From the NCBI GenBank assembly GCA_003167255.1, contig PMTR01000056.1:1-55836 (forward strand): DNA of 55,836 bases, in the 5' to 3' direction. The notes under the pieces are model-generated. The model saw only the letters and a list, made by a program, of their open reading frames with translations, searched no databases and was not told where the DNA came from. How positions within the stretch are numbered: the stretch's first letter is position 1; every line of letters begins with the position of its first letter. Shown here piece by piece: positions 1 through 55,836 of this stretch. A program made the translations under genes and the position numbers. The stretch comes from Bryobacterales bacterium (GTDB taxonomy: Bacteria > Acidobacteriota > Terriglobia > Bryobacterales > Bryobacteraceae).

Positions 1-190
1 ATAAACCCCGCTGATGCTGTTTCAAATCATTGGCTGCCGCCCGTAATTGGGTCCGAGAGAATTCGGAGACACGCCCGGCGATAAGTCCGAGAGCCCCGGC
101 CGCCGCAACGCCTTTTGTATTTCCCATCGTTCTTACGCCACAAGTGTCTTTTCTCCGCGCCTCCGCGTCTCAGCGGTGAAGGCAGTTTCT
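1..190. other. Window edge, no gene recognised
   Basis: No convincing coding sequence is seen here. The plus-strand ORFs that begin in it run antisense through the three leftward genes that follow and are composition shadows. Around 150-182 lies a CT-rich stretch of the type ctccgcgcctccgcgtctc, which resembles short dispersed repeats common in intergenic DNA of many environmental bacteria. That comparison is from memory and untested. Confidence 0.4.
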
Positions 191-847
191 CTACTGCTTG
201 CCGCTGCCCGTGCCTTTCTTCTCGCCGGGGCGGTAGAGCGTCGGAGCCTTCTTTTGTTTTTGCTCGTCTTCGACGCGCTTCTCCTCGGCTTTCTGGTCCG
301 CGGCCTGCTTGGCTTCCCGTTCCACCGGACTCATGGACTCCGTGCGTTCCTGCGTTTCCTTTTCCACCCGCGATTTCACCTCTTCGGTGCGCTTGCCGAG
401 GTCTTCCTGGGCGGCGTCGAGGCTGTCGGTAGTGGTTTCGATGGCCTGTTGCAGGACGAAATCGTAACGGTCCAGATCTTTCGGTTTGCTGTCTTGAAAC
501 TTCTGGAGGAGCGGCAGCATATCCTTTTCGATGGCCGCCACCGCGCCGAGGCCGGCTTGCACGTCGACGTGACGGGCGATGGCGTCGTCGGCAACCGTAT
601 CGATGGCGTCGAGGATCTTGCAGTATTCGTCCAGCACGTCGTGGATCATGGCGGAACGGCCGGGCTTGTCTTTGCCGAGGAGGTTCTTAACCAGATCGAT
701 GCGGGCCTTGGAGAAATCGGCGTAGAGCTTGAGGCGGAGGTTGGGTTCCTGGGCGTTGCGGATCTGTTCCACTTCGCCGCTGTTGAGGAAGTCGCGCTGC
801 GGTGCGGCCGGCGCAGCCAGCATCAGGCATACAATCAGGAGCTTCAT
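191..847 (-). CDS. Secreted helical protein, unknown function
   Basis: A 218-residue protein with a short N-terminal signal peptide (MKLLIVCLMLAAPAAP). The mature part is almost entirely charged alpha helix, and the tail from about residue 150 is very rich in Glu, Lys and Gln, probably a coiled coil or unstructured. The start ATG overlaps the stop of the upstream gene (ATGA), so the two are probably translationally coupled. Residues 30-100 (around the motif EPNLRLKLYADFSKAR) resemble the upstream 149-residue protein, which begins its mature part with AEPNLEKRSGLALDNA; the two look like diverged paralogues. No enzymatic motif is visible. It is probably a periplasmic accessory of the TPR protein encoded upstream. 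Confidence 0.7.
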   Translation of the reverse strand: MKLLIVCLMLAAPAAPQRDFLNSGEVEQIRNAQEPNLRLKLYADFSKARIDLVKNLLGKDKPGRSAMIHDVLDEYCKILDAIDTVADDAIARHVDVQAGLGAVAAIEKDMLPLLQKFQDSKPKDLDRYDFVLQQAIETTTDSLDAAQEDLGKRTEEVKSRVEKETQERTESMSPVEREAKQAADQKAEEKRVEDEQKQKKAPTLYRPGEKKGTGSGKQ

Positions 848-1293
848 TTTTTCTTCTTTCGGCCTTCCATCACGCCCATCAGAAGATCGTCATGCACTTT
901 CTGGACGTCGGCCTTGACCGCGTCGAGCATGGGGCGGTCGCTGTAGCTCATCTGTTCCTGGAACGATTCGAGTCTGCGCGAGAGATCGCGGGTGGCGATT
1001 TCAGCCTTCTTGCACCAGGAGCTGTTGCGCGGATTCTTGCCGCTTTGGACCAGGGAATCGTAGGCGAGGTCGACGGACTCCTGGATTTCGGCGGCGTCTT
1101 TGGCAGTGAGATCGGAATCGTTCTTGTCGTACGCCTCGCGGGCCGCCTTGAGCGCCGCGGCGGCGTTATCCAGGGCCAGGCCGGAACGCTTTTCCAGGTT
1201 GGGCTCGGCCATGGCACGCTTGAGGTCGGCGCGCAGAACGCCGGCCGGAACCAGGAGCAACGCCAGGGCGGCCGGCAGGAAACCAATTCGCAT
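844..1293 (-). CDS. Small secreted protein, paralogue of the downstream gene
   Basis: 149 residues starting at MRIGFLPAALALLLVPAG, a typical signal peptide probably cleaved after VLRA. A much longer reading frame extends upstream but only through the TPR gene. The chosen ATG overlaps the TPR stop codon (ATGA at 1290-1293), which supports it. The mature protein is helical, with one Cys near residue 94, and ends in a KKKK tail. Its EPNL segment and helix spacing match the 218-residue product of the next gene, with which it also overlaps by 4 nt. The function is unknown. The three-gene unit TPR / 149 aa / 218 aa probably works together in the envelope. Confidence 0.7.
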   Translation of the reverse strand: MRIGFLPAALALLLVPAGVLRADLKRAMAEPNLEKRSGLALDNAAAALKAAREAYDKNDSDLTAKDAAEIQESVDLAYDSLVQSGKNPRNSSWCKKAEIATRDLSRRLESFQEQMSYSDRPMLDAVKADVQKVHDDLLMGVMEGRKKKK

Positions 1294-2504
1294 CAATTTT
1301 TCTCCAGCTCTTTCTGTAGGATTCGCACCCGTTGGCGCGCCTGGAATTCCTGGTCGGGGCTCTTGCCGCCGCTCAGCCCGAGAAAGCGCTGGTAGGCTTC
1401 GAGCGCGGGCTTCAACTGTTTCAAATTGTCGAGCATGAGGGCGCGCAGGAACCACGTCCCGGGAGTATCGTCGCCCAACTGGTGGGCGCGGTCGAAAGCC
1501 TCCAGGGAGTGCCCGAAGTCGTGGGCCAGATAGAGCATGCCGCCGAGTTCGGTCCAGGTCCTGGCTTCGTCCGGTTTGATCCGGGCGGCCTGGTCGAACT
1601 GGGCGGCGGCGGCGGCGTACTGCTTCCGGTCGCGGAGGGCGCGCGCGTAAATCATGTGCACGTCGTAATTGGAGGGCTCGTCGGTGGCGGCTTTTTCGAG
1701 CAGCGGCAGCGCCTTGTCGAATTGTTCGGTGTAGAGGTAAGCCACCGCCAGAACCACCCGATTTGCGGCGGTTGGGCTTTCTTGGTATTGCCGCTCGAGT
1801 TGCGGTATGGCGTCGGCGTACTGCTGATTGGCCACCAGCAACTCGCCCAGGTGTTTCTCGACCGCGCGATTCTCCGGGAACTCGCGGAAGATGGCGATGG
1901 CGGCCGAGGGCTGGTGGCCTTCTTCGTAAAGCTGCGCCAATTCGAGCAGTGAATCGTGATAGCGGGGATCGAGCTGAACGGCCTGGCGGAAATGCGCGGC
2001 GGCATCGGCCAGGTTCCCCTGGTGCGCCAGCGCGTGCGCCCATCCCAATTCGGCGGCGGCCGATTTCGGGTCCGTCGCCAGCGCCGCGCGGTAGTTTTCG
2101 GCGGCTTTTTCGAGCGCGCCGGTCTGGAGCTGGGCTTCGGCCAGGTAATAGCGCGGGCGGAATTCGGCCGGCTTCTGTGCGGCGGCGTCTTCGAAGAGCG
2201 GAAGGGCTTTGGCCGGGTTCTTCTGGCGCATCAGCAGAATGCCGGCGTTGAGCTCGGCTTCATAGAGCGCCGGCTTGAGTTCGAGGGTCTTGCGGTATTC
2301 GGCCAGGCCTTCGGCATCGCGGTGCAGCATGCTGTAGGTTATGCCGAGATTGAAATGGGCGAAGTAATCGGCCGCATCGGCTGCGATGGCTTTGGTGAAG
2401 GCATCGGCGGCGGCTTCGTACTTGCCGCTTTCCAGGGCCTTCAGCCCTTCGGCGCTGAAATCGGGGGTTTGCAGGAGCAACAGACAGGCCGCGGCAACCA
2501 GCAT
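1293..2504 (-). CDS. Tetratricopeptide repeat protein, secreted
   Basis: 403 residues with a hydrophobic signal peptide (MLVAAACLLLLQTPDF) followed by about ten TPR units covering nearly the whole chain. Recognisable helices include YEAAADAFTKAIAADAAD, AHFNLGITYSMLHRD, AENYRAALATDPKSAAAELG and AARIKPDEARTWTELGGML. TPR arrays of this kind are protein-protein scaffolds. With no other domain, this one is probably a periplasmic or outer-membrane-associated adaptor. It is first of three genes joined by 4-nt overlaps, and lies downstream of the sigma/anti-sigma/lipoprotein genes on the same strand, so it may be part of an ECF regulon. Binding partners cannot be read from the sequence. Confidence 0.85.
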   Translation of the reverse strand: MLVAAACLLLLQTPDFSAEGLKALESGKYEAAADAFTKAIAADAADYFAHFNLGITYSMLHRDAEGLAEYRKTLELKPALYEAELNAGILLMRQKNPAKALPLFEDAAAQKPAEFRPRYYLAEAQLQTGALEKAAENYRAALATDPKSAAAELGWAHALAHQGNLADAAAHFRQAVQLDPRYHDSLLELAQLYEEGHQPSAAIAIFREFPENRAVEKHLGELLVANQQYADAIPQLERQYQESPTAANRVVLAVAYLYTEQFDKALPLLEKAATDEPSNYDVHMIYARALRDRKQYAAAAAQFDQAARIKPDEARTWTELGGMLYLAHDFGHSLEAFDRAHQLGDDTPGTWFLRALMLDNLKQLKPALEAYQRFLGLSGGKSPDQEFQARQRVRILQKELEKN

Positions 2505-2560
2505 ACTACTTCGATTCTAGTTCCTATGCCCGGCGGTTGCTCAGGCCGGAATGCGAATTC

Positions 2561-3118
2561 TCACTTCTTTTTTCCAGGTGAAGTCAGAGACGAAGTGGTG
2601 TCCTGCTTGGATGGGACCGGCAGGGGCCCTTCGGGCGACTCGGCATTGAAATTGAGTGGAATATCGATCAACGCCGCGTGGTCGCCGGTCTCATCGAAGA
2701 CACGCAGTTTGTAATGGCGGGGCGGCGCGTCGAAAACGATCTGGCCATCGAGGGACTCGGCCGGCTTGGCTTGGCGGAGGTAGCCGATCCACTGGGATAC
2801 GCCTTCCCCGTTGGGGAGCTCATCGTAGGAGTTACCCTGATCGTCTTCGATGGTCAGGTTGGGAATGGCCATCTGCTCGCTGCCGCCGTTGACCGCGCTC
2901 AAGCGGACCAGGAAGAAGCGGTGCTCGGGGATCCGTACGTCGGCGCCGCTGCCCAGTTGGGTGAGCCATTGGGTCTCGAAGACGGTGTAAACCAGGTGGC
3001 CGACGCTCACACGGTTTCCCATTTCGTAAGTCACGACCTTAGGCGCCGTGGGCTTGCAGCCGGTAAGCAGGCAGGTGACAGCCGCCAGGGCAAGAGTGTA
3101 ATGGAGATTACGCGACAT
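2561..3118 (-). CDS. DUF4352-type lipoprotein
   Basis: 185 residues. The N-terminus ends in a lipobox, LLTGC with Cys at about residue 21, so the product is probably a lipoprotein anchored in the envelope. The mature part has the pattern of DUF4352 / telokin-like immunoglobulin folds: a short strand HLVYTVFETQW, then EHRFFLVRLSAVNGG and MAIPNLTIEDDQGNSYDEL, and a C-terminal strand ending in IDIPLNF. These domains are small extracytoplasmic beta-sandwiches without catalytic residues. It lies between the CpxP-like protein and the TPR gene on the same strand. The role is unknown; the envelope location is the firm part of the call. Confidence 0.75.
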   Translation of the reverse strand: MSRNLHYTLALAAVTCLLTGCKPTAPKVVTYEMGNRVSVGHLVYTVFETQWLTQLGSGADVRIPEHRFFLVRLSAVNGGSEQMAIPNLTIEDDQGNSYDELPNGEGVSQWIGYLRQAKPAESLDGQIVFDAPPRHYKLRVFDETGDHAALIDIPLNFNAESPEGPLPVPSKQDTTSSLTSPGKKK

Positions 3119-3202
3119 GGCAGATCCATTTTCCTCGCGGGACAGGTCCGTGTCAACCGTCGGCGGCGGGGCAAGATACCGGGATCGGCGGGCACGGAGG
3201 GG

Positions 3203-3580
3203 CTAACGCTTTTGTTCCTGCAGCAGGCGGACGAATTTCTGGCGCTGTTCAGGGGTGAGAACCTGCTCGATACGGCCGCGGCCTTCGCTCAGCACAGTGC
3301 GGTAATACTGCCAGAAATCGTTGAGGATGGATTTGACCTGATCGGATTGAGCGGGGGTGAGGTCGAGTTCTCTTTGGAGGCGGTCAAAGTAGAGGGTTTG
3401 GCCCTGAGCGGTCTCGAAACTGGGCGGACGGAGGCGGTTATGGACGCCCAAATCCATGATGAGGGCGCCGGCCAGCGCGCCACAGAGGAAGACCAGCGCA
3501 AGGCTAATGCCGGCCACCAGCCGGGGGTCCCACGCGCGTCCGAAGGTCGCCCGTTCGAGAATGCCGGGGCTAGTGCTCAT
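3203..3580 (-). CDS. CpxP/Spy-like membrane-anchored periplasmic protein
   Basis: 125 residues with an uncleaved N-terminal membrane segment at about 20-42 (LVAGISLALVFLCGALAGAL). A short helical periplasmic domain follows, carrying two LTxxQ-type motifs, LDLTPAQSDQVKSIL and LTPEQRQKFVRLL. This is the hallmark of the CpxP/Spy/heavy-metal-resistance family, which sense or bind misfolded proteins in the periplasm. The gene overlaps the anti-sigma-factor gene by 11 nt and is surely co-transcribed with it and the ECF sigma factor. By analogy with CpxP and ZraP it may be an accessory sensor for the sigma/anti-sigma pair; that role is inferred, the domain pattern is seen. Confidence 0.75.
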   Translation of the reverse strand: MSTSPGILERATFGRAWDPRLVAGISLALVFLCGALAGALIMDLGVHNRLRPPSFETAQGQTLYFDRLQRELDLTPAQSDQVKSILNDFWQYYRTVLSEGRGRIEQVLTPEQRQKFVRLLQEQKR

Positions 3581-4031
3581 AGGCTGTCAAGGTGACCAAC
3601 ATGTTGTCTTCGGCGCGCGCCGTTTCAAACGCCGGCGCGTTTTGCTGCGCCAGAATGGCTTCCGGGGAAGGACCAACCGCAAGGCCGGCCTCGTGCGTCA
3701 CCAGGTAACTGCCCATCACCGCCATCAAGAGCAGCGATGCGAAAACCAGGCGGCGGCCGAAGGCCATGTCGAAACCCAACAGTCCCGCAAACCAGGGCGC
3801 CGGCTTGCCCCGGCCCACCCGCTCGACGACTCGGGAGTAGAAGCCAGGAGCAGGCTCGACAACTTCGTCCGCCCGCAAAGCAACCAACATCCCGGATAGA
3901 TCCTGCATGGCGCGAACTTCTTCCCGGCAAGAAGGACAGGTTGCCAGGTGCGCCTCAATCTCCCGAAGAGCCGCCGGATCAAGCGAACCGGAGAGGAACT
4001 CCTCGAGACTCTCTATCATTACCGCGTGCAT
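3570..4031 (-). CDS. Zinc-finger anti-sigma factor
   Basis: 153 residues. The N-terminus carries the anti-sigma zinc-finger signature HxxxCxxC (His28, Cys32, Cys35 in EAHLATCPSCREEVR), which in ZAS/zf-HC2 proteins binds the cognate sigma factor. A single membrane segment at about 93-111 (LVFASLLLMAVMGSYLV) is followed by about 40 periplasmic residues. The gene lies 121 nt downstream of the ECF sigma gene on the same strand, the usual pairing. It would hold the sigma factor at the inner membrane until an envelope signal releases it. The signal is unknown, though the overlapping CpxP-like gene points to envelope protein stress. Confidence 0.88.
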   Translation of the reverse strand: MHAVMIESLEEFLSGSLDPAALREIEAHLATCPSCREEVRAMQDLSGMLVALRADEVVEPAPGFYSRVVERVGRGKPAPWFAGLLGFDMAFGRRLVFASLLLMAVMGSYLVTHEAGLAVGPSPEAILAQQNAPAFETARAEDNMLVTLTAYEH

Positions 4032-4152
4032 AAGCTTCTTCCCTTAAAAATGTATTACCACCACGCCACAAACCTGCCCCGTTGCGAGTCTGCCGCCCGC
4101 TTGGGGAACCCAAATTCATCCAGACACGGGCAAACCCGGCCGGCGCCTGCTG

Positions 4153-4818
4153 TCATCCGGCCACCAGACCGGGAGCGCGATCCAACCGCTGGGACGCTTT
4201 CACCAGCCGTTGCCGCGCACGAAACAACTTTACCTTGATGGTGTTTTCGTTCATCCCCGTCTTTTCCGCCAATTCCTCCACGGAAAAGCCTTCAACTTCT
4301 TTTAAAACTAATAACATACGATCCTCTTCCGAGACCCGGCTGAGGAGCTTCTGAACGTAATCGCGGCGCGCCAGATCGGTATCCGCGGAAACCTGGCGGT
4401 TGACGGTCGGCTCGGTGTTTTCCACGCGCCGGACCTCGTCTTCACTGAGGTCGCTTTCATAAACCAGCTTGCGCACTTTCCGCTTGCGGAGGTAATCGAA
4501 GCACTCGTTGACCGTGATTTTATAGATCCAAGTGATCAGGGAGCTGCGAAAATCAAAGCTGCGCAGAGACAGGTAAACCTTTGCAAACACTTGCTGTGCA
4601 ATATCTTCCACGTCGTTGCGCTGGCGGACGATGCCGTGGATAATGGCAAATACCTTGGACTGATAATGTTCCACGATTTCGCGGAATGCGGCTTCGTCGC
4701 CCGCCTGGGCTCTGCCGACCATGGCGCCTTCCGAGGTGTTCTGGTAGTCCACTCTGTGTTTCGCCGCAACTTCGCTACCGAACCCCGGGAGTGTGAGAGC
4801 GCCAGTCAGTGTTCCCAT
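4153..4818 (-). CDS. ECF-type RNA polymerase sigma factor
   Basis: 221 residues. Region 2 runs from about residue 45 to 115, with the core-binding stretch DVEDIAQQVFAKVYLSL and the -10 recognition helix SSLITWIYKITVNECFDYLR. Region 4 occupies about 150-210 with the helix-turn-helix FSVEELAEKTGMNENTIKVK. There is no region 1 or 3, which defines the ECF (SigE-like) group. The first about 30 residues precede the family's normal start (AMVGRAQAGDEAAF), so translation might begin at Met33 instead. The anti-sigma factor and a CpxP-like protein follow on the same strand. It probably controls its own operon and envelope functions; target promoters were not identified. Confidence 0.92.
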   Translation of the reverse strand: MGTLTGALTLPGFGSEVAAKHRVDYQNTSEGAMVGRAQAGDEAAFREIVEHYQSKVFAIIHGIVRQRNDVEDIAQQVFAKVYLSLRSFDFRSSLITWIYKITVNECFDYLRKRKVRKLVYESDLSEDEVRRVENTEPTVNRQVSADTDLARRDYVQKLLSRVSEEDRMLLVLKEVEGFSVEELAEKTGMNENTIKVKLFRARQRLVKASQRLDRAPGLVAG

Positions 4819-4972
4819 ACACCGCTTCCGACGTTCCCCGTCGAGTCCGGGTTTCAGCTACCTGCTGTTTCCCTTACCATTCTGCCAGAAGGCAGCCCGG
4901 AAGGCATCCCCGCCGTTCAAGCCGGTTTTTTCGCGACCCGCGGGCCGGGAGGGACATCTAAAGATTATGCTG

Positions 4973-5000
4973 TGGACTTATCCGGTCCTGTTTGTATAAT
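4973..5000 (+). promoter_or_regulatory. Sigma70-type promoter of the Fe-S carrier gene
   Basis: A perfect TATAAT (4995-5000) is preceded at 16 nt by TGGACT (4973-4978), a 4/6 match to TTGACA. Transcription would begin near 5007. That argues against the upstream in-frame ATG at 4999 and for the ATG at 5041, which has GAGGAG (5025-5030) ten bases upstream. Confidence 0.65.
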
Positions 5001-5040
5001 GGGATCGAGCACAGACTCGGCTTTGAGGAGTTTAAGACGC

Positions 5041-5364
5041 ATGGTGCAAATAACGGAAAAAGCGGTCAGCAAGGTCAGGGAGATCATGTCATCGCAGGAA
5101 CCGGCCCCGGCAGGACTGCGCATCGCGGTGGTGGGCGGCGGCTGTTCCGGGTTCAGCTATTCGATGGCTTTCGAGAACCAGCCGAATATGCTGGACAAGA
5201 CATATAAGTTCGGTGACTTGCAGGTCTTCATCGACCAGGCAAGCCTGCTTTACCTGGATGGCGCGGAAGTCGACTTCGTGGAAACCCTGGAGGGTTCCGG
5301 CTTCAAGTTCAACAACCCCCAGGTGAAGTCCACGTGCGGCTGCGGCAGTTCGTTCCAGGTCTAA
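5041..5364 (+). CDS. erpA: A-type iron-sulfur carrier protein (ErpA/IscA/HesB family)
   Basis: 107 residues, the normal family length. The three invariant cysteines are present: Cys35 in VGGGCSGFSY and Cys99/Cys101 in STCGCGSSF. These bind a 2Fe-2S or 4Fe-4S cluster for transfer from the scaffold to client enzymes such as IspG/IspH or respiratory proteins. The start was chosen from the promoter and GAGGAG site; the open frame continues far upstream but only antisense to the sigma gene. It is monocistronic, with its own promoter and a strong terminator and no isc/suf genes nearby, which fits ErpA or SufA as a stand-alone carrier. The exact subfamily is uncertain. Confidence 0.88.
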   Translation: MVQITEKAVSKVREIMSSQEPAPAGLRIAVVGGGCSGFSYSMAFENQPNMLDKTYKFGDLQVFIDQASLLYLDGAEVDFVETLEGSGFKFNNPQVKSTCGCGSSFQV

Positions 5365-5389
5365 GCCGGCCGCGAACCGGTGAGTTTTC

Positions 5390-5426
5390 GGGGCGCTTCC
5401 TCTGTACAAAGAGGAAGCGCCCTTTT
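5390..5426 (+). terminator. Intrinsic terminator after the Fe-S carrier gene
   Basis: A 13-bp perfect stem (GGGCGCTTCCTCT / AGAGGAAGCGCCC) with a six-base loop GTACAA is followed by TTTT at 5423-5426. It lies 26 nt after the stop codon. Confidence 0.9.
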
Positions 5427-5457
5427 CGTTCGTATGCGGAGTTGAGAGCGCGGGTCT

Positions 5458-5685
5458 TTACTGGCCTTCCAGGTGGTCGAGCCGTTGCTCGTGCGCGGCG
5501 GCGATATGCGCCAGTTGGTTGATGAAATGTCCGGTCTCGGCCATGAGGGCGGTGAGTTTGTCGATACGCTCATCGGATTTGAGCTGCGCGGCGGCGATCA
5601 GTTCGACGGTTTGCGTGAGGGTTTCGTGCCGTTCGGTGAGCCGGTCAAGGCGTTGGTCGATGTTGGGCGGGTTGGCGTCGTTCAT
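5458..5685 (-). CDS. Small coiled-coil protein, unknown function
   Basis: 75 residues, entirely helical and heptad-like (IDQRLDRLTERHETLTQTVE, then DERIDKLTALMAETG and HEQRLDHLEG). There is no signal peptide. Short proteins of this shape (repeated D/E-R-L-D-x-L) are common in filamentous bacteria and acidobacteria, often near mobile DNA, and their function is not known. The coding potential is supported by the consistent amphipathic pattern and by convergence with the terminator on its left. It lies opposite to both neighbours. Confidence 0.55.
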   Translation of the reverse strand: MNDANPPNIDQRLDRLTERHETLTQTVELIAAAQLKSDERIDKLTALMAETGHFINQLAHIAAAHEQRLDHLEGQ

Positions 5686-5786
5686 GAGACCCTTGGCGTA
5701 CTCCGCTCTCTATGTTACTTCAGGCCAGCTTGTCCGGTGGAGCGGCGTTTTGGTATCTTCGGGACGTCCTGGCGGCTCCTTCGTCC

Positions 5787-5795
5787 TGCTATAAT
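5787..5795 (+). promoter_or_regulatory. Extended -10 promoter of the M16 peptidase gene
   Basis: TGCTATAAT is a perfect extended -10 (TGn + TATAAT at 5790-5795), with transcription expected near 5802, 20 nt upstream of the ATG at 5822. No good -35 is seen, as is usual for extended -10 promoters. A weak AAAGG ribosome site precedes the ATG. Confidence 0.6.
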
Positions 5796-5821
5796 CCGGG
5801 CAAATCACTGAAAGGTTTCTT

Positions 5822-8566
5822 ATGTTTCGTAACGCGCGATTTAGATCTACCGGATTGATTGCCCTGCTGCTGTTGGCGGCGGCGGCGTATTCGCAATCCT
5901 TGCCGCAAGGCGTGCAACTGGTCACCAAGGTGGAAGGGATCACAGAATACTCCCTGCCGAACGGCTTGCACTTCCTCTTGTTCCCGGATGCCTCGCAGCC
6001 CAAGGTGACGGTCAATATCACATACCTGGTGGGATCGCGGTTCGAAGGGTATGGCGAGACCGGCATGGCGCACCTTCTGGAGCACATGAATTTCATCCAG
6101 ACCAAGACGCGCACCAACATCAAGAAAGAGCTGACGGACCACGGCGCGCAGATGAACGGCACCACCGACTACGACCGGACCAACTACTTCGAGACATTCA
6201 ACTCGACCGATGAGAATTTGAAGTGGGCGCTGGAGCTGGAAGCCGACCGGATGATCAACACGCGCATCGAGAAGGCGCTGCTGGACAAGGAAATGACGGT
6301 GGTGCGCAACGAATTCGAGATGGGCGAGAACGACCCGGGCAACATTCTGTCCGAGCGGGTGATGGAAAGCGCGTATCTCTGGCACGCCTACGGGCACCCG
6401 GTGATCGGGAGCAAGTCCGACATCGAGAAGGTGCCGATCGAGAATCTGGCGGCCTTTTACAAAAAATACTATCAGCCGGATAACGCCCTGCTGCTGGTGG
6501 CGGGGAAGTTCGACGAAGCCAAGGCGCTGGCGTGGATTGTTGAGGATTTCGCGAAGATCCCGCGGCCGGAACGCAAGCTGGAAGCGCCCTACACGGTGGA
6601 ACCGACGCAGGACGGCGAGCGCTCCGTGACGCTGCGGCGCGTGGGCGACACGCAGTACGTCATGGCGTTGTACCACACGCCGGCGGCCACGCACCCGGAT
6701 GACGCGGCGGTGCAGGTGCTGGCCGGCGTGTTGGGCGACACTCCCTCGGGACGTCTCTACAAGGCCCTGGTGGATAACAAGAAAGCGGTTGAGGCGAATA
6801 TGGGCTCGGCGGAACAGCACGACCCGGGCTTCATCATGGCTACCGCGCAGTTGCAGCCGACCCAATCCATCGACGAGGCCCGCAAGATCCTGCTCGACAC
6901 CGTCGAAGGCCTGGCGAAAGAACCGCCTTCCAAGGAAGAAGTGGACCGCGTGAAAACCAGGCTGCTGAAGAACATCGAACTGGCCATGGCAAATTCGCAG
7001 TTTGTGGCGCTGATGCTGACGGAATACGCGGCGCAGGGCGATTGGCGGATGCTTTTCCTGGAACGCGACCGCATCAAGCAAGTGACGCCGGATGATGTGT
7101 TGCGCGTGGCCAAGGCCTACCTGAAAGAATCCAACCGCACGCTGGGCGAATTCATTCCCACCAAGGCGCCGGACCGCGCCGAGATTCCGGCCACGCCGGA
7201 ACTGGCGGGGACGTTTAAGGACTTCAAAGGCGGCCAGGCGGTGGCGGAGGGCGAAGTCTTCGACCCTTCCAACGCCAACATCGACAGCCGTGTGACGCGC
7301 GGCAAAATGGCCAACGGGCTGAAGGTCACGCTGCTGCCCAAAAAGAACCGGGGCGGCACGGTGGTGGCCAACCTGGTGGTGCGGTTCGGCGATGAGAAGT
7401 CGCTGTTCGGCAAGACGGCGGTGGCGCAACTGGTCGGCGCCGTGCTGATGCGCGGCACGAAGAACAAGTCGCGGCAGCAGATCCAGGATGAGATGGATAA
7501 GCTGAAAGCGCAGATCAGCGTGTCGGGTGGCGTGAACAACGCCACGGCGAGCATTCAGACAGTGGAAGCCAATTTGCCCGGCGCGCTGAAACTGGCGGCT
7601 GAGATCCTGCGTGAGCCGTCGTTCCCTGAAGCCGAGTTCGAGCAGGTGCGGCAACAGTTGATCGCCAATATCGAGGAAGGCCGCAGCGAGCCGCAAGTGC
7701 TGGCGGTGCAGGGATTGCAGCGGCGCATCAACAGCATCTACCCGCGCGGCGATGTGCGCTACGTGGGAACCGTGGACGAAGAGATCGAAGACCTGAAGAA
7801 GGTGACTTTCGACGAGGCGAAGAAATTCTACCAGCAGTTCTATGGCGCGTCCGAGGGCGAGTTCACCGTAGTGGGGCAGTTCGACAAGGCCGGGATTCAG
7901 AAACTCGGCGAGGATCTCTTCGGGAACTGGAAGAGCGCGGCTCCGTATGCCCGCGTCCTTTCGCCCTACCGGAAGATCGAACCGGAAAACGTCAAAATCG
8001 AAACTCCCGATAAGCAGAATGCCATGTCGGTTGCCGCGCAGATGTTCAAGATGTCGGATGAAGACCCGGATTATCCGGCGATGATTATGGCCAACTACAT
8101 CCTGGGCGGAACGTTCTCGGCCCGCCTGGTGACGCGCATCCGCCACAAAGAAGGGCTGAGCTATGGGGTAGCATCGCAGATCAATGTGCCGACCAAGGAC
8201 GATGGAGCGACGTTCTTCGCCTATGCCATCAGCAATCCGGAGAATGCGCCGAAGGTGGAAGCGAGCCTCATAGACGAGGTGGGGCTCACCATCAAGGGAG
8301 GTTTCACTTCGGAAGAACTGGCGGCGGCCAAGAAGGCCTGGGCCGAGGAACGCCTGGTGGGCCGTTCGCAGGATGGGTCGCTGGGCGGGCTGCTGGCGGC
8401 GCGGACGCGCTGGGGGCGGACCATGCAGTTCGATCAGGACTTGGAAAACAAAGTCGCCGCGCTCACGCTGGATCAGGTCTCGGCGGCGCTCGGCAAAGCC
8501 ATCGGGGCGACGCGATTCATTTACGTCAAGGCCGGCGATTTCAAAAAAGCTGGCGTGTATCAGTAG
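5822..8566 (+). CDS. M16 family zinc metallopeptidase, secreted
   Basis: 914 residues with a signal peptide (about 1-24, GLIALLLLAAAAYSQS). The protein is a tandem of two M16 halves. The N-terminal half has the inverted zinc motif HxxEH at His84-Glu87-His88 (MAHLLEHMNF) and the distal glutamate region VVRNEFEMGENDP. The C-terminal half (from about 490, NGLKVTLLPKKNRGG) lacks HxxEH, as in two-domain pitrilysin-type enzymes, and ends with the substrate-gripping R/Y region HKEGLSYGVAS. Such enzymes degrade peptides in the periplasm. It is monocistronic behind an extended -10 promoter. A 989-residue antisense frame on the other strand is a codon-bias shadow. Confidence 0.93.
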   Translation: MFRNARFRSTGLIALLLLAAAAYSQSLPQGVQLVTKVEGITEYSLPNGLHFLLFPDASQPKVTVNITYLVGSRFEGYGETGMAHLLEHMNFIQTKTRTNIKKELTDHGAQMNGTTDYDRTNYFETFNSTDENLKWALELEADRMINTRIEKALLDKEMTVVRNEFEMGENDPGNILSERVMESAYLWHAYGHPVIGSKSDIEKVPIENLAAFYKKYYQPDNALLLVAGKFDEAKALAWIVEDFAKIPRPERKLEAPYTVEPTQDGERSVTLRRVGDTQYVMALYHTPAATHPDDAAVQVLAGVLGDTPSGRLYKALVDNKKAVEANMGSAEQHDPGFIMATAQLQPTQSIDEARKILLDTVEGLAKEPPSKEEVDRVKTRLLKNIELAMANSQFVALMLTEYAAQGDWRMLFLERDRIKQVTPDDVLRVAKAYLKESNRTLGEFIPTKAPDRAEIPATPELAGTFKDFKGGQAVAEGEVFDPSNANIDSRVTRGKMANGLKVTLLPKKNRGGTVVANLVVRFGDEKSLFGKTAVAQLVGAVLMRGTKNKSRQQIQDEMDKLKAQISVSGGVNNATASIQTVEANLPGALKLAAEILREPSFPEAEFEQVRQQLIANIEEGRSEPQVLAVQGLQRRINSIYPRGDVRYVGTVDEEIEDLKKVTFDEAKKFYQQFYGASEGEFTVVGQFDKAGIQKLGEDLFGNWKSAAPYARVLSPYRKIEPENVKIETPDKQNAMSVAAQMFKMSDEDPDYPAMIMANYILGGTFSARLVTRIRHKEGLSYGVASQINVPTKDDGATFFAYAISNPENAPKVEASLIDEVGLTIKGGFTSEELAAAKKAWAEERLVGRSQDGSLGGLLAARTRWGRTMQFDQDLENKVAALTLDQVSAALGKAIGATRFIYVKAGDFKKAGVYQ

Positions 8567-8582
8567 TCGATGTCTCCAAACC

Positions 8583-8603
8583 GAGCCGCGACCGTAAGGG
8601 AGC
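8583..8603 (+). repeat. Dispersed 21-bp repeat, copy 1
   Basis: This sequence (gagccgcgaccgtaaggg and agc) recurs in reverse orientation at 43780-43800 (one mismatch) and 45713-45733 (identical). It lies here in the short gap between two convergent genes. Confidence 0.7.
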
Positions 8604-8634
8604 GCAGTTGGAACGGAGTCACTCGGTTCAAGCG

Positions 8635-9399
8635 CTAGTAGTCGAAGACGAGGCTGGAGCAGGTGACCCCGGCCTCGGCCTTCATCAACTCCGAGACGTC
8701 GACAAGCCGGACTTTTCTCCCGAGGCGCGCGAGAATCTCCGCGGTCCGCGGGAAGCACTGCGGCGCAATGATGGAATCGCCGATCGCAAGCACGTTGGCG
8801 GCGCGCGGCTCATCCGGTGCGATATCCAGGATGCGGAATTCCCGCAGCGGCGCCGTGTCGAGCCAGTCGCGATTGGCCAGAATCACGCCATCGCCGACGT
8901 AGCAACAGGCGGTCTTCAAGTGCAGAGCGCCGCGCACTTCCACCGGAATCACGGTGTATCCGAAAGGCGCGAGTTCGGCGGCGAGTTGCTCGATGCCGGC
9001 GCGATTGGAGCGATGCGAAGTCCCGACAAAAAGCCTGCGTCCGATGCGCATGACGTCGCCGCCTTCGAGCGTGGCAGGCTCGCGCAAATGGCGCAGTGGG
9101 CGGTAGCGCTCGAGCGCGCACGCCAATGATTCCGATTCCCCCCGCCGCGATTCCGCGCCCATGCGCGTCATGACGGCGACTTCATCCACCACCACGGCCG
9201 GATCTTCCACGAAGACCGAATCCGGGTAATCCGGTTCGGCTGCCAGTGAGACCACCTCCGCGCCCATCTCGGCGAGGCAGGCTTCGTAGAGGCGGTGCTG
9301 TTCTTCGGCCTTGGCGAGCGAGATTTCCTGCCGTTCGATGAATCCCAGTTCACAGCGGTTGATGGCCGGGCTGACGGCGCGGGTGATGGCGATTAACAT
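8635..9399 (-). CDS. Dimethylarginine dimethylaminohydrolase-like guanidine hydrolase
   Basis: 254 residues, the size of bacterial DDAH. Family motifs occur in order: SVFVEDPAVV (Glu65, Asp66), EGGDV (Glu112), LHLKTACCY (catalytic His160) and the C-terminal nucleophile Cys247 in GVTCSSLVF. DDAH converts N-omega-methylated arginines to citrulline and methylamines; some relatives act on other guanidines. The full Cys-His-Glu set indicates an active enzyme. It lies 35 nt downstream of the rloB-like gene on the same strand and could be read through from it. The link to the cassette may be only positional. Substrate choice between dimethylarginine and arginine is not settled by sequence alone. Confidence 0.88.
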   Translation of the reverse strand: MLIAITRAVSPAINRCELGFIERQEISLAKAEEQHRLYEACLAEMGAEVVSLAAEPDYPDSVFVEDPAVVVDEVAVMTRMGAESRRGESESLACALERYRPLRHLREPATLEGGDVMRIGRRLFVGTSHRSNRAGIEQLAAELAPFGYTVIPVEVRGALHLKTACCYVGDGVILANRDWLDTAPLREFRILDIAPDEPRAANVLAIGDSIIAPQCFPRTAEILARLGRKVRLVDVSELMKAEAGVTCSSLVFDY

Positions 9400-9434
9400 G
9401 TCCAGAATCTCAGGCTAAATCAGATCGACGGACT

Positions 9435-10049
9435 TCAGCGTCGACACGCCTCTTGTATCTGTTGAATTAGCCGGTACACGCCGGTTGACGGGTTTCCACC
9501 AGCGTTCTCGCGGGATTCCTGCCAATTCTCAAGCTGAATCGCTCTTTCAGTGGCCTCAACTTGATGAGGCCTCAAAACGTCACAGGGAGGCTCCTTTTGG
9601 TAGCCTGGCATATGCTGACGACACATGTGCTGCACCTTATGCCGGTCGATATGTGCAGTCTGGTCCTGAAAGTGGAGCAGAAACCATAGCTCAAAACATG
9701 GGTTAGAAACCGCGAGGTTGATTGCATTCGCGTGTGCTTGCTGTTTGGCCTCCGGCACAAAAGGGTGTTCATCGATGTCAAATACGCACCAAACACTGTC
9801 ATACCGAAGGTTCTCATCCTTGCGACGCTTAGCGTCGCGTTCAGACTGCTTCTTCATAAACACAGCCCGTTCCACCACAGTCTTGGGGACACCACCGGGA
9901 GCAATTTCCAGCTCGATTATTCCGCGCTCCATACGACGAATGTCGTCGAAGTAATCAGGTTCGGTGACCTCCCCCTCGCACACGATCAGGAAGCGGGCGC
10001 GGGGCTCTCGGAAGCTTCTGCGCCTGCGCAGGTTATCCCTCTTCTTCAT
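9435..10049 (-). CDS. RloB-like TOPRIM-type protein, putative phage-defence effector
   Basis: 204 residues matching the RloB-like family (PF13707 type). The first strand carries ARFLIVCEGEVTEPDYF with Glu25/Glu27. A second acidic pair lies in VWCVFDIDEH (Asp91, Asp93). The hallmark SNPCFELWFLLHF is at about 115-127. This arrangement resembles a TOPRIM metal site (E...DxD), so a nuclease or nucleotidyl chemistry is plausible but unproven. The start codon overlaps the upstream AAA ATPase gene by 17 nt. In AbiL of Lactococcus (AbiLi/AbiLii, from memory) and in PARIS, an AAA15 ATPase is paired with a small TOPRIM-like partner in abortive infection. Base composition is visibly lower in GC than the flanks, suggesting transfer. 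Confidence 0.82.
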   Translation of the reverse strand: MKKRDNLRRRRSFREPRARFLIVCEGEVTEPDYFDDIRRMERGIIELEIAPGGVPKTVVERAVFMKKQSERDAKRRKDENLRYDSVWCVFDIDEHPFVPEAKQQAHANAINLAVSNPCFELWFLLHFQDQTAHIDRHKVQHMCRQHMPGYQKEPPCDVLRPHQVEATERAIQLENWQESRENAGGNPSTGVYRLIQQIQEACRR

Positions 10050-11253
10050 GGCTGCCCTTGAGAACCCAGTCGGCGTTCAGGAACGGAATGGCACCGTACC
10101 GACCCTGCAAGTAACCATTCTCGAGATTCTCTTGCTTACGTGGTTTGAAGTCCGTCAACGGGTACAGTTGGCTGGCTCCGTCCTGGCCCTTTTCTGTAAA
10201 CCAGATCTGATCGCGCCTTAGAACGCCGGCATTCAGCAGGTTGGTGTCGTGCGTGTTGAAGATAAGTTGGGCAGAAGCAGATTTGCTCTTGGTGTCACTA
10301 AACAGCCGAATCAGTTGCATGGCAAGAAGCGGGTGAAGGCTGTGGTCTAGCTCGTCGACACAGACGACTCCTCCGTTGCTCAGGGCGCTAATAACCGGCT
10401 CCAACAAGGATAAGAATGCAATTGTGCCCATCGACTCTTGATTTACACTAAAAGGGAGATCTGTATCACCAATCCGGTGTAGAAACCGAATCTTAAATGG
10501 CACCAAAGATAAGGCGTTGGCAGCGAAATCCTTTGCCTCGGCCTCTTGGATACTCAAGTCCGTGATACCCAAATCTGCCAACGAAAGCAGCCGGGCAGAT
10601 TTCTGTCGTAAGTCGGTATCGGCGTAGAGAGCGCGAGCTCGTTGATTAGTCATCGACCTCGCACCCACAACGAACGACAGAGATCGCGAGAACCAGCTAT
10701 AGGCTGCCGACAGTGCCTCGTGATTGTTCTGTGCGGCAGCCGATAGGAATAAGCTGTTCGGACGGGTTAACCGCTCGATTGTTCGGTTGTCGCCCTGCAA
10801 TTTGGCGCTGAAGGAAATAGGTTTGTTCCTCTCTCGCGCAAACCAAGTCTGCTTCTTGCCTAACGGATAGGCGTACATCCATTCTTCGATGACGGCTTCA
10901 GGGCTAAGGGAAAACCCGTACTGATAGCGGACGCCGTCCAAGAGGAAATCAGCAGAGAAGGTGGTCGGTGAATCCGATTGTCCCGCAAAAGGCTCAAGGC
11001 GGATGGCCTTGTCGGGCTCCCAGCGGGCATGAGAGTTTGTGACCACGCCTCGCATGAATCGGAGCGCTAGAATGACGTTCGTCTTACCCGACGCATTTGC
11101 CCCGTAGATCGCGGCAACTGGCAGCACGCCGTCATCAACCCCGGATGGATGAAACACACTCTCAGCCCGATCATTGATGGCTCCAGCAACCATGGACAGC
11201 TCTTGCTCAGTCGGAAATGATCGAAAGTTCGAAAACCGAAATCGCAGCAGCAT
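10033..11253 (-). CDS. AAA15-type ATPase (RloA-like), putative phage-defence sensor
   Basis: 406 residues from the ATG at 11253. A longer frame upstream would add 75 residues with no family character and would overlap the divergent metY promoter. The protein starts with the SMC/OLD-like strand MLLRFRFSNFRSF and has Walker A GANASGKTN at 51-59. Walker B is VVCVDELDHSLHP with Asp300-Glu301, followed by the switch histidine NTHDTNLL (His335). The C-terminal motif YLQGRYGAIPFL is typical of AAA15 ATPases partnered with RloB-like proteins. The core is interrupted by a long helical insertion (about 140-280), as in ABC-type sensors such as AriA. It probably senses phage and releases the RloB-like partner; this is inferred from related systems. 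Confidence 0.85.
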   Translation of the reverse strand: MLLRFRFSNFRSFPTEQELSMVAGAINDRAESVFHPSGVDDGVLPVAAIYGANASGKTNVILALRFMRGVVTNSHARWEPDKAIRLEPFAGQSDSPTTFSADFLLDGVRYQYGFSLSPEAVIEEWMYAYPLGKKQTWFARERNKPISFSAKLQGDNRTIERLTRPNSLFLSAAAQNNHEALSAAYSWFSRSLSFVVGARSMTNQRARALYADTDLRQKSARLLSLADLGITDLSIQEAEAKDFAANALSLVPFKIRFLHRIGDTDLPFSVNQESMGTIAFLSLLEPVISALSNGGVVCVDELDHSLHPLLAMQLIRLFSDTKSKSASAQLIFNTHDTNLLNAGVLRRDQIWFTEKGQDGASQLYPLTDFKPRKQENLENGYLQGRYGAIPFLNADWVLKGSHEEEG

Positions 11254-11271
11254 AAATAGAGGCCTTGTTTC

Positions 11272-11277
11272 ATTATA
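11272..11277 (-). promoter_or_regulatory. -10 element of the rloAB-like cassette
   Basis: On the minus strand a perfect TATAAT (forward attata) lies 18 nt upstream of the chosen ATG, giving a leader of about 12 nt. No convincing -35 is present at 16-18 nt and only a weak AGG ribosome site is seen, so expression is probably low or activator-dependent. Confidence 0.5.
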
Positions 11278-11383
11278 GCGGCAATATGCGCACAAAGTCT
11301 GCATGAATCCTGGCAAAAAGATGCAGATGGCATACTTTTGGCTCGCTCTTGTCCCGAATTGGCTTCCAAAACCGCACGCGTGA

Positions 11384-15461
<4,078 letters not shown>

Positions 15462-15500
15462 CGATTGCATCGACCGCAAGAGCCGCGCGCGCAGGAGTGG

Positions 15501-15638
15501 GGCAGCCAATCATGGCTGCCGCCGGCTTTCAGCCGGCGCTTTGGTGCGCACGGCATTCCGCTCCGGTGATGGCGGCTGGGTGACAGACGACGAAAGGCGA
15601 TCGTCTGTCCCACTTCTGGCCAGGAGGCCTGTCCTACT
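15501..15638. repeat. Cluster of palindromes between convergent genes
   Basis: Four hairpins follow each other: 15501-15520 (GGCAGCCA/TGGCTGCC), 15521-15537 (GCCGGCT/AGCCGGC), 15582-15609 (GACAGACGA/TCGTCTGTC) and 15618-15629 (GGCC aggA GGCC type). The last lies within a 21-bp segment (15618-15638) identical to 20352-20372. There is no T-run after any of them. They may act as REP-like sequences or rho-dependent stop sites between the convergent M1-like and rlmI genes. Confidence 0.6.
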
Positions 15639-15641
15639 CAC

Positions 15642-16808
15642 TCACACTACTTGCAGCACCAGGCACTTCAGGTAGTGGGTCTCGGGCACCGTCAGCAGCA
15701 CCGGGTGGTCTTGCGCCTGGGTGCGGCGTTCCAACACACGCAGCGTGCGATTGGAGTCGAGGGCCGCTTGCGCCACGAGTTCCAGCAGCATGGCTTCGCT
15801 CACGTGGTGCGAACACGAACACGTCACCAGGATGCCTCCCGGCCCGAGAAGCTGCAAGGCCCGCAGGTTGATCTGCTTGTAGCCGGTGGCCGCGGCCTCC
15901 AGGTTGCCACGGCTCTTGGCGAAGGCCGGCGGGTCCAGCACCACCAGCGAATACCGCCGCCGCGCCGATGCGTGAGCCGCCAGCAGATCGAAACAATCTC
16001 CCTCCTGGAAATGAATGTTGCCGATTCGGTTGTCTTCCGCATTGGCGCGCGCGGCTGACAGCGCCGGCGCAGAGCTGTCCACCGCCTCCACCTGCTGGCA
16101 CTTCGCCGCCAGGTGCAGCGCGAACCCGCCGGCCGACGTGAAACAATCGAGCGCGTTTCCGCCCCGGGCGTATTGAGCGGCTGCGCGGTAGTTCTCGCGC
16201 TGGTCCAGAAAGATGCCGGTCTTCTGCCCGCGCAGCAGGTCGGCGCGCATGGCCAGGCCGTTGATCCGCACGGCCACCCAGTCGGGAATCTCGCCTGCCA
16301 TGACAGTTGTCTCCAGTGGCAACTGCTCCTTGGCGCGCACCGCTACGTCGTTGCGCGCCACAATCCCGCGCGGCTGGAAGATCTCGCCCAGGGCCGCGGC
16401 AATCTCGCTCCGCGCGGCGTCCATGCCCTGGTCGAGCGTCTGCATCACCAGGTAATCCGCATAGCGGTCCACCACCAGCCCAGGCAGCAAGTCGGCCTCA
16501 CCGTGCACTACGCGATAAGCGTTGCTGTCTTCTCCGACTACCAGCCGCCGGTAGGTCTCCGCCGCGCGCAACCGGTTCAAAAAGAATTCATGCCCAATCG
16601 GCTCCACCTGGCGCGAGAGCATCCGCAGCGCAATCTGCGATGTGGAACTGTAGTGCGCGGTGCCCAGCCAGCGGCCGCGCGGGTCGCCCACTTTGACCGC
16701 CTCGCCCGGGCGGGCGGCCCCGCGGTCGGTCACATCGCTGGAAAAGATCCAGGGATGCCCGGACTCCACTCGCCCGGCCGCCTTGCGGCTGACCCGCACT
16801 TCGTTCAT
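15642..16808 (-). CDS. rlmI: 23S rRNA m5C methyltransferase, RlmI-like
   Basis: 388 residues. An N-terminal PUA-type RNA-binding domain (about 1-75, VESGHPWIFSSDVT and GEAVKVGDPRGRWLGTAHY) is followed by a middle domain and a class I SAM fold. SAM motif I is LDCFTSAGGFALHLA, the catalytic DPP motif is VVLDPPAFAKSRGN, and the downstream cysteine motif is VTCSCSHHVS. These define the COG1092/RlmI family, which methylates C1962 of 23S rRNA in E. coli. The start ATG overlaps the htpX stop (4 nt), placing it last in clpB-htpX-rlmI. Linking rRNA modification with heat-shock proteases on one transcript is plausible but inferred. Confidence 0.88.
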   Translation of the reverse strand: MNEVRVSRKAAGRVESGHPWIFSSDVTDRGAARPGEAVKVGDPRGRWLGTAHYSSTSQIALRMLSRQVEPIGHEFFLNRLRAAETYRRLVVGEDSNAYRVVHGEADLLPGLVVDRYADYLVMQTLDQGMDAARSEIAAALGEIFQPRGIVARNDVAVRAKEQLPLETTVMAGEIPDWVAVRINGLAMRADLLRGQKTGIFLDQRENYRAAAQYARGGNALDCFTSAGGFALHLAAKCQQVEAVDSSAPALSAARANAEDNRIGNIHFQEGDCFDLLAAHASARRRYSLVVLDPPAFAKSRGNLEAAATGYKQINLRALQLLGPGGILVTCSCSHHVSEAMLLELVAQAALDSNRTLRVLERRTQAQDHPVLLTVPETHYLKCLVLQVV

Positions 16809-17647
16809 CGCATCTGCTCGAGGCGGCGGATACGATCCTCGGTGGAGGGGTGCGTGGAGAACAGGCTGCCGAGGCCGAATCCCAGCCGGGGCTTGATGAT
16901 GAACAGGTGCGCCGTGGACGGTGTTGCATCCATGGGGATGCGTTTGGAATAGGTTTCCAGTTTTTGCAAGCCGGAAATCAGCTCGTAGGGCGTCCCGGTG
17001 TATTTCGCCGACGCCGCATCGGCCTCGTATTCCCGCGAACGCGAAATCGCCATTTGGATCAGCAACGCCGCGATCGGCGCCAGGATCATCATGGCGATGG
17101 CGCCCATCGCGCCGCCCTCTCTATCATTGCTGCGGCGCGAGCCCCCGAACCAGAACGCCATGCGCGCCAGCAACGTGATGGCCGCCGCCAGCGTGGCAGC
17201 CACGGAGCTGATCAGAATGTCGCGATGCAACACGTGTCCCAGCTCATGCGCCACCACGCCTTCGATTTCACGGTCGTCCATCAACTTCAGAATGCCGCTG
17301 GTGAATGCCACCGAAGCGTGCGCCGGGTTGCGCCCGGTGGCAAACGCGTTCGGCGAATCCTCCGGGATGATCCAGAGTTTGGGCATGGGCAGCCCCATCT
17401 TCTGGCACAGGTTGCGCACGATGGGCGCTACTCGCCGGTACGCTTCCGGGTTTTCCGTCTCGCTCACGGGCTGCGCCTTGTAGGACATCAGCGCGATCTT
17501 GTCGGAGAAGAAATAGCTCGAAAAATTCATCACCACTGCCAGGCCCAGCCCCAGGTAGAGCCCGTTCTGGCCGCCGATCATGCCGCCGCCCACTACCAGC
17601 ACGGCGCTCATCAGCCCCAATAGTAGCGCGGTCTTGACGGTGTTCAT
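16805..17647 (-). CDS. htpX: Membrane zinc protease HtpX (M48)
   Basis: 280 residues, normal for HtpX. Two N-terminal membrane helices (about 5-22 and 29-45) are followed by the cytoplasmic M48 site HELGH (His134, Glu135, His138), two more hydrophobic segments (about 148-168 and 182-200), and the third zinc ligand in SRSREYEAD. It degrades misfolded inner-membrane proteins with FtsH. It overlaps clpB upstream and rlmI downstream by 4 nt each, so translation is coupled through the three genes. An antisense frame of 257 residues on the plus strand is a shadow. Confidence 0.95.
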   Translation of the reverse strand: MNTVKTALLLGLMSAVLVVGGGMIGGQNGLYLGLGLAVVMNFSSYFFSDKIALMSYKAQPVSETENPEAYRRVAPIVRNLCQKMGLPMPKLWIIPEDSPNAFATGRNPAHASVAFTSGILKLMDDREIEGVVAHELGHVLHRDILISSVAATLAAAITLLARMAFWFGGSRRSNDREGGAMGAIAMMILAPIAALLIQMAISRSREYEADAASAKYTGTPYELISGLQKLETYSKRIPMDATPSTAHLFIIKPRLGFGLGSLFSTHPSTEDRIRRLEQMR

Positions 17648-20292
17648 TGTTGCAATACCTCCTCTTGCTCGCGCGCGGACTCGCTCTTGCGGAATTGCAG
17701 TTCCGCCTGGTCCGGCGCGGCATCCACGATCACCCGGTCGCCTTCCACGAACTCGCCTTTCAGCAATTTCAGCGCCAGCGGGTCCTGCACCAGCCGCTGG
17801 ATGGCGCGCCGCATGGGCCGCGCTCCAAATTGCGGATCGAAGCCTTCCGCGATGATGGCATCTTTGGCCGCGGGCGTCACCTCCAACTCGAGCTTCCGGT
17901 CTTTCAGCATTTTTGCCACGTTGGCCAACTGAATATCCACAATCTGGCTCAGGTTCTCCCGCGTCAGCGTGTTGAACACGATGATATCGTCAATCCGGTT
18001 CAGAAACTCCGGACGGAACTCGCGCCGCAGCGCCTCGAGCAGGCGCTTGCGCGTGTCGTTGCTGCGCGCGTCCTTGCCGAGCGCCGAAAATCCGATGCCA
18101 TTCTTCTCCACCATCACAGTCCCGATGTTCGAGGTCATCACGATCGCGGTGTTCTTGAAGCTTACGGTGCGGCCCTGTCCGTCGGTCATGCGGCCATCGT
18201 CCAGAATTTGCAGCATGGTGTTGAAGACTTCCGGATGGGCCTTCTCGACCTCGTCGAACAGCACCACCGAATAGGGGCGCCGCCGCACCTGCTCAGTGAG
18301 CTGGCCACCTTCGTCGTATCCCACGTAGCCCGGAGGCGAGCCAATCAACCGCGCCACGGCATGTCTTTCGCTGTATTCCGACATGTCCACGCGGATCATG
18401 GCTTTGTCGTCGTCGAACAGGTATTGGGCCAGGGCCCGCACCAGTTCGGTCTTGCCCACACCGGTCGGCCCCAGGAAAATGAAGCTCCCGATGGGCCGGT
18501 TGGGGTCGTTCAAACCGGCGCGGTTGCGCAGAATCGCGTTGGAGACCAGGCGCACGGCTTCGTCCTGGCCCACCACGCGCTCCTTGAGCCGCTCCGGCAT
18601 GTGAACCAGCTTTTGGATTTCGCCTTCCAGCATGCGCGCCACCGGAATGCCCGTCCACTTGGCCACGATCCGCGCAATATCGTCTTCCCCAATCTCTTCC
18701 TTGAGGAGGGCGGTCTCCTTGACGGATTCCATCTCCCGCTCGGCCGCCTGAATGTCCTTTTCGATCTGCGAGAGCCGCCCGTAGCGCAACTGGGCGGCCT
18801 TCTCCCAATCGCCGGCGCGGCTGGCTTTCTCTTCTTCCATGCGCAGCCGGTCCTGGTCAGCCTTCAGCTCGCGAACGCGCGAAATGGCGGTCTTTTCGCG
18901 GTTCCAGCGCTCCTTGAGCGGCGCCGCCTGGCCGCGTATTACCTCCAGTTCATTCTCCACGTGGCGCAGGCGCTCGCGCGAGGCTGCGTCTTTTTCCTTG
19001 CCGAGCGCCTGCCGCTCGATTTCCAGATGGGAAATGCGCCGCTCCAGATCGTCGATCTCGATGGGCATCGACCCAATCTGGAGGCGCAGCGCGGAGCCGG
19101 CTTCATCGATCAGGTCGATGGCCTTATCCGGCAGGAAGCGGTCCGCGATGTAGCGATGGGAGAGCACGGCGGCCGCGATGATGGCCGCATCCTGGATGCG
19201 CACGCCGTGGTGGATTTCGAATTTCTCCTTGAGGCCGCGCAGAATGGCGATGGTGTCGTCCACCGTCGGTTCACCGACCATCACGGTGCGGAAGCGCCGC
19301 GCCAGGGCCGCGTCCTTTTCCACGTACTTCTTGTACTCGGTGAGGGTGGTGGCTCCGATGCAGCGCAGTTCTCCGCGCGCCAGGGCCGGTTTCAGCAGGT
19401 TGGCCGCGTCAATGGCGCCTTCCGCGGAGCCCGCGCCCACCAGGGTATGCAGCTCATCGATGAAGCACAGGATCTCGCCATTGGAATCGATGATCTCCTT
19501 CACTACCGCCTTCAGCCGGTCTTCGAATTCGCCGCGGAATTTCGTGCCCGCGATCATCGAACCCAAATCCAGAGCCACCAGCTTTTTGTTTTTGAGTTGA
19601 TCCGGCACGTCGCCGCGGACGATGCGCTGCGCGAGGCCCTCGACAATCGCGGTCTTGCCCACGCCCGGCTCGCCGATCAGCACCGGGTTGTTCTTGGTGC
19701 GGCGGCTGAGCACCTGCATCACGCGGCGGATTTCGTCTTCCCGCCCGATCACCGGGTCGAGCTTGCCCTGGCGCGCCGATTCCGTCAGGTCGTGCGCGTA
19801 CCGTTCCAGCGCCTGGTACTTGGTTTCCGGATTCTGATCGGTGATGCGCTGCGTTCCGCGCACCGATACCAGCGCCTTCAGGATGGCATCGTGGGTTGCG
19901 CCCGCGCGGTGCAGGAGTTGGCCTGCCGGATCGCTTTGTTCGGCCATAGCCAGCAGCATGTGCTCGGTGGAAACAAATTCGTCCTTGAAGCGCGTGGCTT
20001 CGTCGAAGGCTTTCTCCAGCGTCTGGTTCATAGGCGGCGAAAGGTATAGCCCCGGCTGCATGCCGGCCGTCTTGGGCAGGCTGCCCAACATCCGTTCGGC
20101 CTCCGCCACGACCGCGTCCGGATGCACGTTGCATTTCTCCAGCAGCGGGCGCACAATCCCTTCCTGCTCCCCAGCCAGCGCCATCAGCAGATGCAACGGG
20201 AACAGCACCTGGCCTTCGTGTTTTTCGGCGATCGCCTGGGCCTGCTGCAAGGCCTCCTGCGCTTTCTGCGTCAGTTTGTCTAACCGAAACAT
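17644..20292 (-). CDS. clpB: ClpB disaggregase
   Basis: 882 residues with the full Hsp100 plan: the N domain (about 1-145), first AAA+ module with Walker A GEPGVGKT, a long coiled-coil middle domain (about 410-525, typical of ClpB and absent from ClpA/ClpC), and second AAA+ module with Walker [10 protein letters not shown] and the pore loop region [10 protein letters not shown]. With DnaK/DnaJ/GrpE it resolubilises aggregated proteins; hrcA-grpE-dnaJ lies in the same window at about 41-43.7 kb. It lies downstream of hsp20 across an 89-nt gap with two hairpins. An 800-residue antisense frame is a codon-bias shadow. Confidence 0.96.
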
Positions 20293-20313
20293 AAGCCCCC
20301 CTGAAATACAAAT

Positions 20314-20372
20314 GGGGCCGGGAAGCCCCCGGCCCTGTACGAAAGAGGACAGGCCAGGAGGCCTGTCCTACT
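20314..20372. repeat. Two hairpins between hsp20 and clpB
   Basis: 20315-20335 forms GGGCCGGG/CCCGGCCC with a five-base loop. 20346-20369 forms AGGACAGGCC/GGCCTGTCCT with loop AGGA. Bases 20352-20372 are identical to 15618-15638, so this is a dispersed palindromic repeat. The position in the hsp20-clpB gap suggests partial termination or mRNA-end protection, allowing hsp20 to be made in excess over clpB. Confidence 0.65.
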
Positions 20373-20381
20373 AGTTCAATT

Positions 20382-20804
20382 CTACTGCTTGACTTCGACC
20401 TTGACCTGCCGCGGCTTGGCAGCTTCCTTCTTGGGAAGCGTCACGCTGAGCACGCCATTCTTGAAGTCCGCCGCGATGTGCTCCGTGTCGAAGGTATTGG
20501 GCACGGCAAAGCTGCGCACGAAACTGCCGTAGCTGCGCTCGATGCGGTGGTATCCCTTCTCGGTATGTTCCTGGTCGAACTTGCGCTCGCCCGAGATGGT
20601 GAGCGTCTGGTTCTCCACTTTGACGTCAATGTCCTTCAAATCGACGTCCGGCAAATCGGCCTTCAACACCAGTTCGTTCTGGGTTTCGTAGATGTCCACG
20701 GCCGGAGACCACGGACGGTTGGTCCGCGGCTCGTTCACCATGCGGGTGAAGGAGTCTTCGAAGAGACGGAGACTGGCTAAGGGGTCAAAATGACTGAGAG
20801 ACAT
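20382..20804 (-). CDS. Hsp20-family small heat-shock protein
   Basis: 140 residues from the ATG at 20804, which has a near-ideal ribosome site (AGGAGG, nine bases upstream). A longer frame starting at 20861 would precede it but lies in the leader. The alpha-crystallin domain spans about 40-132, with PAVDIYETQNELVLKADLP, the GERKF loop and the terminal motif GVLSVTLPK. A short C-terminal tail follows. It is an ATP-independent holdase that passes clients to ClpB and DnaK. It has its own strong promoter and is followed by clpB on the same strand. Confidence 0.93.
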   Translation of the reverse strand: MSLSHFDPLASLRLFEDSFTRMVNEPRTNRPWSPAVDIYETQNELVLKADLPDVDLKDIDVKVENQTLTISGERKFDQEHTEKGYHRIERSYGSFVRSFAVPNTFDTEHIAADFKNGVLSVTLPKKEAAKPRQVKVEVKQ

Positions 20805-20866
20805 GTTGTAATTCCTCCTGATTGCTAAACTTTTTGGAGGCCGCCCGGCGACCTCATCCACTCACA

Positions 20867-20895
20867 ATCATAAAATATTAGTGCATTTATGTCAA
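20867..20895 (-). promoter_or_regulatory. Strong vegetative promoter of hsp20
   Basis: On the minus strand: a perfect -35 TTGACA (20890-20895), a 17-nt spacer and -10 TATGAT (20867-20872). The start is expected near 20860, giving a leader of about 55 nt. The region is strongly AT-rich against a GC-rich background. No CIRCE inverted repeat (TTAGCACTC-N9-GAGTGCTAA) and no sigma32-type motif is seen, so heat control, if any, must act otherwise, for instance through the leader RNA. Confidence 0.8.
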
Positions 20896-20954
20896 GTATT
20901 TATTAGCGTAATATTATTATGTAGTATGTCATTTATTTTCTGTTATTTAGTTGG

Positions 20955-21539
20955 TTAGTGAGCTTTTGGCCCAATGCCGTCCCAAAGGCATCGGACCGTT
21001 TTCCGGATCATTTCAGGGTCGAACTGGCCTCCGTGTGCGCCCAACCGTTCGAAAAATGCAATCGAATTGGCGGTCGACCAGACCAGCAATGCGGCCGCCC
21101 CCGGGTCCACTCCGCCGATTCTGCCGGTGCGCTGCTCTTCGATAAAGAACTGCACCAACTGGCGCCGCAACACAAACATCGGCGAGTCCGGATGGCGCCC
21201 GGCGAACTCTTCGAAACGGAAACCCGGATGCATCATTAAGGGCAGCAGCACGGGCAGCGTGGCACGGCTGTATTCGACCATGGAAAGGGTCACTTTCTCA
21301 ATCAGCTTAAGGCCTTTGGAACGGCCGGGCCGGAGCAGCTTTTTCACGTCGACCGGCGGAGGAATCATGGCTGCAAAAAACAGCTCGTCCTTGGTGAGGA
21401 ACCGCTGATAGATGACGCCTTCGGACACGCCGGCGCGGCGGGCAATTTCCTTGGTGGAAGCGCCGAAGCCGTGTTCCACGAAAACCTGGCGCGCAGTCTC
21501 CAGCAGTTGCGCATCCGAGAGCGACTTTTTTCTACCCAT
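20955..21539 (-). CDS. TetR/AcrR family transcriptional regulator
   Basis: 194 residues. The N-terminal TetR helix-turn-helix is clear: LLETARQVFVEHGFGASTKE followed by IARRAGVSEGVIYQRFLTKD (about 10-55). The ligand domain is all helical and typical in length. Genes of this family usually repress an adjacent transporter or enzyme. Here the upstream neighbour on the same strand is a membrane-anchored methyltransferase 29 nt away, so the two may form an operon. The ligand is unknown. Confidence 0.9.
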   Translation of the reverse strand: MGRKKSLSDAQLLETARQVFVEHGFGASTKEIARRAGVSEGVIYQRFLTKDELFFAAMIPPPVDVKKLLRPGRSKGLKLIEKVTLSMVEYSRATLPVLLPLMMHPGFRFEEFAGRHPDSPMFVLRRQLVQFFIEEQRTGRIGGVDPGAAALLVWSTANSIAFFERLGAHGGQFDPEMIRKTVRCLWDGIGPKAH

Positions 21540-21568
21540 TCCTCTTCATGTTGGCACTCCTGAAGGCC

Positions 21569-22348
21569 TTATGGTTTACGCGCCAGGATGAAAACGGTGG
21601 CCGGCCGTCTTCCGTCCTCCACCACTTCGAACCCGGCGGCGCGCAACTCATTTTGCCAGAAACCCGGGCCGGCGTTGCGCATGTGCATGAGCATCGGGCC
21701 GAAGGTAAAGGTGAGCCAGCGGTCTTTTGCGATCACGATCAGCAGGAATTGCCCGCCGGGTTTCAGCACCCGGAAGGCTTCTCCCAGGGACTGGCGGATT
21801 CCGATGCGGCCCAAGTGGTCGATGGCATACGCGCTGACGATGGCATCGAATGTAGCCGCCTCGAAAGGCATCTGGCGCATGTCTCCCGGTTGAATCGAGG
21901 CACGCTGCTCCACGCCGGCGGCCTTCAGGTTATCCAGGAGGCGTTCGCGGCCTTCATCGACCACCGGCTGGCCGGCTTTCCCGTTCCCGAAATGGCGCGT
22001 GTATTCGTCGCTGAAACTGTCGAGCGCCACGACGAACGCCTGCGGGCGCGCTTCCAGAACCATCAATGTGGAGCGCCCCGTACCGGCCCCCATATCGAGA
22101 ACCTTCCCGGCGCCCGAAGCCAGGAAACGTTCGGTGGGAAGCGTAGTTCGGCCGTTGATGTCGAAGCCAAAGCGGACGATCAAGCCGGCCGCCAGGGCCC
22201 ACAAGGTCAACGCGCCCAGCAGGAGCAGCCACGGCTTTCTCCATCCGCGGGCCAAGCCCAGCCAGAGAATCGCGCCCGCCACGGCCGCGAGCGCCAGGTG
22301 ACCGTAACTCCACAACCAGCCGTAGCCAAAATTAATTTGTGAGTGCAT
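21569..22348 (-). CDS. Membrane-anchored class I SAM methyltransferase
   Basis: 259 residues starting at MHSQINFGYG. An upstream in-frame ATG at 22408 would add 20 residues but lies within a repeat copy. Two hydrophobic helices (about 17-33 and 39-57) anchor the protein, and a class I SAM domain follows with motif I VLDMGAGTGRST (around Asp85). Further motifs are QPGDMRQMPFEAATFDAIVS and FRVLKPGGQFLLIV, as in UbiE/MenG-like enzymes. The substrate is unknown; the membrane anchor suggests a lipid or quinone-like acceptor, which is inference. A CATAAT -10-like sequence lies close to the ATG, so the message may be nearly leaderless. The TetR gene follows it. Confidence 0.78.
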   Translation of the reverse strand: MHSQINFGYGWLWSYGHLALAAVAGAILWLGLARGWRKPWLLLLGALTLWALAAGLIVRFGFDINGRTTLPTERFLASGAGKVLDMGAGTGRSTLMVLEARPQAFVVALDSFSDEYTRHFGNGKAGQPVVDEGRERLLDNLKAAGVEQRASIQPGDMRQMPFEAATFDAIVSAYAIDHLGRIGIRQSLGEAFRVLKPGGQFLLIVIAKDRWLTFTFGPMLMHMRNAGPGFWQNELRAAGFEVVEDGRRPATVFILARKP

Positions 22349-22389
22349 ACTTATATTATGAGCCGGAAGCCGCCGCCCGGTCAAGCGCG

Positions 22390-22472
22390 CCCAGGACACC
22401 GGCGGCAAGACCGCCGGCGCTACCAGTTGGCCTTAACGGTGCTTGAAAATGTTGAAACTCCGGTGCCGGGCT
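22390..22472. repeat. 83-bp direct repeat, unit 1
   Basis: Identical to 22487-22569 (offset 97 nt). Each unit contains the hairpin CCGGCGG-caaga-CCGCCGG and then taccagttggccttaacg. The unit lies upstream of the methyltransferase and downstream of a secreted-protein gene. No T-run follows on either strand. Confidence 0.85.
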
Positions 22473-22486
22473 TCTATGTCGTGCAC

Positions 22487-22569
22487 CCCAGGACACCGGC
22501 GGCAAGACCGCCGGCGCTACCAGTTGGCCTTAACGGTGCTTGAAAATGTTGAAACTCCGGTGCCGGGCT
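22487..22569. repeat. 83-bp direct repeat, unit 2
   Basis: Second identical unit, separated from the first by 14 nt (tctatgtcgtgcac region). The exact identity implies a recent tandem duplication. A small plus-strand ORF spanning both copies is a by-product of the repeat and is not proposed as a gene. Confidence 0.85.
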
Positions 22570-22583
22570 GCGCCCGGCTGCAC

Positions 22584-23075
22584 TTAGTCGCGGTGGGCGC
22601 CGGCCTCGATATAGGTGGTGAACTCCTTGCCTGGAGCGGCGATCTCAAACTTGATCTTCAGGCTGTCCTTGCCCGCGGGCGTGTATGTCATTCGATACCG
22701 CACCTGGTTGGCGGCGCCATCGCTCAGAAACACCACCCCGAGCCCAGCCGGCGATAGAGTGTACCGGATCACGTGGCCCTCGCTGTCGAAGTAGATGGCC
22801 TGCAACCCGTGGGATGACTCGTCGCGATACACGACCATCAGGTCGTCGTGGCGGAAGGCCGGCTTGCCATCGGCTGCCGGGTAGTCGGCGAAGCTCTTGC
22901 GCACCAGGACGTGTCCCGCCAGATCGGCGGTAAATGAAAACGCACCCGAACCGTTGCCGGGCTGGCCGGTTCCTTCGCCCGTCCATTGTCCCACCAAGAA
23001 CTGTGCCGGGCCCCAATCCTCCGCGGCCAGCACCGCCGCGGAGGCCACCATCATAAGCAGAAGAGCAAGTCGCAT
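22584..23075 (-). CDS. Secreted beta-sheet protein, unknown function
   Basis: 163 residues with a signal peptide (MRLALLLMMVASAAVLAAED, cleavage after LAA likely). The mature protein alternates beta strands and turns: FLVGQWTGEGTGQPGNGSG, GHVLVRKSFADYP, HDDLMVVYRDES and RYRMTYTPAGKDSLKIKFEI. This is the layout of small lipocalin-like/DUF1579-type barrels (the xxGxWxGxG start is characteristic). No catalytic residues are evident. It is divergent from the propeller kinase at 23114. The barrel fold is an inference from pattern. Confidence 0.75.
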   Translation of the reverse strand: MRLALLLMMVASAAVLAAEDWGPAQFLVGQWTGEGTGQPGNGSGAFSFTADLAGHVLVRKSFADYPAADGKPAFRHDDLMVVYRDESSHGLQAIYFDSEGHVIRYTLSPAGLGVVFLSDGAANQVRYRMTYTPAGKDSLKIKFEIAAPGKEFTTYIEAGAHRD

Positions 23076-23113
23076 AGTCGCAGCTTACCGCATGTGGTTA
23101 TACTCGGAGTACG

Positions 23114-26056
23114 GTGTTCAGCCGCCTCAACACCCACTGCCGCGTTAGCGCCTGCCTGGCGGCCGCGCTGTTTCTTCCGGCCGCTCTTGCGCTCGACCCC
23201 CACAAGAGCCTCACCCAGTACTCCCGCCAGTCGTGGGGCCAAGTGGACGGACTCCCCCAGGACACCATACGCGCCATCGCCCAAACCGCCGATGGCTACC
23301 TCTGGCTCGGAACCGACGAAGGCCTGGCCCGTTTCGACGGCTACGAGTTTACCGTGTTCAATAAGTCCGACGGCAGCCTCCCCGCCAATTCCATCACCGC
23401 CCTGGCCGCCGATCCGGATGGATCTCTGTGGATCGGCACCGGCCGCGGGCTTACGCGGTTTCACGCCAAGAGCTTTCACACTTTCACCACGAAGGATGGC
23501 CTCCCCGATGACGCGGTGACCGGCATCTTCTCAGACCACGCGGGCACCCTGTGGATCGTGGCCGGGGTCTCTTTGAGCCGCTTCCACGATGGCCGATTCA
23601 CCAACTATTCCCCCGGCCCCAACCTCCTGTCGGTGCGGGCAATCCGCGAGGACCCGCATCATGATCTGGTGGTGGCCGGTTTCGGAGGCGTGGTCCGCAT
23701 CTCCGGGGACAAATACACCACTTTGATCGACAATGCGACGGTCGGTGGCAATGTGGTCTCCTCCCTACTGGTCGATCGCCACGACAACCTCTGGGTGGCT
23801 GGGAGCCTTGGCCTGATGCTCCGCACGCCGGACGGCCACATTCGCAAATTCGGCACTCACGACGGGTTGCCCGACGTCTACGTTCGCGTCGTCCTGGAAG
23901 ACCGCGACGGCAACATCTGGATCGGCACCAACGGCGGCCTCGCCCGTTTTGAGGGCGACCGTTTTGTGGCTTCCGCCGAAGGCGGCCGTGACAGCGACCT
24001 GGTCCGCTGCCTTCTGGAAGATCGCGAGGGCGATCTCTGGATGGGCGCCAACAACGGCCTCACGCGGCTTCGCGACGACGCGTTCACGGTCTACGGCAAG
24101 ACCGAGGGCCTGCCTTCCGACGAACCCAACACGGTCTTTCAGGATCACGCCGGCCGTATCTGGGTGGGGTTTCACGAAGGCGGGCTGATGCTCTTCTCCG
24201 GCGACCGGCGCCGCTTTACGCCGAGTGACGGCATGCCTGAGACCGAAGTTTTTTCCATCCGTGAAAGCGCCAATCACGATCTTCTACTGTCCACCCGAGT
24301 CGGCCTAGTTCGCATGCACGACTCTGGTTTCACCACCCTGATCCCGCCCGATCCGCTTTCGCGCCGCATCGTTTTCGACGCCCTCGAAGATTCCGCCGGC
24401 CGGCTTTGGCTGGCGAGTCCCGCCGGTCTCTTCGAAGTCCAGGGCCGGCAGATCCGCACGGTTCTCGCCGCTGGCGCGGCCGCTGCCAATTCGGTCGTCA
24501 CGCTTTGCGAAACCCGCGATGGCGCCCTATGGGCCGGCACCTTCGGCAAAGGCCTGTGGCGCATCCAGGACAAGGATGTGCGCTCCTACTCATTGGCCAC
24601 CGGACTCTCCAGCGATAACATCCGCGAACTCTATCAGGACTCGGACGGAACATTGTGGGTCGGCACTTTTGGCGGTGGTCTGGGCGCGTTTCGCGAAGGC
24701 CGCTTTCAATGGTTTACCCAGCACGATGGCCTGCTCAGCGACAACGTCGCCAATATCGCCGACGATGGCGAATCCCTTTGGCTCAGCACTACCCGCGGCA
24801 TCTGCCGCATCGCGAAACGCCAACTGACGGATTTCGCCGCCGGCAAACGAAAATCCCTCGATCCCATCAACTATGGCGCCGGCGACGGCTTGCGCAGCGC
24901 GCAATGTTCCCCCGGCTATCCCACCGGCGGTGGCGGCGACCGCACCGCGGATGGCCGCCTGTGGTTCACCACCAGCCGCGGGCTGGCCGTCTTCAATCCT
25001 CGTGCGACGCCGCCCACCTCAGTGCCGCCCGCCGTTCAACTGCTCGACATCGCCGCCGATGCCAACTTGATCGATCTCTCCAAGCCCGCGCGCCTCGCCC
25101 CGGACATCCAACGCTTTCGCATCCGCTATGCCGCAATCCACTTGAGCGCTCCCGAGCGCGTGCGGTATTCCTACAAGCTCACTGGCCTGGAGCCCGACTG
25201 GGTGAGCGCCGGCGCCCGCCGCGAGATCAACTACAACAGCCTCAAACACGGCCACTACCTCTTCTCGGTCAAGGCCGAGATCCCGGGGGGCTCGTCCACG
25301 GAACAGTCCTTTGCTTTCGACGTTCTGCCGCATTATTACGAGACCGTATGGTTCCGGCTGTTCTGCGGTGGGTTGCTGGCTGCCTGCGGCTGGGCCGTCT
25401 ATCAAGTGCGTCTGCGCCGCATCCGCTACCGCTTTGCGCTGATCCTGGGTGAGCGCGCCCGTCTGGCCCGCGAGATTCACGATACGCTGGCCCAGGGCTT
25501 CGTCGGTATCGCTTCCCAACTTGACGCCGTCTCCATGCTCGTCCCCGACGAACCGTCGCCGGTCCGCAAGTATCTCGACATGGCCCGCCGCATGGCCCGC
25601 CACAGCCTCACCGAAGCCCGGCGTTCGGTGATGGATTTGCGCGCCTCCGCGCTGGAAGGCCACGACCTGGCCGGAGCCATTCAGAGCAGCACGCGCACGT
25701 GGACGGCGGGCTCCCCCGTGGATGTGGCCGTGGATGTCTCGGGTCCCGCCACGGTCCTCCCCGAGGAGATGGAGCAGCACCTCCTGCGCATCACCCAGGA
25801 GGCCGTCACTAACGTTTTGAAACATGCCGCCGCCAGCCGCGTCGTGATTCAGCTCCACACCGAAGCGCGCCGCATCTCGCTTCGCATTCGAGACAACGGC
25901 CGCGGATTCGAGCAGCAGGGCGTCTTTACCTCCAGCGGCGGCCACTTTGGGTTGCTCGGCATGCGCGAGCGCGCGGAGCGGCTGGGCGGAGAGCTGCGCC
26001 TGGCCAGCCAGCCCGGCGGAGGGACAGAAGTTGAAGTTACGGTGCCATTACCATGA
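23114..26056 (+). CDS. Two-component-propeller sensor histidine kinase
   Basis: 980 residues starting with GTG. After a signal peptide (about 1-27) come some 12-14 two-component-propeller (Reg_prop) blades, seen as repeats of the type GYLWLGTDEGLARFDGYEF, NIWIGTNGGLARFEGD and LWVGTFGGGLGAFREGRF. Then a Y_Y_Y domain (about 660-735), one membrane helix (about 750-770) and a NarL-type HisKA_3 with His789 in ARLAREIHDTLAQGF. The ATPase domain (NVLKHAA, DNGRGFE, GLLGMRERAERLGG) closes it. The periplasmic propellers bind an extracellular ligand, often a glycan in Bacteroidetes relatives. The stop overlaps the response regulator start (ATGA). A TATACT at 23099-23104 suggests a leader of only a few bases. 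Confidence 0.94.
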   Translation: MFSRLNTHCRVSACLAAALFLPAALALDPHKSLTQYSRQSWGQVDGLPQDTIRAIAQTADGYLWLGTDEGLARFDGYEFTVFNKSDGSLPANSITALAADPDGSLWIGTGRGLTRFHAKSFHTFTTKDGLPDDAVTGIFSDHAGTLWIVAGVSLSRFHDGRFTNYSPGPNLLSVRAIREDPHHDLVVAGFGGVVRISGDKYTTLIDNATVGGNVVSSLLVDRHDNLWVAGSLGLMLRTPDGHIRKFGTHDGLPDVYVRVVLEDRDGNIWIGTNGGLARFEGDRFVASAEGGRDSDLVRCLLEDREGDLWMGANNGLTRLRDDAFTVYGKTEGLPSDEPNTVFQDHAGRIWVGFHEGGLMLFSGDRRRFTPSDGMPETEVFSIRESANHDLLLSTRVGLVRMHDSGFTTLIPPDPLSRRIVFDALEDSAGRLWLASPAGLFEVQGRQIRTVLAAGAAAANSVVTLCETRDGALWAGTFGKGLWRIQDKDVRSYSLATGLSSDNIRELYQDSDGTLWVGTFGGGLGAFREGRFQWFTQHDGLLSDNVANIADDGESLWLSTTRGICRIAKRQLTDFAAGKRKSLDPINYGAGDGLRSAQCSPGYPTGGGGDRTADGRLWFTTSRGLAVFNPRATPPTSVPPAVQLLDIAADANLIDLSKPARLAPDIQRFRIRYAAIHLSAPERVRYSYKLTGLEPDWVSAGARREINYNSLKHGHYLFSVKAEIPGGSSTEQSFAFDVLPHYYETVWFRLFCGGLLAACGWAVYQVRLRRIRYRFALILGERARLAREIHDTLAQGFVGIASQLDAVSMLVPDEPSPVRKYLDMARRMARHSLTEARRSVMDLRASALEGHDLAGAIQSSTRTWTAGSPVDVAVDVSGPATVLPEEMEQHLLRITQEAVTNVLKHAAASRVVIQLHTEARRISLRIRDNGRGFEQQGVFTSSGGHFGLLGMRERAERLGGELRLASQPGGGTEVEVTVPLP

Positions 26057-26676
26057 ACGCAAAAATTCGAATACTGGTCGCTGAAGATCACCTGGTGGCG
26101 CGCGTGGGCGTGAGCGCCATCGTCAACATGCAACCCGACATGGCCGTGGTTGCCGAAGCCGCCAACGGGCAGCAGGCCGTGGAACTCTACCGGCAGCACC
26201 GGCCCGACGTGGCCCTGCTGGATCTCCGGATGCCCGGCATGGGTGGGGTGGAAGCCGCGGCCGCTATACGCGCCGAGTTTCCCCAGGCCCACATGATCGC
26301 TCTGACCACCTATGGCGGTGACGAAGACATTCGCCGCGCTCTCTCGGCCGGGGTGCAGGCCTATCTCACCAAGGACGTGTTGCACGACGAATTGCTCAAC
26401 GCCATCCGCGCCGTGCATGCGGGCCAGACTTATTTGCCGGCCGCCGTGGCCGCCGCGCTGGCGGCGCAGATGCCGCGGCCGGACCTCAGCGCCCGCGAGG
26501 TGGAGGTCCTCGAACTGATCGTCCGCGGTCTGGCCAACAAGCAGATTGCGTACGCCCTGAGCATCGCCGAGCACACGGTCAAGAACCACGTGAAGAGTAT
26601 TTTGAGCAAGCTCGGCGTGCAGGACCGGACGCAGGCGGCCACGGCGGCGATACAGCGGGGGATTATCCATTTGTAG
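26053..26676 (+). CDS. NarL/LuxR-type response regulator
   Basis: 207 residues. The receiver domain (1-120) has the acidic pair Glu11-Asp12, the phospho-acceptor Asp57 in VALLDLRMPG, and the conserved Lys in AYLTKDV. The C-terminal LuxR helix-turn-helix (about 145-205) reads LSAREVEVLELIVRGLANKQ and AYALSIAEHTVKNHVKSIL. It is translated in a 4-nt overlap with the kinase gene and is certainly its partner. The last 229 bp of this gene are present a second time at 27271-27499 beyond the BrnT/BrnA genes. Confidence 0.95.
   Translation: MNAKIRILVAEDHLVARVGVSAIVNMQPDMAVVAEAANGQQAVELYRQHRPDVALLDLRMPGMGGVEAAAAIRAEFPQAHMIALTTYGGDEDIRRALSAGVQAYLTKDVLHDELLNAIRAVHAGQTYLPAAVAAALAAQMPRPDLSAREVEVLELIVRGLANKQIAYALSIAEHTVKNHVKSILSKLGVQDRTQAATAAIQRGIIHL
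26448..26676 (+). repeat. 229-bp direct repeat, left copy (3' end of regulator gene)
   Basis: Nearly identical to 27271-27499 at an offset of 823 nt, ending at the same stop codon. The differences cluster in the first about 35 bp, plus one change at about 26632 (G versus A). The two copies enclose the brnT/brnA pair. Confidence 0.92.
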
Positions 26677-26740
26677 GGCGGACGTGTCGGCTGCGTTTGT
26701 GCGCTCAGCGTTGGAGCTTGATCAGCGTCAAGGCTCTCGA

Positions 26741-26980
26741 TCACGCACGTTTGCGAGTCTCGGCCCGCGCCGCAATCGCGACAAGCGCTCGAAGCGCATC
26801 GTTAACGGATTTCGAATCTGGAAAAGCCTCCGCCAATTCCGGGTCGAGGAGCACCACATTGGTTCCCTGGCGGTATCGGTCCACGTACTTGCCCCGAACG
26901 CCACCGGAAAAGTCGTACTCCGCCCTCATCTCACGGGTACGGGGCTTAGAGGGAGTTTTCTTCATAGTTGCGTCTCTCAT
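26741..26980 (-). CDS. brnA: BrnA-like antitoxin
   Basis: 79 residues (or 74 if translation starts at the second Met, 26965). The first part, MKKTPSKPRTREMRAEYDFS, and the segment KYVDRYRQGTNVVLLDPELA match the layout of antitoxins paired with BrnT. It opens with a basic tail, then a short EYDFSGGVRGKY motif and a ribbon-helix-helix-like C-terminus (SVNDALRALVAIAARAE). It overlaps the toxin gene by 35 nt, with the toxin first as usual for brnTA. As a DNA-binding dimer it should neutralise BrnT and repress the pair. Confidence 0.78.
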   Translation of the reverse strand: MRDATMKKTPSKPRTREMRAEYDFSGGVRGKYVDRYRQGTNVVLLDPELAEAFPDSKSVNDALRALVAIAARAETRKRA

Positions 26981-27233
26981 ACTTCGTCGCCGGGCGAGCG
27001 CTGATCAGACGGATCCGCTCTCCCCTAATAGTATGAACCACAATCAGCGGACTTCGCTTGCTGGACATTCCGATGATTACGAAGCGCTCTTCGTCGATGG
27101 CGTGATCCGGGTCGGGGACCGTGATCGAAAGAGCGTCATCGAAGACGGTGCTCGCCTCGGCAAATCCGACGCCGTGCTTCCGCCGATTCGCCGAATCCTT
27201 GCTCCGATCCCACTCAAAAGCGATTCCATACAT
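26946..27233 (-). CDS. brnT: BrnT family ribonuclease toxin
   Basis: 95 residues, normal for BrnT. Family signatures are FEWDRSKDSANRRKHGVGF near the start, FVIIGMSSKRSPLIVVHT, and the C-terminal ISARPATKYERRNYEE, with the basic and acidic residues of the RelE-like RNase fold. BrnT cleaves RNA and arrests growth until neutralised by BrnA, which is encoded directly after it with overlap. The pair lies between duplicated 3' ends of a response-regulator gene and points opposite to it, so it is a mobile or recently captured addiction module. Confidence 0.85.
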   Translation of the reverse strand: MYGIAFEWDRSKDSANRRKHGVGFAEASTVFDDALSITVPDPDHAIDEERFVIIGMSSKRSPLIVVHTIRGERIRLISARPATKYERRNYEENSL

Positions 27234-27270
27234 CTCCCGTCGATTTTAGCGAATCGGGAAGTGCAACGGA

Positions 27271-27499
27271 GGCCGCCGCGCTGGTCGCCCAGATGCCGCG
27301 CACGGACCTCAGCGCCCGCGAGGTGGAGGTCCTCGAACTGATCGTCCGCGGTCTGGCCAACAAGCAGATTGCGTACGCCCTGAGCATCGCCGAGCACACG
27401 GTCAAGAACCACGTGAAGAGTATTTTGAGCAAGCTCGGCGTGCAGGACCGGACACAGGCGGCCACGGCGGCGATACAGCGGGGGATTATCCATTTGTAG
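27271..27499 (+). pseudogene. Duplicated 3' end of response regulator (orphan LuxR HTH)
   Basis: This is the right copy of the 229-bp repeat. It encodes the LuxR-type DNA-binding domain with no receiver: the frame from ATG 27293 gives 68 residues starting MPRTDLSAREVEVLEL and ending at the same terminal residues and stop as the full gene. No ribosome site is apparent before 27293, so it is probably a non-expressed fragment. If translated, the free DNA-binding domain could compete with the full regulator. It differs from the full gene mainly in its first 35 bp. Confidence 0.8.
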
Positions 27500-27639
27500 C
27501 CCAGGGCTGGAGGCAATGCTGTTCCCTTAACTAGTTGGGAATTTCGTTGCCTGACAACGAATTGGACCCGTGCGTCGAATCCCTTCCGATTGGGAATTCC
27601 GCGCGAAGGACCCGGGTACCGCAGTTTCGGGGAAGACCC

Positions 27640-27645
27640 TATAAT
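27640..27645 (+). promoter_or_regulatory. -10 element of the second propeller kinase
   Basis: TATAAT perfect match. Transcription would begin near 27652, only about five bases before the ATG at 27657, so the mRNA is probably leaderless or nearly so. No clear -35 is found at 16-18 nt. Confidence 0.5.
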
Positions 27646-27656
27646 AGGTTCCTGAC

Positions 27657-30600
27657 ATGCGCGTCTCCGCACGTTGCCGGGTTCTTGAGCTGGGAGTACT
27701 CGCCACCTGCTGGTCCCTGCACAGCGCACAACTTCCGCTCCGGCGTTACACTACGGCCGACGGCCTGGCGAGCAACGCCGTTTACAGTATTGCGTCGGAT
27801 TCGCGCGGTTTTCTATGGTTCGGCACCGCCGAAGGGCTCTCGCGTTTTGACGGCTTCGGATTTGCGAATCAGAACGAGAGCACGGGCTTGCCGCATGGCA
27901 CCGTCACACAAGTGCTGATCGGCCGCCACGGCAATTACTGGCTCGCCACGCCGGCAGGCCTCGTGCGGTTCCGGCCGGATCTTCCGGAATCGAGCGCGGA
28001 TCGGATGGTCGTCATCCGGCCGAACGGCAAGCCGGAGGCCGCCCACATCTCGGCGCTTCTGGAGGACCGGGCCGGCACGCTCTGGTGCGGGACGGCAGCC
28101 GGCCTGTACGCAATCGACGACACTGCCAGTCCTGCACCACGGCTCGCCGAAGTACGGATTGGGCTGCCGGGCGTGTCCTGGGGCGATTCGGAAGTGAGCG
28201 CACTGGCGGAAGATGCGGAGGGCGGTGTGTGGATCGGAGCGAGGGATGGAGCCTTATACCGCCGCCTGCCGGACCGGCGCATCGAGCGCTACCCGTCAAC
28301 CGAAAGGCCGCTCCAGGCCCAGATCACGCGTCTTCTCGCGGACCGGGAGGGCCGCATATGGGTGGGAAGAGTAACCAGCCTCTACCGGTCCAATCCCGCT
28401 GCCCACCCGGGCGCGAATGGATTCGAACGTCTCTCCGGACAAAACGGCGGGCTGCCGCCAACTCGCGTCTTCGACATATTCGAATCGCGGGAAGGCGACG
28501 TCTGGGTGGGAATGTATCGATGTCTGGCCCAGTTTCCCGCGGACGGAGCGCCGGTCCGCGTGTGGACCAAGGACAACGGATTGCCCAGCCGGGGAGTTGG
28601 GGGGCTGGCGCAGGATCGGGACGGAAACCTGTGGATGGGAACCGGCGACCTTGGCGCGTTCAAACTAGCGGCGGGCGGCATCCTGACTTATTCGATCGCG
28701 GACGGAATCGGGATGGACGCGGTGATCTCGGTTGCCGAGACCCGCCGCGGCGAGTTGTACATCGCAGGCCGTCAAGAGTCGGAGGGCTTTCGCATCGGCT
28801 TTCGCTCGGGTGATGGTTTTCATGCCATCGCGCCCAGCGTTCCCCAAAAGATCCACTATTTTGGCTGGCGGCCGGCACGAGTGATCCTGCAGGATCACGC
28901 CGGCGAATGGTGGCTGGCGACCAGTCAAGGGCTATGCCGTTATCCCCGTTTGGAGAGCCCGTCGCAGCTCGCCCAAACCGCGCCCAAGGCGGTTTACACC
29001 AGGCGCGATGGCTTGCCGGCGGATGTAGTGGTCCGGCTTTATGAGGACCGCGGCGGGAATATCTGGGTAGGCACCGAATCGAAGAAACTCGTCTACTGGG
29101 GCAGGAGCGAGGAGAAGTTCATCGGGATTGGCGCCGATGGGATTCCCAGCGTCGCCTCCGCGTTCTGCGAAGACAACGCCGGGCACGTGTGGATCGGCGA
29201 CGAGTCGGGCCAGTTGTGGAGAGTGCGGGACGGACGCGCTTCGCTGGTGGCCGGCCAGGCCAGGAAAGCCGAGATTCACGATCTTTTGCTGGACCACGCC
29301 GGACGTCTCTGGGTGGCGACAGACGGCCAGGGCCTCCTGCGCTTCGACCAACCGGCGGCGCCCAAGCCCCAATTCCGGCAATACGGTTATTCCGACGGGC
29401 TTTCCAGCCTCGACCTGCACAGCCTGGCCGAGGACCGGAACGGCTCCATCTACGTCGGAACCGGAGGCGGAGTCGACCGTCTGGATCCGGATCTGGTGCA
29501 TATCCGGCACTACACTTCCGCCGATGGCATCGCTCCGGGACAGGTGATTGCGGCATATCGCGACCGCACCGGCGCCATCTGGTTCGGAACCAATCACGGG
29601 CTCACGCGCCTGGCGCCGCAGAACGGTCCGGCCAGCGATCCGCCACCAGTGTGGATCACCGGCCTCTCCATTGCCGGACGCCGCGCGCCAGTTTCGGAGG
29701 CGGGCGAATCGAGCATCCGCGCCGTCGAGGTACAGCCGGGGCAGGAACACATTCAGTTTGATTTCGTGGGATTGAGCTACGCTCCGGGCAACGTTCTGCG
29801 ATATCAGTATCGCCTGGGGGACGGCGCATGGAGCGCGCCCATCGAGTCGCGCTCGGTTCACTATGGTGCGCTCGCGCCCGGACAGTACCGGTTCGCGGTG
29901 CGCGCCCTCAACTCGGATGGCGAGGCCAGCCCGGCGCCGGCGACCGTGGAATTCCGCGTGGCGCCGCCGCTCTGGAGGCGCGCGTGGTTTCAGGCTATTC
30001 TCATCGCCGCGGCGCTCGCCGGCGCCGTCTCGGTGCATCGCGCGCGAGCGTCCCGGCTGCTCGAAATCGAGCGCGTCCGCTCCAACATCGCTCTCGATCT
30101 GCACGACGATATTGCCTCGAACCTATCGCAGATCACCATCTTCAGCGAAATCGCCATGCGCGAGGCGGGAGTCGATTCCCGCGCCGGGGAACCCCTGGCT
30201 CGCATTGCCGAAACCGCCCGGGACACGGTGGAGTGCATCAGCGACATTGTGTGGAGCATCCGGCCGCAGATGGAAGGCGACCTCTTGCAGCGCATCCGCC
30301 GGGTCGGGAGCGATGCGCTCACCTCGCGGCAGATCGAGGTATCCTTCCACTTCCCGGAAGAGGTGCGGCATCTCGGACTGGACCCGAACACGCGACGCCA
30401 GGTGTACTTGATCTACAAGGAAGCCGTCCATAACATTGTCCGGCACGCCCAGGCAACGGCCGTCGAGATCTCCATGAGCGTGGATGGCGGCAAGCTGCTG
30501 CTGAAGGTTGGGGACAACGGCAAAGGAATGGAGGCGCCGGAGGAAGGCAACGGTCTGCCAGGCATGCGCGCGCGCGCCGCGTCTTTGGGGGGGGCGCTGG

Positions 30601-30689
30601 AGATTCACTCCGCCGCGGGTGAGGGCACAGAGGTCGAACTGCGCGCGCCGTTGAAGCGCCCGTGGCGCCGCCATATCCTACCTGAATAA
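27657..30689 (+). CDS. Two-component-propeller sensor histidine kinase
   Basis: 1,010 residues with the same plan as the 980-residue kinase. A signal peptide is followed by about 13 propeller blades (for example GFLWFGTAEGLSRFDGFGF, NLWMGTGDLGAFKL and AIWFGTNHGLTRLAPQNG), then a Y_Y_Y domain (about 680-760, with VLRYQYRLGDGAW). A membrane helix (about 775-795) and HisKA_3 with His816 in IALDLHDDIASNLSQI come next. The ATPase domain reads NIVRHAQATAVE and DNGKGMEAPEEGNGLPGMRA. The dimerisation helix has the HDD form, unlike HDT of the first kinase, so the two pairs are not recent duplicates. Its regulator follows 58 nt downstream. The ligand is unknown. Confidence 0.94.
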   Translation: MRVSARCRVLELGVLATCWSLHSAQLPLRRYTTADGLASNAVYSIASDSRGFLWFGTAEGLSRFDGFGFANQNESTGLPHGTVTQVLIGRHGNYWLATPAGLVRFRPDLPESSADRMVVIRPNGKPEAAHISALLEDRAGTLWCGTAAGLYAIDDTASPAPRLAEVRIGLPGVSWGDSEVSALAEDAEGGVWIGARDGALYRRLPDRRIERYPSTERPLQAQITRLLADREGRIWVGRVTSLYRSNPAAHPGANGFERLSGQNGGLPPTRVFDIFESREGDVWVGMYRCLAQFPADGAPVRVWTKDNGLPSRGVGGLAQDRDGNLWMGTGDLGAFKLAAGGILTYSIADGIGMDAVISVAETRRGELYIAGRQESEGFRIGFRSGDGFHAIAPSVPQKIHYFGWRPARVILQDHAGEWWLATSQGLCRYPRLESPSQLAQTAPKAVYTRRDGLPADVVVRLYEDRGGNIWVGTESKKLVYWGRSEEKFIGIGADGIPSVASAFCEDNAGHVWIGDESGQLWRVRDGRASLVAGQARKAEIHDLLLDHAGRLWVATDGQGLLRFDQPAAPKPQFRQYGYSDGLSSLDLHSLAEDRNGSIYVGTGGGVDRLDPDLVHIRHYTSADGIAPGQVIAAYRDRTGAIWFGTNHGLTRLAPQNGPASDPPPVWITGLSIAGRRAPVSEAGESSIRAVEVQPGQEHIQFDFVGLSYAPGNVLRYQYRLGDGAWSAPIESRSVHYGALAPGQYRFAVRALNSDGEASPAPATVEFRVAPPLWRRAWFQAILIAAALAGAVSVHRARASRLLEIERVRSNIALDLHDDIASNLSQITIFSEIAMREAGVDSRAGEPLARIAETARDTVECISDIVWSIRPQMEGDLLQRIRRVGSDALTSRQIEVSFHFPEEVRHLGLDPNTRRQVYLIYKEAVHNIVRHAQATAVEISMSVDGGKLLLKVGDNGKGMEAPEEGNGLPGMRARAASLGGALEIHSAAGEGTEVELRAPLKRPWRRHILPE

Positions 30690-30747
30690 GCAGGGTCCGC
30701 GCGCGGGTGAAACTGGTACGGTTGAGGTCGGGCCCAGGTAACAATAG

Positions 30748-31395
30748 ATGCCGGAACCCACCATTCGCATCGTCATCATTGAGGACCGGCGCGAAATTCG
30801 CGAGGGGCTGAGAACGCTGATTGCGTATACCGAGGGCTACGAGTGCGTGGCGGCGTACCGGTCGATGGAGGAGGCGCTGCCGGAAATCGAGCGAGCGCGG
30901 GCGGACGTGGCACTGGTCGACATCGGGCTTCCCGGCATGAGCGGGATTGAGGGCATCCAACGCTTGCGCGTGGTGGTTCCGAAGATGCAGTCGCTGGTCC
31001 TGTCGGTGTACGACGACGACGAGCGGGTTTTCCAGGCCATCTGCGCCGGGGCCTGCGGCTACCTGCTCAAGAACACTCCGCCGGCGGATTTGCTGGCGGC
31101 GATCCGCGAAGCGGCATCGGGAGGCGCGCCGATTTCGCCCAAGATCGCCAGCAAGGTGCTGGCACTATTCCGGCAGATTCATCCTCAGGAAACATCGGCC
31201 GCGGCGCTGACGCCGCACGAACTGCGCCTGTTGCTTCTGCTGGTGGACGGCCATAACTTCAAGACGGCCGCGGCGGAGATGGGTGTATCGGTACATGGTA
31301 TCTCTTTCCACACGCGGAACATTTACGAGAAGCTGCAAGTGCACTCCAAATCCGAAGCCGTGGCCAAGGCTTTGCGGCTCGGATTAGTGCGCTGA
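30748..31395 (+). CDS. NarL/LuxR-type response regulator
   Basis: 215 residues. The receiver has Glu12-Asp13, phospho-acceptor Asp58 in VALVDIGLPGMSG and Lys in GYLLKNTPP. A C-terminal LuxR-type helix-turn-helix (about 150-212) is more diverged than usual, with LTPHELRLLLLLVDGHNFKT and MGVSVHGISFHTRNIYEKL, but the spacing is right. It lies directly behind the second propeller kinase and is its likely partner. Targets are unknown; the PEP-CTERM pair that follows on the same strand 56 nt later is one candidate. Confidence 0.93.
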   Translation: MPEPTIRIVIIEDRREIREGLRTLIAYTEGYECVAAYRSMEEALPEIERARADVALVDIGLPGMSGIEGIQRLRVVVPKMQSLVLSVYDDDERVFQAICAGACGYLLKNTPPADLLAAIREAASGGAPISPKIASKVLALFRQIHPQETSAAALTPHELRLLLLLVDGHNFKTAAAEMGVSVHGISFHTRNIYEKLQVHSKSEAVAKALRLGLVR

Positions 31396-31451
31396 TTCCT
31401 ACGCCAACAGGCAGGATGACTTAACCACTTCTGCTGGTATCGTTGCCTTCA

Positions 31452-32150
31452 ATGAATGTCAGTTTGCACTTACTGGGTCTGTCGGCAAGAATTGTAGGGC
31501 TCGCGGCCGTATCGTTTCTTACGGTTGGTGCAAAAGCGGACACTATAATCTCGTTCACCGGGGACCTCCGCAGCGATGCGAATGTAATCGACTGCGGCTC
31601 CGGCTGCACGCTCGGGGCGGGAAACTCCGACGGCGACTACGCGCAGTGGGCCGCCCTCGTCGTGGCGTTCAATGTCCCGGTAAATGAGACGGTCCAAATC
31701 GTCACGTTCAGTTACGGCGGCGGCACCAATGGCAACGGTGCTGTGATCCCGCAGGGTGGACTAGAGCCTTACCTGAGCCTGTTCGACGCCACGGGGAATT
31801 TTCTGGCTTCCACCTACTTCGGCATCACCTGTCCGCCCGGGGCGAACACCAATTCCAGCAGCGGGTTTTGCTACGACGTTCTGCTGGATGCCGGGACGTT
31901 GTTGGCGGGTAACTATCAGGTGGCGATATCGGCCTACTTGAACATGTCACTGGCCGAGAACTTAGGCATCGGGACTCTTACCGACGGGTTCACCGGCTTC
32001 GGCAACCTGTACGCGGGCGAGGATCTGCACTATGCATTCGATATCGATCTGGGGGCTCCTTCCGCGGCAACGCCGGAGCCGGGGACCTTCGGACTACTGG
32101 CGCTCGGGGCCATAGCGCTCTTTAGAGTCAAGAAAGGAAAACAATCGTGA
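31452..32150 (+). CDS. PEP-CTERM sorted exported protein
   Basis: 232 residues from ATG 31452 (an in-frame TTG lies nine bases upstream). Signal peptide (about 1-29, ending GAKA), then a beta-rich domain with Cys pairs (DCGSGC, and Cys residues in ITCPPG and GFCYDVLL). The layout resembles DVUA0089-type exported proteins: LFDATGNFLAS, LAGNYQVAISAYLNMSL and EDLHYAFDIDLG. The C-terminus is a PEP-CTERM signal, TPEPGTFGLLALGAIALF followed by RVKKGK, which targets proteins to exosortase for transfer to the surface or matrix. The stop overlaps the start of the next gene (GTGA), so the two are co-translated. Part of the gene is duplicated at 32829. Confidence 0.85.
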   Translation: MNVSLHLLGLSARIVGLAAVSFLTVGAKADTIISFTGDLRSDANVIDCGSGCTLGAGNSDGDYAQWAALVVAFNVPVNETVQIVTFSYGGGTNGNGAVIPQGGLEPYLSLFDATGNFLASTYFGITCPPGANTNSSSGFCYDVLLDAGTLLAGNYQVAISAYLNMSLAENLGIGTLTDGFTGFGNLYAGEDLHYAFDIDLGAPSAATPEPGTFGLLALGAIALFRVKKGKQS

Positions 32151-32644
32151 AACACAGACTACTAACGTTCGCCGGAGCGCTTGCGCTGCTGGCTGTCCTC
32201 GGAAAATTCTACGCCGTGCCCGCCATCGCGCAAGCTGTCCGCGCCGCCGTGGTGAAGAACATTGACGAGCGCGGACGAACTCCGTATCAGACGATCCTTT
32301 TGTGTAATGGCCTTAATAGCTGCGTCTCTGCTGCGGGGATCGCCGTCCCTGCTCACTCTCGCCTCGTCATAGAACACGTCAGCGGCTTCGCACAGTTTCC
32401 GGAAAGCCAGCAAATCAACGGGATATTGCTTACTTCCAGTGCTTCACGGTCGTACATCGTGGCCACCTTTCTAGAGGACTATGGAGGATTATACAATTAT
32501 GGTTTCGATCAACCCCATTTGTTTTATGTCGAAGCCGGCGACGCGCCCGTCCTGCAACTATTCGTAAGTGGCGCCCCCGTAAATGGTCATTATGCGGAGG
32601 CTCAATGTCAGATTTCCGGGTACATAGTGGACCTCAGCCAGTAG
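32147..32644 (+). CDS. Small secreted protein coupled to the PEP-CTERM gene (copy A)
   Basis: 165 residues starting with GTG in a 4-nt overlap with the PEP-CTERM gene. A signal peptide or N-terminal anchor (LLTFAGALALLAVLGKFYAV) is followed by AIAQAVRAAVVKNIDERGR, a pair of Cys in LLCNGLNSCVS, the conserved HSRLVIEH and a C-terminal QISGYIVDLSQ. A close paralogue lies at 33125 with the same start, Cys pair, HSRLVxEH and last ten residues. It is not recognised as a known family; the Cys pair and beta pattern suggest an extracellular sandwich fold. It may bind or chaperone the sorted protein. Confidence 0.72.
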   Translation: MKHRLLTFAGALALLAVLGKFYAVPAIAQAVRAAVVKNIDERGRTPYQTILLCNGLNSCVSAAGIAVPAHSRLVIEHVSGFAQFPESQQINGILLTSSASRSYIVATFLEDYGGLYNYGFDQPHLFYVEAGDAPVLQLFVSGAPVNGHYAEAQCQISGYIVDLSQ

Positions 32645-32745
32645 AGTCCGCCAGGCTGCCGCCGGATAGCGATCTCAGCCTGCGCGTACATGTCACTGTT
32701 CGAGAGCGCCGGCAGCGGGCCGCGCGCCGTCCGCAGGATTTTCCC

Positions 32746-32801
32746 GGGGATCTCGGGGACAGTCTACGAAACTCCCAAACGCCAGTGGCTGAGCGATTGG
32801 G
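32746..32801 (+). repeat. 56-bp dispersed repeat, copy 1
   Basis: Matches 33919-33974 with about two mismatches (offset 1,173). It contains ggggacagtctacgaaactc, and its inverted arm gtagcctgtccctgaaa follows at about 32809, so the whole 32746-32828 block is a palindrome-ended unit resembling a REP/BIME or small MITE. It sits exactly before the truncated PEP-CTERM copy. Confidence 0.75.
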
Positions 32802-32828
32802 GGTTGCGTAGCCTGTCCCTGAAACCCG

Positions 32829-33128
32829 AATTCCAGCAGCGGGTTTTGCTACGACGTTCTGCTGGATGCCGGGGCCTTGGCGGCGGGCAACTATCAGGTG
32901 GCGATATCGGCCTACTTGAACATGTCCTTGGCCGAGAACTTAGGTATCGGGACTCTTGCCGACGGGTTCACCGGCTTCGGCAACCTGTACGCGGGGGAAG
33001 ATCTGCACTACGCATTCGATATCGATCTGGGGGCTCCTTCCGTGGCGACGCCCGAGGCTGGGACGTTCGGACTGCTGGCGCTCGCGGCCATAGGGTTATT
33101 GGGAATCAGGAGAGGAAAACAATCATGA
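32829..33128 (+). pseudogene. 5'-truncated duplicate of the PEP-CTERM gene
   Basis: Bases 32829-33125 are homologous to 31851-32147 (the last 40% of the PEP-CTERM gene). The reading frame has no start, and a TGA stop (32820-32822) lies just upstream. The break coincides with the dispersed repeat. The sorting motif has decayed from TPEPGTFG to TPEAGTFG, losing the second Pro of PEP. It probably survives only as the 5' context for the following coupled gene. Confidence 0.82.
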
Positions 33129-33628
33129 AACACAAACTGTTGACTTTCGCCGGGGCGCTCGCGCTGCTGGCTGTCCTGGGGAAGTTTTACGCCGTTCCAG
33201 CCATCGCGCAGGCGGTTCGCGCCGCCGTGGTGAAGAACATCGACGAGAAGGGACGAATACCGTATCAGGCGCAGATTAACTGTACCGGTTACAGCGTCTG
33301 CAACGTTGGCTTGAGCCCAGTACCGGCTCACTCGCGCCTAGTGGTCGAGCACATCGGCCTTCAGGCCGTAGTAGACACGGGCTCCCAGGTTATGTTCACG
33401 GCCCTAGGGGCCGAGTCGGGCGTCTTTAATCAACTCTCGTCGTATGATATGCTTCTCGCCACCTTTCAGGGCGAGGCTTTTGGTTATGACACGTATATCG
33501 TAAGTGGTCCTGCATTGACGTATTTTGAGGCTGGCCAGACGCCGGGCGTCATTTTTGAACTTAGCCTAGGCATAACCACTAGGATCACTGGTCAGATTTC
33601 CGGTTATCTGGTCGATCTCAGCCAGTAG
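33125..33628 (+). CDS. Small secreted protein, paralogue of 32147 (copy B)
   Basis: 167 residues from an ATG that overlaps the stop of the truncated PEP-CTERM copy (ATGA). The first about 45 residues are nearly identical to copy A (FAGALALLAVLGKFYAVPA and VVKNIDEKGR). The middle has diverged strongly but keeps the Cys pair (INCTGYSVCN), HSRLVVEH and the end QISGYLVDLSQ. A longer frame of 312 residues upstream is only read-through of the duplicated DNA. Whether it is still expressed, now that its upstream partner is truncated, is uncertain. Confidence 0.7.
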   Translation: MKHKLLTFAGALALLAVLGKFYAVPAIAQAVRAAVVKNIDEKGRIPYQAQINCTGYSVCNVGLSPVPAHSRLVVEHIGLQAVVDTGSQVMFTALGAESGVFNQLSSYDMLLATFQGEAFGYDTYIVSGPALTYFEAGQTPGVIFELSLGITTRITGQISGYLVDLSQ

Positions 33629-33654
33629 AGCCGCCAGGCTGCCGCGGTGATCGC

Positions 33655-33921
33655 TCACCCCGCCACCTGCTCGAAAAACTCCAGATAGCGCGGGGCCAGC
33701 GTTTCGCGATGATAAATGCGTCCGGCTTCTAACGCCCGGCGCGACGCCTCCTGGTAGAAGGCCTCGTCGTCGGTCAACTTTAGGATCAGGTCCACCCACG
33801 GCTCCACGGTTTCCGCATCCACTGGAGCCGGGGTCTCGGGTGTCACTTCCGGCGGGATCGGCACCACGAAACCGCCGCCATTCGCGATCTCCGCCAATCC
33901 GCCGCGATCGCTGACAAGGGG
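33655..33921 (-). pseudogene. C-terminal remnant of a group 1 glycosyltransferase
   Basis: The frame reads PLVSDRGGLAEIANGGGFVV and continues PIPPEVTPETPAPVDAETVE, the end of a GT4-type glycosyltransferase (the donor-site segment before the last helices), and finishes with a normal C-terminal helix PRYLEFFEQVAG. The upstream part is missing: coding similarity stops where the 56-bp repeat begins (33919), and an in-frame stop follows at 33937. The annotated-looking start at 33897 is a TTG inside the conserved segment and is not a real start. The intact gene was lost by deletion or insertion at the repeat. Confidence 0.78.
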
Positions 33922-33974
33922 GATTTCGGGGACAGGCTACGAAACTCCCAAACGCCAGTGGCTGAGCGATTGGG
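33919..33974 (+). repeat. 56-bp dispersed repeat, copy 2
   Basis: Second copy of the repeat at 32746-32801. Further degenerate pieces (cattttcccgggg at about 33990, matching gattttcccgggg at 32737) extend the similarity. It marks the breakpoint of the glycosyltransferase remnant. The 33975-34129 gap after it holds no gene that I can recognise. Confidence 0.75.
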
Positions 33975-34129
33975 CGAAAGGGGACGGACGCATTTTCCCG
34001 GGGCAATTCGGTGACGGTAATTCGGGGCTACGCAATCTCGAAACCACTCTGTGCGCATCCTTTCGTGAGTCCCGTCCAGGTGGGATTGGGAACGACGAAC
34101 GCGCTTCCGCCCTTCATCCATCCCACTCG

Positions 34130-34558
34130 TTACTTCGCCCGCAAGGGATTGACGATCTTCAGGCCTGCAAAGTCTCTTTCGTTTTCGGTGACAACTACGC
34201 AATCATTCGCTTCGGCGACTGCGGCCATGATCATGTCGAGTGGGCTCCGTGGCCGGCCTTTTGCCGTCTCGCCGGCCATCAGCCGCGCCCACACGAGGCC
34301 GGCCTTTTCGTCGAACGGGAGCACCCGGCCGGCGAACAGCGCAGGCGGGCCCTCGGGGCCGGAAAACCAACGCTCCAATTCCCTGCGCTTCTTTCCGGCG
34401 GGCTTCTCCAGTATTCCGCGCCGGATCTCAGCGACGGTCAGGGATGAGATAAACAGATCCTGGTCGGCTTGTTCAGCCATCCACGCGACGAGTTCTTCCG
34501 ACGGCATGGGCTTGGTGACATTGCTGATGATGTTGGTGTCGAGGAGGCTCCGGCTCAC
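34130..34558 (-). CDS. vapC: VapC-type PIN-domain ribonuclease toxin
   Basis: 142 residues. The PIN acidic residues are in place: Asp7 in LLDTNIIS, Glu44 in LTVAEIRRG, the Asp of SPLDMIMAAVA and the Asp in VVTENERDF. The subtype resembles FitB/VapC toxins, with IRRGILEKPAGKKRREL. It cuts RNA and is neutralised by the antitoxin encoded upstream with a 4-nt overlap. The toxin looks intact. Confidence 0.9.
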   Translation of the reverse strand: MSRSLLDTNIISNVTKPMPSEELVAWMAEQADQDLFISSLTVAEIRRGILEKPAGKKRRELERWFSGPEGPPALFAGRVLPFDEKAGLVWARLMAGETAKGRPRSPLDMIMAAVAEANDCVVVTENERDFAGLKIVNPLRAK

Positions 34559-34857
34559 AGGTCAACCCTGCGGCCCCTCGTCACCGGGCGGTTGAGATCC
34601 AGATCGGCGCCGACCAGAGGCGACCGGCGTAATGCATTGAGGATACCGCCCTTTTTCGACTGATCCCCCGAAATGGTAAGGCGGACAGTGGCGCGAATCC
34701 GCGCCGGATCTGGGCCGTTGCCGGCGAGCCGCCTTGCGAGCGACCGGACCAACTCGCGATCGGTGTCGAGCCCAAGAACCTCGAACCGGGCCATCCCTCG
34801 CTGGTTGAGGCGCTTCCGGTAGTTGTGCAGCGCTCGTTTTTGCGGCGTGGTGCTCAT
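34555..34857 (-). CDS. vapB: VapB-like antitoxin
   Basis: 100 residues from the ATG at 34857, chosen because GGAGG lies 7-8 bases upstream (an in-frame alternative 45 nt upstream has no ribosome site). The N-terminus TPQKRALHNYRKRLNQRGM and then ARFEVLGLDTDRELVRSLAR are typical of antitoxins paired with FitB/VapC toxins in acidobacteria and proteobacteria. It is expected to bind the operator upstream and to block VapC. Its ribosome site and start are duplicated at 40908-40937. Confidence 0.8.
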   Translation of the reverse strand: MSTTPQKRALHNYRKRLNQRGMARFEVLGLDTDRELVRSLARRLAGNGPDPARIRATVRLTISGDQSKKGGILNALRRSPLVGADLDLNRPVTRGRRVDL

Positions 34858-34880
34858 GGCGGATTCCTCCGTATATCCAG
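34851..34880. repeat. 30-bp repeat covering the vapB start and ribosome site
   Basis: Identical to 40908-40937 next to dnaJ. On the minus strand it contains GGAGGAATCCGCCATG, the Shine-Dalgarno and start codon of the antitoxin. Confidence 0.85.
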
Positions 34881-35011
34881 TAATATAACCAGATTGTAGC
34901 ATTGGAGCGCGGTAACCTGCGCCCAGGATCCCGGCACCAGCCCTCCGGCAACATACGTCGCGCCATTACTGGCGCGCGCCCGGTGGCGGCTGCGGTACTA
35001 TTTATGGACTC

Positions 35012-38000
35012 TTACTGTATGGCGACAGTGGCATCAGTCCGGGAAGACGCCCCGCCAATCGTAACAACCAGCGGGACGGCACTGCCGGTTGGAACATTGG
35101 CCGGGATGAGCACGTTGATCTGAACTTCCCCGGAATACACCAGGCCGACAAAAACCACGTTGGCGGCAGGTAACGGAACGCCTCCGAGACTAACACTCAC
35201 CGGCAGCACCGGACTTGGAAACGGTGGGCCCTTGGGTTGGATGCCGTCCGGCGGCGGGGCATTGACATAACCTTGCCCGGTCAGCCAGAACGCAACGTAG
35301 GTGCCCCGGGCCGCAGGGTTCGAACTGGAATTGAACGTTCCGTCCTGGTTGACCATCCACGCCTGACCCGGCCCGTAAGCCTGGGTAAAGATTCCAGGCG
35401 AGGCGTTCACTATAGGGACGGTTACGCTGCTGCTCATCACGCCGTTGACCTCGACCTGAATAGTGGTTTGCGTACCCCCTGCGCCGAAAGGCACCAATGC
35501 GTTGATCTGCCCGTCCTGGGCATAGGTCAGATAAGCGGCCGTTCCCCCGATTGAGACGCTGGCTCCCCCCAGTTGCGTGGTCATATTGGAAACGGCCCCG
35601 GTTGCCGGGCCGAGGCCGGCGCCTTTTATGGAAATGAACTCGTTGGGGGCAATCCCGCCCGTCTGAAGCGTAGCGGCATTGAACACGCTGGCGGCCGTGA
35701 ATGCCGGGCCGCCGGGTGTGATCTTAGCGACAAAGCCGTGGTAGCAGCAGGGGTTGTTGCCGACGGTCGTCTGGAATGCGCCGGGAGTGGTGATCAGATG
35801 CGGGCCGGCGTCATTGCCGGCCAGATAGATGTCGCCGGCCGCGTCGACTGCCAGCCCGGCTGGATTCGCGGTGTCGAGCCCGCCGGAACCGATGTACGTG
35901 GAGAATAGCAGGTTCGCGCCCGTGGGGTCGATCTTGGCGACGAGCACCTGCATGTCTCCGCCGTTTCCGGCCAACTGAACGGGATTGACCAATGGGAAAC
36001 CCGGGTTCGGTTGCCCGATGATATAGACGTTCCCGTTCCCATCCAACTGGATGGGGCCGGTAAAGAATAACGCGTCGCTTGCATCGCCCTTGCTGTCTCC
36101 GACAAAGGTGGACCACAGGATGGCGGTGCCGGTAGGATTCAGCTTGGTCACGTGGGCCGCCGCGCAGTTCTGCCCATTCGGACCGCAGACTGTCGAATAA
36201 GCGCCGGCCGTCACGGGAAAATCGTGAGAATTGGTATACCCGACGATATAGGCATTGCCGGCGCTATCGATGGTGATGCCGCTGATGTAGTCGCCTAAAT
36301 TCCCAGTTTTGCCGCCAAGGTAGGTGGCGTAGGTCAGCGATGCCCCACCGGCGGAAGTGACCGGATAGAACTTCGCAACGAAGCCGCGCCAGGCTTGCAG
36401 AGAGGTTGCCGGGTTGCCCAAAGGAGCACCGGTAGGCTGAACCACGCCGGCGGTCGTGGGCAGGGTGCTAGCCTGGGTCTCGCCGACTAGATAGAAATAG
36501 CCGTTGGCATCCACCGCGATCCCGGTGCCATACGTACCGCCGCCGCAGCCGATGACGCACTGGAAATTCGTATCGCCGAAGATAGTGGAATAGAGCAGTT
36601 GGGAGCCGGTGGGGTCGAACGCCGAGACGAAGGCGTATTGCGGCGACCCTCCGACAGTTCTGTTTCCTCCGATTACCGCGCCATTGGTGGTGGGAAAGCA
36701 GCCTTGGAACGTAGTGTATGGGTAGCAAGACTCCTGCTCGTTGCCGGCAATGTAGGCGCGGCCGGCGCTATCCACGGCAATGGCAGTGGCGTACGCGTAA
36801 GCGTAGCCGCCCAGAAATGTCGAGTAGACAAGGCTCGTCCCGGTGGCATTCAGCTTGGTCACAAATGCCGAAACGTTGGAGGAATTGCAGCCTGATGTGG
36901 GCTGCTGTCCGGTATTGTACGGGACCGTGTCGCAGATGGTCTGGTACGCCCCGGGGGTTATCGGGAAATTGGGCGAGTTTGTCTGACCGGTTACGTAAGC
37001 GTTGCCATTGGAGTCCACCGCGATGGCGTAGATGTAGTCATAACCGTTGCCGCCCAAGTAAGTGGAATAAACCAGCGAACTGCCATCGGGGCTGAATTTG
37101 GTTACAAACGCCGAAGGCCATTGCCCAGGGGGGACGGGGCTGCCTGCCGGCCCCTTTGCCGGAGAAGCGCTTTGATAAGGGCTCTTCATCGGGAAGTCGA
37201 TCGAGTATGTGTCGCCCGCCACATACACGCTTCCCGCGCTGTCCACCGCGAGGCCCTGCGACGTACCCACCGCACTTATACCGGGTCCGAGCGTCCAGCC
37301 GATGTGATCGGTGCTGCTTCCGGCAAGATAACTGGCATAGCGCAGCACCGGATCGATGATCAGCGCCCTGGAATGGTCGTAGCTGCCAAGCCGGAAGCGT
37401 ACCTGATTCCCGGCCACGGAGAACCACCCTTCGACGCTCGTCTTCCTGTCTCCATCCAGTTGGTACAGCACCGGTTTCTTGAAGCTGGCCGGACCGTTGG
37501 GCGCGCTCAGAGCTAAATTGCCCTCAGCGTCGACGCGGGCGCGAGCGCCGTCGATCCGCCAGGCGATGCGGCTGGGGTCGGCGCCGGGGGCGACGACAAA
37601 GTCGTACTCCAACTGGCGCTGATTCCCGTAGAAGACCAGATCCACGCCGGGGTAGATCTGGGGATACTCGACCTTGCCATAGGTCGGGATGCCGGAGCGC
37701 CAGTTCTTCGGGTCGTTGCCGATGAAGTAGCTCACCACGCCGGGCTGTTGGGCCAGTCCTACTGCGTTGGCCTTGGGATTTGCCCCGATCAGGCTCATGC
37801 GCAGGGTGTCGGCGGAGGCTTGGGGTGTTTGCCCCGTCGCCGCGGCCGATGCCTTCTGTTGCCGCTCCAGGTTCAGGACCACCTTGCCCGGAGTCAGGAA
37901 GAGCGCGTAGCCGGAACCGCGCGTGAGAAACTGAACCGTGGAGGCCACCTGCCCCTGGTTCGGCTCGAAACTCAATGGCACGCTCATGAGCTTCGCTTCG

Positions 38001-38221
38001 GGGCGGTTCGTGGACAGTGGGAGAGAGCGCGGGTTTTCCGCCGGAAAGACGGGCGCTCCGGGACTGGCCTGCCGGGAAGCCGCCGGCGCCGCCCGCGGCT
38101 TGTCATCTGGCCAGGAGGTGCGCGGCCAGCCAAGATTAAAGGAAATCGAAATTATCGCGAGCGCCGTTACAGCCCGAAGCGCACGCGCCCACAATGCAAC
38201 CGAAGACCGTTCGCTTGTCAT
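35012..38221 (-). CDS. SBBP-repeat exported protein with Solibacter-type C-terminal domain
   Basis: 1,069 residues. The signal sequence (about 1-35) precedes an N-terminal domain seen in SBBP proteins (SLSFEPNQGQVASTVQFLTR, about 80-285). Then about ten beta-propeller (SBBP) repeats of about 50-70 residues run to about 830, each like SLVYSTYLGGNGYDYIYAIA followed by VDSNGNAYVTGQTNS. The last about 220 residues (FTAASVFNAATLQTGGIAPN, FISIKGAGLGP and VPFGAGGTQTTIQVEV) match the TIGR03437-type domain first described from Solibacter usitatus. It is surface-exposed or secreted, probably adhesive or glycan-binding; that function is inferred. It is monocistronic. The C-terminal domain is the strongest taxonomic clue in the window. 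Confidence 0.9.
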   Translation of the reverse strand: MTSERSSVALWARALRAVTALAIISISFNLGWPRTSWPDDKPRAAPAASRQASPGAPVFPAENPRSLPLSTNRPEAKLMSVPLSFEPNQGQVASTVQFLTRGSGYALFLTPGKVVLNLERQQKASAAATGQTPQASADTLRMSLIGANPKANAVGLAQQPGVVSYFIGNDPKNWRSGIPTYGKVEYPQIYPGVDLVFYGNQRQLEYDFVVAPGADPSRIAWRIDGARARVDAEGNLALSAPNGPASFKKPVLYQLDGDRKTSVEGWFSVAGNQVRFRLGSYDHSRALIIDPVLRYASYLAGSSTDHIGWTLGPGISAVGTSQGLAVDSAGSVYVAGDTYSIDFPMKSPYQSASPAKGPAGSPVPPGQWPSAFVTKFSPDGSSLVYSTYLGGNGYDYIYAIAVDSNGNAYVTGQTNSPNFPITPGAYQTICDTVPYNTGQQPTSGCNSSNVSAFVTKLNATGTSLVYSTFLGGYAYAYATAIAVDSAGRAYIAGNEQESCYPYTTFQGCFPTTNGAVIGGNRTVGGSPQYAFVSAFDPTGSQLLYSTIFGDTNFQCVIGCGGGTYGTGIAVDANGYFYLVGETQASTLPTTAGVVQPTGAPLGNPATSLQAWRGFVAKFYPVTSAGGASLTYATYLGGKTGNLGDYISGITIDSAGNAYIVGYTNSHDFPVTAGAYSTVCGPNGQNCAAAHVTKLNPTGTAILWSTFVGDSKGDASDALFFTGPIQLDGNGNVYIIGQPNPGFPLVNPVQLAGNGGDMQVLVAKIDPTGANLLFSTYIGSGGLDTANPAGLAVDAAGDIYLAGNDAGPHLITTPGAFQTTVGNNPCCYHGFVAKITPGGPAFTAASVFNAATLQTGGIAPNEFISIKGAGLGPATGAVSNMTTQLGGASVSIGGTAAYLTYAQDGQINALVPFGAGGTQTTIQVEVNGVMSSSVTVPIVNASPGIFTQAYGPGQAWMVNQDGTFNSSSNPAARGTYVAFWLTGQGYVNAPPPDGIQPKGPPFPSPVLPVSVSLGGVPLPAANVVFVGLVYSGEVQINVLIPANVPTGSAVPLVVTIGGASSRTDATVAIQ

Positions 38222-38651
38222 ACTCGTTGTCCCTCTCTGTCCTTCCGGACTTCATTAGCCAGGATTACCGTCTTGGCTTCCCGGCCACCTTCAAGCATAA
38301 CTCCAACCGGCTAATCGGGACTGTTTCTCTTATTTCTTTCCATCGCGAGCGGCTCCAGTGGCCCACGAAACGGGCGGGCTCCGGCTCCTCTGGGAGCGCA
38401 AGAACTTGGAAGTACCTGGTTTTATTGGATTTGTCAGACGCCTCTCCTCCTTCGCCCAATTTGCTTCCCTGCGCCGCACACCATCCGGCTGACGCCGGCA
38501 GGGCCTCCTTCCGCCGCAACGATGCTCCCAAACAACCGCCGCGTCAAATGACTCTCGGCCAGCATCAGCCAATAGTACCGGCTGGTCCGCGACCAGTTGT
38601 CGATTTTCTTCGGCAAGGGTTACCGGTAGCTGTCCTTGCGGCTCATTGGGT
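38222..38651. other. 430-bp intergenic region, no clear gene
   Basis: It separates the SBBP gene (promoter expected in 38222-38300) from the hybrid kinase. A minus-strand frame at 38434-38616 encodes about 60 residues (SRTSRYYWLMLAESHLTRRL in its middle) from a TTG with no ribosome site. It could be a decayed gene fragment but matches no family I know. No terminator with a T-run was found. Confidence 0.5.
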
Positions 38652-40859
38652 TCACGAAGGGCTGCCCGGTGCCACGAGCACGTCCCGGACTTTGGCGGCC
38701 AACTGGTCGGGACTGAACGGCTTCTGGATGAACTCCGTTCCCTTGTCCAGAACCCGGTGATGCATAATGGCGTCGTCGGTATAGCCCGACATGAACAGCA
38801 CCTTGATCCCCGGCCGGCATTCCTCCAGCCGGTCGGCCAGTTCCCGGCCGCTCATGTTCGGCATCACCACGTCGGTTAAGACAAGGTCGATGCGCTCCTC
38901 GCCACGCGCGCAGAACAGCACCGCCTCCGCGCCGCTCCCCGCTTGTATTACCCGGTAGCCGTGTGCGGCCAGCGCCGCCGCAGCGTAAGTGCGAACGTCG
39001 GCCTGGTCTTCAACGACTAGCACGGTCTCATGCCCGGGCAACAGGCGGGCGGCTCCTGGCTGCCTGGCATCCACGCCCGTATCCTCCACCTTGGGCAGAT
39101 AGATCTTGAAGCTTGTTCCCTGGCCCGGTTCGCTGTAGACCTCGATGTGGCCGCCGCTTTGCTCAACTATGCCCTGCACCATCGACAGCCCAAGCCCGGT
39201 CCCTTGGCCCACTTCTTTCGTAGTAAAGAACGGTTCGAAGATGTGGCGGCGCGTCGCCTCGTTCATGCCCGCTCCGGTGTCGGTAACCGCCAGCATGACG
39301 TAGTGGCCCGCGCGCGAGCCTGGATGCGCCGATGCCTGGCTCTCACCCCACTCCACAGAAGCCGTCTCGATCCCGAGCGTACCGCCGTGAGGCATCGCGT
39401 GCCGGGAGTTCACGGCCAGGTTCATCACCACCTGCTCCAATTGGCTCTGGTCGGCGCAGATCGTGGAGGCCTCTGCATGCAACTCGACGCGCAACTCCAC
39501 GTCTTCCCCCAGCAACCGCGCCAGCATCGGGCGCATCTCGCCCACCACACGGTTCAAGTCGAGCACACGCGGCTTCAGCACCTGTTTGCGGCTGAAAGCC
39601 AGCAGTTGCTGGGTCAGGCCGGCGGCGCGCTCCCCGGCTTGGCAAATCTCTTCCACGTAGTCCCTGATTGGATCGCCCGCGTTCAAATTGCCCAGGAGCA
39701 TTCGGCTGTAACCGTTGATCACCGTCAGCAGGTTGTTGAAGTCGTGCGCCACGCCACCCGCCAGGCGCCCGATAGACTCCATCTTTTGTGCCTGGTGTAA
39801 CTGCGCCTGTAAGTTTGCTTTTTCCTCCTCCGCCCGCTGGCGGTCGGTGATGTCGCGGGCGATGCCGACGAGCGCGACCCTCTGCCCGACTTCGTCGTAC
39901 ACCACAGAAGTGGCCAGCGAGATGGTGAAGTGCCGCCCGCCCTGGGTCCGGTTCCATAGCTCCCCGGACCAACCGCCTGCCATGGTGGCCGGGAGAATCT
40001 CGTCGTAAACTCCCCGGGAATTGTGTTCTGAACGAAGGATGCCGATGTGCTGCCCGATCAGTTCGTCTTTCTTATACCCGTAGGTCCGAAGAAACTCGTC
40101 ATTGACGAACAAGATGCGGTTCTCTGTGTCGGTGATGCTGATGCACTCGCCCGCGCTTTGCAGCGCGTGCGCCAACATGCGGTGACGTTCTTCACTCTCG
40201 CGGAGAGCAGAGACATGGCCCCGTTGGGCCTCCACGGAGGCTTGCAGGGCGGCATTGGCGGCGGCCAACTCCCGCGCAGTCACGCGGACCCTGCGAATGC
40301 TCTTGTGCAGATTGCTGGCCAGCAGCCCGCCCGTCAGGCCGCCGATGCAGAAAATACACTCCACAGCGAGGATGACGGTGTTCGTTGTGGGGGTGCGAGG
40401 CATCTGCCCGCCTTGGGCGACGAAGCGCATCTCTTTCAGACCTACGGCGGCGATAATCGCCAAGACCGACACGGCGAAGGCGCTGTACAAGACCGGCCGG
40501 AAGAGGAGAGCCGCTATCATCAGCAGGCAAGCAAGAAGGAGGAAGTATATGGTGCGGAAGCCATCGCGAGCGGACCACGCCATTGCCGCGGCGAAGCACA
40601 ACATCGCGACGAACCCGATTGCGGCCGCCCATTCCACGGCTCCAAGGTGGTTAATCACAAGAGCGGCGCACAGCGCTCCGATCATGCTCCAAAGCGTGGC
40701 CCGGCCCAGAGAGCTTTCGAAACGGCTACTGGTTGAGATGGCTGCGACAATCACAGCCAGGAAGATGACCCGTATGGTTCGGGAAAGAGTTTGCCTCTCG
40801 AGTCCCGCAGGCTCCACCGGCGCCAGCCACTCCGGCAGGCCTAACGGCCTTATGCTCAT
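38652..40859 (-). CDS. Membrane PAS hybrid histidine kinase
   Basis: 735 residues from ATG 40859 (a TTG 39 nt upstream is possible). It has four to six N-terminal membrane helices (about 20-165), a short coiled coil, a PAS domain (about 225-335, SAGECISITDTENRILFVND, with PAC region LVGIARDITDRQRAEEE), and HisKA with His372 in GGVAHDFNNLLTVING. The HATPase (DTGAGMNE, FFTTKEVGQGTGLGLSMVQG) is followed by a C-terminal receiver (VLVVEDQADVR, DLVLTDVVMPNMSG, with KPFS). Phosphate would pass within the protein and on to an unlinked regulator. No response regulator is adjacent. The signal is unknown; PAS kinases of this shape often sense redox or small molecules. Confidence 0.93.
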   Translation of the reverse strand: MSIRPLGLPEWLAPVEPAGLERQTLSRTIRVIFLAVIVAAISTSSRFESSLGRATLWSMIGALCAALVINHLGAVEWAAAIGFVAMLCFAAAMAWSARDGFRTIYFLLLACLLMIAALLFRPVLYSAFAVSVLAIIAAVGLKEMRFVAQGGQMPRTPTTNTVILAVECIFCIGGLTGGLLASNLHKSIRRVRVTARELAAANAALQASVEAQRGHVSALRESEERHRMLAHALQSAGECISITDTENRILFVNDEFLRTYGYKKDELIGQHIGILRSEHNSRGVYDEILPATMAGGWSGELWNRTQGGRHFTISLATSVVYDEVGQRVALVGIARDITDRQRAEEEKANLQAQLHQAQKMESIGRLAGGVAHDFNNLLTVINGYSRMLLGNLNAGDPIRDYVEEICQAGERAAGLTQQLLAFSRKQVLKPRVLDLNRVVGEMRPMLARLLGEDVELRVELHAEASTICADQSQLEQVVMNLAVNSRHAMPHGGTLGIETASVEWGESQASAHPGSRAGHYVMLAVTDTGAGMNEATRRHIFEPFFTTKEVGQGTGLGLSMVQGIVEQSGGHIEVYSEPGQGTSFKIYLPKVEDTGVDARQPGAARLLPGHETVLVVEDQADVRTYAAAALAAHGYRVIQAGSGAEAVLFCARGEERIDLVLTDVVMPNMSGRELADRLEECRPGIKVLFMSGYTDDAIMHHRVLDKGTEFIQKPFSPDQLAAKVRDVLVAPGSPS

Positions 40860-40907
40860 TATCTTAGGATATCTTAGTCCAAAACAACCTGGTACCAAAC
40901 AAGGGGC

Positions 40908-40937
40908 TGCTCATGGCGGATTCCTCCGTATATCCAG
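40908..40937. repeat. 30-bp relic of a vapB start region
   Basis: Exact copy of 34851-34880, which holds the Shine-Dalgarno and start codon of vapB. Here it precedes no antitoxin frame: the DNA runs at once into the 3' end of dnaJ (stop at 40943). It looks like a scar of a deleted toxin-antitoxin module or a short conversion tract. Confidence 0.8.
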
Positions 40938-40942
40938 CCACC

Positions 40943-42076
40943 TCACATGAAGTAGTCTTTGACCTTGTCGAAGAGCCCTTTTTCGGCGGGCGCGTTGTCC
41001 ACCGGCAGCGTATCGCGCAACTGCTCCATCAGTTTCTTCTGGTCGCGCGTCAGCCGCGTGGGAATCTGCACCTCGACATGCACGTAGAGGTCGCCTCGCC
41101 CGCTGCCGTTCACCACCGGCACACCCTTGTGCCGTACCCGGAACTGAGCGCCGCTCTGCGTGCCTTCGGGGATCTTGAGCTTGTGCGGCTGATCGAGCGT
41201 GGGCACATCGATTTCCGCGCCCAGCGCCGCCTGCGCCAGGTTGATGGGAATGGTGCAGTGCAGGTCCTGTTCGTGGCGCTCGAAGAAGGCGTGCTCTTTG
41301 ACCTTGAGGAAGACGTAGAGATCGCCCGGCGGTCCCCCGTTCGAGCCGGGCTGGCCTTCCGTCGCCAGCCGTATGCGGGTATTGTTATCGACTCCCGCCG
41401 GAACCGTAACCTTGAGTTTGCGCTGGATCTGCCGGAAGCCGTTGCCGCGGCACTGGCCGCAAGGGTTGCGAATGACCCGGCCCGACCCGCCGCACGTGCT
41501 GCAAGTGCGCCGGATGGAGAGGAAACTTTGTTGATACAGAACCTCACCGCGGCCGTGGCATGTGGGGCACTGGGTTGGTCCGCTGCCGGGCTCCGATCCC
41601 GCGCCGGCGCACCGGTCGCAGCGGTCCATGCGCGCCACCTGGATGTCGGCGTTCATCCCGAACACCGCCTCTTCGAACGTCAGTTCCAGGTCGTAGCGCA
41701 CATCCTCGCCGCGTTGGGCACGGTTGTGCCGCCGGCCGCCGCCTCCTCCGCCGAACAGATCGCCGAGGTCGAAGAAGTTCCCCAGGATATCGCTGAAATC
41801 GGTAAAAGCCTCGGGGTTGAAACCCGCCGCGCCGGCCGCGCCTTGCAGACCGGCGTGGCCATACCGGTCGTAGGCGGCGCGCTTCTGAGCATCGCTCAGA
41901 ACGCTGTAAGCTTCCGACGCCTCCTTAAAATTCTCCTCGGCGTGGGGGTCGTCCGGATTGCGGTCGGGATGGAACTTGAGCGCGAGCTTGCGGTATGCGC
42001 CCTTGATCTCCGGATCGCGGGCGTCCTTGCCGACACCCAGTATTTCGTAATAGTCTCGTTTTGACACGGGATTCAA
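40943..42076 (-). CDS. dnaJ: Chaperone DnaJ
   Basis: 377 residues, full-length type I DnaJ. J domain (about 6-70) with the catalytic HPD at His36-Pro37-Asp38, a Gly/Phe-rich linker with GGGGGGR, the zinc region with four CxxCxGxG motifs ([32 protein letters not shown], about 150-210), and the C-terminal client-binding domains. It stimulates the DnaK ATPase. It is last in hrcA-grpE-dnaJ, four bases after grpE. DnaK itself is not in the window. Confidence 0.96.
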
Positions 42077-42080
42077 TGCG

Positions 42081-42620
42081 TTATGGTTTCACTGCCACCC
42101 GCACCATGGCGGGCCTTAGAAGCTTGCCTTTGAAATTATAGCCTCTCTGAAACTCTCCCAGAATGGACTGGTCCTTTGCCTCATCGGTCTCCACGCGCTC
42201 CACCGCCTGGTGCAGGTTTGGATCGAACTGGCGGCCGGCCGCCTGGATCGGCTCCAGCCCTATCTTTTTGAGGGTTTCAAACAGACGCTGATAGATCAAC
42301 TCGACGCCCTTGGCATAGTCGCGGTCGGCCGTTTCCACCTTGAGCGCGCGCTCGCAGTCGTCTAGCACCGGCAGGATGTCCCGCACCAGTTCCATGCCCG
42401 CGTATTGCAGGAAATCGGACCGTTCCCGCTCGGCGCGGCGGCGCGCGTTATCGAACTCGGCGCGCGCGCGCAGCAGCCGGTCGTGCAGATCGGCCTTCTC
42501 CGCAGCCAGTTGATCGCGCTGGGCGGTCACCGCCGCCAATTGCCCGTCCAGGGTTTCGGCCGGGACGTTGTCTTCGGGAGACACGTCGGAAAGTTTCTGA
42601 TTGGGCTTCTGGGTGTCCAC
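42081..42620 (-). CDS. grpE: Nucleotide exchange factor GrpE
   Basis: 179 residues. The N-terminal coiled coil (about 25-75, [20 protein letters not shown]) is followed by the four-helix region [20 protein letters not shown] and the beta domain with [14 protein letters not shown] and [18 protein letters not shown], the family signature. It promotes ADP release from DnaK. It lies between hrcA (15 nt upstream) and dnaJ (4 nt downstream). Confidence 0.96.
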
Positions 42621-42635
42621 TGTTACCAGCTTATC

Positions 42636-43673
42636 CTAGAACTGCGCGCTCTCCAGCGCCCGGCTGGTTTCCAGCACCGCCGCCATCACCTGCTGGTAGT
42701 GCATGCGCATCGGCCCCAGCACCGCGACTTTAGCCGGCAGGCCGCTGGCCATGCGCACGCTCATGCCGATCAGCGCCAGGTCCTTCATGGCCGGATGAAT
42801 GGCTTCGAGGCCGACGTGCACTTCCAACTCGCCGGGCGGCTGCTCCAGGAAGCGGTCCAGCAGCTCGATCACGCGCTTCTTCTCTTCCAGCGCGCGCAGC
42901 AGCCCCCGCATTTTTTCGCGCGTCAAGTGCAGGTCCAGCCCGAGAAGGTTGGAGGCCCCTTCCATGTGGACTTCGGGCGCCGTGTCCACTTCCAGCAGGC
43001 CCTTGCGGCACAGCACCTGGAGCTGGCGCGTCACCGCGTCGCAGGCGGCCCGTTCTTCCAGCATGCGGCTCAGCAGCTCGCGCCGTGCCGCCCCCAACTG
43101 CCACCCGCTGAAGTTGCGGTTGACGTAGTTGCGGATGGAGATCAGCTCGTCGGGCGAGGCCGGCTCTTCGAGCGCTACCACGCGGTTCCGCACCATGTGG
43201 TCGCGCGTGACCAGGATCATCAGGACGCGGCAATCGGCTAGCGGCACCAGCTCGATCTGATCGAGCTCTTGCGCCAGGGCGGGCAGCGCGGCGGCGATCC
43301 CCATGTTCCGGGTGAGTTCCGTCAGGATGTGGCTGGAGTGTTCCACGCGCGCGCCCACTGTGTCGAGCGCGCTGAACTCGCAGCGCAACCGGTCCGCTTC
43401 GCCCGCCGTCACGCGGGCTACCGTCAGCGAGCCCGCATAGAAGCGGAGGGCCTTTGCGGTTGGGACGCGGCCCGCCGAAGTGTGAGGCTGCGAGAGGTAG
43501 CCTTGATCGGCTAACTCCGCCATCACATTGCGGATGGAGGCCGGGCTGAGCGCCTGTCCGCGCCGCCGCGATAGCGTCTGCGATCCGACCGGCTCGCCCG
43601 TCTCGATGTACTCGCGCACGATGGCCCGCAGGATTTCGAAGTGCCGGGTTCGCGTGGTTGCGTCGCTTCTCAT
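42636..43673 (-). CDS. hrcA: Heat-inducible repressor HrcA
   Basis: 345 residues from ATG 43673 (normal HrcA length); in-frame starts at 43700 and 43706 are possible. The N-terminal winged helix (RHFEILRAIVREYIETGEP, SPASIRNVMAELADQGYLSQ, HTSAGRVPTAKALRFY) is the family signature, followed by the GAF-like dimer domain and the C-terminal region. HrcA binds CIRCE repeats and represses groE or dnaK operons, folding with GroEL help. No CIRCE element is seen in front of this gene, hsp20 or clpB, so its targets are outside the window. The frame upstream to 43877 is not part of the protein. Confidence 0.94.
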   Translation of the reverse strand: MRSDATTRTRHFEILRAIVREYIETGEPVGSQTLSRRRGQALSPASIRNVMAELADQGYLSQPHTSAGRVPTAKALRFYAGSLTVARVTAGEADRLRCEFSALDTVGARVEHSSHILTELTRNMGIAAALPALAQELDQIELVPLADCRVLMILVTRDHMVRNRVVALEEPASPDELISIRNYVNRNFSGWQLGAARRELLSRMLEERAACDAVTRQLQVLCRKGLLEVDTAPEVHMEGASNLLGLDLHLTREKMRGLLRALEEKKRVIELLDRFLEQPPGELEVHVGLEAIHPAMKDLALIGMSVRMASGLPAKVAVLGPMRMHYQQVMAAVLETSRALESAQF

Positions 43674-43779
43674 AGCGGCTATGGAGTAGAACTCCCCCAT
43701 CTTCATTCTATGCAGCAGAACGGCGGCGGTCAACGCGGACGACACGCGGACGCCACTTGCAGGTGCGAGTCGGCCCTCC

Positions 43780-43800
43780 GCTCCCTCACGGTCGCGGCTC
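43780..43800 (-). repeat. Dispersed 21-bp repeat, copy 2
   Basis: Same family as 8583-8603 (reverse orientation, one mismatch) and 45713-45733. It lies in the gap between hrcA and the tolC-like gene. Confidence 0.7.
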
Positions 43801-43824
43801 GGTGAGAGAGAGCGCGCAGGGGGA

Positions 43825-45771
43825 TTACTGTTTTCCCGAATCCAGCACGGCGGGGAACTGGGACGGCCGCTCCACATGGCCGTTCAATCCCTCTTCGAGC
43901 GAGATGTGGTTCTTTTCGAGCGTCTCGCCCAAAACCTGGTCGAGCGAGATGCGGGCGCGGGCGTAGGCCGCCAGAGCATTGGCTTCGGAAACCTGGGCGG
44001 TCACCAGGGCCCGCTGGTCGCTCATGATGGTGTCGAACGTGGTCGTCCGGGCCCCGGAAACAAACCTCTGTTCATCGGCTTCCAGCAACTGCCTTTGGAG
44101 GGCCGAGGTTTCCGTGGCCGCATCGTACCGCGTGTGCGCCTGGCGCAGCGCGCTCATGCGCGCGGCCACGTCGACCACGATGGCGTTGGCGGCCTTCTGG
44201 TTCACAACCTGCGATTGGCGGTACTGCAACTGGTCGATCGCGTAATCGGCCTGAGCCGAGCGGTTTCCCAACGACGCGCTAAGACTGATCACCGCCTGGT
44301 TATTGGGGAAGTTGCGCCGTAGAACTTGCGCCTCGGCCGAGCCCAGGCCGCCCACGAAATAGGGATTGGGCGGCTCGCCGTCTACCGTGTGGCCCGCACC
44401 CGCCACCCCGCGGTCATAACTCAGCAAGTTAAGCGTCGCGGCCGGCAGCAGCGGATTGGCGGTGCCGGCCAGATTCATCTCATCGGTCTGCTCGCGATAT
44501 TTTGTTACGGCCACATCCGGTCTTTTGGCCAGAGCCGTGGCCACCAATTGCCGTAACGGAGGCAAATCGTCGGCATCGGGAACTTCGATGCGGTCCACGG
44601 TTACGATCGACGCCGCTTCCAGGATCGGGTCCTCGGTATGACTCAACGCCTCCTTCAGCAGGATCTCCTGCTGGCGCACGTTGGCTTGCGCAATCAGCAC
44701 CTCCTGGCGGCGCGTGGCCACTTCGGCTTGGGCCCGCGGCAATTGGATGGCCGGAATGGCCTCGGCGGCGATCTCCTTCTTCGTATCGTCGAAGAATTTT
44801 TGGGTGATCTCCAAAGCCTGCTGCCGGGCCTTCAACTCCGTGTTTGCCGCCACCAGGCTCCAGTAAAGGTTGAGCACGCTCGCCACCAGGTCGAGTAGCT
44901 GCGACCGGAACTGCTGCCGCGCGGCCGTCACGTTGATTTGCGAAATCCGGATGGTGCGGTTGTTGAGTCCGATTCCAAACCCCTGCAGCAGCGGTTGCCG
45001 CAGCGAGATGTCCATGTGGGTGGCCGCCACCGGATTCACGAAATCGCCCGGAGAGTTCTCCTGAAAGTGCTGCTGATAGTCGCGGAATTGGACCTGGCCG
45101 CCTGTCGAGAGCCCCTGGCTGTATACGCTATTGTAGGTGCGCGACGATTGCACCAGCGAGTTCGTCTGGCTCAGAATGGTGTTGGCCTGCGGCTGCGTGA
45201 TGTGCGAGAAGTTGGTGGTGCTCTGCAGGGTCGGATCGTAATTCGGCACGATGGTCCCCACCTGCTGAATGGTTGCTCCGCCGCCGTTACTGCTGCCGCC
45301 GCCATTGCCACTGCCGCCGCCCAGGCCCGCGCTGGCGGTGGTTCCATTCACGCCCACGCCGTTATTCACGCTGGAAATCTGGCTGCTGCCACTCGGCACG
45401 CCGCGGTTGGGTCCTCCGGCCTTGGAACGCTCCAGCGCCGAATCGGCCAGCAGCGGCCCATAGCGGTCGATTTCCAGGTTCAAGTTATTCTCAATCGCCA
45501 GCGCCAGCGCATCCTGCACCGTCAAGTAGAGGTTGCCCGCTCGAACCAGACTGTCCAGACGGCTGGAATTATGCAGCCGGATCGGGGAAACCGTGGGCGC
45601 CACGTAGGGGCGAATGGCCGAGGGAACGGGCGCGCTCTCGACCGTCACCGGCTGATTCTGAGCCAGGCACGGCATCACCAGCGCCAGTGCGGCTGCGGTC
45701 TTAGCAAAGAACGCTCCCTTACGGTCGCGGCTCCGATCGGAGCCGTGCGGGTCAGCAATCCGGAGTTTCAT
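43825..45771 (-). CDS. TolC-family outer-membrane efflux protein (copy 1)
   Basis: 648 residues from ATG 45771, which overlaps the stop of the next TolC gene upstream (ATGA). After an unusual N-terminus comes a signal-like segment (AAALALVMPCLAQ), a long linker, then a Gly/Ser/Asn-rich loop (about 135-155) and two OEP repeats (LNLYWSLVAANTELKARQQA, SEANALAAYARARISLDQVL). Residues 2-20 include SDRSRDRKGAF, encoded by the 21-bp dispersed repeat, so the repeat has extended the coding region. The product is a trimeric outer-membrane channel for efflux or secretion. No MFP or inner-membrane pump gene is nearby. It is a clear paralogue of the next gene (NPYFVGG, LRRNFPN). Confidence 0.87.
   Translation of the reverse strand: MKLRIADPHGSDRSRDRKGAFFAKTAAALALVMPCLAQNQPVTVESAPVPSAIRPYVAPTVSPIRLHNSSRLDSLVRAGNLYLTVQDALALAIENNLNLEIDRYGPLLADSALERSKAGGPNRGVPSGSSQISSVNNGVGVNGTTASAGLGGGSGNGGGSSNGGGATIQQVGTIVPNYDPTLQSTTNFSHITQPQANTILSQTNSLVQSSRTYNSVYSQGLSTGGQVQFRDYQQHFQENSPGDFVNPVAATHMDISLRQPLLQGFGIGLNNRTIRISQINVTAARQQFRSQLLDLVASVLNLYWSLVAANTELKARQQALEITQKFFDDTKKEIAAEAIPAIQLPRAQAEVATRRQEVLIAQANVRQQEILLKEALSHTEDPILEAASIVTVDRIEVPDADDLPPLRQLVATALAKRPDVAVTKYREQTDEMNLAGTANPLLPAATLNLLSYDRGVAGAGHTVDGEPPNPYFVGGLGSAEAQVLRRNFPNNQAVISLSASLGNRSAQADYAIDQLQYRQSQVVNQKAANAIVVDVAARMSALRQAHTRYDAATETSALQRQLLEADEQRFVSGARTTTFDTIMSDQRALVTAQVSEANALAAYARARISLDQVLGETLEKNHISLEEGLNGHVERPSQFPAVLDSGKQ
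45713..45733 (-). repeat. Dispersed 21-bp repeat, copy 3 (inside tolC-like gene)
   Basis: Reverse-orientation copy identical to 8583-8603, here within codons of the TolC-like N-terminus, giving SRDRKGA-type residues before the hydrophobic signal core. Confidence 0.8.
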
Positions 45772-47696
45772 CGCGGCGCCTCCGGTTTCTTCACTTCGGG
45801 CAGGGAAGGCGGCAGGACAGACTCCCGCTGCACGTGGCCGCGCGCGGCCTCTTCCATGGAAACGTGGTTCACTTCCAGGGTCCGTCCCATGGCCGCGTCG
45901 AATCCGATCTTGGCGTGCGTGTAGTTGGCCATGGCTTGCACTTCGCCGTCCTGATCGTTGGCCAGCTCCTGCTGCGCCGCAATCACCAGAGCCACGCTGC
46001 CCACGCCGTATTGGAACCGCTTTTGCTCCGCGTCCAGGCTCTGCTCGGCCAGCACTCGCGTAGCGACCGCCGTTTCGTAACGCGAGCGCGCCTGCTGCAA
46101 ATTGATCACGTTGGTTTTCACATCCACGCGCACCTGGTTGATGGCGCGCTGCTGTTGCAGCTCGGTCTGCCGCAACTGCAGCTCGTCGGTCACGTAATCG
46201 GCCTGCGCCTGCCGGTTGCGAAAAGGAATGTTGAGGGAGATCCCGGCCGAGTAATTCGGAAAATTCCGGCGCAGGATCTGGCTCACCAGGTTGCCGGTTC
46301 CGCCCACGAAATAGGGATTGGGATCGCCGCAGCAATTGTTGTAGATCGGGTTGGCCGGGCCGCTCAAGCCGTTGTTGGTGAACTCAGCAAAGGCCTGCAG
46401 GCTGGGCAGCAGGTTGTTCCTGGTGCCCTTGAGCAGCACCTTCTTGCTGTCCAGATTGATCTTGGCCTGCTCGATTTCGTCGCGCTTCTCGAGGGCCTCC
46501 TGCACCAGTTCCTGCACCGGGCGGATCTCGTCCGTTTTGGGAACTTCGATATGGTCCAGCGGAATGACGTGCACGTCATCCAGCCAGGCGTTCTCCATGG
46601 CGTTGCGGTTGAGCGCGTTCTTCAGCACGATCTCCTGCTGCGCCACGTTGGTCTGCGCGATCAACAGCGCCTCTTTGCTGGCCGAAACCGCCGCCGCCGC
46701 CCGCGTTACCTCGATGCCCGCCAGCGCTCCGATCTCCACCTGCTTTTTATTGCCCTCATACAGTTTCTGCGCGGCATCGAGCGCCTGCTCTTTGATGCGC
46801 ACGGCTTGGTTGAAGCTCACCAGGTCCCAGTAGAGATCGAGCACCGCCGCCACGGTGGTCGCCACCTGCTGCTTCACCAACAGATCACTCACCTTCAGGT
46901 TGTTCTTCGCCACCTTGATATAACGGTTGTTGACGCCGATGCTCAGCCCCTGCAGCAGCGGCTGTGTCAGGTAAACATCCAGGGCGCCGGAGAGCGACGG
47001 ATTGAATAGGGGTGTGCTGCTGTTCAACAGGCTGCGCGTCTCGCCAAGAGTCGCCTGCGCGTAGGTGCCGGTGATCCAGCTCTGGGAATACCCGAAGTAG
47101 AATTGCCGGTAGCTGTTCACCAGCGTGGTGGTGGCATTCAACTGCGTATTGGTCAGCGGTGTGGTGCTGTGCCCCATGGCGTACTGCGCAAATAGCGAGG
47201 GATCCATATTGGGTGGATTGGGTCCGATGCCGGTGACGATTCCGCCGCCCGATCCAATTCCGGTGCCACCCGCGAGGCCGCTCGATGCCGTGCTGATGCC
47301 GGCCGTCGAGACGCTGGTGGGCCCGGCCGCCACCGGGACGTCCGTGCCGCGCAGCAGACCGCCCGCTTCGGCCCGCCGCAGCACTTCGCGCGACAGATAC
47401 GGGCCATAGCGCTCCACCGCGATATCGAGATTGTTTTCGAGCGCCAGCGCAATCACATCCTGCGCCGAAAGATAAAGGTTGCCGGAGCGCACCAGTTGTT
47501 CCAGGCGCGGCGTATTCGCCAGCTTGGCCGGCGGGACCGTCCGCTTCTCCAGGTGGAACGGCGCCAGCAGGCGGCCCAACACCGGCCGCGCTTTGGGCGT
47601 GTCGATCGAAACTTCGGGCGAAACTTCAGGGGAAACAACCGGCGTTTGCGCGGGCGCGGCCATAGCCGCTACCGCCAGCAACAACAGAGCTTTCAT
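45768..47696 (-). CDS. TolC-family outer-membrane efflux protein (copy 2)
   Basis: 642 residues from ATG 47696, preceded by GAGGAG six bases upstream. The signal peptide (MKALLLLAVAAMAAPAQ) is followed by a proline-rich linker, a conserved module LVRSGNLYLSAQDVIALALE, a Gly/Ser-rich variable loop (about 125-160) and two OEP domains (LDLYWDLVSFNQAVRIKEQA, AMANYTHAKIGFDAAMGRTL). The same module NPYFVGG...LRRNFPN occurs in the downstream paralogue. The frame upstream to 48716 is antisense to the HAD gene and not used. The two genes are co-transcribed; partners in the inner membrane are not in the window. Confidence 0.9.
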   Translation of the reverse strand: MKALLLLAVAAMAAPAQTPVVSPEVSPEVSIDTPKARPVLGRLLAPFHLEKRTVPPAKLANTPRLEQLVRSGNLYLSAQDVIALALENNLDIAVERYGPYLSREVLRRAEAGGLLRGTDVPVAAGPTSVSTAGISTASSGLAGGTGIGSGGGIVTGIGPNPPNMDPSLFAQYAMGHSTTPLTNTQLNATTTLVNSYRQFYFGYSQSWITGTYAQATLGETRSLLNSSTPLFNPSLSGALDVYLTQPLLQGLSIGVNNRYIKVAKNNLKVSDLLVKQQVATTVAAVLDLYWDLVSFNQAVRIKEQALDAAQKLYEGNKKQVEIGALAGIEVTRAAAAVSASKEALLIAQTNVAQQEIVLKNALNRNAMENAWLDDVHVIPLDHIEVPKTDEIRPVQELVQEALEKRDEIEQAKINLDSKKVLLKGTRNNLLPSLQAFAEFTNNGLSGPANPIYNNCCGDPNPYFVGGTGNLVSQILRRNFPNYSAGISLNIPFRNRQAQADYVTDELQLRQTELQQQRAINQVRVDVKTNVINLQQARSRYETAVATRVLAEQSLDAEQKRFQYGVGSVALVIAAQQELANDQDGEVQAMANYTHAKIGFDAAMGRTLEVNHVSMEEAARGHVQRESVLPPSLPEVKKPEAPR

Positions 47697-47906
47697 GGAG
47701 CTCCTCATAGGAATCGAATTATCGTGCGGGTTGTCGAGGGCAACTCTCGTACCACCCATCACTTCATCGTAAGCGGCTGAAGCGCAATCAGTTCCGATCT
47801 CCAAGCGGCTTCGTCCCGAAGGCAGGAGTGTCCGCTGGCGGACAGCACTTTGCGGAATCGGACGGCCTCTTCGTCGCGCGATCCGGTATGTTGATAAGGA
47901 AAGGCC

Positions 47907-48545
47907 ATGCACAAAGCGGTGATCTTCGATCTCGGCCGCGTCCTGATCGATTTCGATTTTGGGCGCGGATATCGCGCTCTCGAAGGGGTATCTCCTTACG
48001 ACGCGCGGGAGATTGCGCGGCGTCTGGCCGCCTCCGGCCTGGTGCAACGCTTCGAAACCGGCTTGGTAGAGCCGCGCGATTTCGTCGCCCAGCTCTCCAC
48101 CGTGCTCGATCTCCACGTGGATTACGACCAGTTCTGCCGCCTGTGGAGTTCCATCTTCACGGAGCCGCTGCTTCCCGAGAGCCTTCTGGCCGGCCTGGCG
48201 GCGCGCTACCGCCTGGTGCTGCTTTCGAACACCAATCAAATCCACTTCGAGATGCTGCGCCACCGTCTGCCGGCGCTGCGGCACTTCCACCACCTGGTGC
48301 TGTCCTATGAAGTGAAGGCCATGAAGCCGCGGCCGGAGATCTACCGCGCCGCCGTGGAATGCGCCGGCTGCCTTCCCGAACAATGTTTTTACACCGACGA
48401 CATACCGGCTTATGTCGAGGCCGCGCGTGCTCTCGGGATCGACGCCGTGCAGTTTGAATCCGCGGCGCAGGCGGAGCGGGAACTCGCGGCCCGTGGCATC
48501 CATTGGCAAAAAAATGCCGGGCGCCCGGAGGGAGCGCCCGGCTAA
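47907..48545 (+). CDS. HAD-superfamily phosphatase, YihX-like
   Basis: 212 residues. The fold has the motif I nucleophile Asp8 in FDLGRVLIDFD (DLG form, as in E. coli YihX, a glucose-1-phosphatase), motif II Ser in LLSNTNQIHFE, Lys in AMKPRPEIYRAAV, and the acidic pair in FYTDDIPAYVEAA. The cap domain is the small helical type. GGAAAGG lies directly before the ATG. The usual acid/base residue two after the nucleophile is Gly, as in the YihX group. The substrate is probably a sugar phosphate; not certain. Confidence 0.86.
   Translation: MHKAVIFDLGRVLIDFDFGRGYRALEGVSPYDAREIARRLAASGLVQRFETGLVEPRDFVAQLSTVLDLHVDYDQFCRLWSSIFTEPLLPESLLAGLAARYRLVLLSNTNQIHFEMLRHRLPALRHFHHLVLSYEVKAMKPRPEIYRAAVECAGCLPEQCFYTDDIPAYVEAARALGIDAVQFESAAQAERELAARGIHWQKNAGRPEGAPG
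48508..48542 (-). terminator. Intrinsic terminator of the molybdopterin-binding gene
   Basis: On the minus strand a 9-bp perfect stem (GCCGGGCGC/GCGCCCGGC, loop 9 nt) is followed by A and then seven Ts (forward aaaaaaa at 48508-48514). It lies 57 nt beyond the stop of the leftward gene, inside the last codons of the convergent HAD gene. Confidence 0.85.
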
Positions 48546-48598
48546 GGAAGCCCCGTAGACTGCTCGGAGGTACAGTCTGCAAGGGTTGGAGGAGCTTG

Positions 48599-49570
48599 TT
48601 ACGCCAGAAGGCCGCCATGTCCCAGGCAGGCGACTTCCCAACCGGTCACATGGTAACGGGCCAGCAGCGGCGGCAAAATCAAATCGACTACGTTCGGCTT
48701 GGCCGACCGGAAACACCCCGGCGCCGAAACGATCGGTACTTCATCCTTATACGCCATCAGCAGCAGATTGCCGGGTTCCACCGGCGCCAGGAACCGTTCC
48801 ACCTGCCCGCCGACTTTGGTCATGGCCTGCCCGATCACGTCTTCCGGACCGGCCGGCGCCGTGGTCGACGCCACCAGAATCACGCAGGGCTTGGAGCGCA
48901 GTAAGTGCTGCATGCAGCGCGCTACCGAATTCTCATCTTCCGTACACGACAGGACGAAGTTGGCGTTCACGCCGAACCGCTCCAGCCGCTGCCGCATGAT
49001 GTTCTCGAACAACTGCCGGGCCCGTTCCCCGCTGATCGGATCCGTGTAAAGAATTCCCACGCTGGGTGCGCGTACGGGCCGCGCCTGCAGGATGGGACCG
49101 CGCTCTTTCAAAATGCCGATCACCGCTTCCAACTGGTCCTTCGCAACCGCAAACGGCGCGCTCTTGACCGTGGCGATGCGCTGTCCCGCCACCGCGTAGC
49201 TGAAGTTCAAGGCGGTGGCGATCACGGTGCTGGCCGTGCAGTTGATCTGCTTGAGCAGTTCGTCGTCTACCAGCACGCAGCAGTTCTCAGTGGCCAACAG
49301 GTTCGCGCGCCCGCCAGCCGCCAGACGGATTTCGAAACTGCCGCAACCCATCTCGCTGGCAACCTGGCAGACGGCGTCGTCTTCGCCAACCTCGCCGTCC
49401 TCCAGCTCGGTTACCCAAATGCTTTCCATGCCCTCGGATTCCAGAACCCGGACATCTTCGTCGCTGATCACATGGCCTTTGGCCAGCAGCTTTTTCCCGC
49501 CCGGACGGAATACCGTGCAACACAGGACCCGTCCGGTTGAGGATTTCACGTCAACCGTTAGCGCTCTCAT
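48599..49570 (-). CDS. MoCF-like molybdopterin-binding domain protein
   Basis: 323 residues. The first about 150 residues form a domain of strands and helices typical of the N-terminal part of molybdopterin-binding fusion proteins (GHVISDEDVRVLESEG, then IRLAAGGRANLLAT). From about 170 the MoCF/MoeA/MogA fold is seen: VGILYTDPISGERARQLFEN, CVILVASTTAPAGPEDVIGQ (the substrate-binding loop) and LLMAYKDEVPIVSAPGCFRS. Such proteins occur next to molybdenum-cofactor or xanthine-dehydrogenase maturation genes, but none are here. It probably binds molybdopterin or an adenylated intermediate. It ends at its own terminator and is monocistronic. Confidence 0.78.
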   Translation of the reverse strand: MRALTVDVKSSTGRVLCCTVFRPGGKKLLAKGHVISDEDVRVLESEGMESIWVTELEDGEVGEDDAVCQVASEMGCGSFEIRLAAGGRANLLATENCCVLVDDELLKQINCTASTVIATALNFSYAVAGQRIATVKSAPFAVAKDQLEAVIGILKERGPILQARPVRAPSVGILYTDPISGERARQLFENIMRQRLERFGVNANFVLSCTEDENSVARCMQHLLRSKPCVILVASTTAPAGPEDVIGQAMTKVGGQVERFLAPVEPGNLLLMAYKDEVPIVSAPGCFRSAKPNVVDLILPPLLARYHVTGWEVACLGHGGLLA

Positions 49571-49713
49571 GCATGCCTCACAAGAAGTAGGATCTAAACT
49601 AATTCAGGTTCTTTACTCCTGAAAGACGATTCTAGCCCAGATTGTCTATTACGCGCACTTGTTTTACGCGGTCTTTTGTGGGTGCGCGGAATGACCCCAC
49701 TTTGGGGGTAGTG

Positions 49714-50313
49714 CTACAGCGGGCGGGGTGTGGGGATCTGGATGAACTGCTCGTCCGGGGAAGCCACCTGCTGTCCCCAGATCTGCGCATTCCACCGCTC
49801 CGGCCGCAGCACGCGCACTACCGCGATCTCGTCGCACGCCTGGAATTTCGGGCACCGCACGCAGTCCTTCCACGCTTTGAGCGGCAGCGCTCCGCGCTCG
49901 ATCACGTGGAACCCGACCTTCTCAAAGAACTCCGTGACGTAGGTGAAGGCGAACGCGGCGTCCAGTTCATATTGCTGCGCTTCCGCCACCAGGGATTCCA
50001 CCAGGTGCCGCCCTACGCCGTGCGTTTTGGCCTCTTGCGCCACCGCCAGAGAACGGATTTCGCCGGTTGTCGGGCTGTAAAAATGCAGTGCCCCGCAGCC
50101 CAGCAGGCGGTCGCCCAGCGTGACCACCGTGAAATCGCGGATGGCCTCCGACATTTCGAACTCGGTGCGCGGCAACATCACGCCGTTAGCAGCGTAGCCG
50201 TTGATGAGTTCGAGGATCGGCCGGATGTCGCGCATCACCGCTTTGCGGGAATGGAGATCCACCGTGCCCGCGCCAGGTTCCACAAAGGCGTCCGCGCGCA
50301 GACTGCTGATCAT
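49714..50313 (-). CDS. argA: GNAT acetyltransferase of the arginine operon (ArgA-type)
   Basis: 199 residues from ATG 50313, which overlaps the argB stop (ATGA). The GNAT fold is clear, with the acetyl-CoA loop in RSLAVAQEAKTHGVGRHLVE (about 88-107) and FFEKVGFHVIERGALPLKAW. Its place directly after argC and argB makes it the likely N-acetylglutamate synthase. It is the short free-standing type, lacking the kinase-like domain of E. coli ArgA. A cysteine cluster CVRCPKFQAC (Cys151, Cys154, Cys160) follows the fold and could bind a metal. The C-terminal tail (to 199) is Pro-rich. The gene symbol is given by context. Confidence 0.82.
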   Translation of the reverse strand: MISSLRADAFVEPGAGTVDLHSRKAVMRDIRPILELINGYAANGVMLPRTEFEMSEAIRDFTVVTLGDRLLGCGALHFYSPTTGEIRSLAVAQEAKTHGVGRHLVESLVAEAQQYELDAAFAFTYVTEFFEKVGFHVIERGALPLKAWKDCVRCPKFQACDEIAVVRVLRPERWNAQIWGQQVASPDEQFIQIPTPRPL

Positions 50314-51098
50314 GGCGCCGGCGCCTCCCCGGTCACCATCCGCGTCCCGATTTCTTCTCCCGCCAGAAGCCGTTCGACGACCCGATCCGCCGCGCCTGCG
50401 GCGATCCGCACCTGCCCTACGCCAGCGGTGAGCGCCGCTACCGCCGCGTTCAGTTTGGCCAGCATCCCGCCGGTGGCAATCCCGCTTTCGATCAATCCCC
50501 GGCTTTCCGCCACGGTGAGCGACGCGCGCACGTGCCGGTCGCCATCCATCACGCCCTCCACATCGGTCAGAAAGACCAGTTGTTGCGCGCCAAACGCCGC
50601 CGCGCAAGCCACCGCCATTTGATCGGCATTCACGTTGTAGATGCGCCCCTCGCGATCGCCCGCCACGCACGCCACCACCGGCAGATAGCCGTTCGCGACC
50701 AGCAGACGGAGCAGCGCAGCGTTCGATTTCGTGACGCGCCCCACCGCCCCCAGCGCCGGGTCCATGGGCTCAGCCTCCACCAGCAGGCCATCGATTCCCG
50801 AAAGCCCCACCGCCAGCGCGCCCGCGCGGTTCAAACTCGCCACCAGCTCATGATTCACGCTGCCCGTGAACACCTTCAGCACGGCGTCCACCGTCTCCGG
50901 GGTGGTCACCCTGAGCCCGTTCACAAAGCGGCTCTCGATGCCGCGCTCCGCGAGATATCGCGTCAACTGCTTGCCGCCGCCGTGCACCACCGCCAATTCG
51001 GCGCCCTTGGCGCGCGCCGCGGAGATCTGCGCCGCCAGCGCGTCGCGCTGCGACGCGCTATCGAGCAGCGTGCCGCCGAGCTTGATGAGCGCCTTCAC
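50310..51098 (-). CDS. argB: Acetylglutamate kinase
   Basis: 262 residues, family length. The nucleotide site starts KALIKLGGTLLDS and the substrate loop HGGGKQLTRYL follows; the central GRVTKSNAALLRLLVANGYL, YNVNADQMAVACAAAFGAQQ and the late TGGMLAKLNAAVAAL are typical. It phosphorylates N-acetylglutamate in step two of arginine synthesis. It overlaps argC (upstream) and the GNAT gene (downstream) by 4 nt each. The N-terminal extension that makes arginine-sensitive enzymes hexameric is absent, so it may be the insensitive type. Confidence 0.94.
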   Translation of the reverse strand: MKALIKLGGTLLDSASQRDALAAQISAARAKGAELAVVHGGGKQLTRYLAERGIESRFVNGLRVTTPETVDAVLKVFTGSVNHELVASLNRAGALAVGLSGIDGLLVEAEPMDPALGAVGRVTKSNAALLRLLVANGYLPVVACVAGDREGRIYNVNADQMAVACAAAFGAQQLVFLTDVEGVMDGDRHVRASLTVAESRGLIESGIATGGMLAKLNAAVAALTAGVGQVRIAAGAADRVVERLLAGEEIGTRMVTGEAPAP

Positions 51099-52102
51099 AA
51101 CAGCCCCTCGGTCTCCGCCAGCCCGAGCATCAGGTTCATGTTCTGAATGGCCTGGCCCGCCGCGCCCTTCACCAGGTTGTCGATGGCGCTCACCACGACC
51201 GCGCGCCCGGTGCTCGAGTCCACCGTCGCGCCAATATCGCAGAAATTCGTTCGCGCCACAGCCCGCAGGTCCGGCATGCGCCCCGGGTTGTACAGCCGGA
51301 GGAACGGTTCATCCGCGTAACGCGCTTCGTAGATCCGCAACAGGTCTTCGGCGCCCGCCCCGCCGGTGGTGCGGAAATAGATCGTCTCCAGGATGCCCCG
51401 GTCCACCGGCAGCAGTTGCGCCGTGAAACTGAACTCGCGCTCCGCGAGCGAGGAAACCTGCAACACTTCCGGCACGTGCCGGTGCTTCAAAATGGAGTAC
51501 GCCGAGAAATTCTCCGTTACCTCGCAGAAGCCGGTCGTCAGGCTGGGTTTCCGGCCCGCCCCGCTGACCCCCGATTTCGCGTCGCACACGATCCCCGCAG
51601 CCCGATCCACCACTCCGGCTTCCAGCAGCGGCCGGATCGCCAGGTTCGCCGCCGTCGGATAGCACCCCGGGTTGGCCACCAGCCGCGCCCCCGGAATGCG
51701 CTCCCGGCAGAATTCCGGCAGTCCATAAACAGCCTCCGCCAGCAATTTCGGCTGGGTATGGGGTTCGCGATACCAGGCCGAGTAGTTCTCCGCCGTTCCC
51801 AACCGGAAGGCTCCGCTCAAATCCACCACACGGGCCCCCGCTTGTAGCATCCCTGGCGCCAGTTCCATGGAGACGGCTGGCGGCGTCGCCAGGAAGACGA
51901 GTTCCACGCCAGCTCGTCGAAGCGATTCCGGATCGCACGGCAGGTGTTGCAGATCCTTGGGTTTCCGTAAGGCTGCGCCTTGGCCGCCATCCTCGCGATG
52001 ATCCAGCAGCACAACCTCAACCTGCGAGTGATGTTGCAGAATCCGAACGAGTTCCGCCCCGCTATACCCTGTGTAGCCGACGATGGCAACCTTCCGCCTC
52101 AA
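51095..52102 (-). CDS. argC: N-acetyl-gamma-glutamyl-phosphate reductase
   Basis: 335 residues. An NADP site (VAIVGYTGYSGAELVRIL) is followed by the catalytic Cys147 in ANPGCYPTAANLA and the conserved AKSGVSGAGRKP, HRHVPEV and NFCDIGATVD segments. The start is TTG at 52102 with GGAAGGAA upstream (about 52112-52122). It opens the argC-argB-GNAT unit. The AT-rich region 52115-52140 contains, on the minus strand, tatatttattcata, whose second half resembles an ArgR box; this is weak. No other arg genes are present. Confidence 0.94.
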   Translation of the reverse strand: MRRKVAIVGYTGYSGAELVRILQHHSQVEVVLLDHREDGGQGAALRKPKDLQHLPCDPESLRRAGVELVFLATPPAVSMELAPGMLQAGARVVDLSGAFRLGTAENYSAWYREPHTQPKLLAEAVYGLPEFCRERIPGARLVANPGCYPTAANLAIRPLLEAGVVDRAAGIVCDAKSGVSGAGRKPSLTTGFCEVTENFSAYSILKHRHVPEVLQVSSLAEREFSFTAQLLPVDRGILETIYFRTTGGAGAEDLLRIYEARYADEPFLRLYNPGRMPDLRAVARTNFCDIGATVDSSTGRAVVVSAIDNLVKGAAGQAIQNMNLMLGLAETEGLL

Positions 52103-52377
52103 ATGTGTAATTATTCCTTCCTATGAATAAATATACCACATGGCGGATCTGGTGGTGGATACCGGTGAGTTGGCCAAATATTGACCACTCCTCCTCGGCA
52201 GTCATTCTCCGGTAGTTTGTCATCCCAGTGCAACTCGGCGGATCAAGAGATGGCGGCTAAGTGTATACTGAATAGCACCGGGCCGGGGGTCCAAAATGGA
52301 GCTTCCGGCTAAAAGTGCGAGGAGTGTTCGGCGACAATTAGAGGAGGGACTTGCACGACACTTGAAGAGGGGGTATC

Positions 52378-55300
52378 ATGCGTTTTCCCGCCGATCCACG
52401 CCGTCAGCGGCGTTCTGTTCGCACTGGCTTCGTTCAAATCAGCGTTCTCATTGCGAGTTGCCTTTCGCAGTTGCCGGCTCAACAGGCCGCGCCGTCCATC
52501 CGAATCACAGAGCCGGCGGCGGTAAACGGCGCGGTTTTCACCAACCAGCCCGCGATTTCGCTCTCGGGCGTGGCTACGGGCGTTGCCGGAATCACGCAGG
52601 TGAAGTGGCAAAAGATTGGAGCGTTCGGGGACCAGGCTTCGGTCGAGCGCGAGCAAATCGTCGATTTAACGGTAAGTTGGAGCACGGGGCAGATCGGTCT
52701 GCGTCCGGGCGCGAATTTCGTGAAAGTGGAAGCGATCGATTCCTCCAACCAGCACGCGGAGGCGGCCGTGGTTGTCTATTACACACCGGCCGACGCGCCT
52801 TTGCCGAGCCACGGCGACATCCAGAGTTCGTTTTATCGGGGCGTTCCAGTCACTTATCAAGTGAAGGACGGCCTCGCGATTTTTCAAGGCGACATCGTTC
52901 TCGGTACGGCGAGCCAGATGGAGCAGGCTCGCCTGCTCGGGCCCGGAGGCTCGCGGAGGGGAGTCGGGGGTCACGTTCCCGGACGAGTGCACCCGGAGGG
53001 CAGCACGATCGCATTCTCCTCGGAACAGTGGACCAAGGTCGCCGGAGTTACCCAAGTACCTTACACGATATCGGCCGAGACCCAGGGAGTCAGCGCCGCC
53101 GTCACCAACATCAACAACGCAATTTCGACCTTTAATGCCACTTTTTCCGGCGTGATCCACTGGGTCGCCCGCACCGCTCAAACGTCGTACGTGATCTTCG
53201 ATCTCAGCCCGTCGGACTTCAGCGGCGTTTGCGAGTCGAGCGTGGGGATGGTCCCCCTGGCCGATCAGCCGCAGACCGCCTACGGCTCCATCAACTGCGG
53301 AGTGCCCACGCTGCTCCACGAAATGGGGCACGTGATAGGATCCTGGCACGAACAGTCGCGTGTGGACCGGAACTCCTACGTCAACATTATTACCGCGAAT
53401 ATCGACAAGCCGTTGCTGAGCAATTTTGATCAGGTGACCATCGACGAGGAGGATATGGGGCTGTACGACTACGCCTCGATCATGCACTACTTCGGGCAGG
53501 CCTTCAGCGTGGATGGTCTGGCGACCACCATCGAGTCCACTCCGGTTGCGGGAATTACGCTGAGCAATTCGAGCGGCTACTCATCCGGCGATATCGACTC
53601 TATTCTGCGGCTGTACGGCGCCGTTCCTTCGCAGGTGACGGTGGACGCGAATCCAACGGGGGCGCAGGTGATTGTGGACGGGACCACTTACACCACGCCG
53701 CACGCCTTTTCCTGGGCGCTGAATTCGACGCACACGCTCGACATACCCGCTGGGAAGCAGACGGTCGGCGGGGCGACCTATATGTTTGGCCGCTGGAACA
53801 TTCCCGGAGGCATTGCGGCGAGCCAGAGCATTACGGTATCTCCAGGCGCCGGGACGGTTTACGCGCCCGCCACCGCGCCCGCAGCAACACTGTACGCCGC
53901 CGACTTTGTCCGGCTGCATCCCTTCGGGACCTCCGCGTTTCCATCGGGGCTCGCCGGCACCGTCGCCGGAATTCCCGCTCCGACCATCACCTTTAGCGGA
54001 ACCAACTACTATGTCGACCGCCAGCAGGCGAGCATTCAGGCTACTCCGAACTCCGGATACAGCTTCTATAGTTGGTTTAATTCGTCGCTGTACAACTATC
54101 AAACGAATCCATACAACTTCCCGGTCCTGACGGATATGCCGAACATGACCGGCGGATTCACTACGCACCCGGTGACCACCGTCACCGGCACTGCTTCTCC
54201 AGGCGCGGCGCTGTTCGCCGGTTTCAGCATGACCGTAGACGGAAATTTCGTCCAGACACCGGCGGTCTTCGCGACGGACGTTACCGGCGATGCTTCCTGG
54301 ACCGCCTTGAGCGCGCACACGATCGATGCGACGGCCGGGCCGCAATCGCCCGTAACGTTTAATGTCAGTTACGCGTTTGCCAATTGGAGCGATGGCTTGA
54401 GCCAATCGCACACGGTTCATCAAGGGGCCGCGGGAACCAACCAGACTTTCACGGCGACGTACACGCCGACCTGGCGCGCGATCGTCGATCCGTCTCCCTA
54501 CTGCGGCGGCACCATCTCGCCTACCGCGGCGTTCTCTAGTTCCTCGGACAGCCAGATTCCGGATGGGACCGTTCAGCCGTACACGGCCAATGCCGCCACG
54601 GGCTTTCAGTTCATGAACTGGGGAGGCGATCTGAGCGGCAGCGCCAACCCCGTCAGCCCGACGATCCACAGTGAATTGCTGGGCACGGCGTTCTTTAACG
54701 TTACCGGCACCACGGCGCCGATCACCGTCACGGGGATCAGTCCTGCATCGTCGCCCGCCAGCGCCGGCGTGACGACGTTGAACATTACGGGCACCGGCTT
54801 CAGCACCACGGGCGCGTTCTTTACATACTGGGACTTAAACCCTAGAAGCTTCACCGTGAACAGTTCCACATCGGCGAGCGTGACTTTGCACGCCGGGGAT
54901 CTTGCGACGCCGGGATACCACAGGCTGACGGTGGAGAATTTCTCGAATGGCTGCACCGCATTCGTGGATAGCACGTACGCGATCACCAGTGGCGCGGTGG
55001 GGACTCCCAGCACGGTGACGGCGAATGCGGGGACCACGCCGCAGAGCGCGGCGATCAATACGGTGTTCGGCAACGCGCCGGCGGTGACGGTGACGGATGC
55101 GGGGAGCAATCCGGTATCGGGCGTGAATGTGACGTTCACGGCGCCGAACAGCGGAGCCAGCGGATTGTTTAGCAACTCGACGGTGACCATCACGATGGCG
55201 ACCAACGGGTCGGGGGTGGCGTCGGCGCCGTTCACGGCCAATGGAACGGCGGGAGGGCCGTACACGGTGACGGCGTCGGTGGTGGGTGTGGCGACGCCGG

Positions 55301-55836
55301 CGAGCTTCTCGCTGACGAATATGCCAGGGCCCCAGACCATCAGCTTCGGCGCGCTCTCGAACCGGGTTTTCGGTACGGCGCCATTCACGGTCAGCGCGAC
55401 TGCGTCCTCGGGTCTGACGGTCAGTTTCAACTCGCAGACGATGGCGGTCTGCACGGTATCGGTTGCGACCGTGACGCTGGTCTCCGGCGGCACCTGCATC
55501 ATCCAGGCGACGCAGGCAGGCAACACCAACTACGCCGCGGCCACACCGGTCAACCAGAGCTTCCAGGTGACGCCGGTGTTACAGGCGGTCTCAGTGACAC
55601 CGTCGTCGGGCAGCGGCGCCACCCAGACGTTCAGCTTCGTGTACTCCGATACGAACGGAGCATCCGATCTGGGAATCGTGCAGGTGGTAGTCAACGCATC
55701 GCTGTCCGGGTATCAGGGGTGCTACATCAGCATCGATCCGGTGCACAAGACACTGTTGCTGCTCAACGATGGCGCCACCGCGTGGCAGGGACCGATTACC
55801 CTGCCAACGTCCGGCACCCTGGCGAACAGCCAATGC
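52378..55836 (+). CDS. Astacin-type metalloprotease with Ig-like repeats (partial, runs off the window)
   Basis: The frame is open from ATG 52378 (AGAGGGGG just upstream) through 1,153 codons to the window end without a stop. A charged N-terminus and hydrophobic segment (FVQISVLIASCLSQLPAQ, with a possible lipobox IASC) direct export. After an Ig-like domain (about 45-140) comes the M12A catalytic domain with HEMGHVIGSWHEQSR: His314, Glu315, His318, His324. The Met-turn is DYASIMHYFG. From about 420 onwards are many beta-sandwich repeats, some of Big-1 or IPT/TIG type (ITVTGISPASSPASAGVTTL, ATVTLVSGGTCIIQATQAGN). It is a secreted or surface protease; the C-terminal anchor is not visible. The zinc site is complete. 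Confidence 0.9.
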   Translation, partial: MRFPADPRRQRRSVRTGFVQISVLIASCLSQLPAQQAAPSIRITEPAAVNGAVFTNQPAISLSGVATGVAGITQVKWQKIGAFGDQASVEREQIVDLTVSWSTGQIGLRPGANFVKVEAIDSSNQHAEAAVVVYYTPADAPLPSHGDIQSSFYRGVPVTYQVKDGLAIFQGDIVLGTASQMEQARLLGPGGSRRGVGGHVPGRVHPEGSTIAFSSEQWTKVAGVTQVPYTISAETQGVSAAVTNINNAISTFNATFSGVIHWVARTAQTSYVIFDLSPSDFSGVCESSVGMVPLADQPQTAYGSINCGVPTLLHEMGHVIGSWHEQSRVDRNSYVNIITANIDKPLLSNFDQVTIDEEDMGLYDYASIMHYFGQAFSVDGLATTIESTPVAGITLSNSSGYSSGDIDSILRLYGAVPSQVTVDANPTGAQVIVDGTTYTTPHAFSWALNSTHTLDIPAGKQTVGGATYMFGRWNIPGGIAASQSITVSPGAGTVYAPATAPAATLYAADFVRLHPFGTSAFPSGLAGTVAGIPAPTITFSGTNYYVDRQQASIQATPNSGYSFYSWFNSSLYNYQTNPYNFPVLTDMPNMTGGFTTHPVTTVTGTASPGAALFAGFSMTVDGNFVQTPAVFATDVTGDASWTALSAHTIDATAGPQSPVTFNVSYAFANWSDGLSQSHTVHQGAAGTNQTFTATYTPTWRAIVDPSPYCGGTISPTAAFSSSSDSQIPDGTVQPYTANAATGFQFMNWGGDLSGSANPVSPTIHSELLGTAFFNVTGTTAPITVTGISPASSPASAGVTTLNITGTGFSTTGAFFTYWDLNPRSFTVNSSTSASVTLHAGDLATPGYHRLTVENFSNGCTAFVDSTYAITSGAVGTPSTVTANAGTTPQSAAINTVFGNAPAVTVTDAGSNPVSGVNVTFTAPNSGASGLFSNSTVTITMATNGSGVASAPFTANGTAGGPYTVTASVVGVATPASFSLTNMPGPQTISFGALSNRVFGTAPFTVSATASSGLTVSFNSQTMAVCTVSVATVTLVSGGTCIIQATQAGNTNYAAATPVNQSFQVTPVLQAVSVTPSSGSGATQTFSFVYSDTNGASDLGIVQVVVNASLSGYQGCYISIDPVHKTLLLLNDGATAWQGPITLPTSGTLANSQC

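Follow-up and report, generated by a model that had tools for sequence, protein, structure and literature searches.

Restriction-modification systems are reportedly able to enter genomes by insertion with long target duplication, a form attributed to Nobusato (2000) and Furuta (2010). Integrase elements, such as e14 at icd, restore the 3′ end of a gene or tRNA; the element brings a gene end of its own and an orphan end remains. The portions of PMC3031569 and PMC3874152 devoted to restriction-modification systems describe insertion with long, variable target duplications, in the latter review for some of these systems. In the passage of that review that treats small chromosomal toxin–antitoxin (TA) modules, their movement is often put down to carrier elements. 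A laboratory precedent is found in the sections of PMC3240628 dealing with lacZ-end fragment DNA in Escherichia coli, where a duplicated lacZ-end PCR product was obtained from 56 of 60 analysed recombinants; the duplications measured 109-950 bp in the 14 that were sequenced, and the authors read them as recA-dependent single crossovers. Finally, the account of Vibrio T6SS orphan immunity-gene arrays in PMC5361080, in its pertinent passages, proposes a process resembling homology-facilitated illegitimate recombination.

Here, we describe a BrnT cassette from a Bryobacterales bacterium, located in a window that comprises the whole analysed stretch of 55,836 nucleotides (contig PMTR01000056.1, assembly GCA_003167255.1). 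The locus displays a feature of insertion with long target duplication, namely a flanking direct repeat of the 100-bp order (229 bp, 97% identity). As far as the relevant passages on restriction-modification insertion go, the likeness extends to a recombinase-free, addiction-type module, a variable target duplication of about 100 bp and recognition by genome comparison, while the differences are that the modules here are type II TA cassettes, that gene ends make up several of the targets and that, in a few pairs, the copies differ as two alleles would. The lacZ recombinants, ascribed to homology-facilitated illegitimate recombination or single-crossover entry, share a gene-end duplication of 109-950 bp beside foreign DNA; as those sections present it, that system is an E. 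coli laboratory construct, whereas ours is natural and its mechanism is a proposed one. The Vibrio arrays likewise stack toxin/immunity modules behind a gene whose old 3′ end is pushed back, but in the passages concerned the effector gene itself is displaced, whereas the host gene here is unrelated and survives intact. Unlike integrase elements, the present insert is a two-gene cassette, with no integrase among the ORFs scanned. The known form is thus insertion with long target duplication; its use by type II TA cassettes, the frequent choice of gene ends and a hot spot with differing modules look new, and among the matches listed in the open-licence literature we recognised no description of the same pattern in TA systems.

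Results

The target gene is an intact response regulator of 207 aa (26053-26676, plus strand) with Response_reg and GerE domains. It overlaps its own sensor-kinase gene (23114-26056), and its orthologues adjoin the same kind of kinase. The last 229 bp of the gene (26448-26676, plus strand) recur at 27271-27499 in the same orientation, with a spacing of 823, an identity of 97% and six mismatches (26462, 26463, 26466, 26478, 26479 and 26631). The same TAG stop closes both copies, and the sequence outside either end of the repeat differs between them. Its length and identity exclude a chance origin. The own-genome search matched these two places only, without a third copy; the idea that some other regulator gene gave rise to the right copy, which the sequence-only reading had named as a refuting outcome, was rejected, as that search gave no better match. 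The predicted DNA fold of 26560-26700 (z −2.84) yielded nothing usable.

Between the copies lie 594 bp that encode, on the minus strand, BrnT (26946-27233) and an overlapping 79-aa ORF (26741-26980), and nothing else. The right copy is an orphan, and 27293-27499 (plus strand) within it is an open, putatively translated frame of 68 aa that has a GerE domain. In these respects our analyses bear out the sequence-only reading, which had proposed a duplicated regulator end with a shared stop at exactly these positions, only brnT and a reverse-strand partner between the copies, and a complete 3′ end on the left with a lone DNA-binding domain on the right. It had also seen no integrase, and in our scan neither integrase nor transposase families were found among the 17 window ORFs scanned (23.1-42.1 kb), and neither of the two ORFs between the repeats is an integrase. 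We agree, too, that 229 bp is too long for a transposase target duplication, an origin that we rejected on this length and the absence of a transposase from the ORFs scanned.

The longest block that is identical between the copies is 151 bp, near short read length, and the scaffold of the sister species is N-joined within the same gene end, as might be expected of an assembly artefact in a draft contig. Such an artefact is nevertheless extremely improbable: the copies carry six differences and have unique flanks, and a second locus of the same form in this genome (L075, below) has a longest identical block of only 49 bp.

The toxin assignment relies on a match to PF04365 of 93.3 bits (cut-off 34.5). 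Searches of Pfam, NCBIfam and PADLOC matched the 79-aa partner to no family, and the name brnA for this putative antitoxin is therefore a label given by position and co-conservation, as the ORF overlaps brnT and is kept together with it in related cassettes. The cassettes closest to that of the window, in G036 and G061, which belong to two other genera, have about 87% DNA identity with it and share only 26731-27259 (minus strand), the cassette core; the left spacer (26677-26730) is not common to them. Their flanks are unrelated and devoid of long repeats, so that cores of about 87% identity occupy three unrelated contexts and the common unit is the two genes plus a short leader.

The sequence-only reading had suggested that relatives lacking the module be compared in order to define the ancestral site. 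Orthologues of the regulator, the closest named of which are mostly drafts called Bryobacterales, Solibacter or Terriglobia, were found at 80 loci, and the 43 closest were compared. Seven of these extend less than 1 kb past the gene and are not informative; the gene end is single-copy in all 36 informative loci, which continue for 1 kb or more past it, four of them, the sister species included, carrying N inside the stretch checked. None of the 36 has two gene-end copies flanking a cassette. A BrnT-like match occurs 1.2-1.3 kb downstream of the regulator in L295 and L296, without a second gene end. The single gene end in 36/36 loci indicates that the cassette and the duplication were, on this comparison, derived together.

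This result bears on the possibility that duplication of the gene end preceded the arrival of the cassette between the copies, or that part of a duplicated kinase-regulator operon was replaced. A second kinase-regulator pair does lie nearby (27657-31395), as does another duplication (31.8-33.1 kb). However, the 229 bp have no match in the second pair, two copies without a cassette, which the earlier reading had considered fatal to its proposal, occur in 0/36 informative loci, and the association of cassette and repeat recurs at unrelated genes. We regard this order of events as very improbable.

The sister species (G001) aligns with the window on both sides of the locus at 84-95% identity over the main blocks. 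In its scaffold, 27.5-41.06 kb is missing and two-N joins fall within the gene end and close to dnaJ, so that just part of its single gene-end copy can be read and no exact empty site is readable; the DNA downstream of the window locus is not conserved. As the absence of 27.5-41.06 kb indicates, the place is a variable region rather than one clean insertion into otherwise conserved DNA.

To place the locus in a wider context, we scanned 128 BrnT loci from relatives for repeats spanning BrnT within 1.5 kb; the sample is not random and comprises the best-scoring matches of 121 genomes, the own genome and seven others. Under a strict filter (at least 45 bp and at least 80% identity), direct repeats spanned BrnT in 16/128 loci and inverted repeats in 0/128, with lengths of 46 to 229 bp. 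The controls without TA modules gave 3/290 in total: 3/231 tiles, drawn around the regulator orthologues and relatives and partly overlapping the regulator control, 0/30 cold-shock loci and 0/29 regulator loci, with match positions guessed in clipped control loci. The difference is significant (Fisher, p 1.2e-6). HicA (2/30) and PIN (2/30) loci together also exceed the controls (p 0.018), and between them and BrnT there is no significant difference (p 0.31), so that nothing here is special to BrnT. A looser filter gave 20/128 direct and 1/128 inverted repeats for BrnT, against 2/30 for HicA, 3/30 for PIN, 0/30 for cold-shock and 0/29 for regulator loci. Repeats below 80% identity place L055, L121 and L129 outside the strict 16, as does, in L135, a repeat that by eye starts directly behind the toxin match and holds the antitoxin gene. 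In the 60 BrnT loci that were retrieved as regions, the majority of them with longer flanks, eight direct repeats span BrnT and three lie entirely to one side of it. No spanning repeat was found in 112/128 loci, including the two closest cassettes.

A heuristic ORF scan assigned the targets of the strict 16. Gene 3′ ends are used in L071, L075, L102, L122 and L130, and also in L137 by reading frame; gene starts in L056 and L061; the inside of an ORF in L044 and L088; and a tRNA in L168. The loci L053, L078, L119, L131 and L147 received no assignment. Of 15 repeats searched against the collected loci, 12 match their own locus only, and those of L071, L075 and L130 match orthologues of the target gene, that of L075 also matching a 39-bp stretch of L266. 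The repeats are therefore target DNA and not shared cassette ends or element termini. The sequence-only reading had suggested asking whether other BrnT cassettes lie in duplicated ends of NarL-type regulators. Other BrnT cassettes do occupy duplicated gene ends, and the one in L075 uses the end of a response regulator of LytTR type and not of NarL type.

Two loci have readable empty sites. In L075, which belongs to the window's own genome, BrnT lies in a 1.96-kb insert between two LytTR response-regulator gene ends, and at positions 1077-3140 of that locus the same regulator gene end occurs three times, the third copy being partial, around two small inserts. The joined flanks match the sister species at 93.2% over 311 aligned columns, as one uninterrupted copy, and G002 shows the same contiguity. 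For L056, the empty site in G037 matches at 77.9% over 398 aligned columns, including 40 gap columns, with a poorly conserved non-coding part. Judged by these alignments, L075 and L056 show directly an insertion with long target duplication. The second insert of L075 contains an ORF of 83 aa whose RelB-like match is weak and falls below the cut-off.

A further group of loci centres on an AIRC-domain gene (PF00731), here called larB. Behind the gene end, G123 has a RelB-like/ParE-type pair and then a second gene end. In G122 and G100, a partial gene end comes after a BrnT/CopG pair and a HigB-like/HTH pair, respectively, and in G097 (L137), the gene runs off the contig ahead of a BrnT cassette and a second gene end. 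The BrnT proteins of G122 and G097 are 34% identical. Among 22 chosen loci of this gene, a second end is present in three, and the other 19 give a single match, one of the latter being the G097 contig edge and some having little downstream sequence. The AIRC-domain gene end is thus a hot spot (L376, L377, L380 and L137), with differing TA modules and gene-end copies.

The differences between copies are unevenly placed at the window locus: five of the six mismatches fall within the first 32 bases of the repeat, as seen in the right copy (27271-27499, plus strand), and the next 151 bases are identical (permutation p 0.010). One-sided clustering was also found in G097 (p 0.0014), L147 (p 0.021) and G123 (p 0.00025), and was absent in 7 of 11 pairs, for example L075 (0.23) and L056 (0.65); the values come from 11 tests and are uncorrected. 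Clustering in 4/11 pairs suggests a crossover point, or could instead reflect uneven constraint. In G097 and G123, the two AIRC-gene ends differ in their codons near the stop, yet specify similar peptides and keep the stop itself. These pairs resemble two functional alleles, which fits incoming DNA that carried its own version of the gene end. Third codon positions account for 4/6 differences in L071, 4/5 in L075, 2/3 in L122, 0/1 in L044, 4/11 in L130 and 0/9 in L102, the last in a doubtful frame; with L056, L088 and L137 left out, these counts are too few to separate donor alleles from decay.

A transposition or break-repair process of a new kind might duplicate long targets directly, without donor homology. 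This idea accommodates the unrelated and varied targets, gene starts and interiors included, and agrees with insertion with long target duplication as proposed in the literature. It predicts, however, copies that are identical at birth, whereas the AIRC ends of G097 and G123 differ one-sidedly with a similar peptide and the stop kept, and we consider it rather improbable.

Discussion

Our analyses revealed a cassette of about 0.6 kb that was probably, in our judgement, inserted immediately after the stop codon of the response regulator with a long target duplication, by host recombination with a homologous gene end. In the mechanism that we infer, the incoming DNA would consist of the cassette adjoining a homologous gene end. 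Host homologous recombination would pair this end with the resident one, and the other end would be joined without homology; alternatively, the fragment may first be circularised and then enter by a single crossover. By either route, the left-hand regulator would stay whole, and an orphan gene end would remain on the right. A dedicated recombinase would not be needed, the host gene would remain unbroken, and the repeats would represent a portable homology arm of the cassette. Among the points that count against this mechanism, a plain single crossover predicts differences across the whole repeat, so that a conversion tract or a one-sided event is needed, and not every repeat is a gene end, since gene starts, gene interiors and, in one case, a tRNA gene are used as well.

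The sequence-only reading had likened the locus to a circular element integrating by recombination with a gene end. The product indeed looks like gene-end recombination and was derived jointly with the cassette. An integrating circle is possible; a recombinase of its own would be a further assumption, and an integrase is unnecessary for it.

A tyrosine or serine integrase encoded elsewhere may instead have inserted a non-autonomous cassette, with the 229 bp as a long att region by which the gene end would be restored. The repeats of the window locus and of L130 stop exactly at the stop codon, as those of integrase elements do, a BrnT locus (L168) uses the 3′ part of tRNA-Phe as its repeat, and one AIRC-domain gene end is used repeatedly, in four genomes. 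On the other hand, the 17 ORFs scanned include no integrase, the targets differ and have no common core apparent by eye, and some repeats are gene starts or interiors. The variation in targets and in strict repeat lengths between loci argues against a single site-specific integrase, and we hold this explanation to be unlikely. In L168, the direct repeat (1470-1546 / 2960-3005) has its second copy at the contig edge; this locus looks like a classical integrative element and counts against the insertion by host recombination that we favour.

The same pattern at other genes in related soil bacteria suggests that TA cassettes can spread by borrowing host gene ends, without a recombinase of their own. 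More tentatively, and with greater doubt than we attach to the window locus, type II TA modules of several families may spread in this recombinase-free manner, with a host gene end as the portable homology arm by which host recombination would take them to the corresponding gene of other species. That gene would not be disrupted, and successive modules might build arrays of orphan ends, as at the AIRC-domain gene. The recurrent footprint and the empty sites make the question of how small recombinase-free chromosomal TA modules move a testable one.

The surroundings of the cassette display further features. The 13.5-kb segment that is absent from the sister species scaffold (27500-41057) contains the second kinase-regulator pair, of propeller type, a PEP-CTERM gene, a PIN toxin, an SBBP-repeat protein and a PAS kinase. 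A second, separate duplication, at 31845-32144 / 32823-33122 (300 nt, 90%) and 32746-32801 / 33919-33974 (56 nt, 96%), surrounds the PEP-CTERM protein gene and the small gene that follows it. About 7 kb from the BrnT cassette, at 34130-34902, a PIN/VapC-type toxin ORF overlaps a 115-aa partner without a family match.
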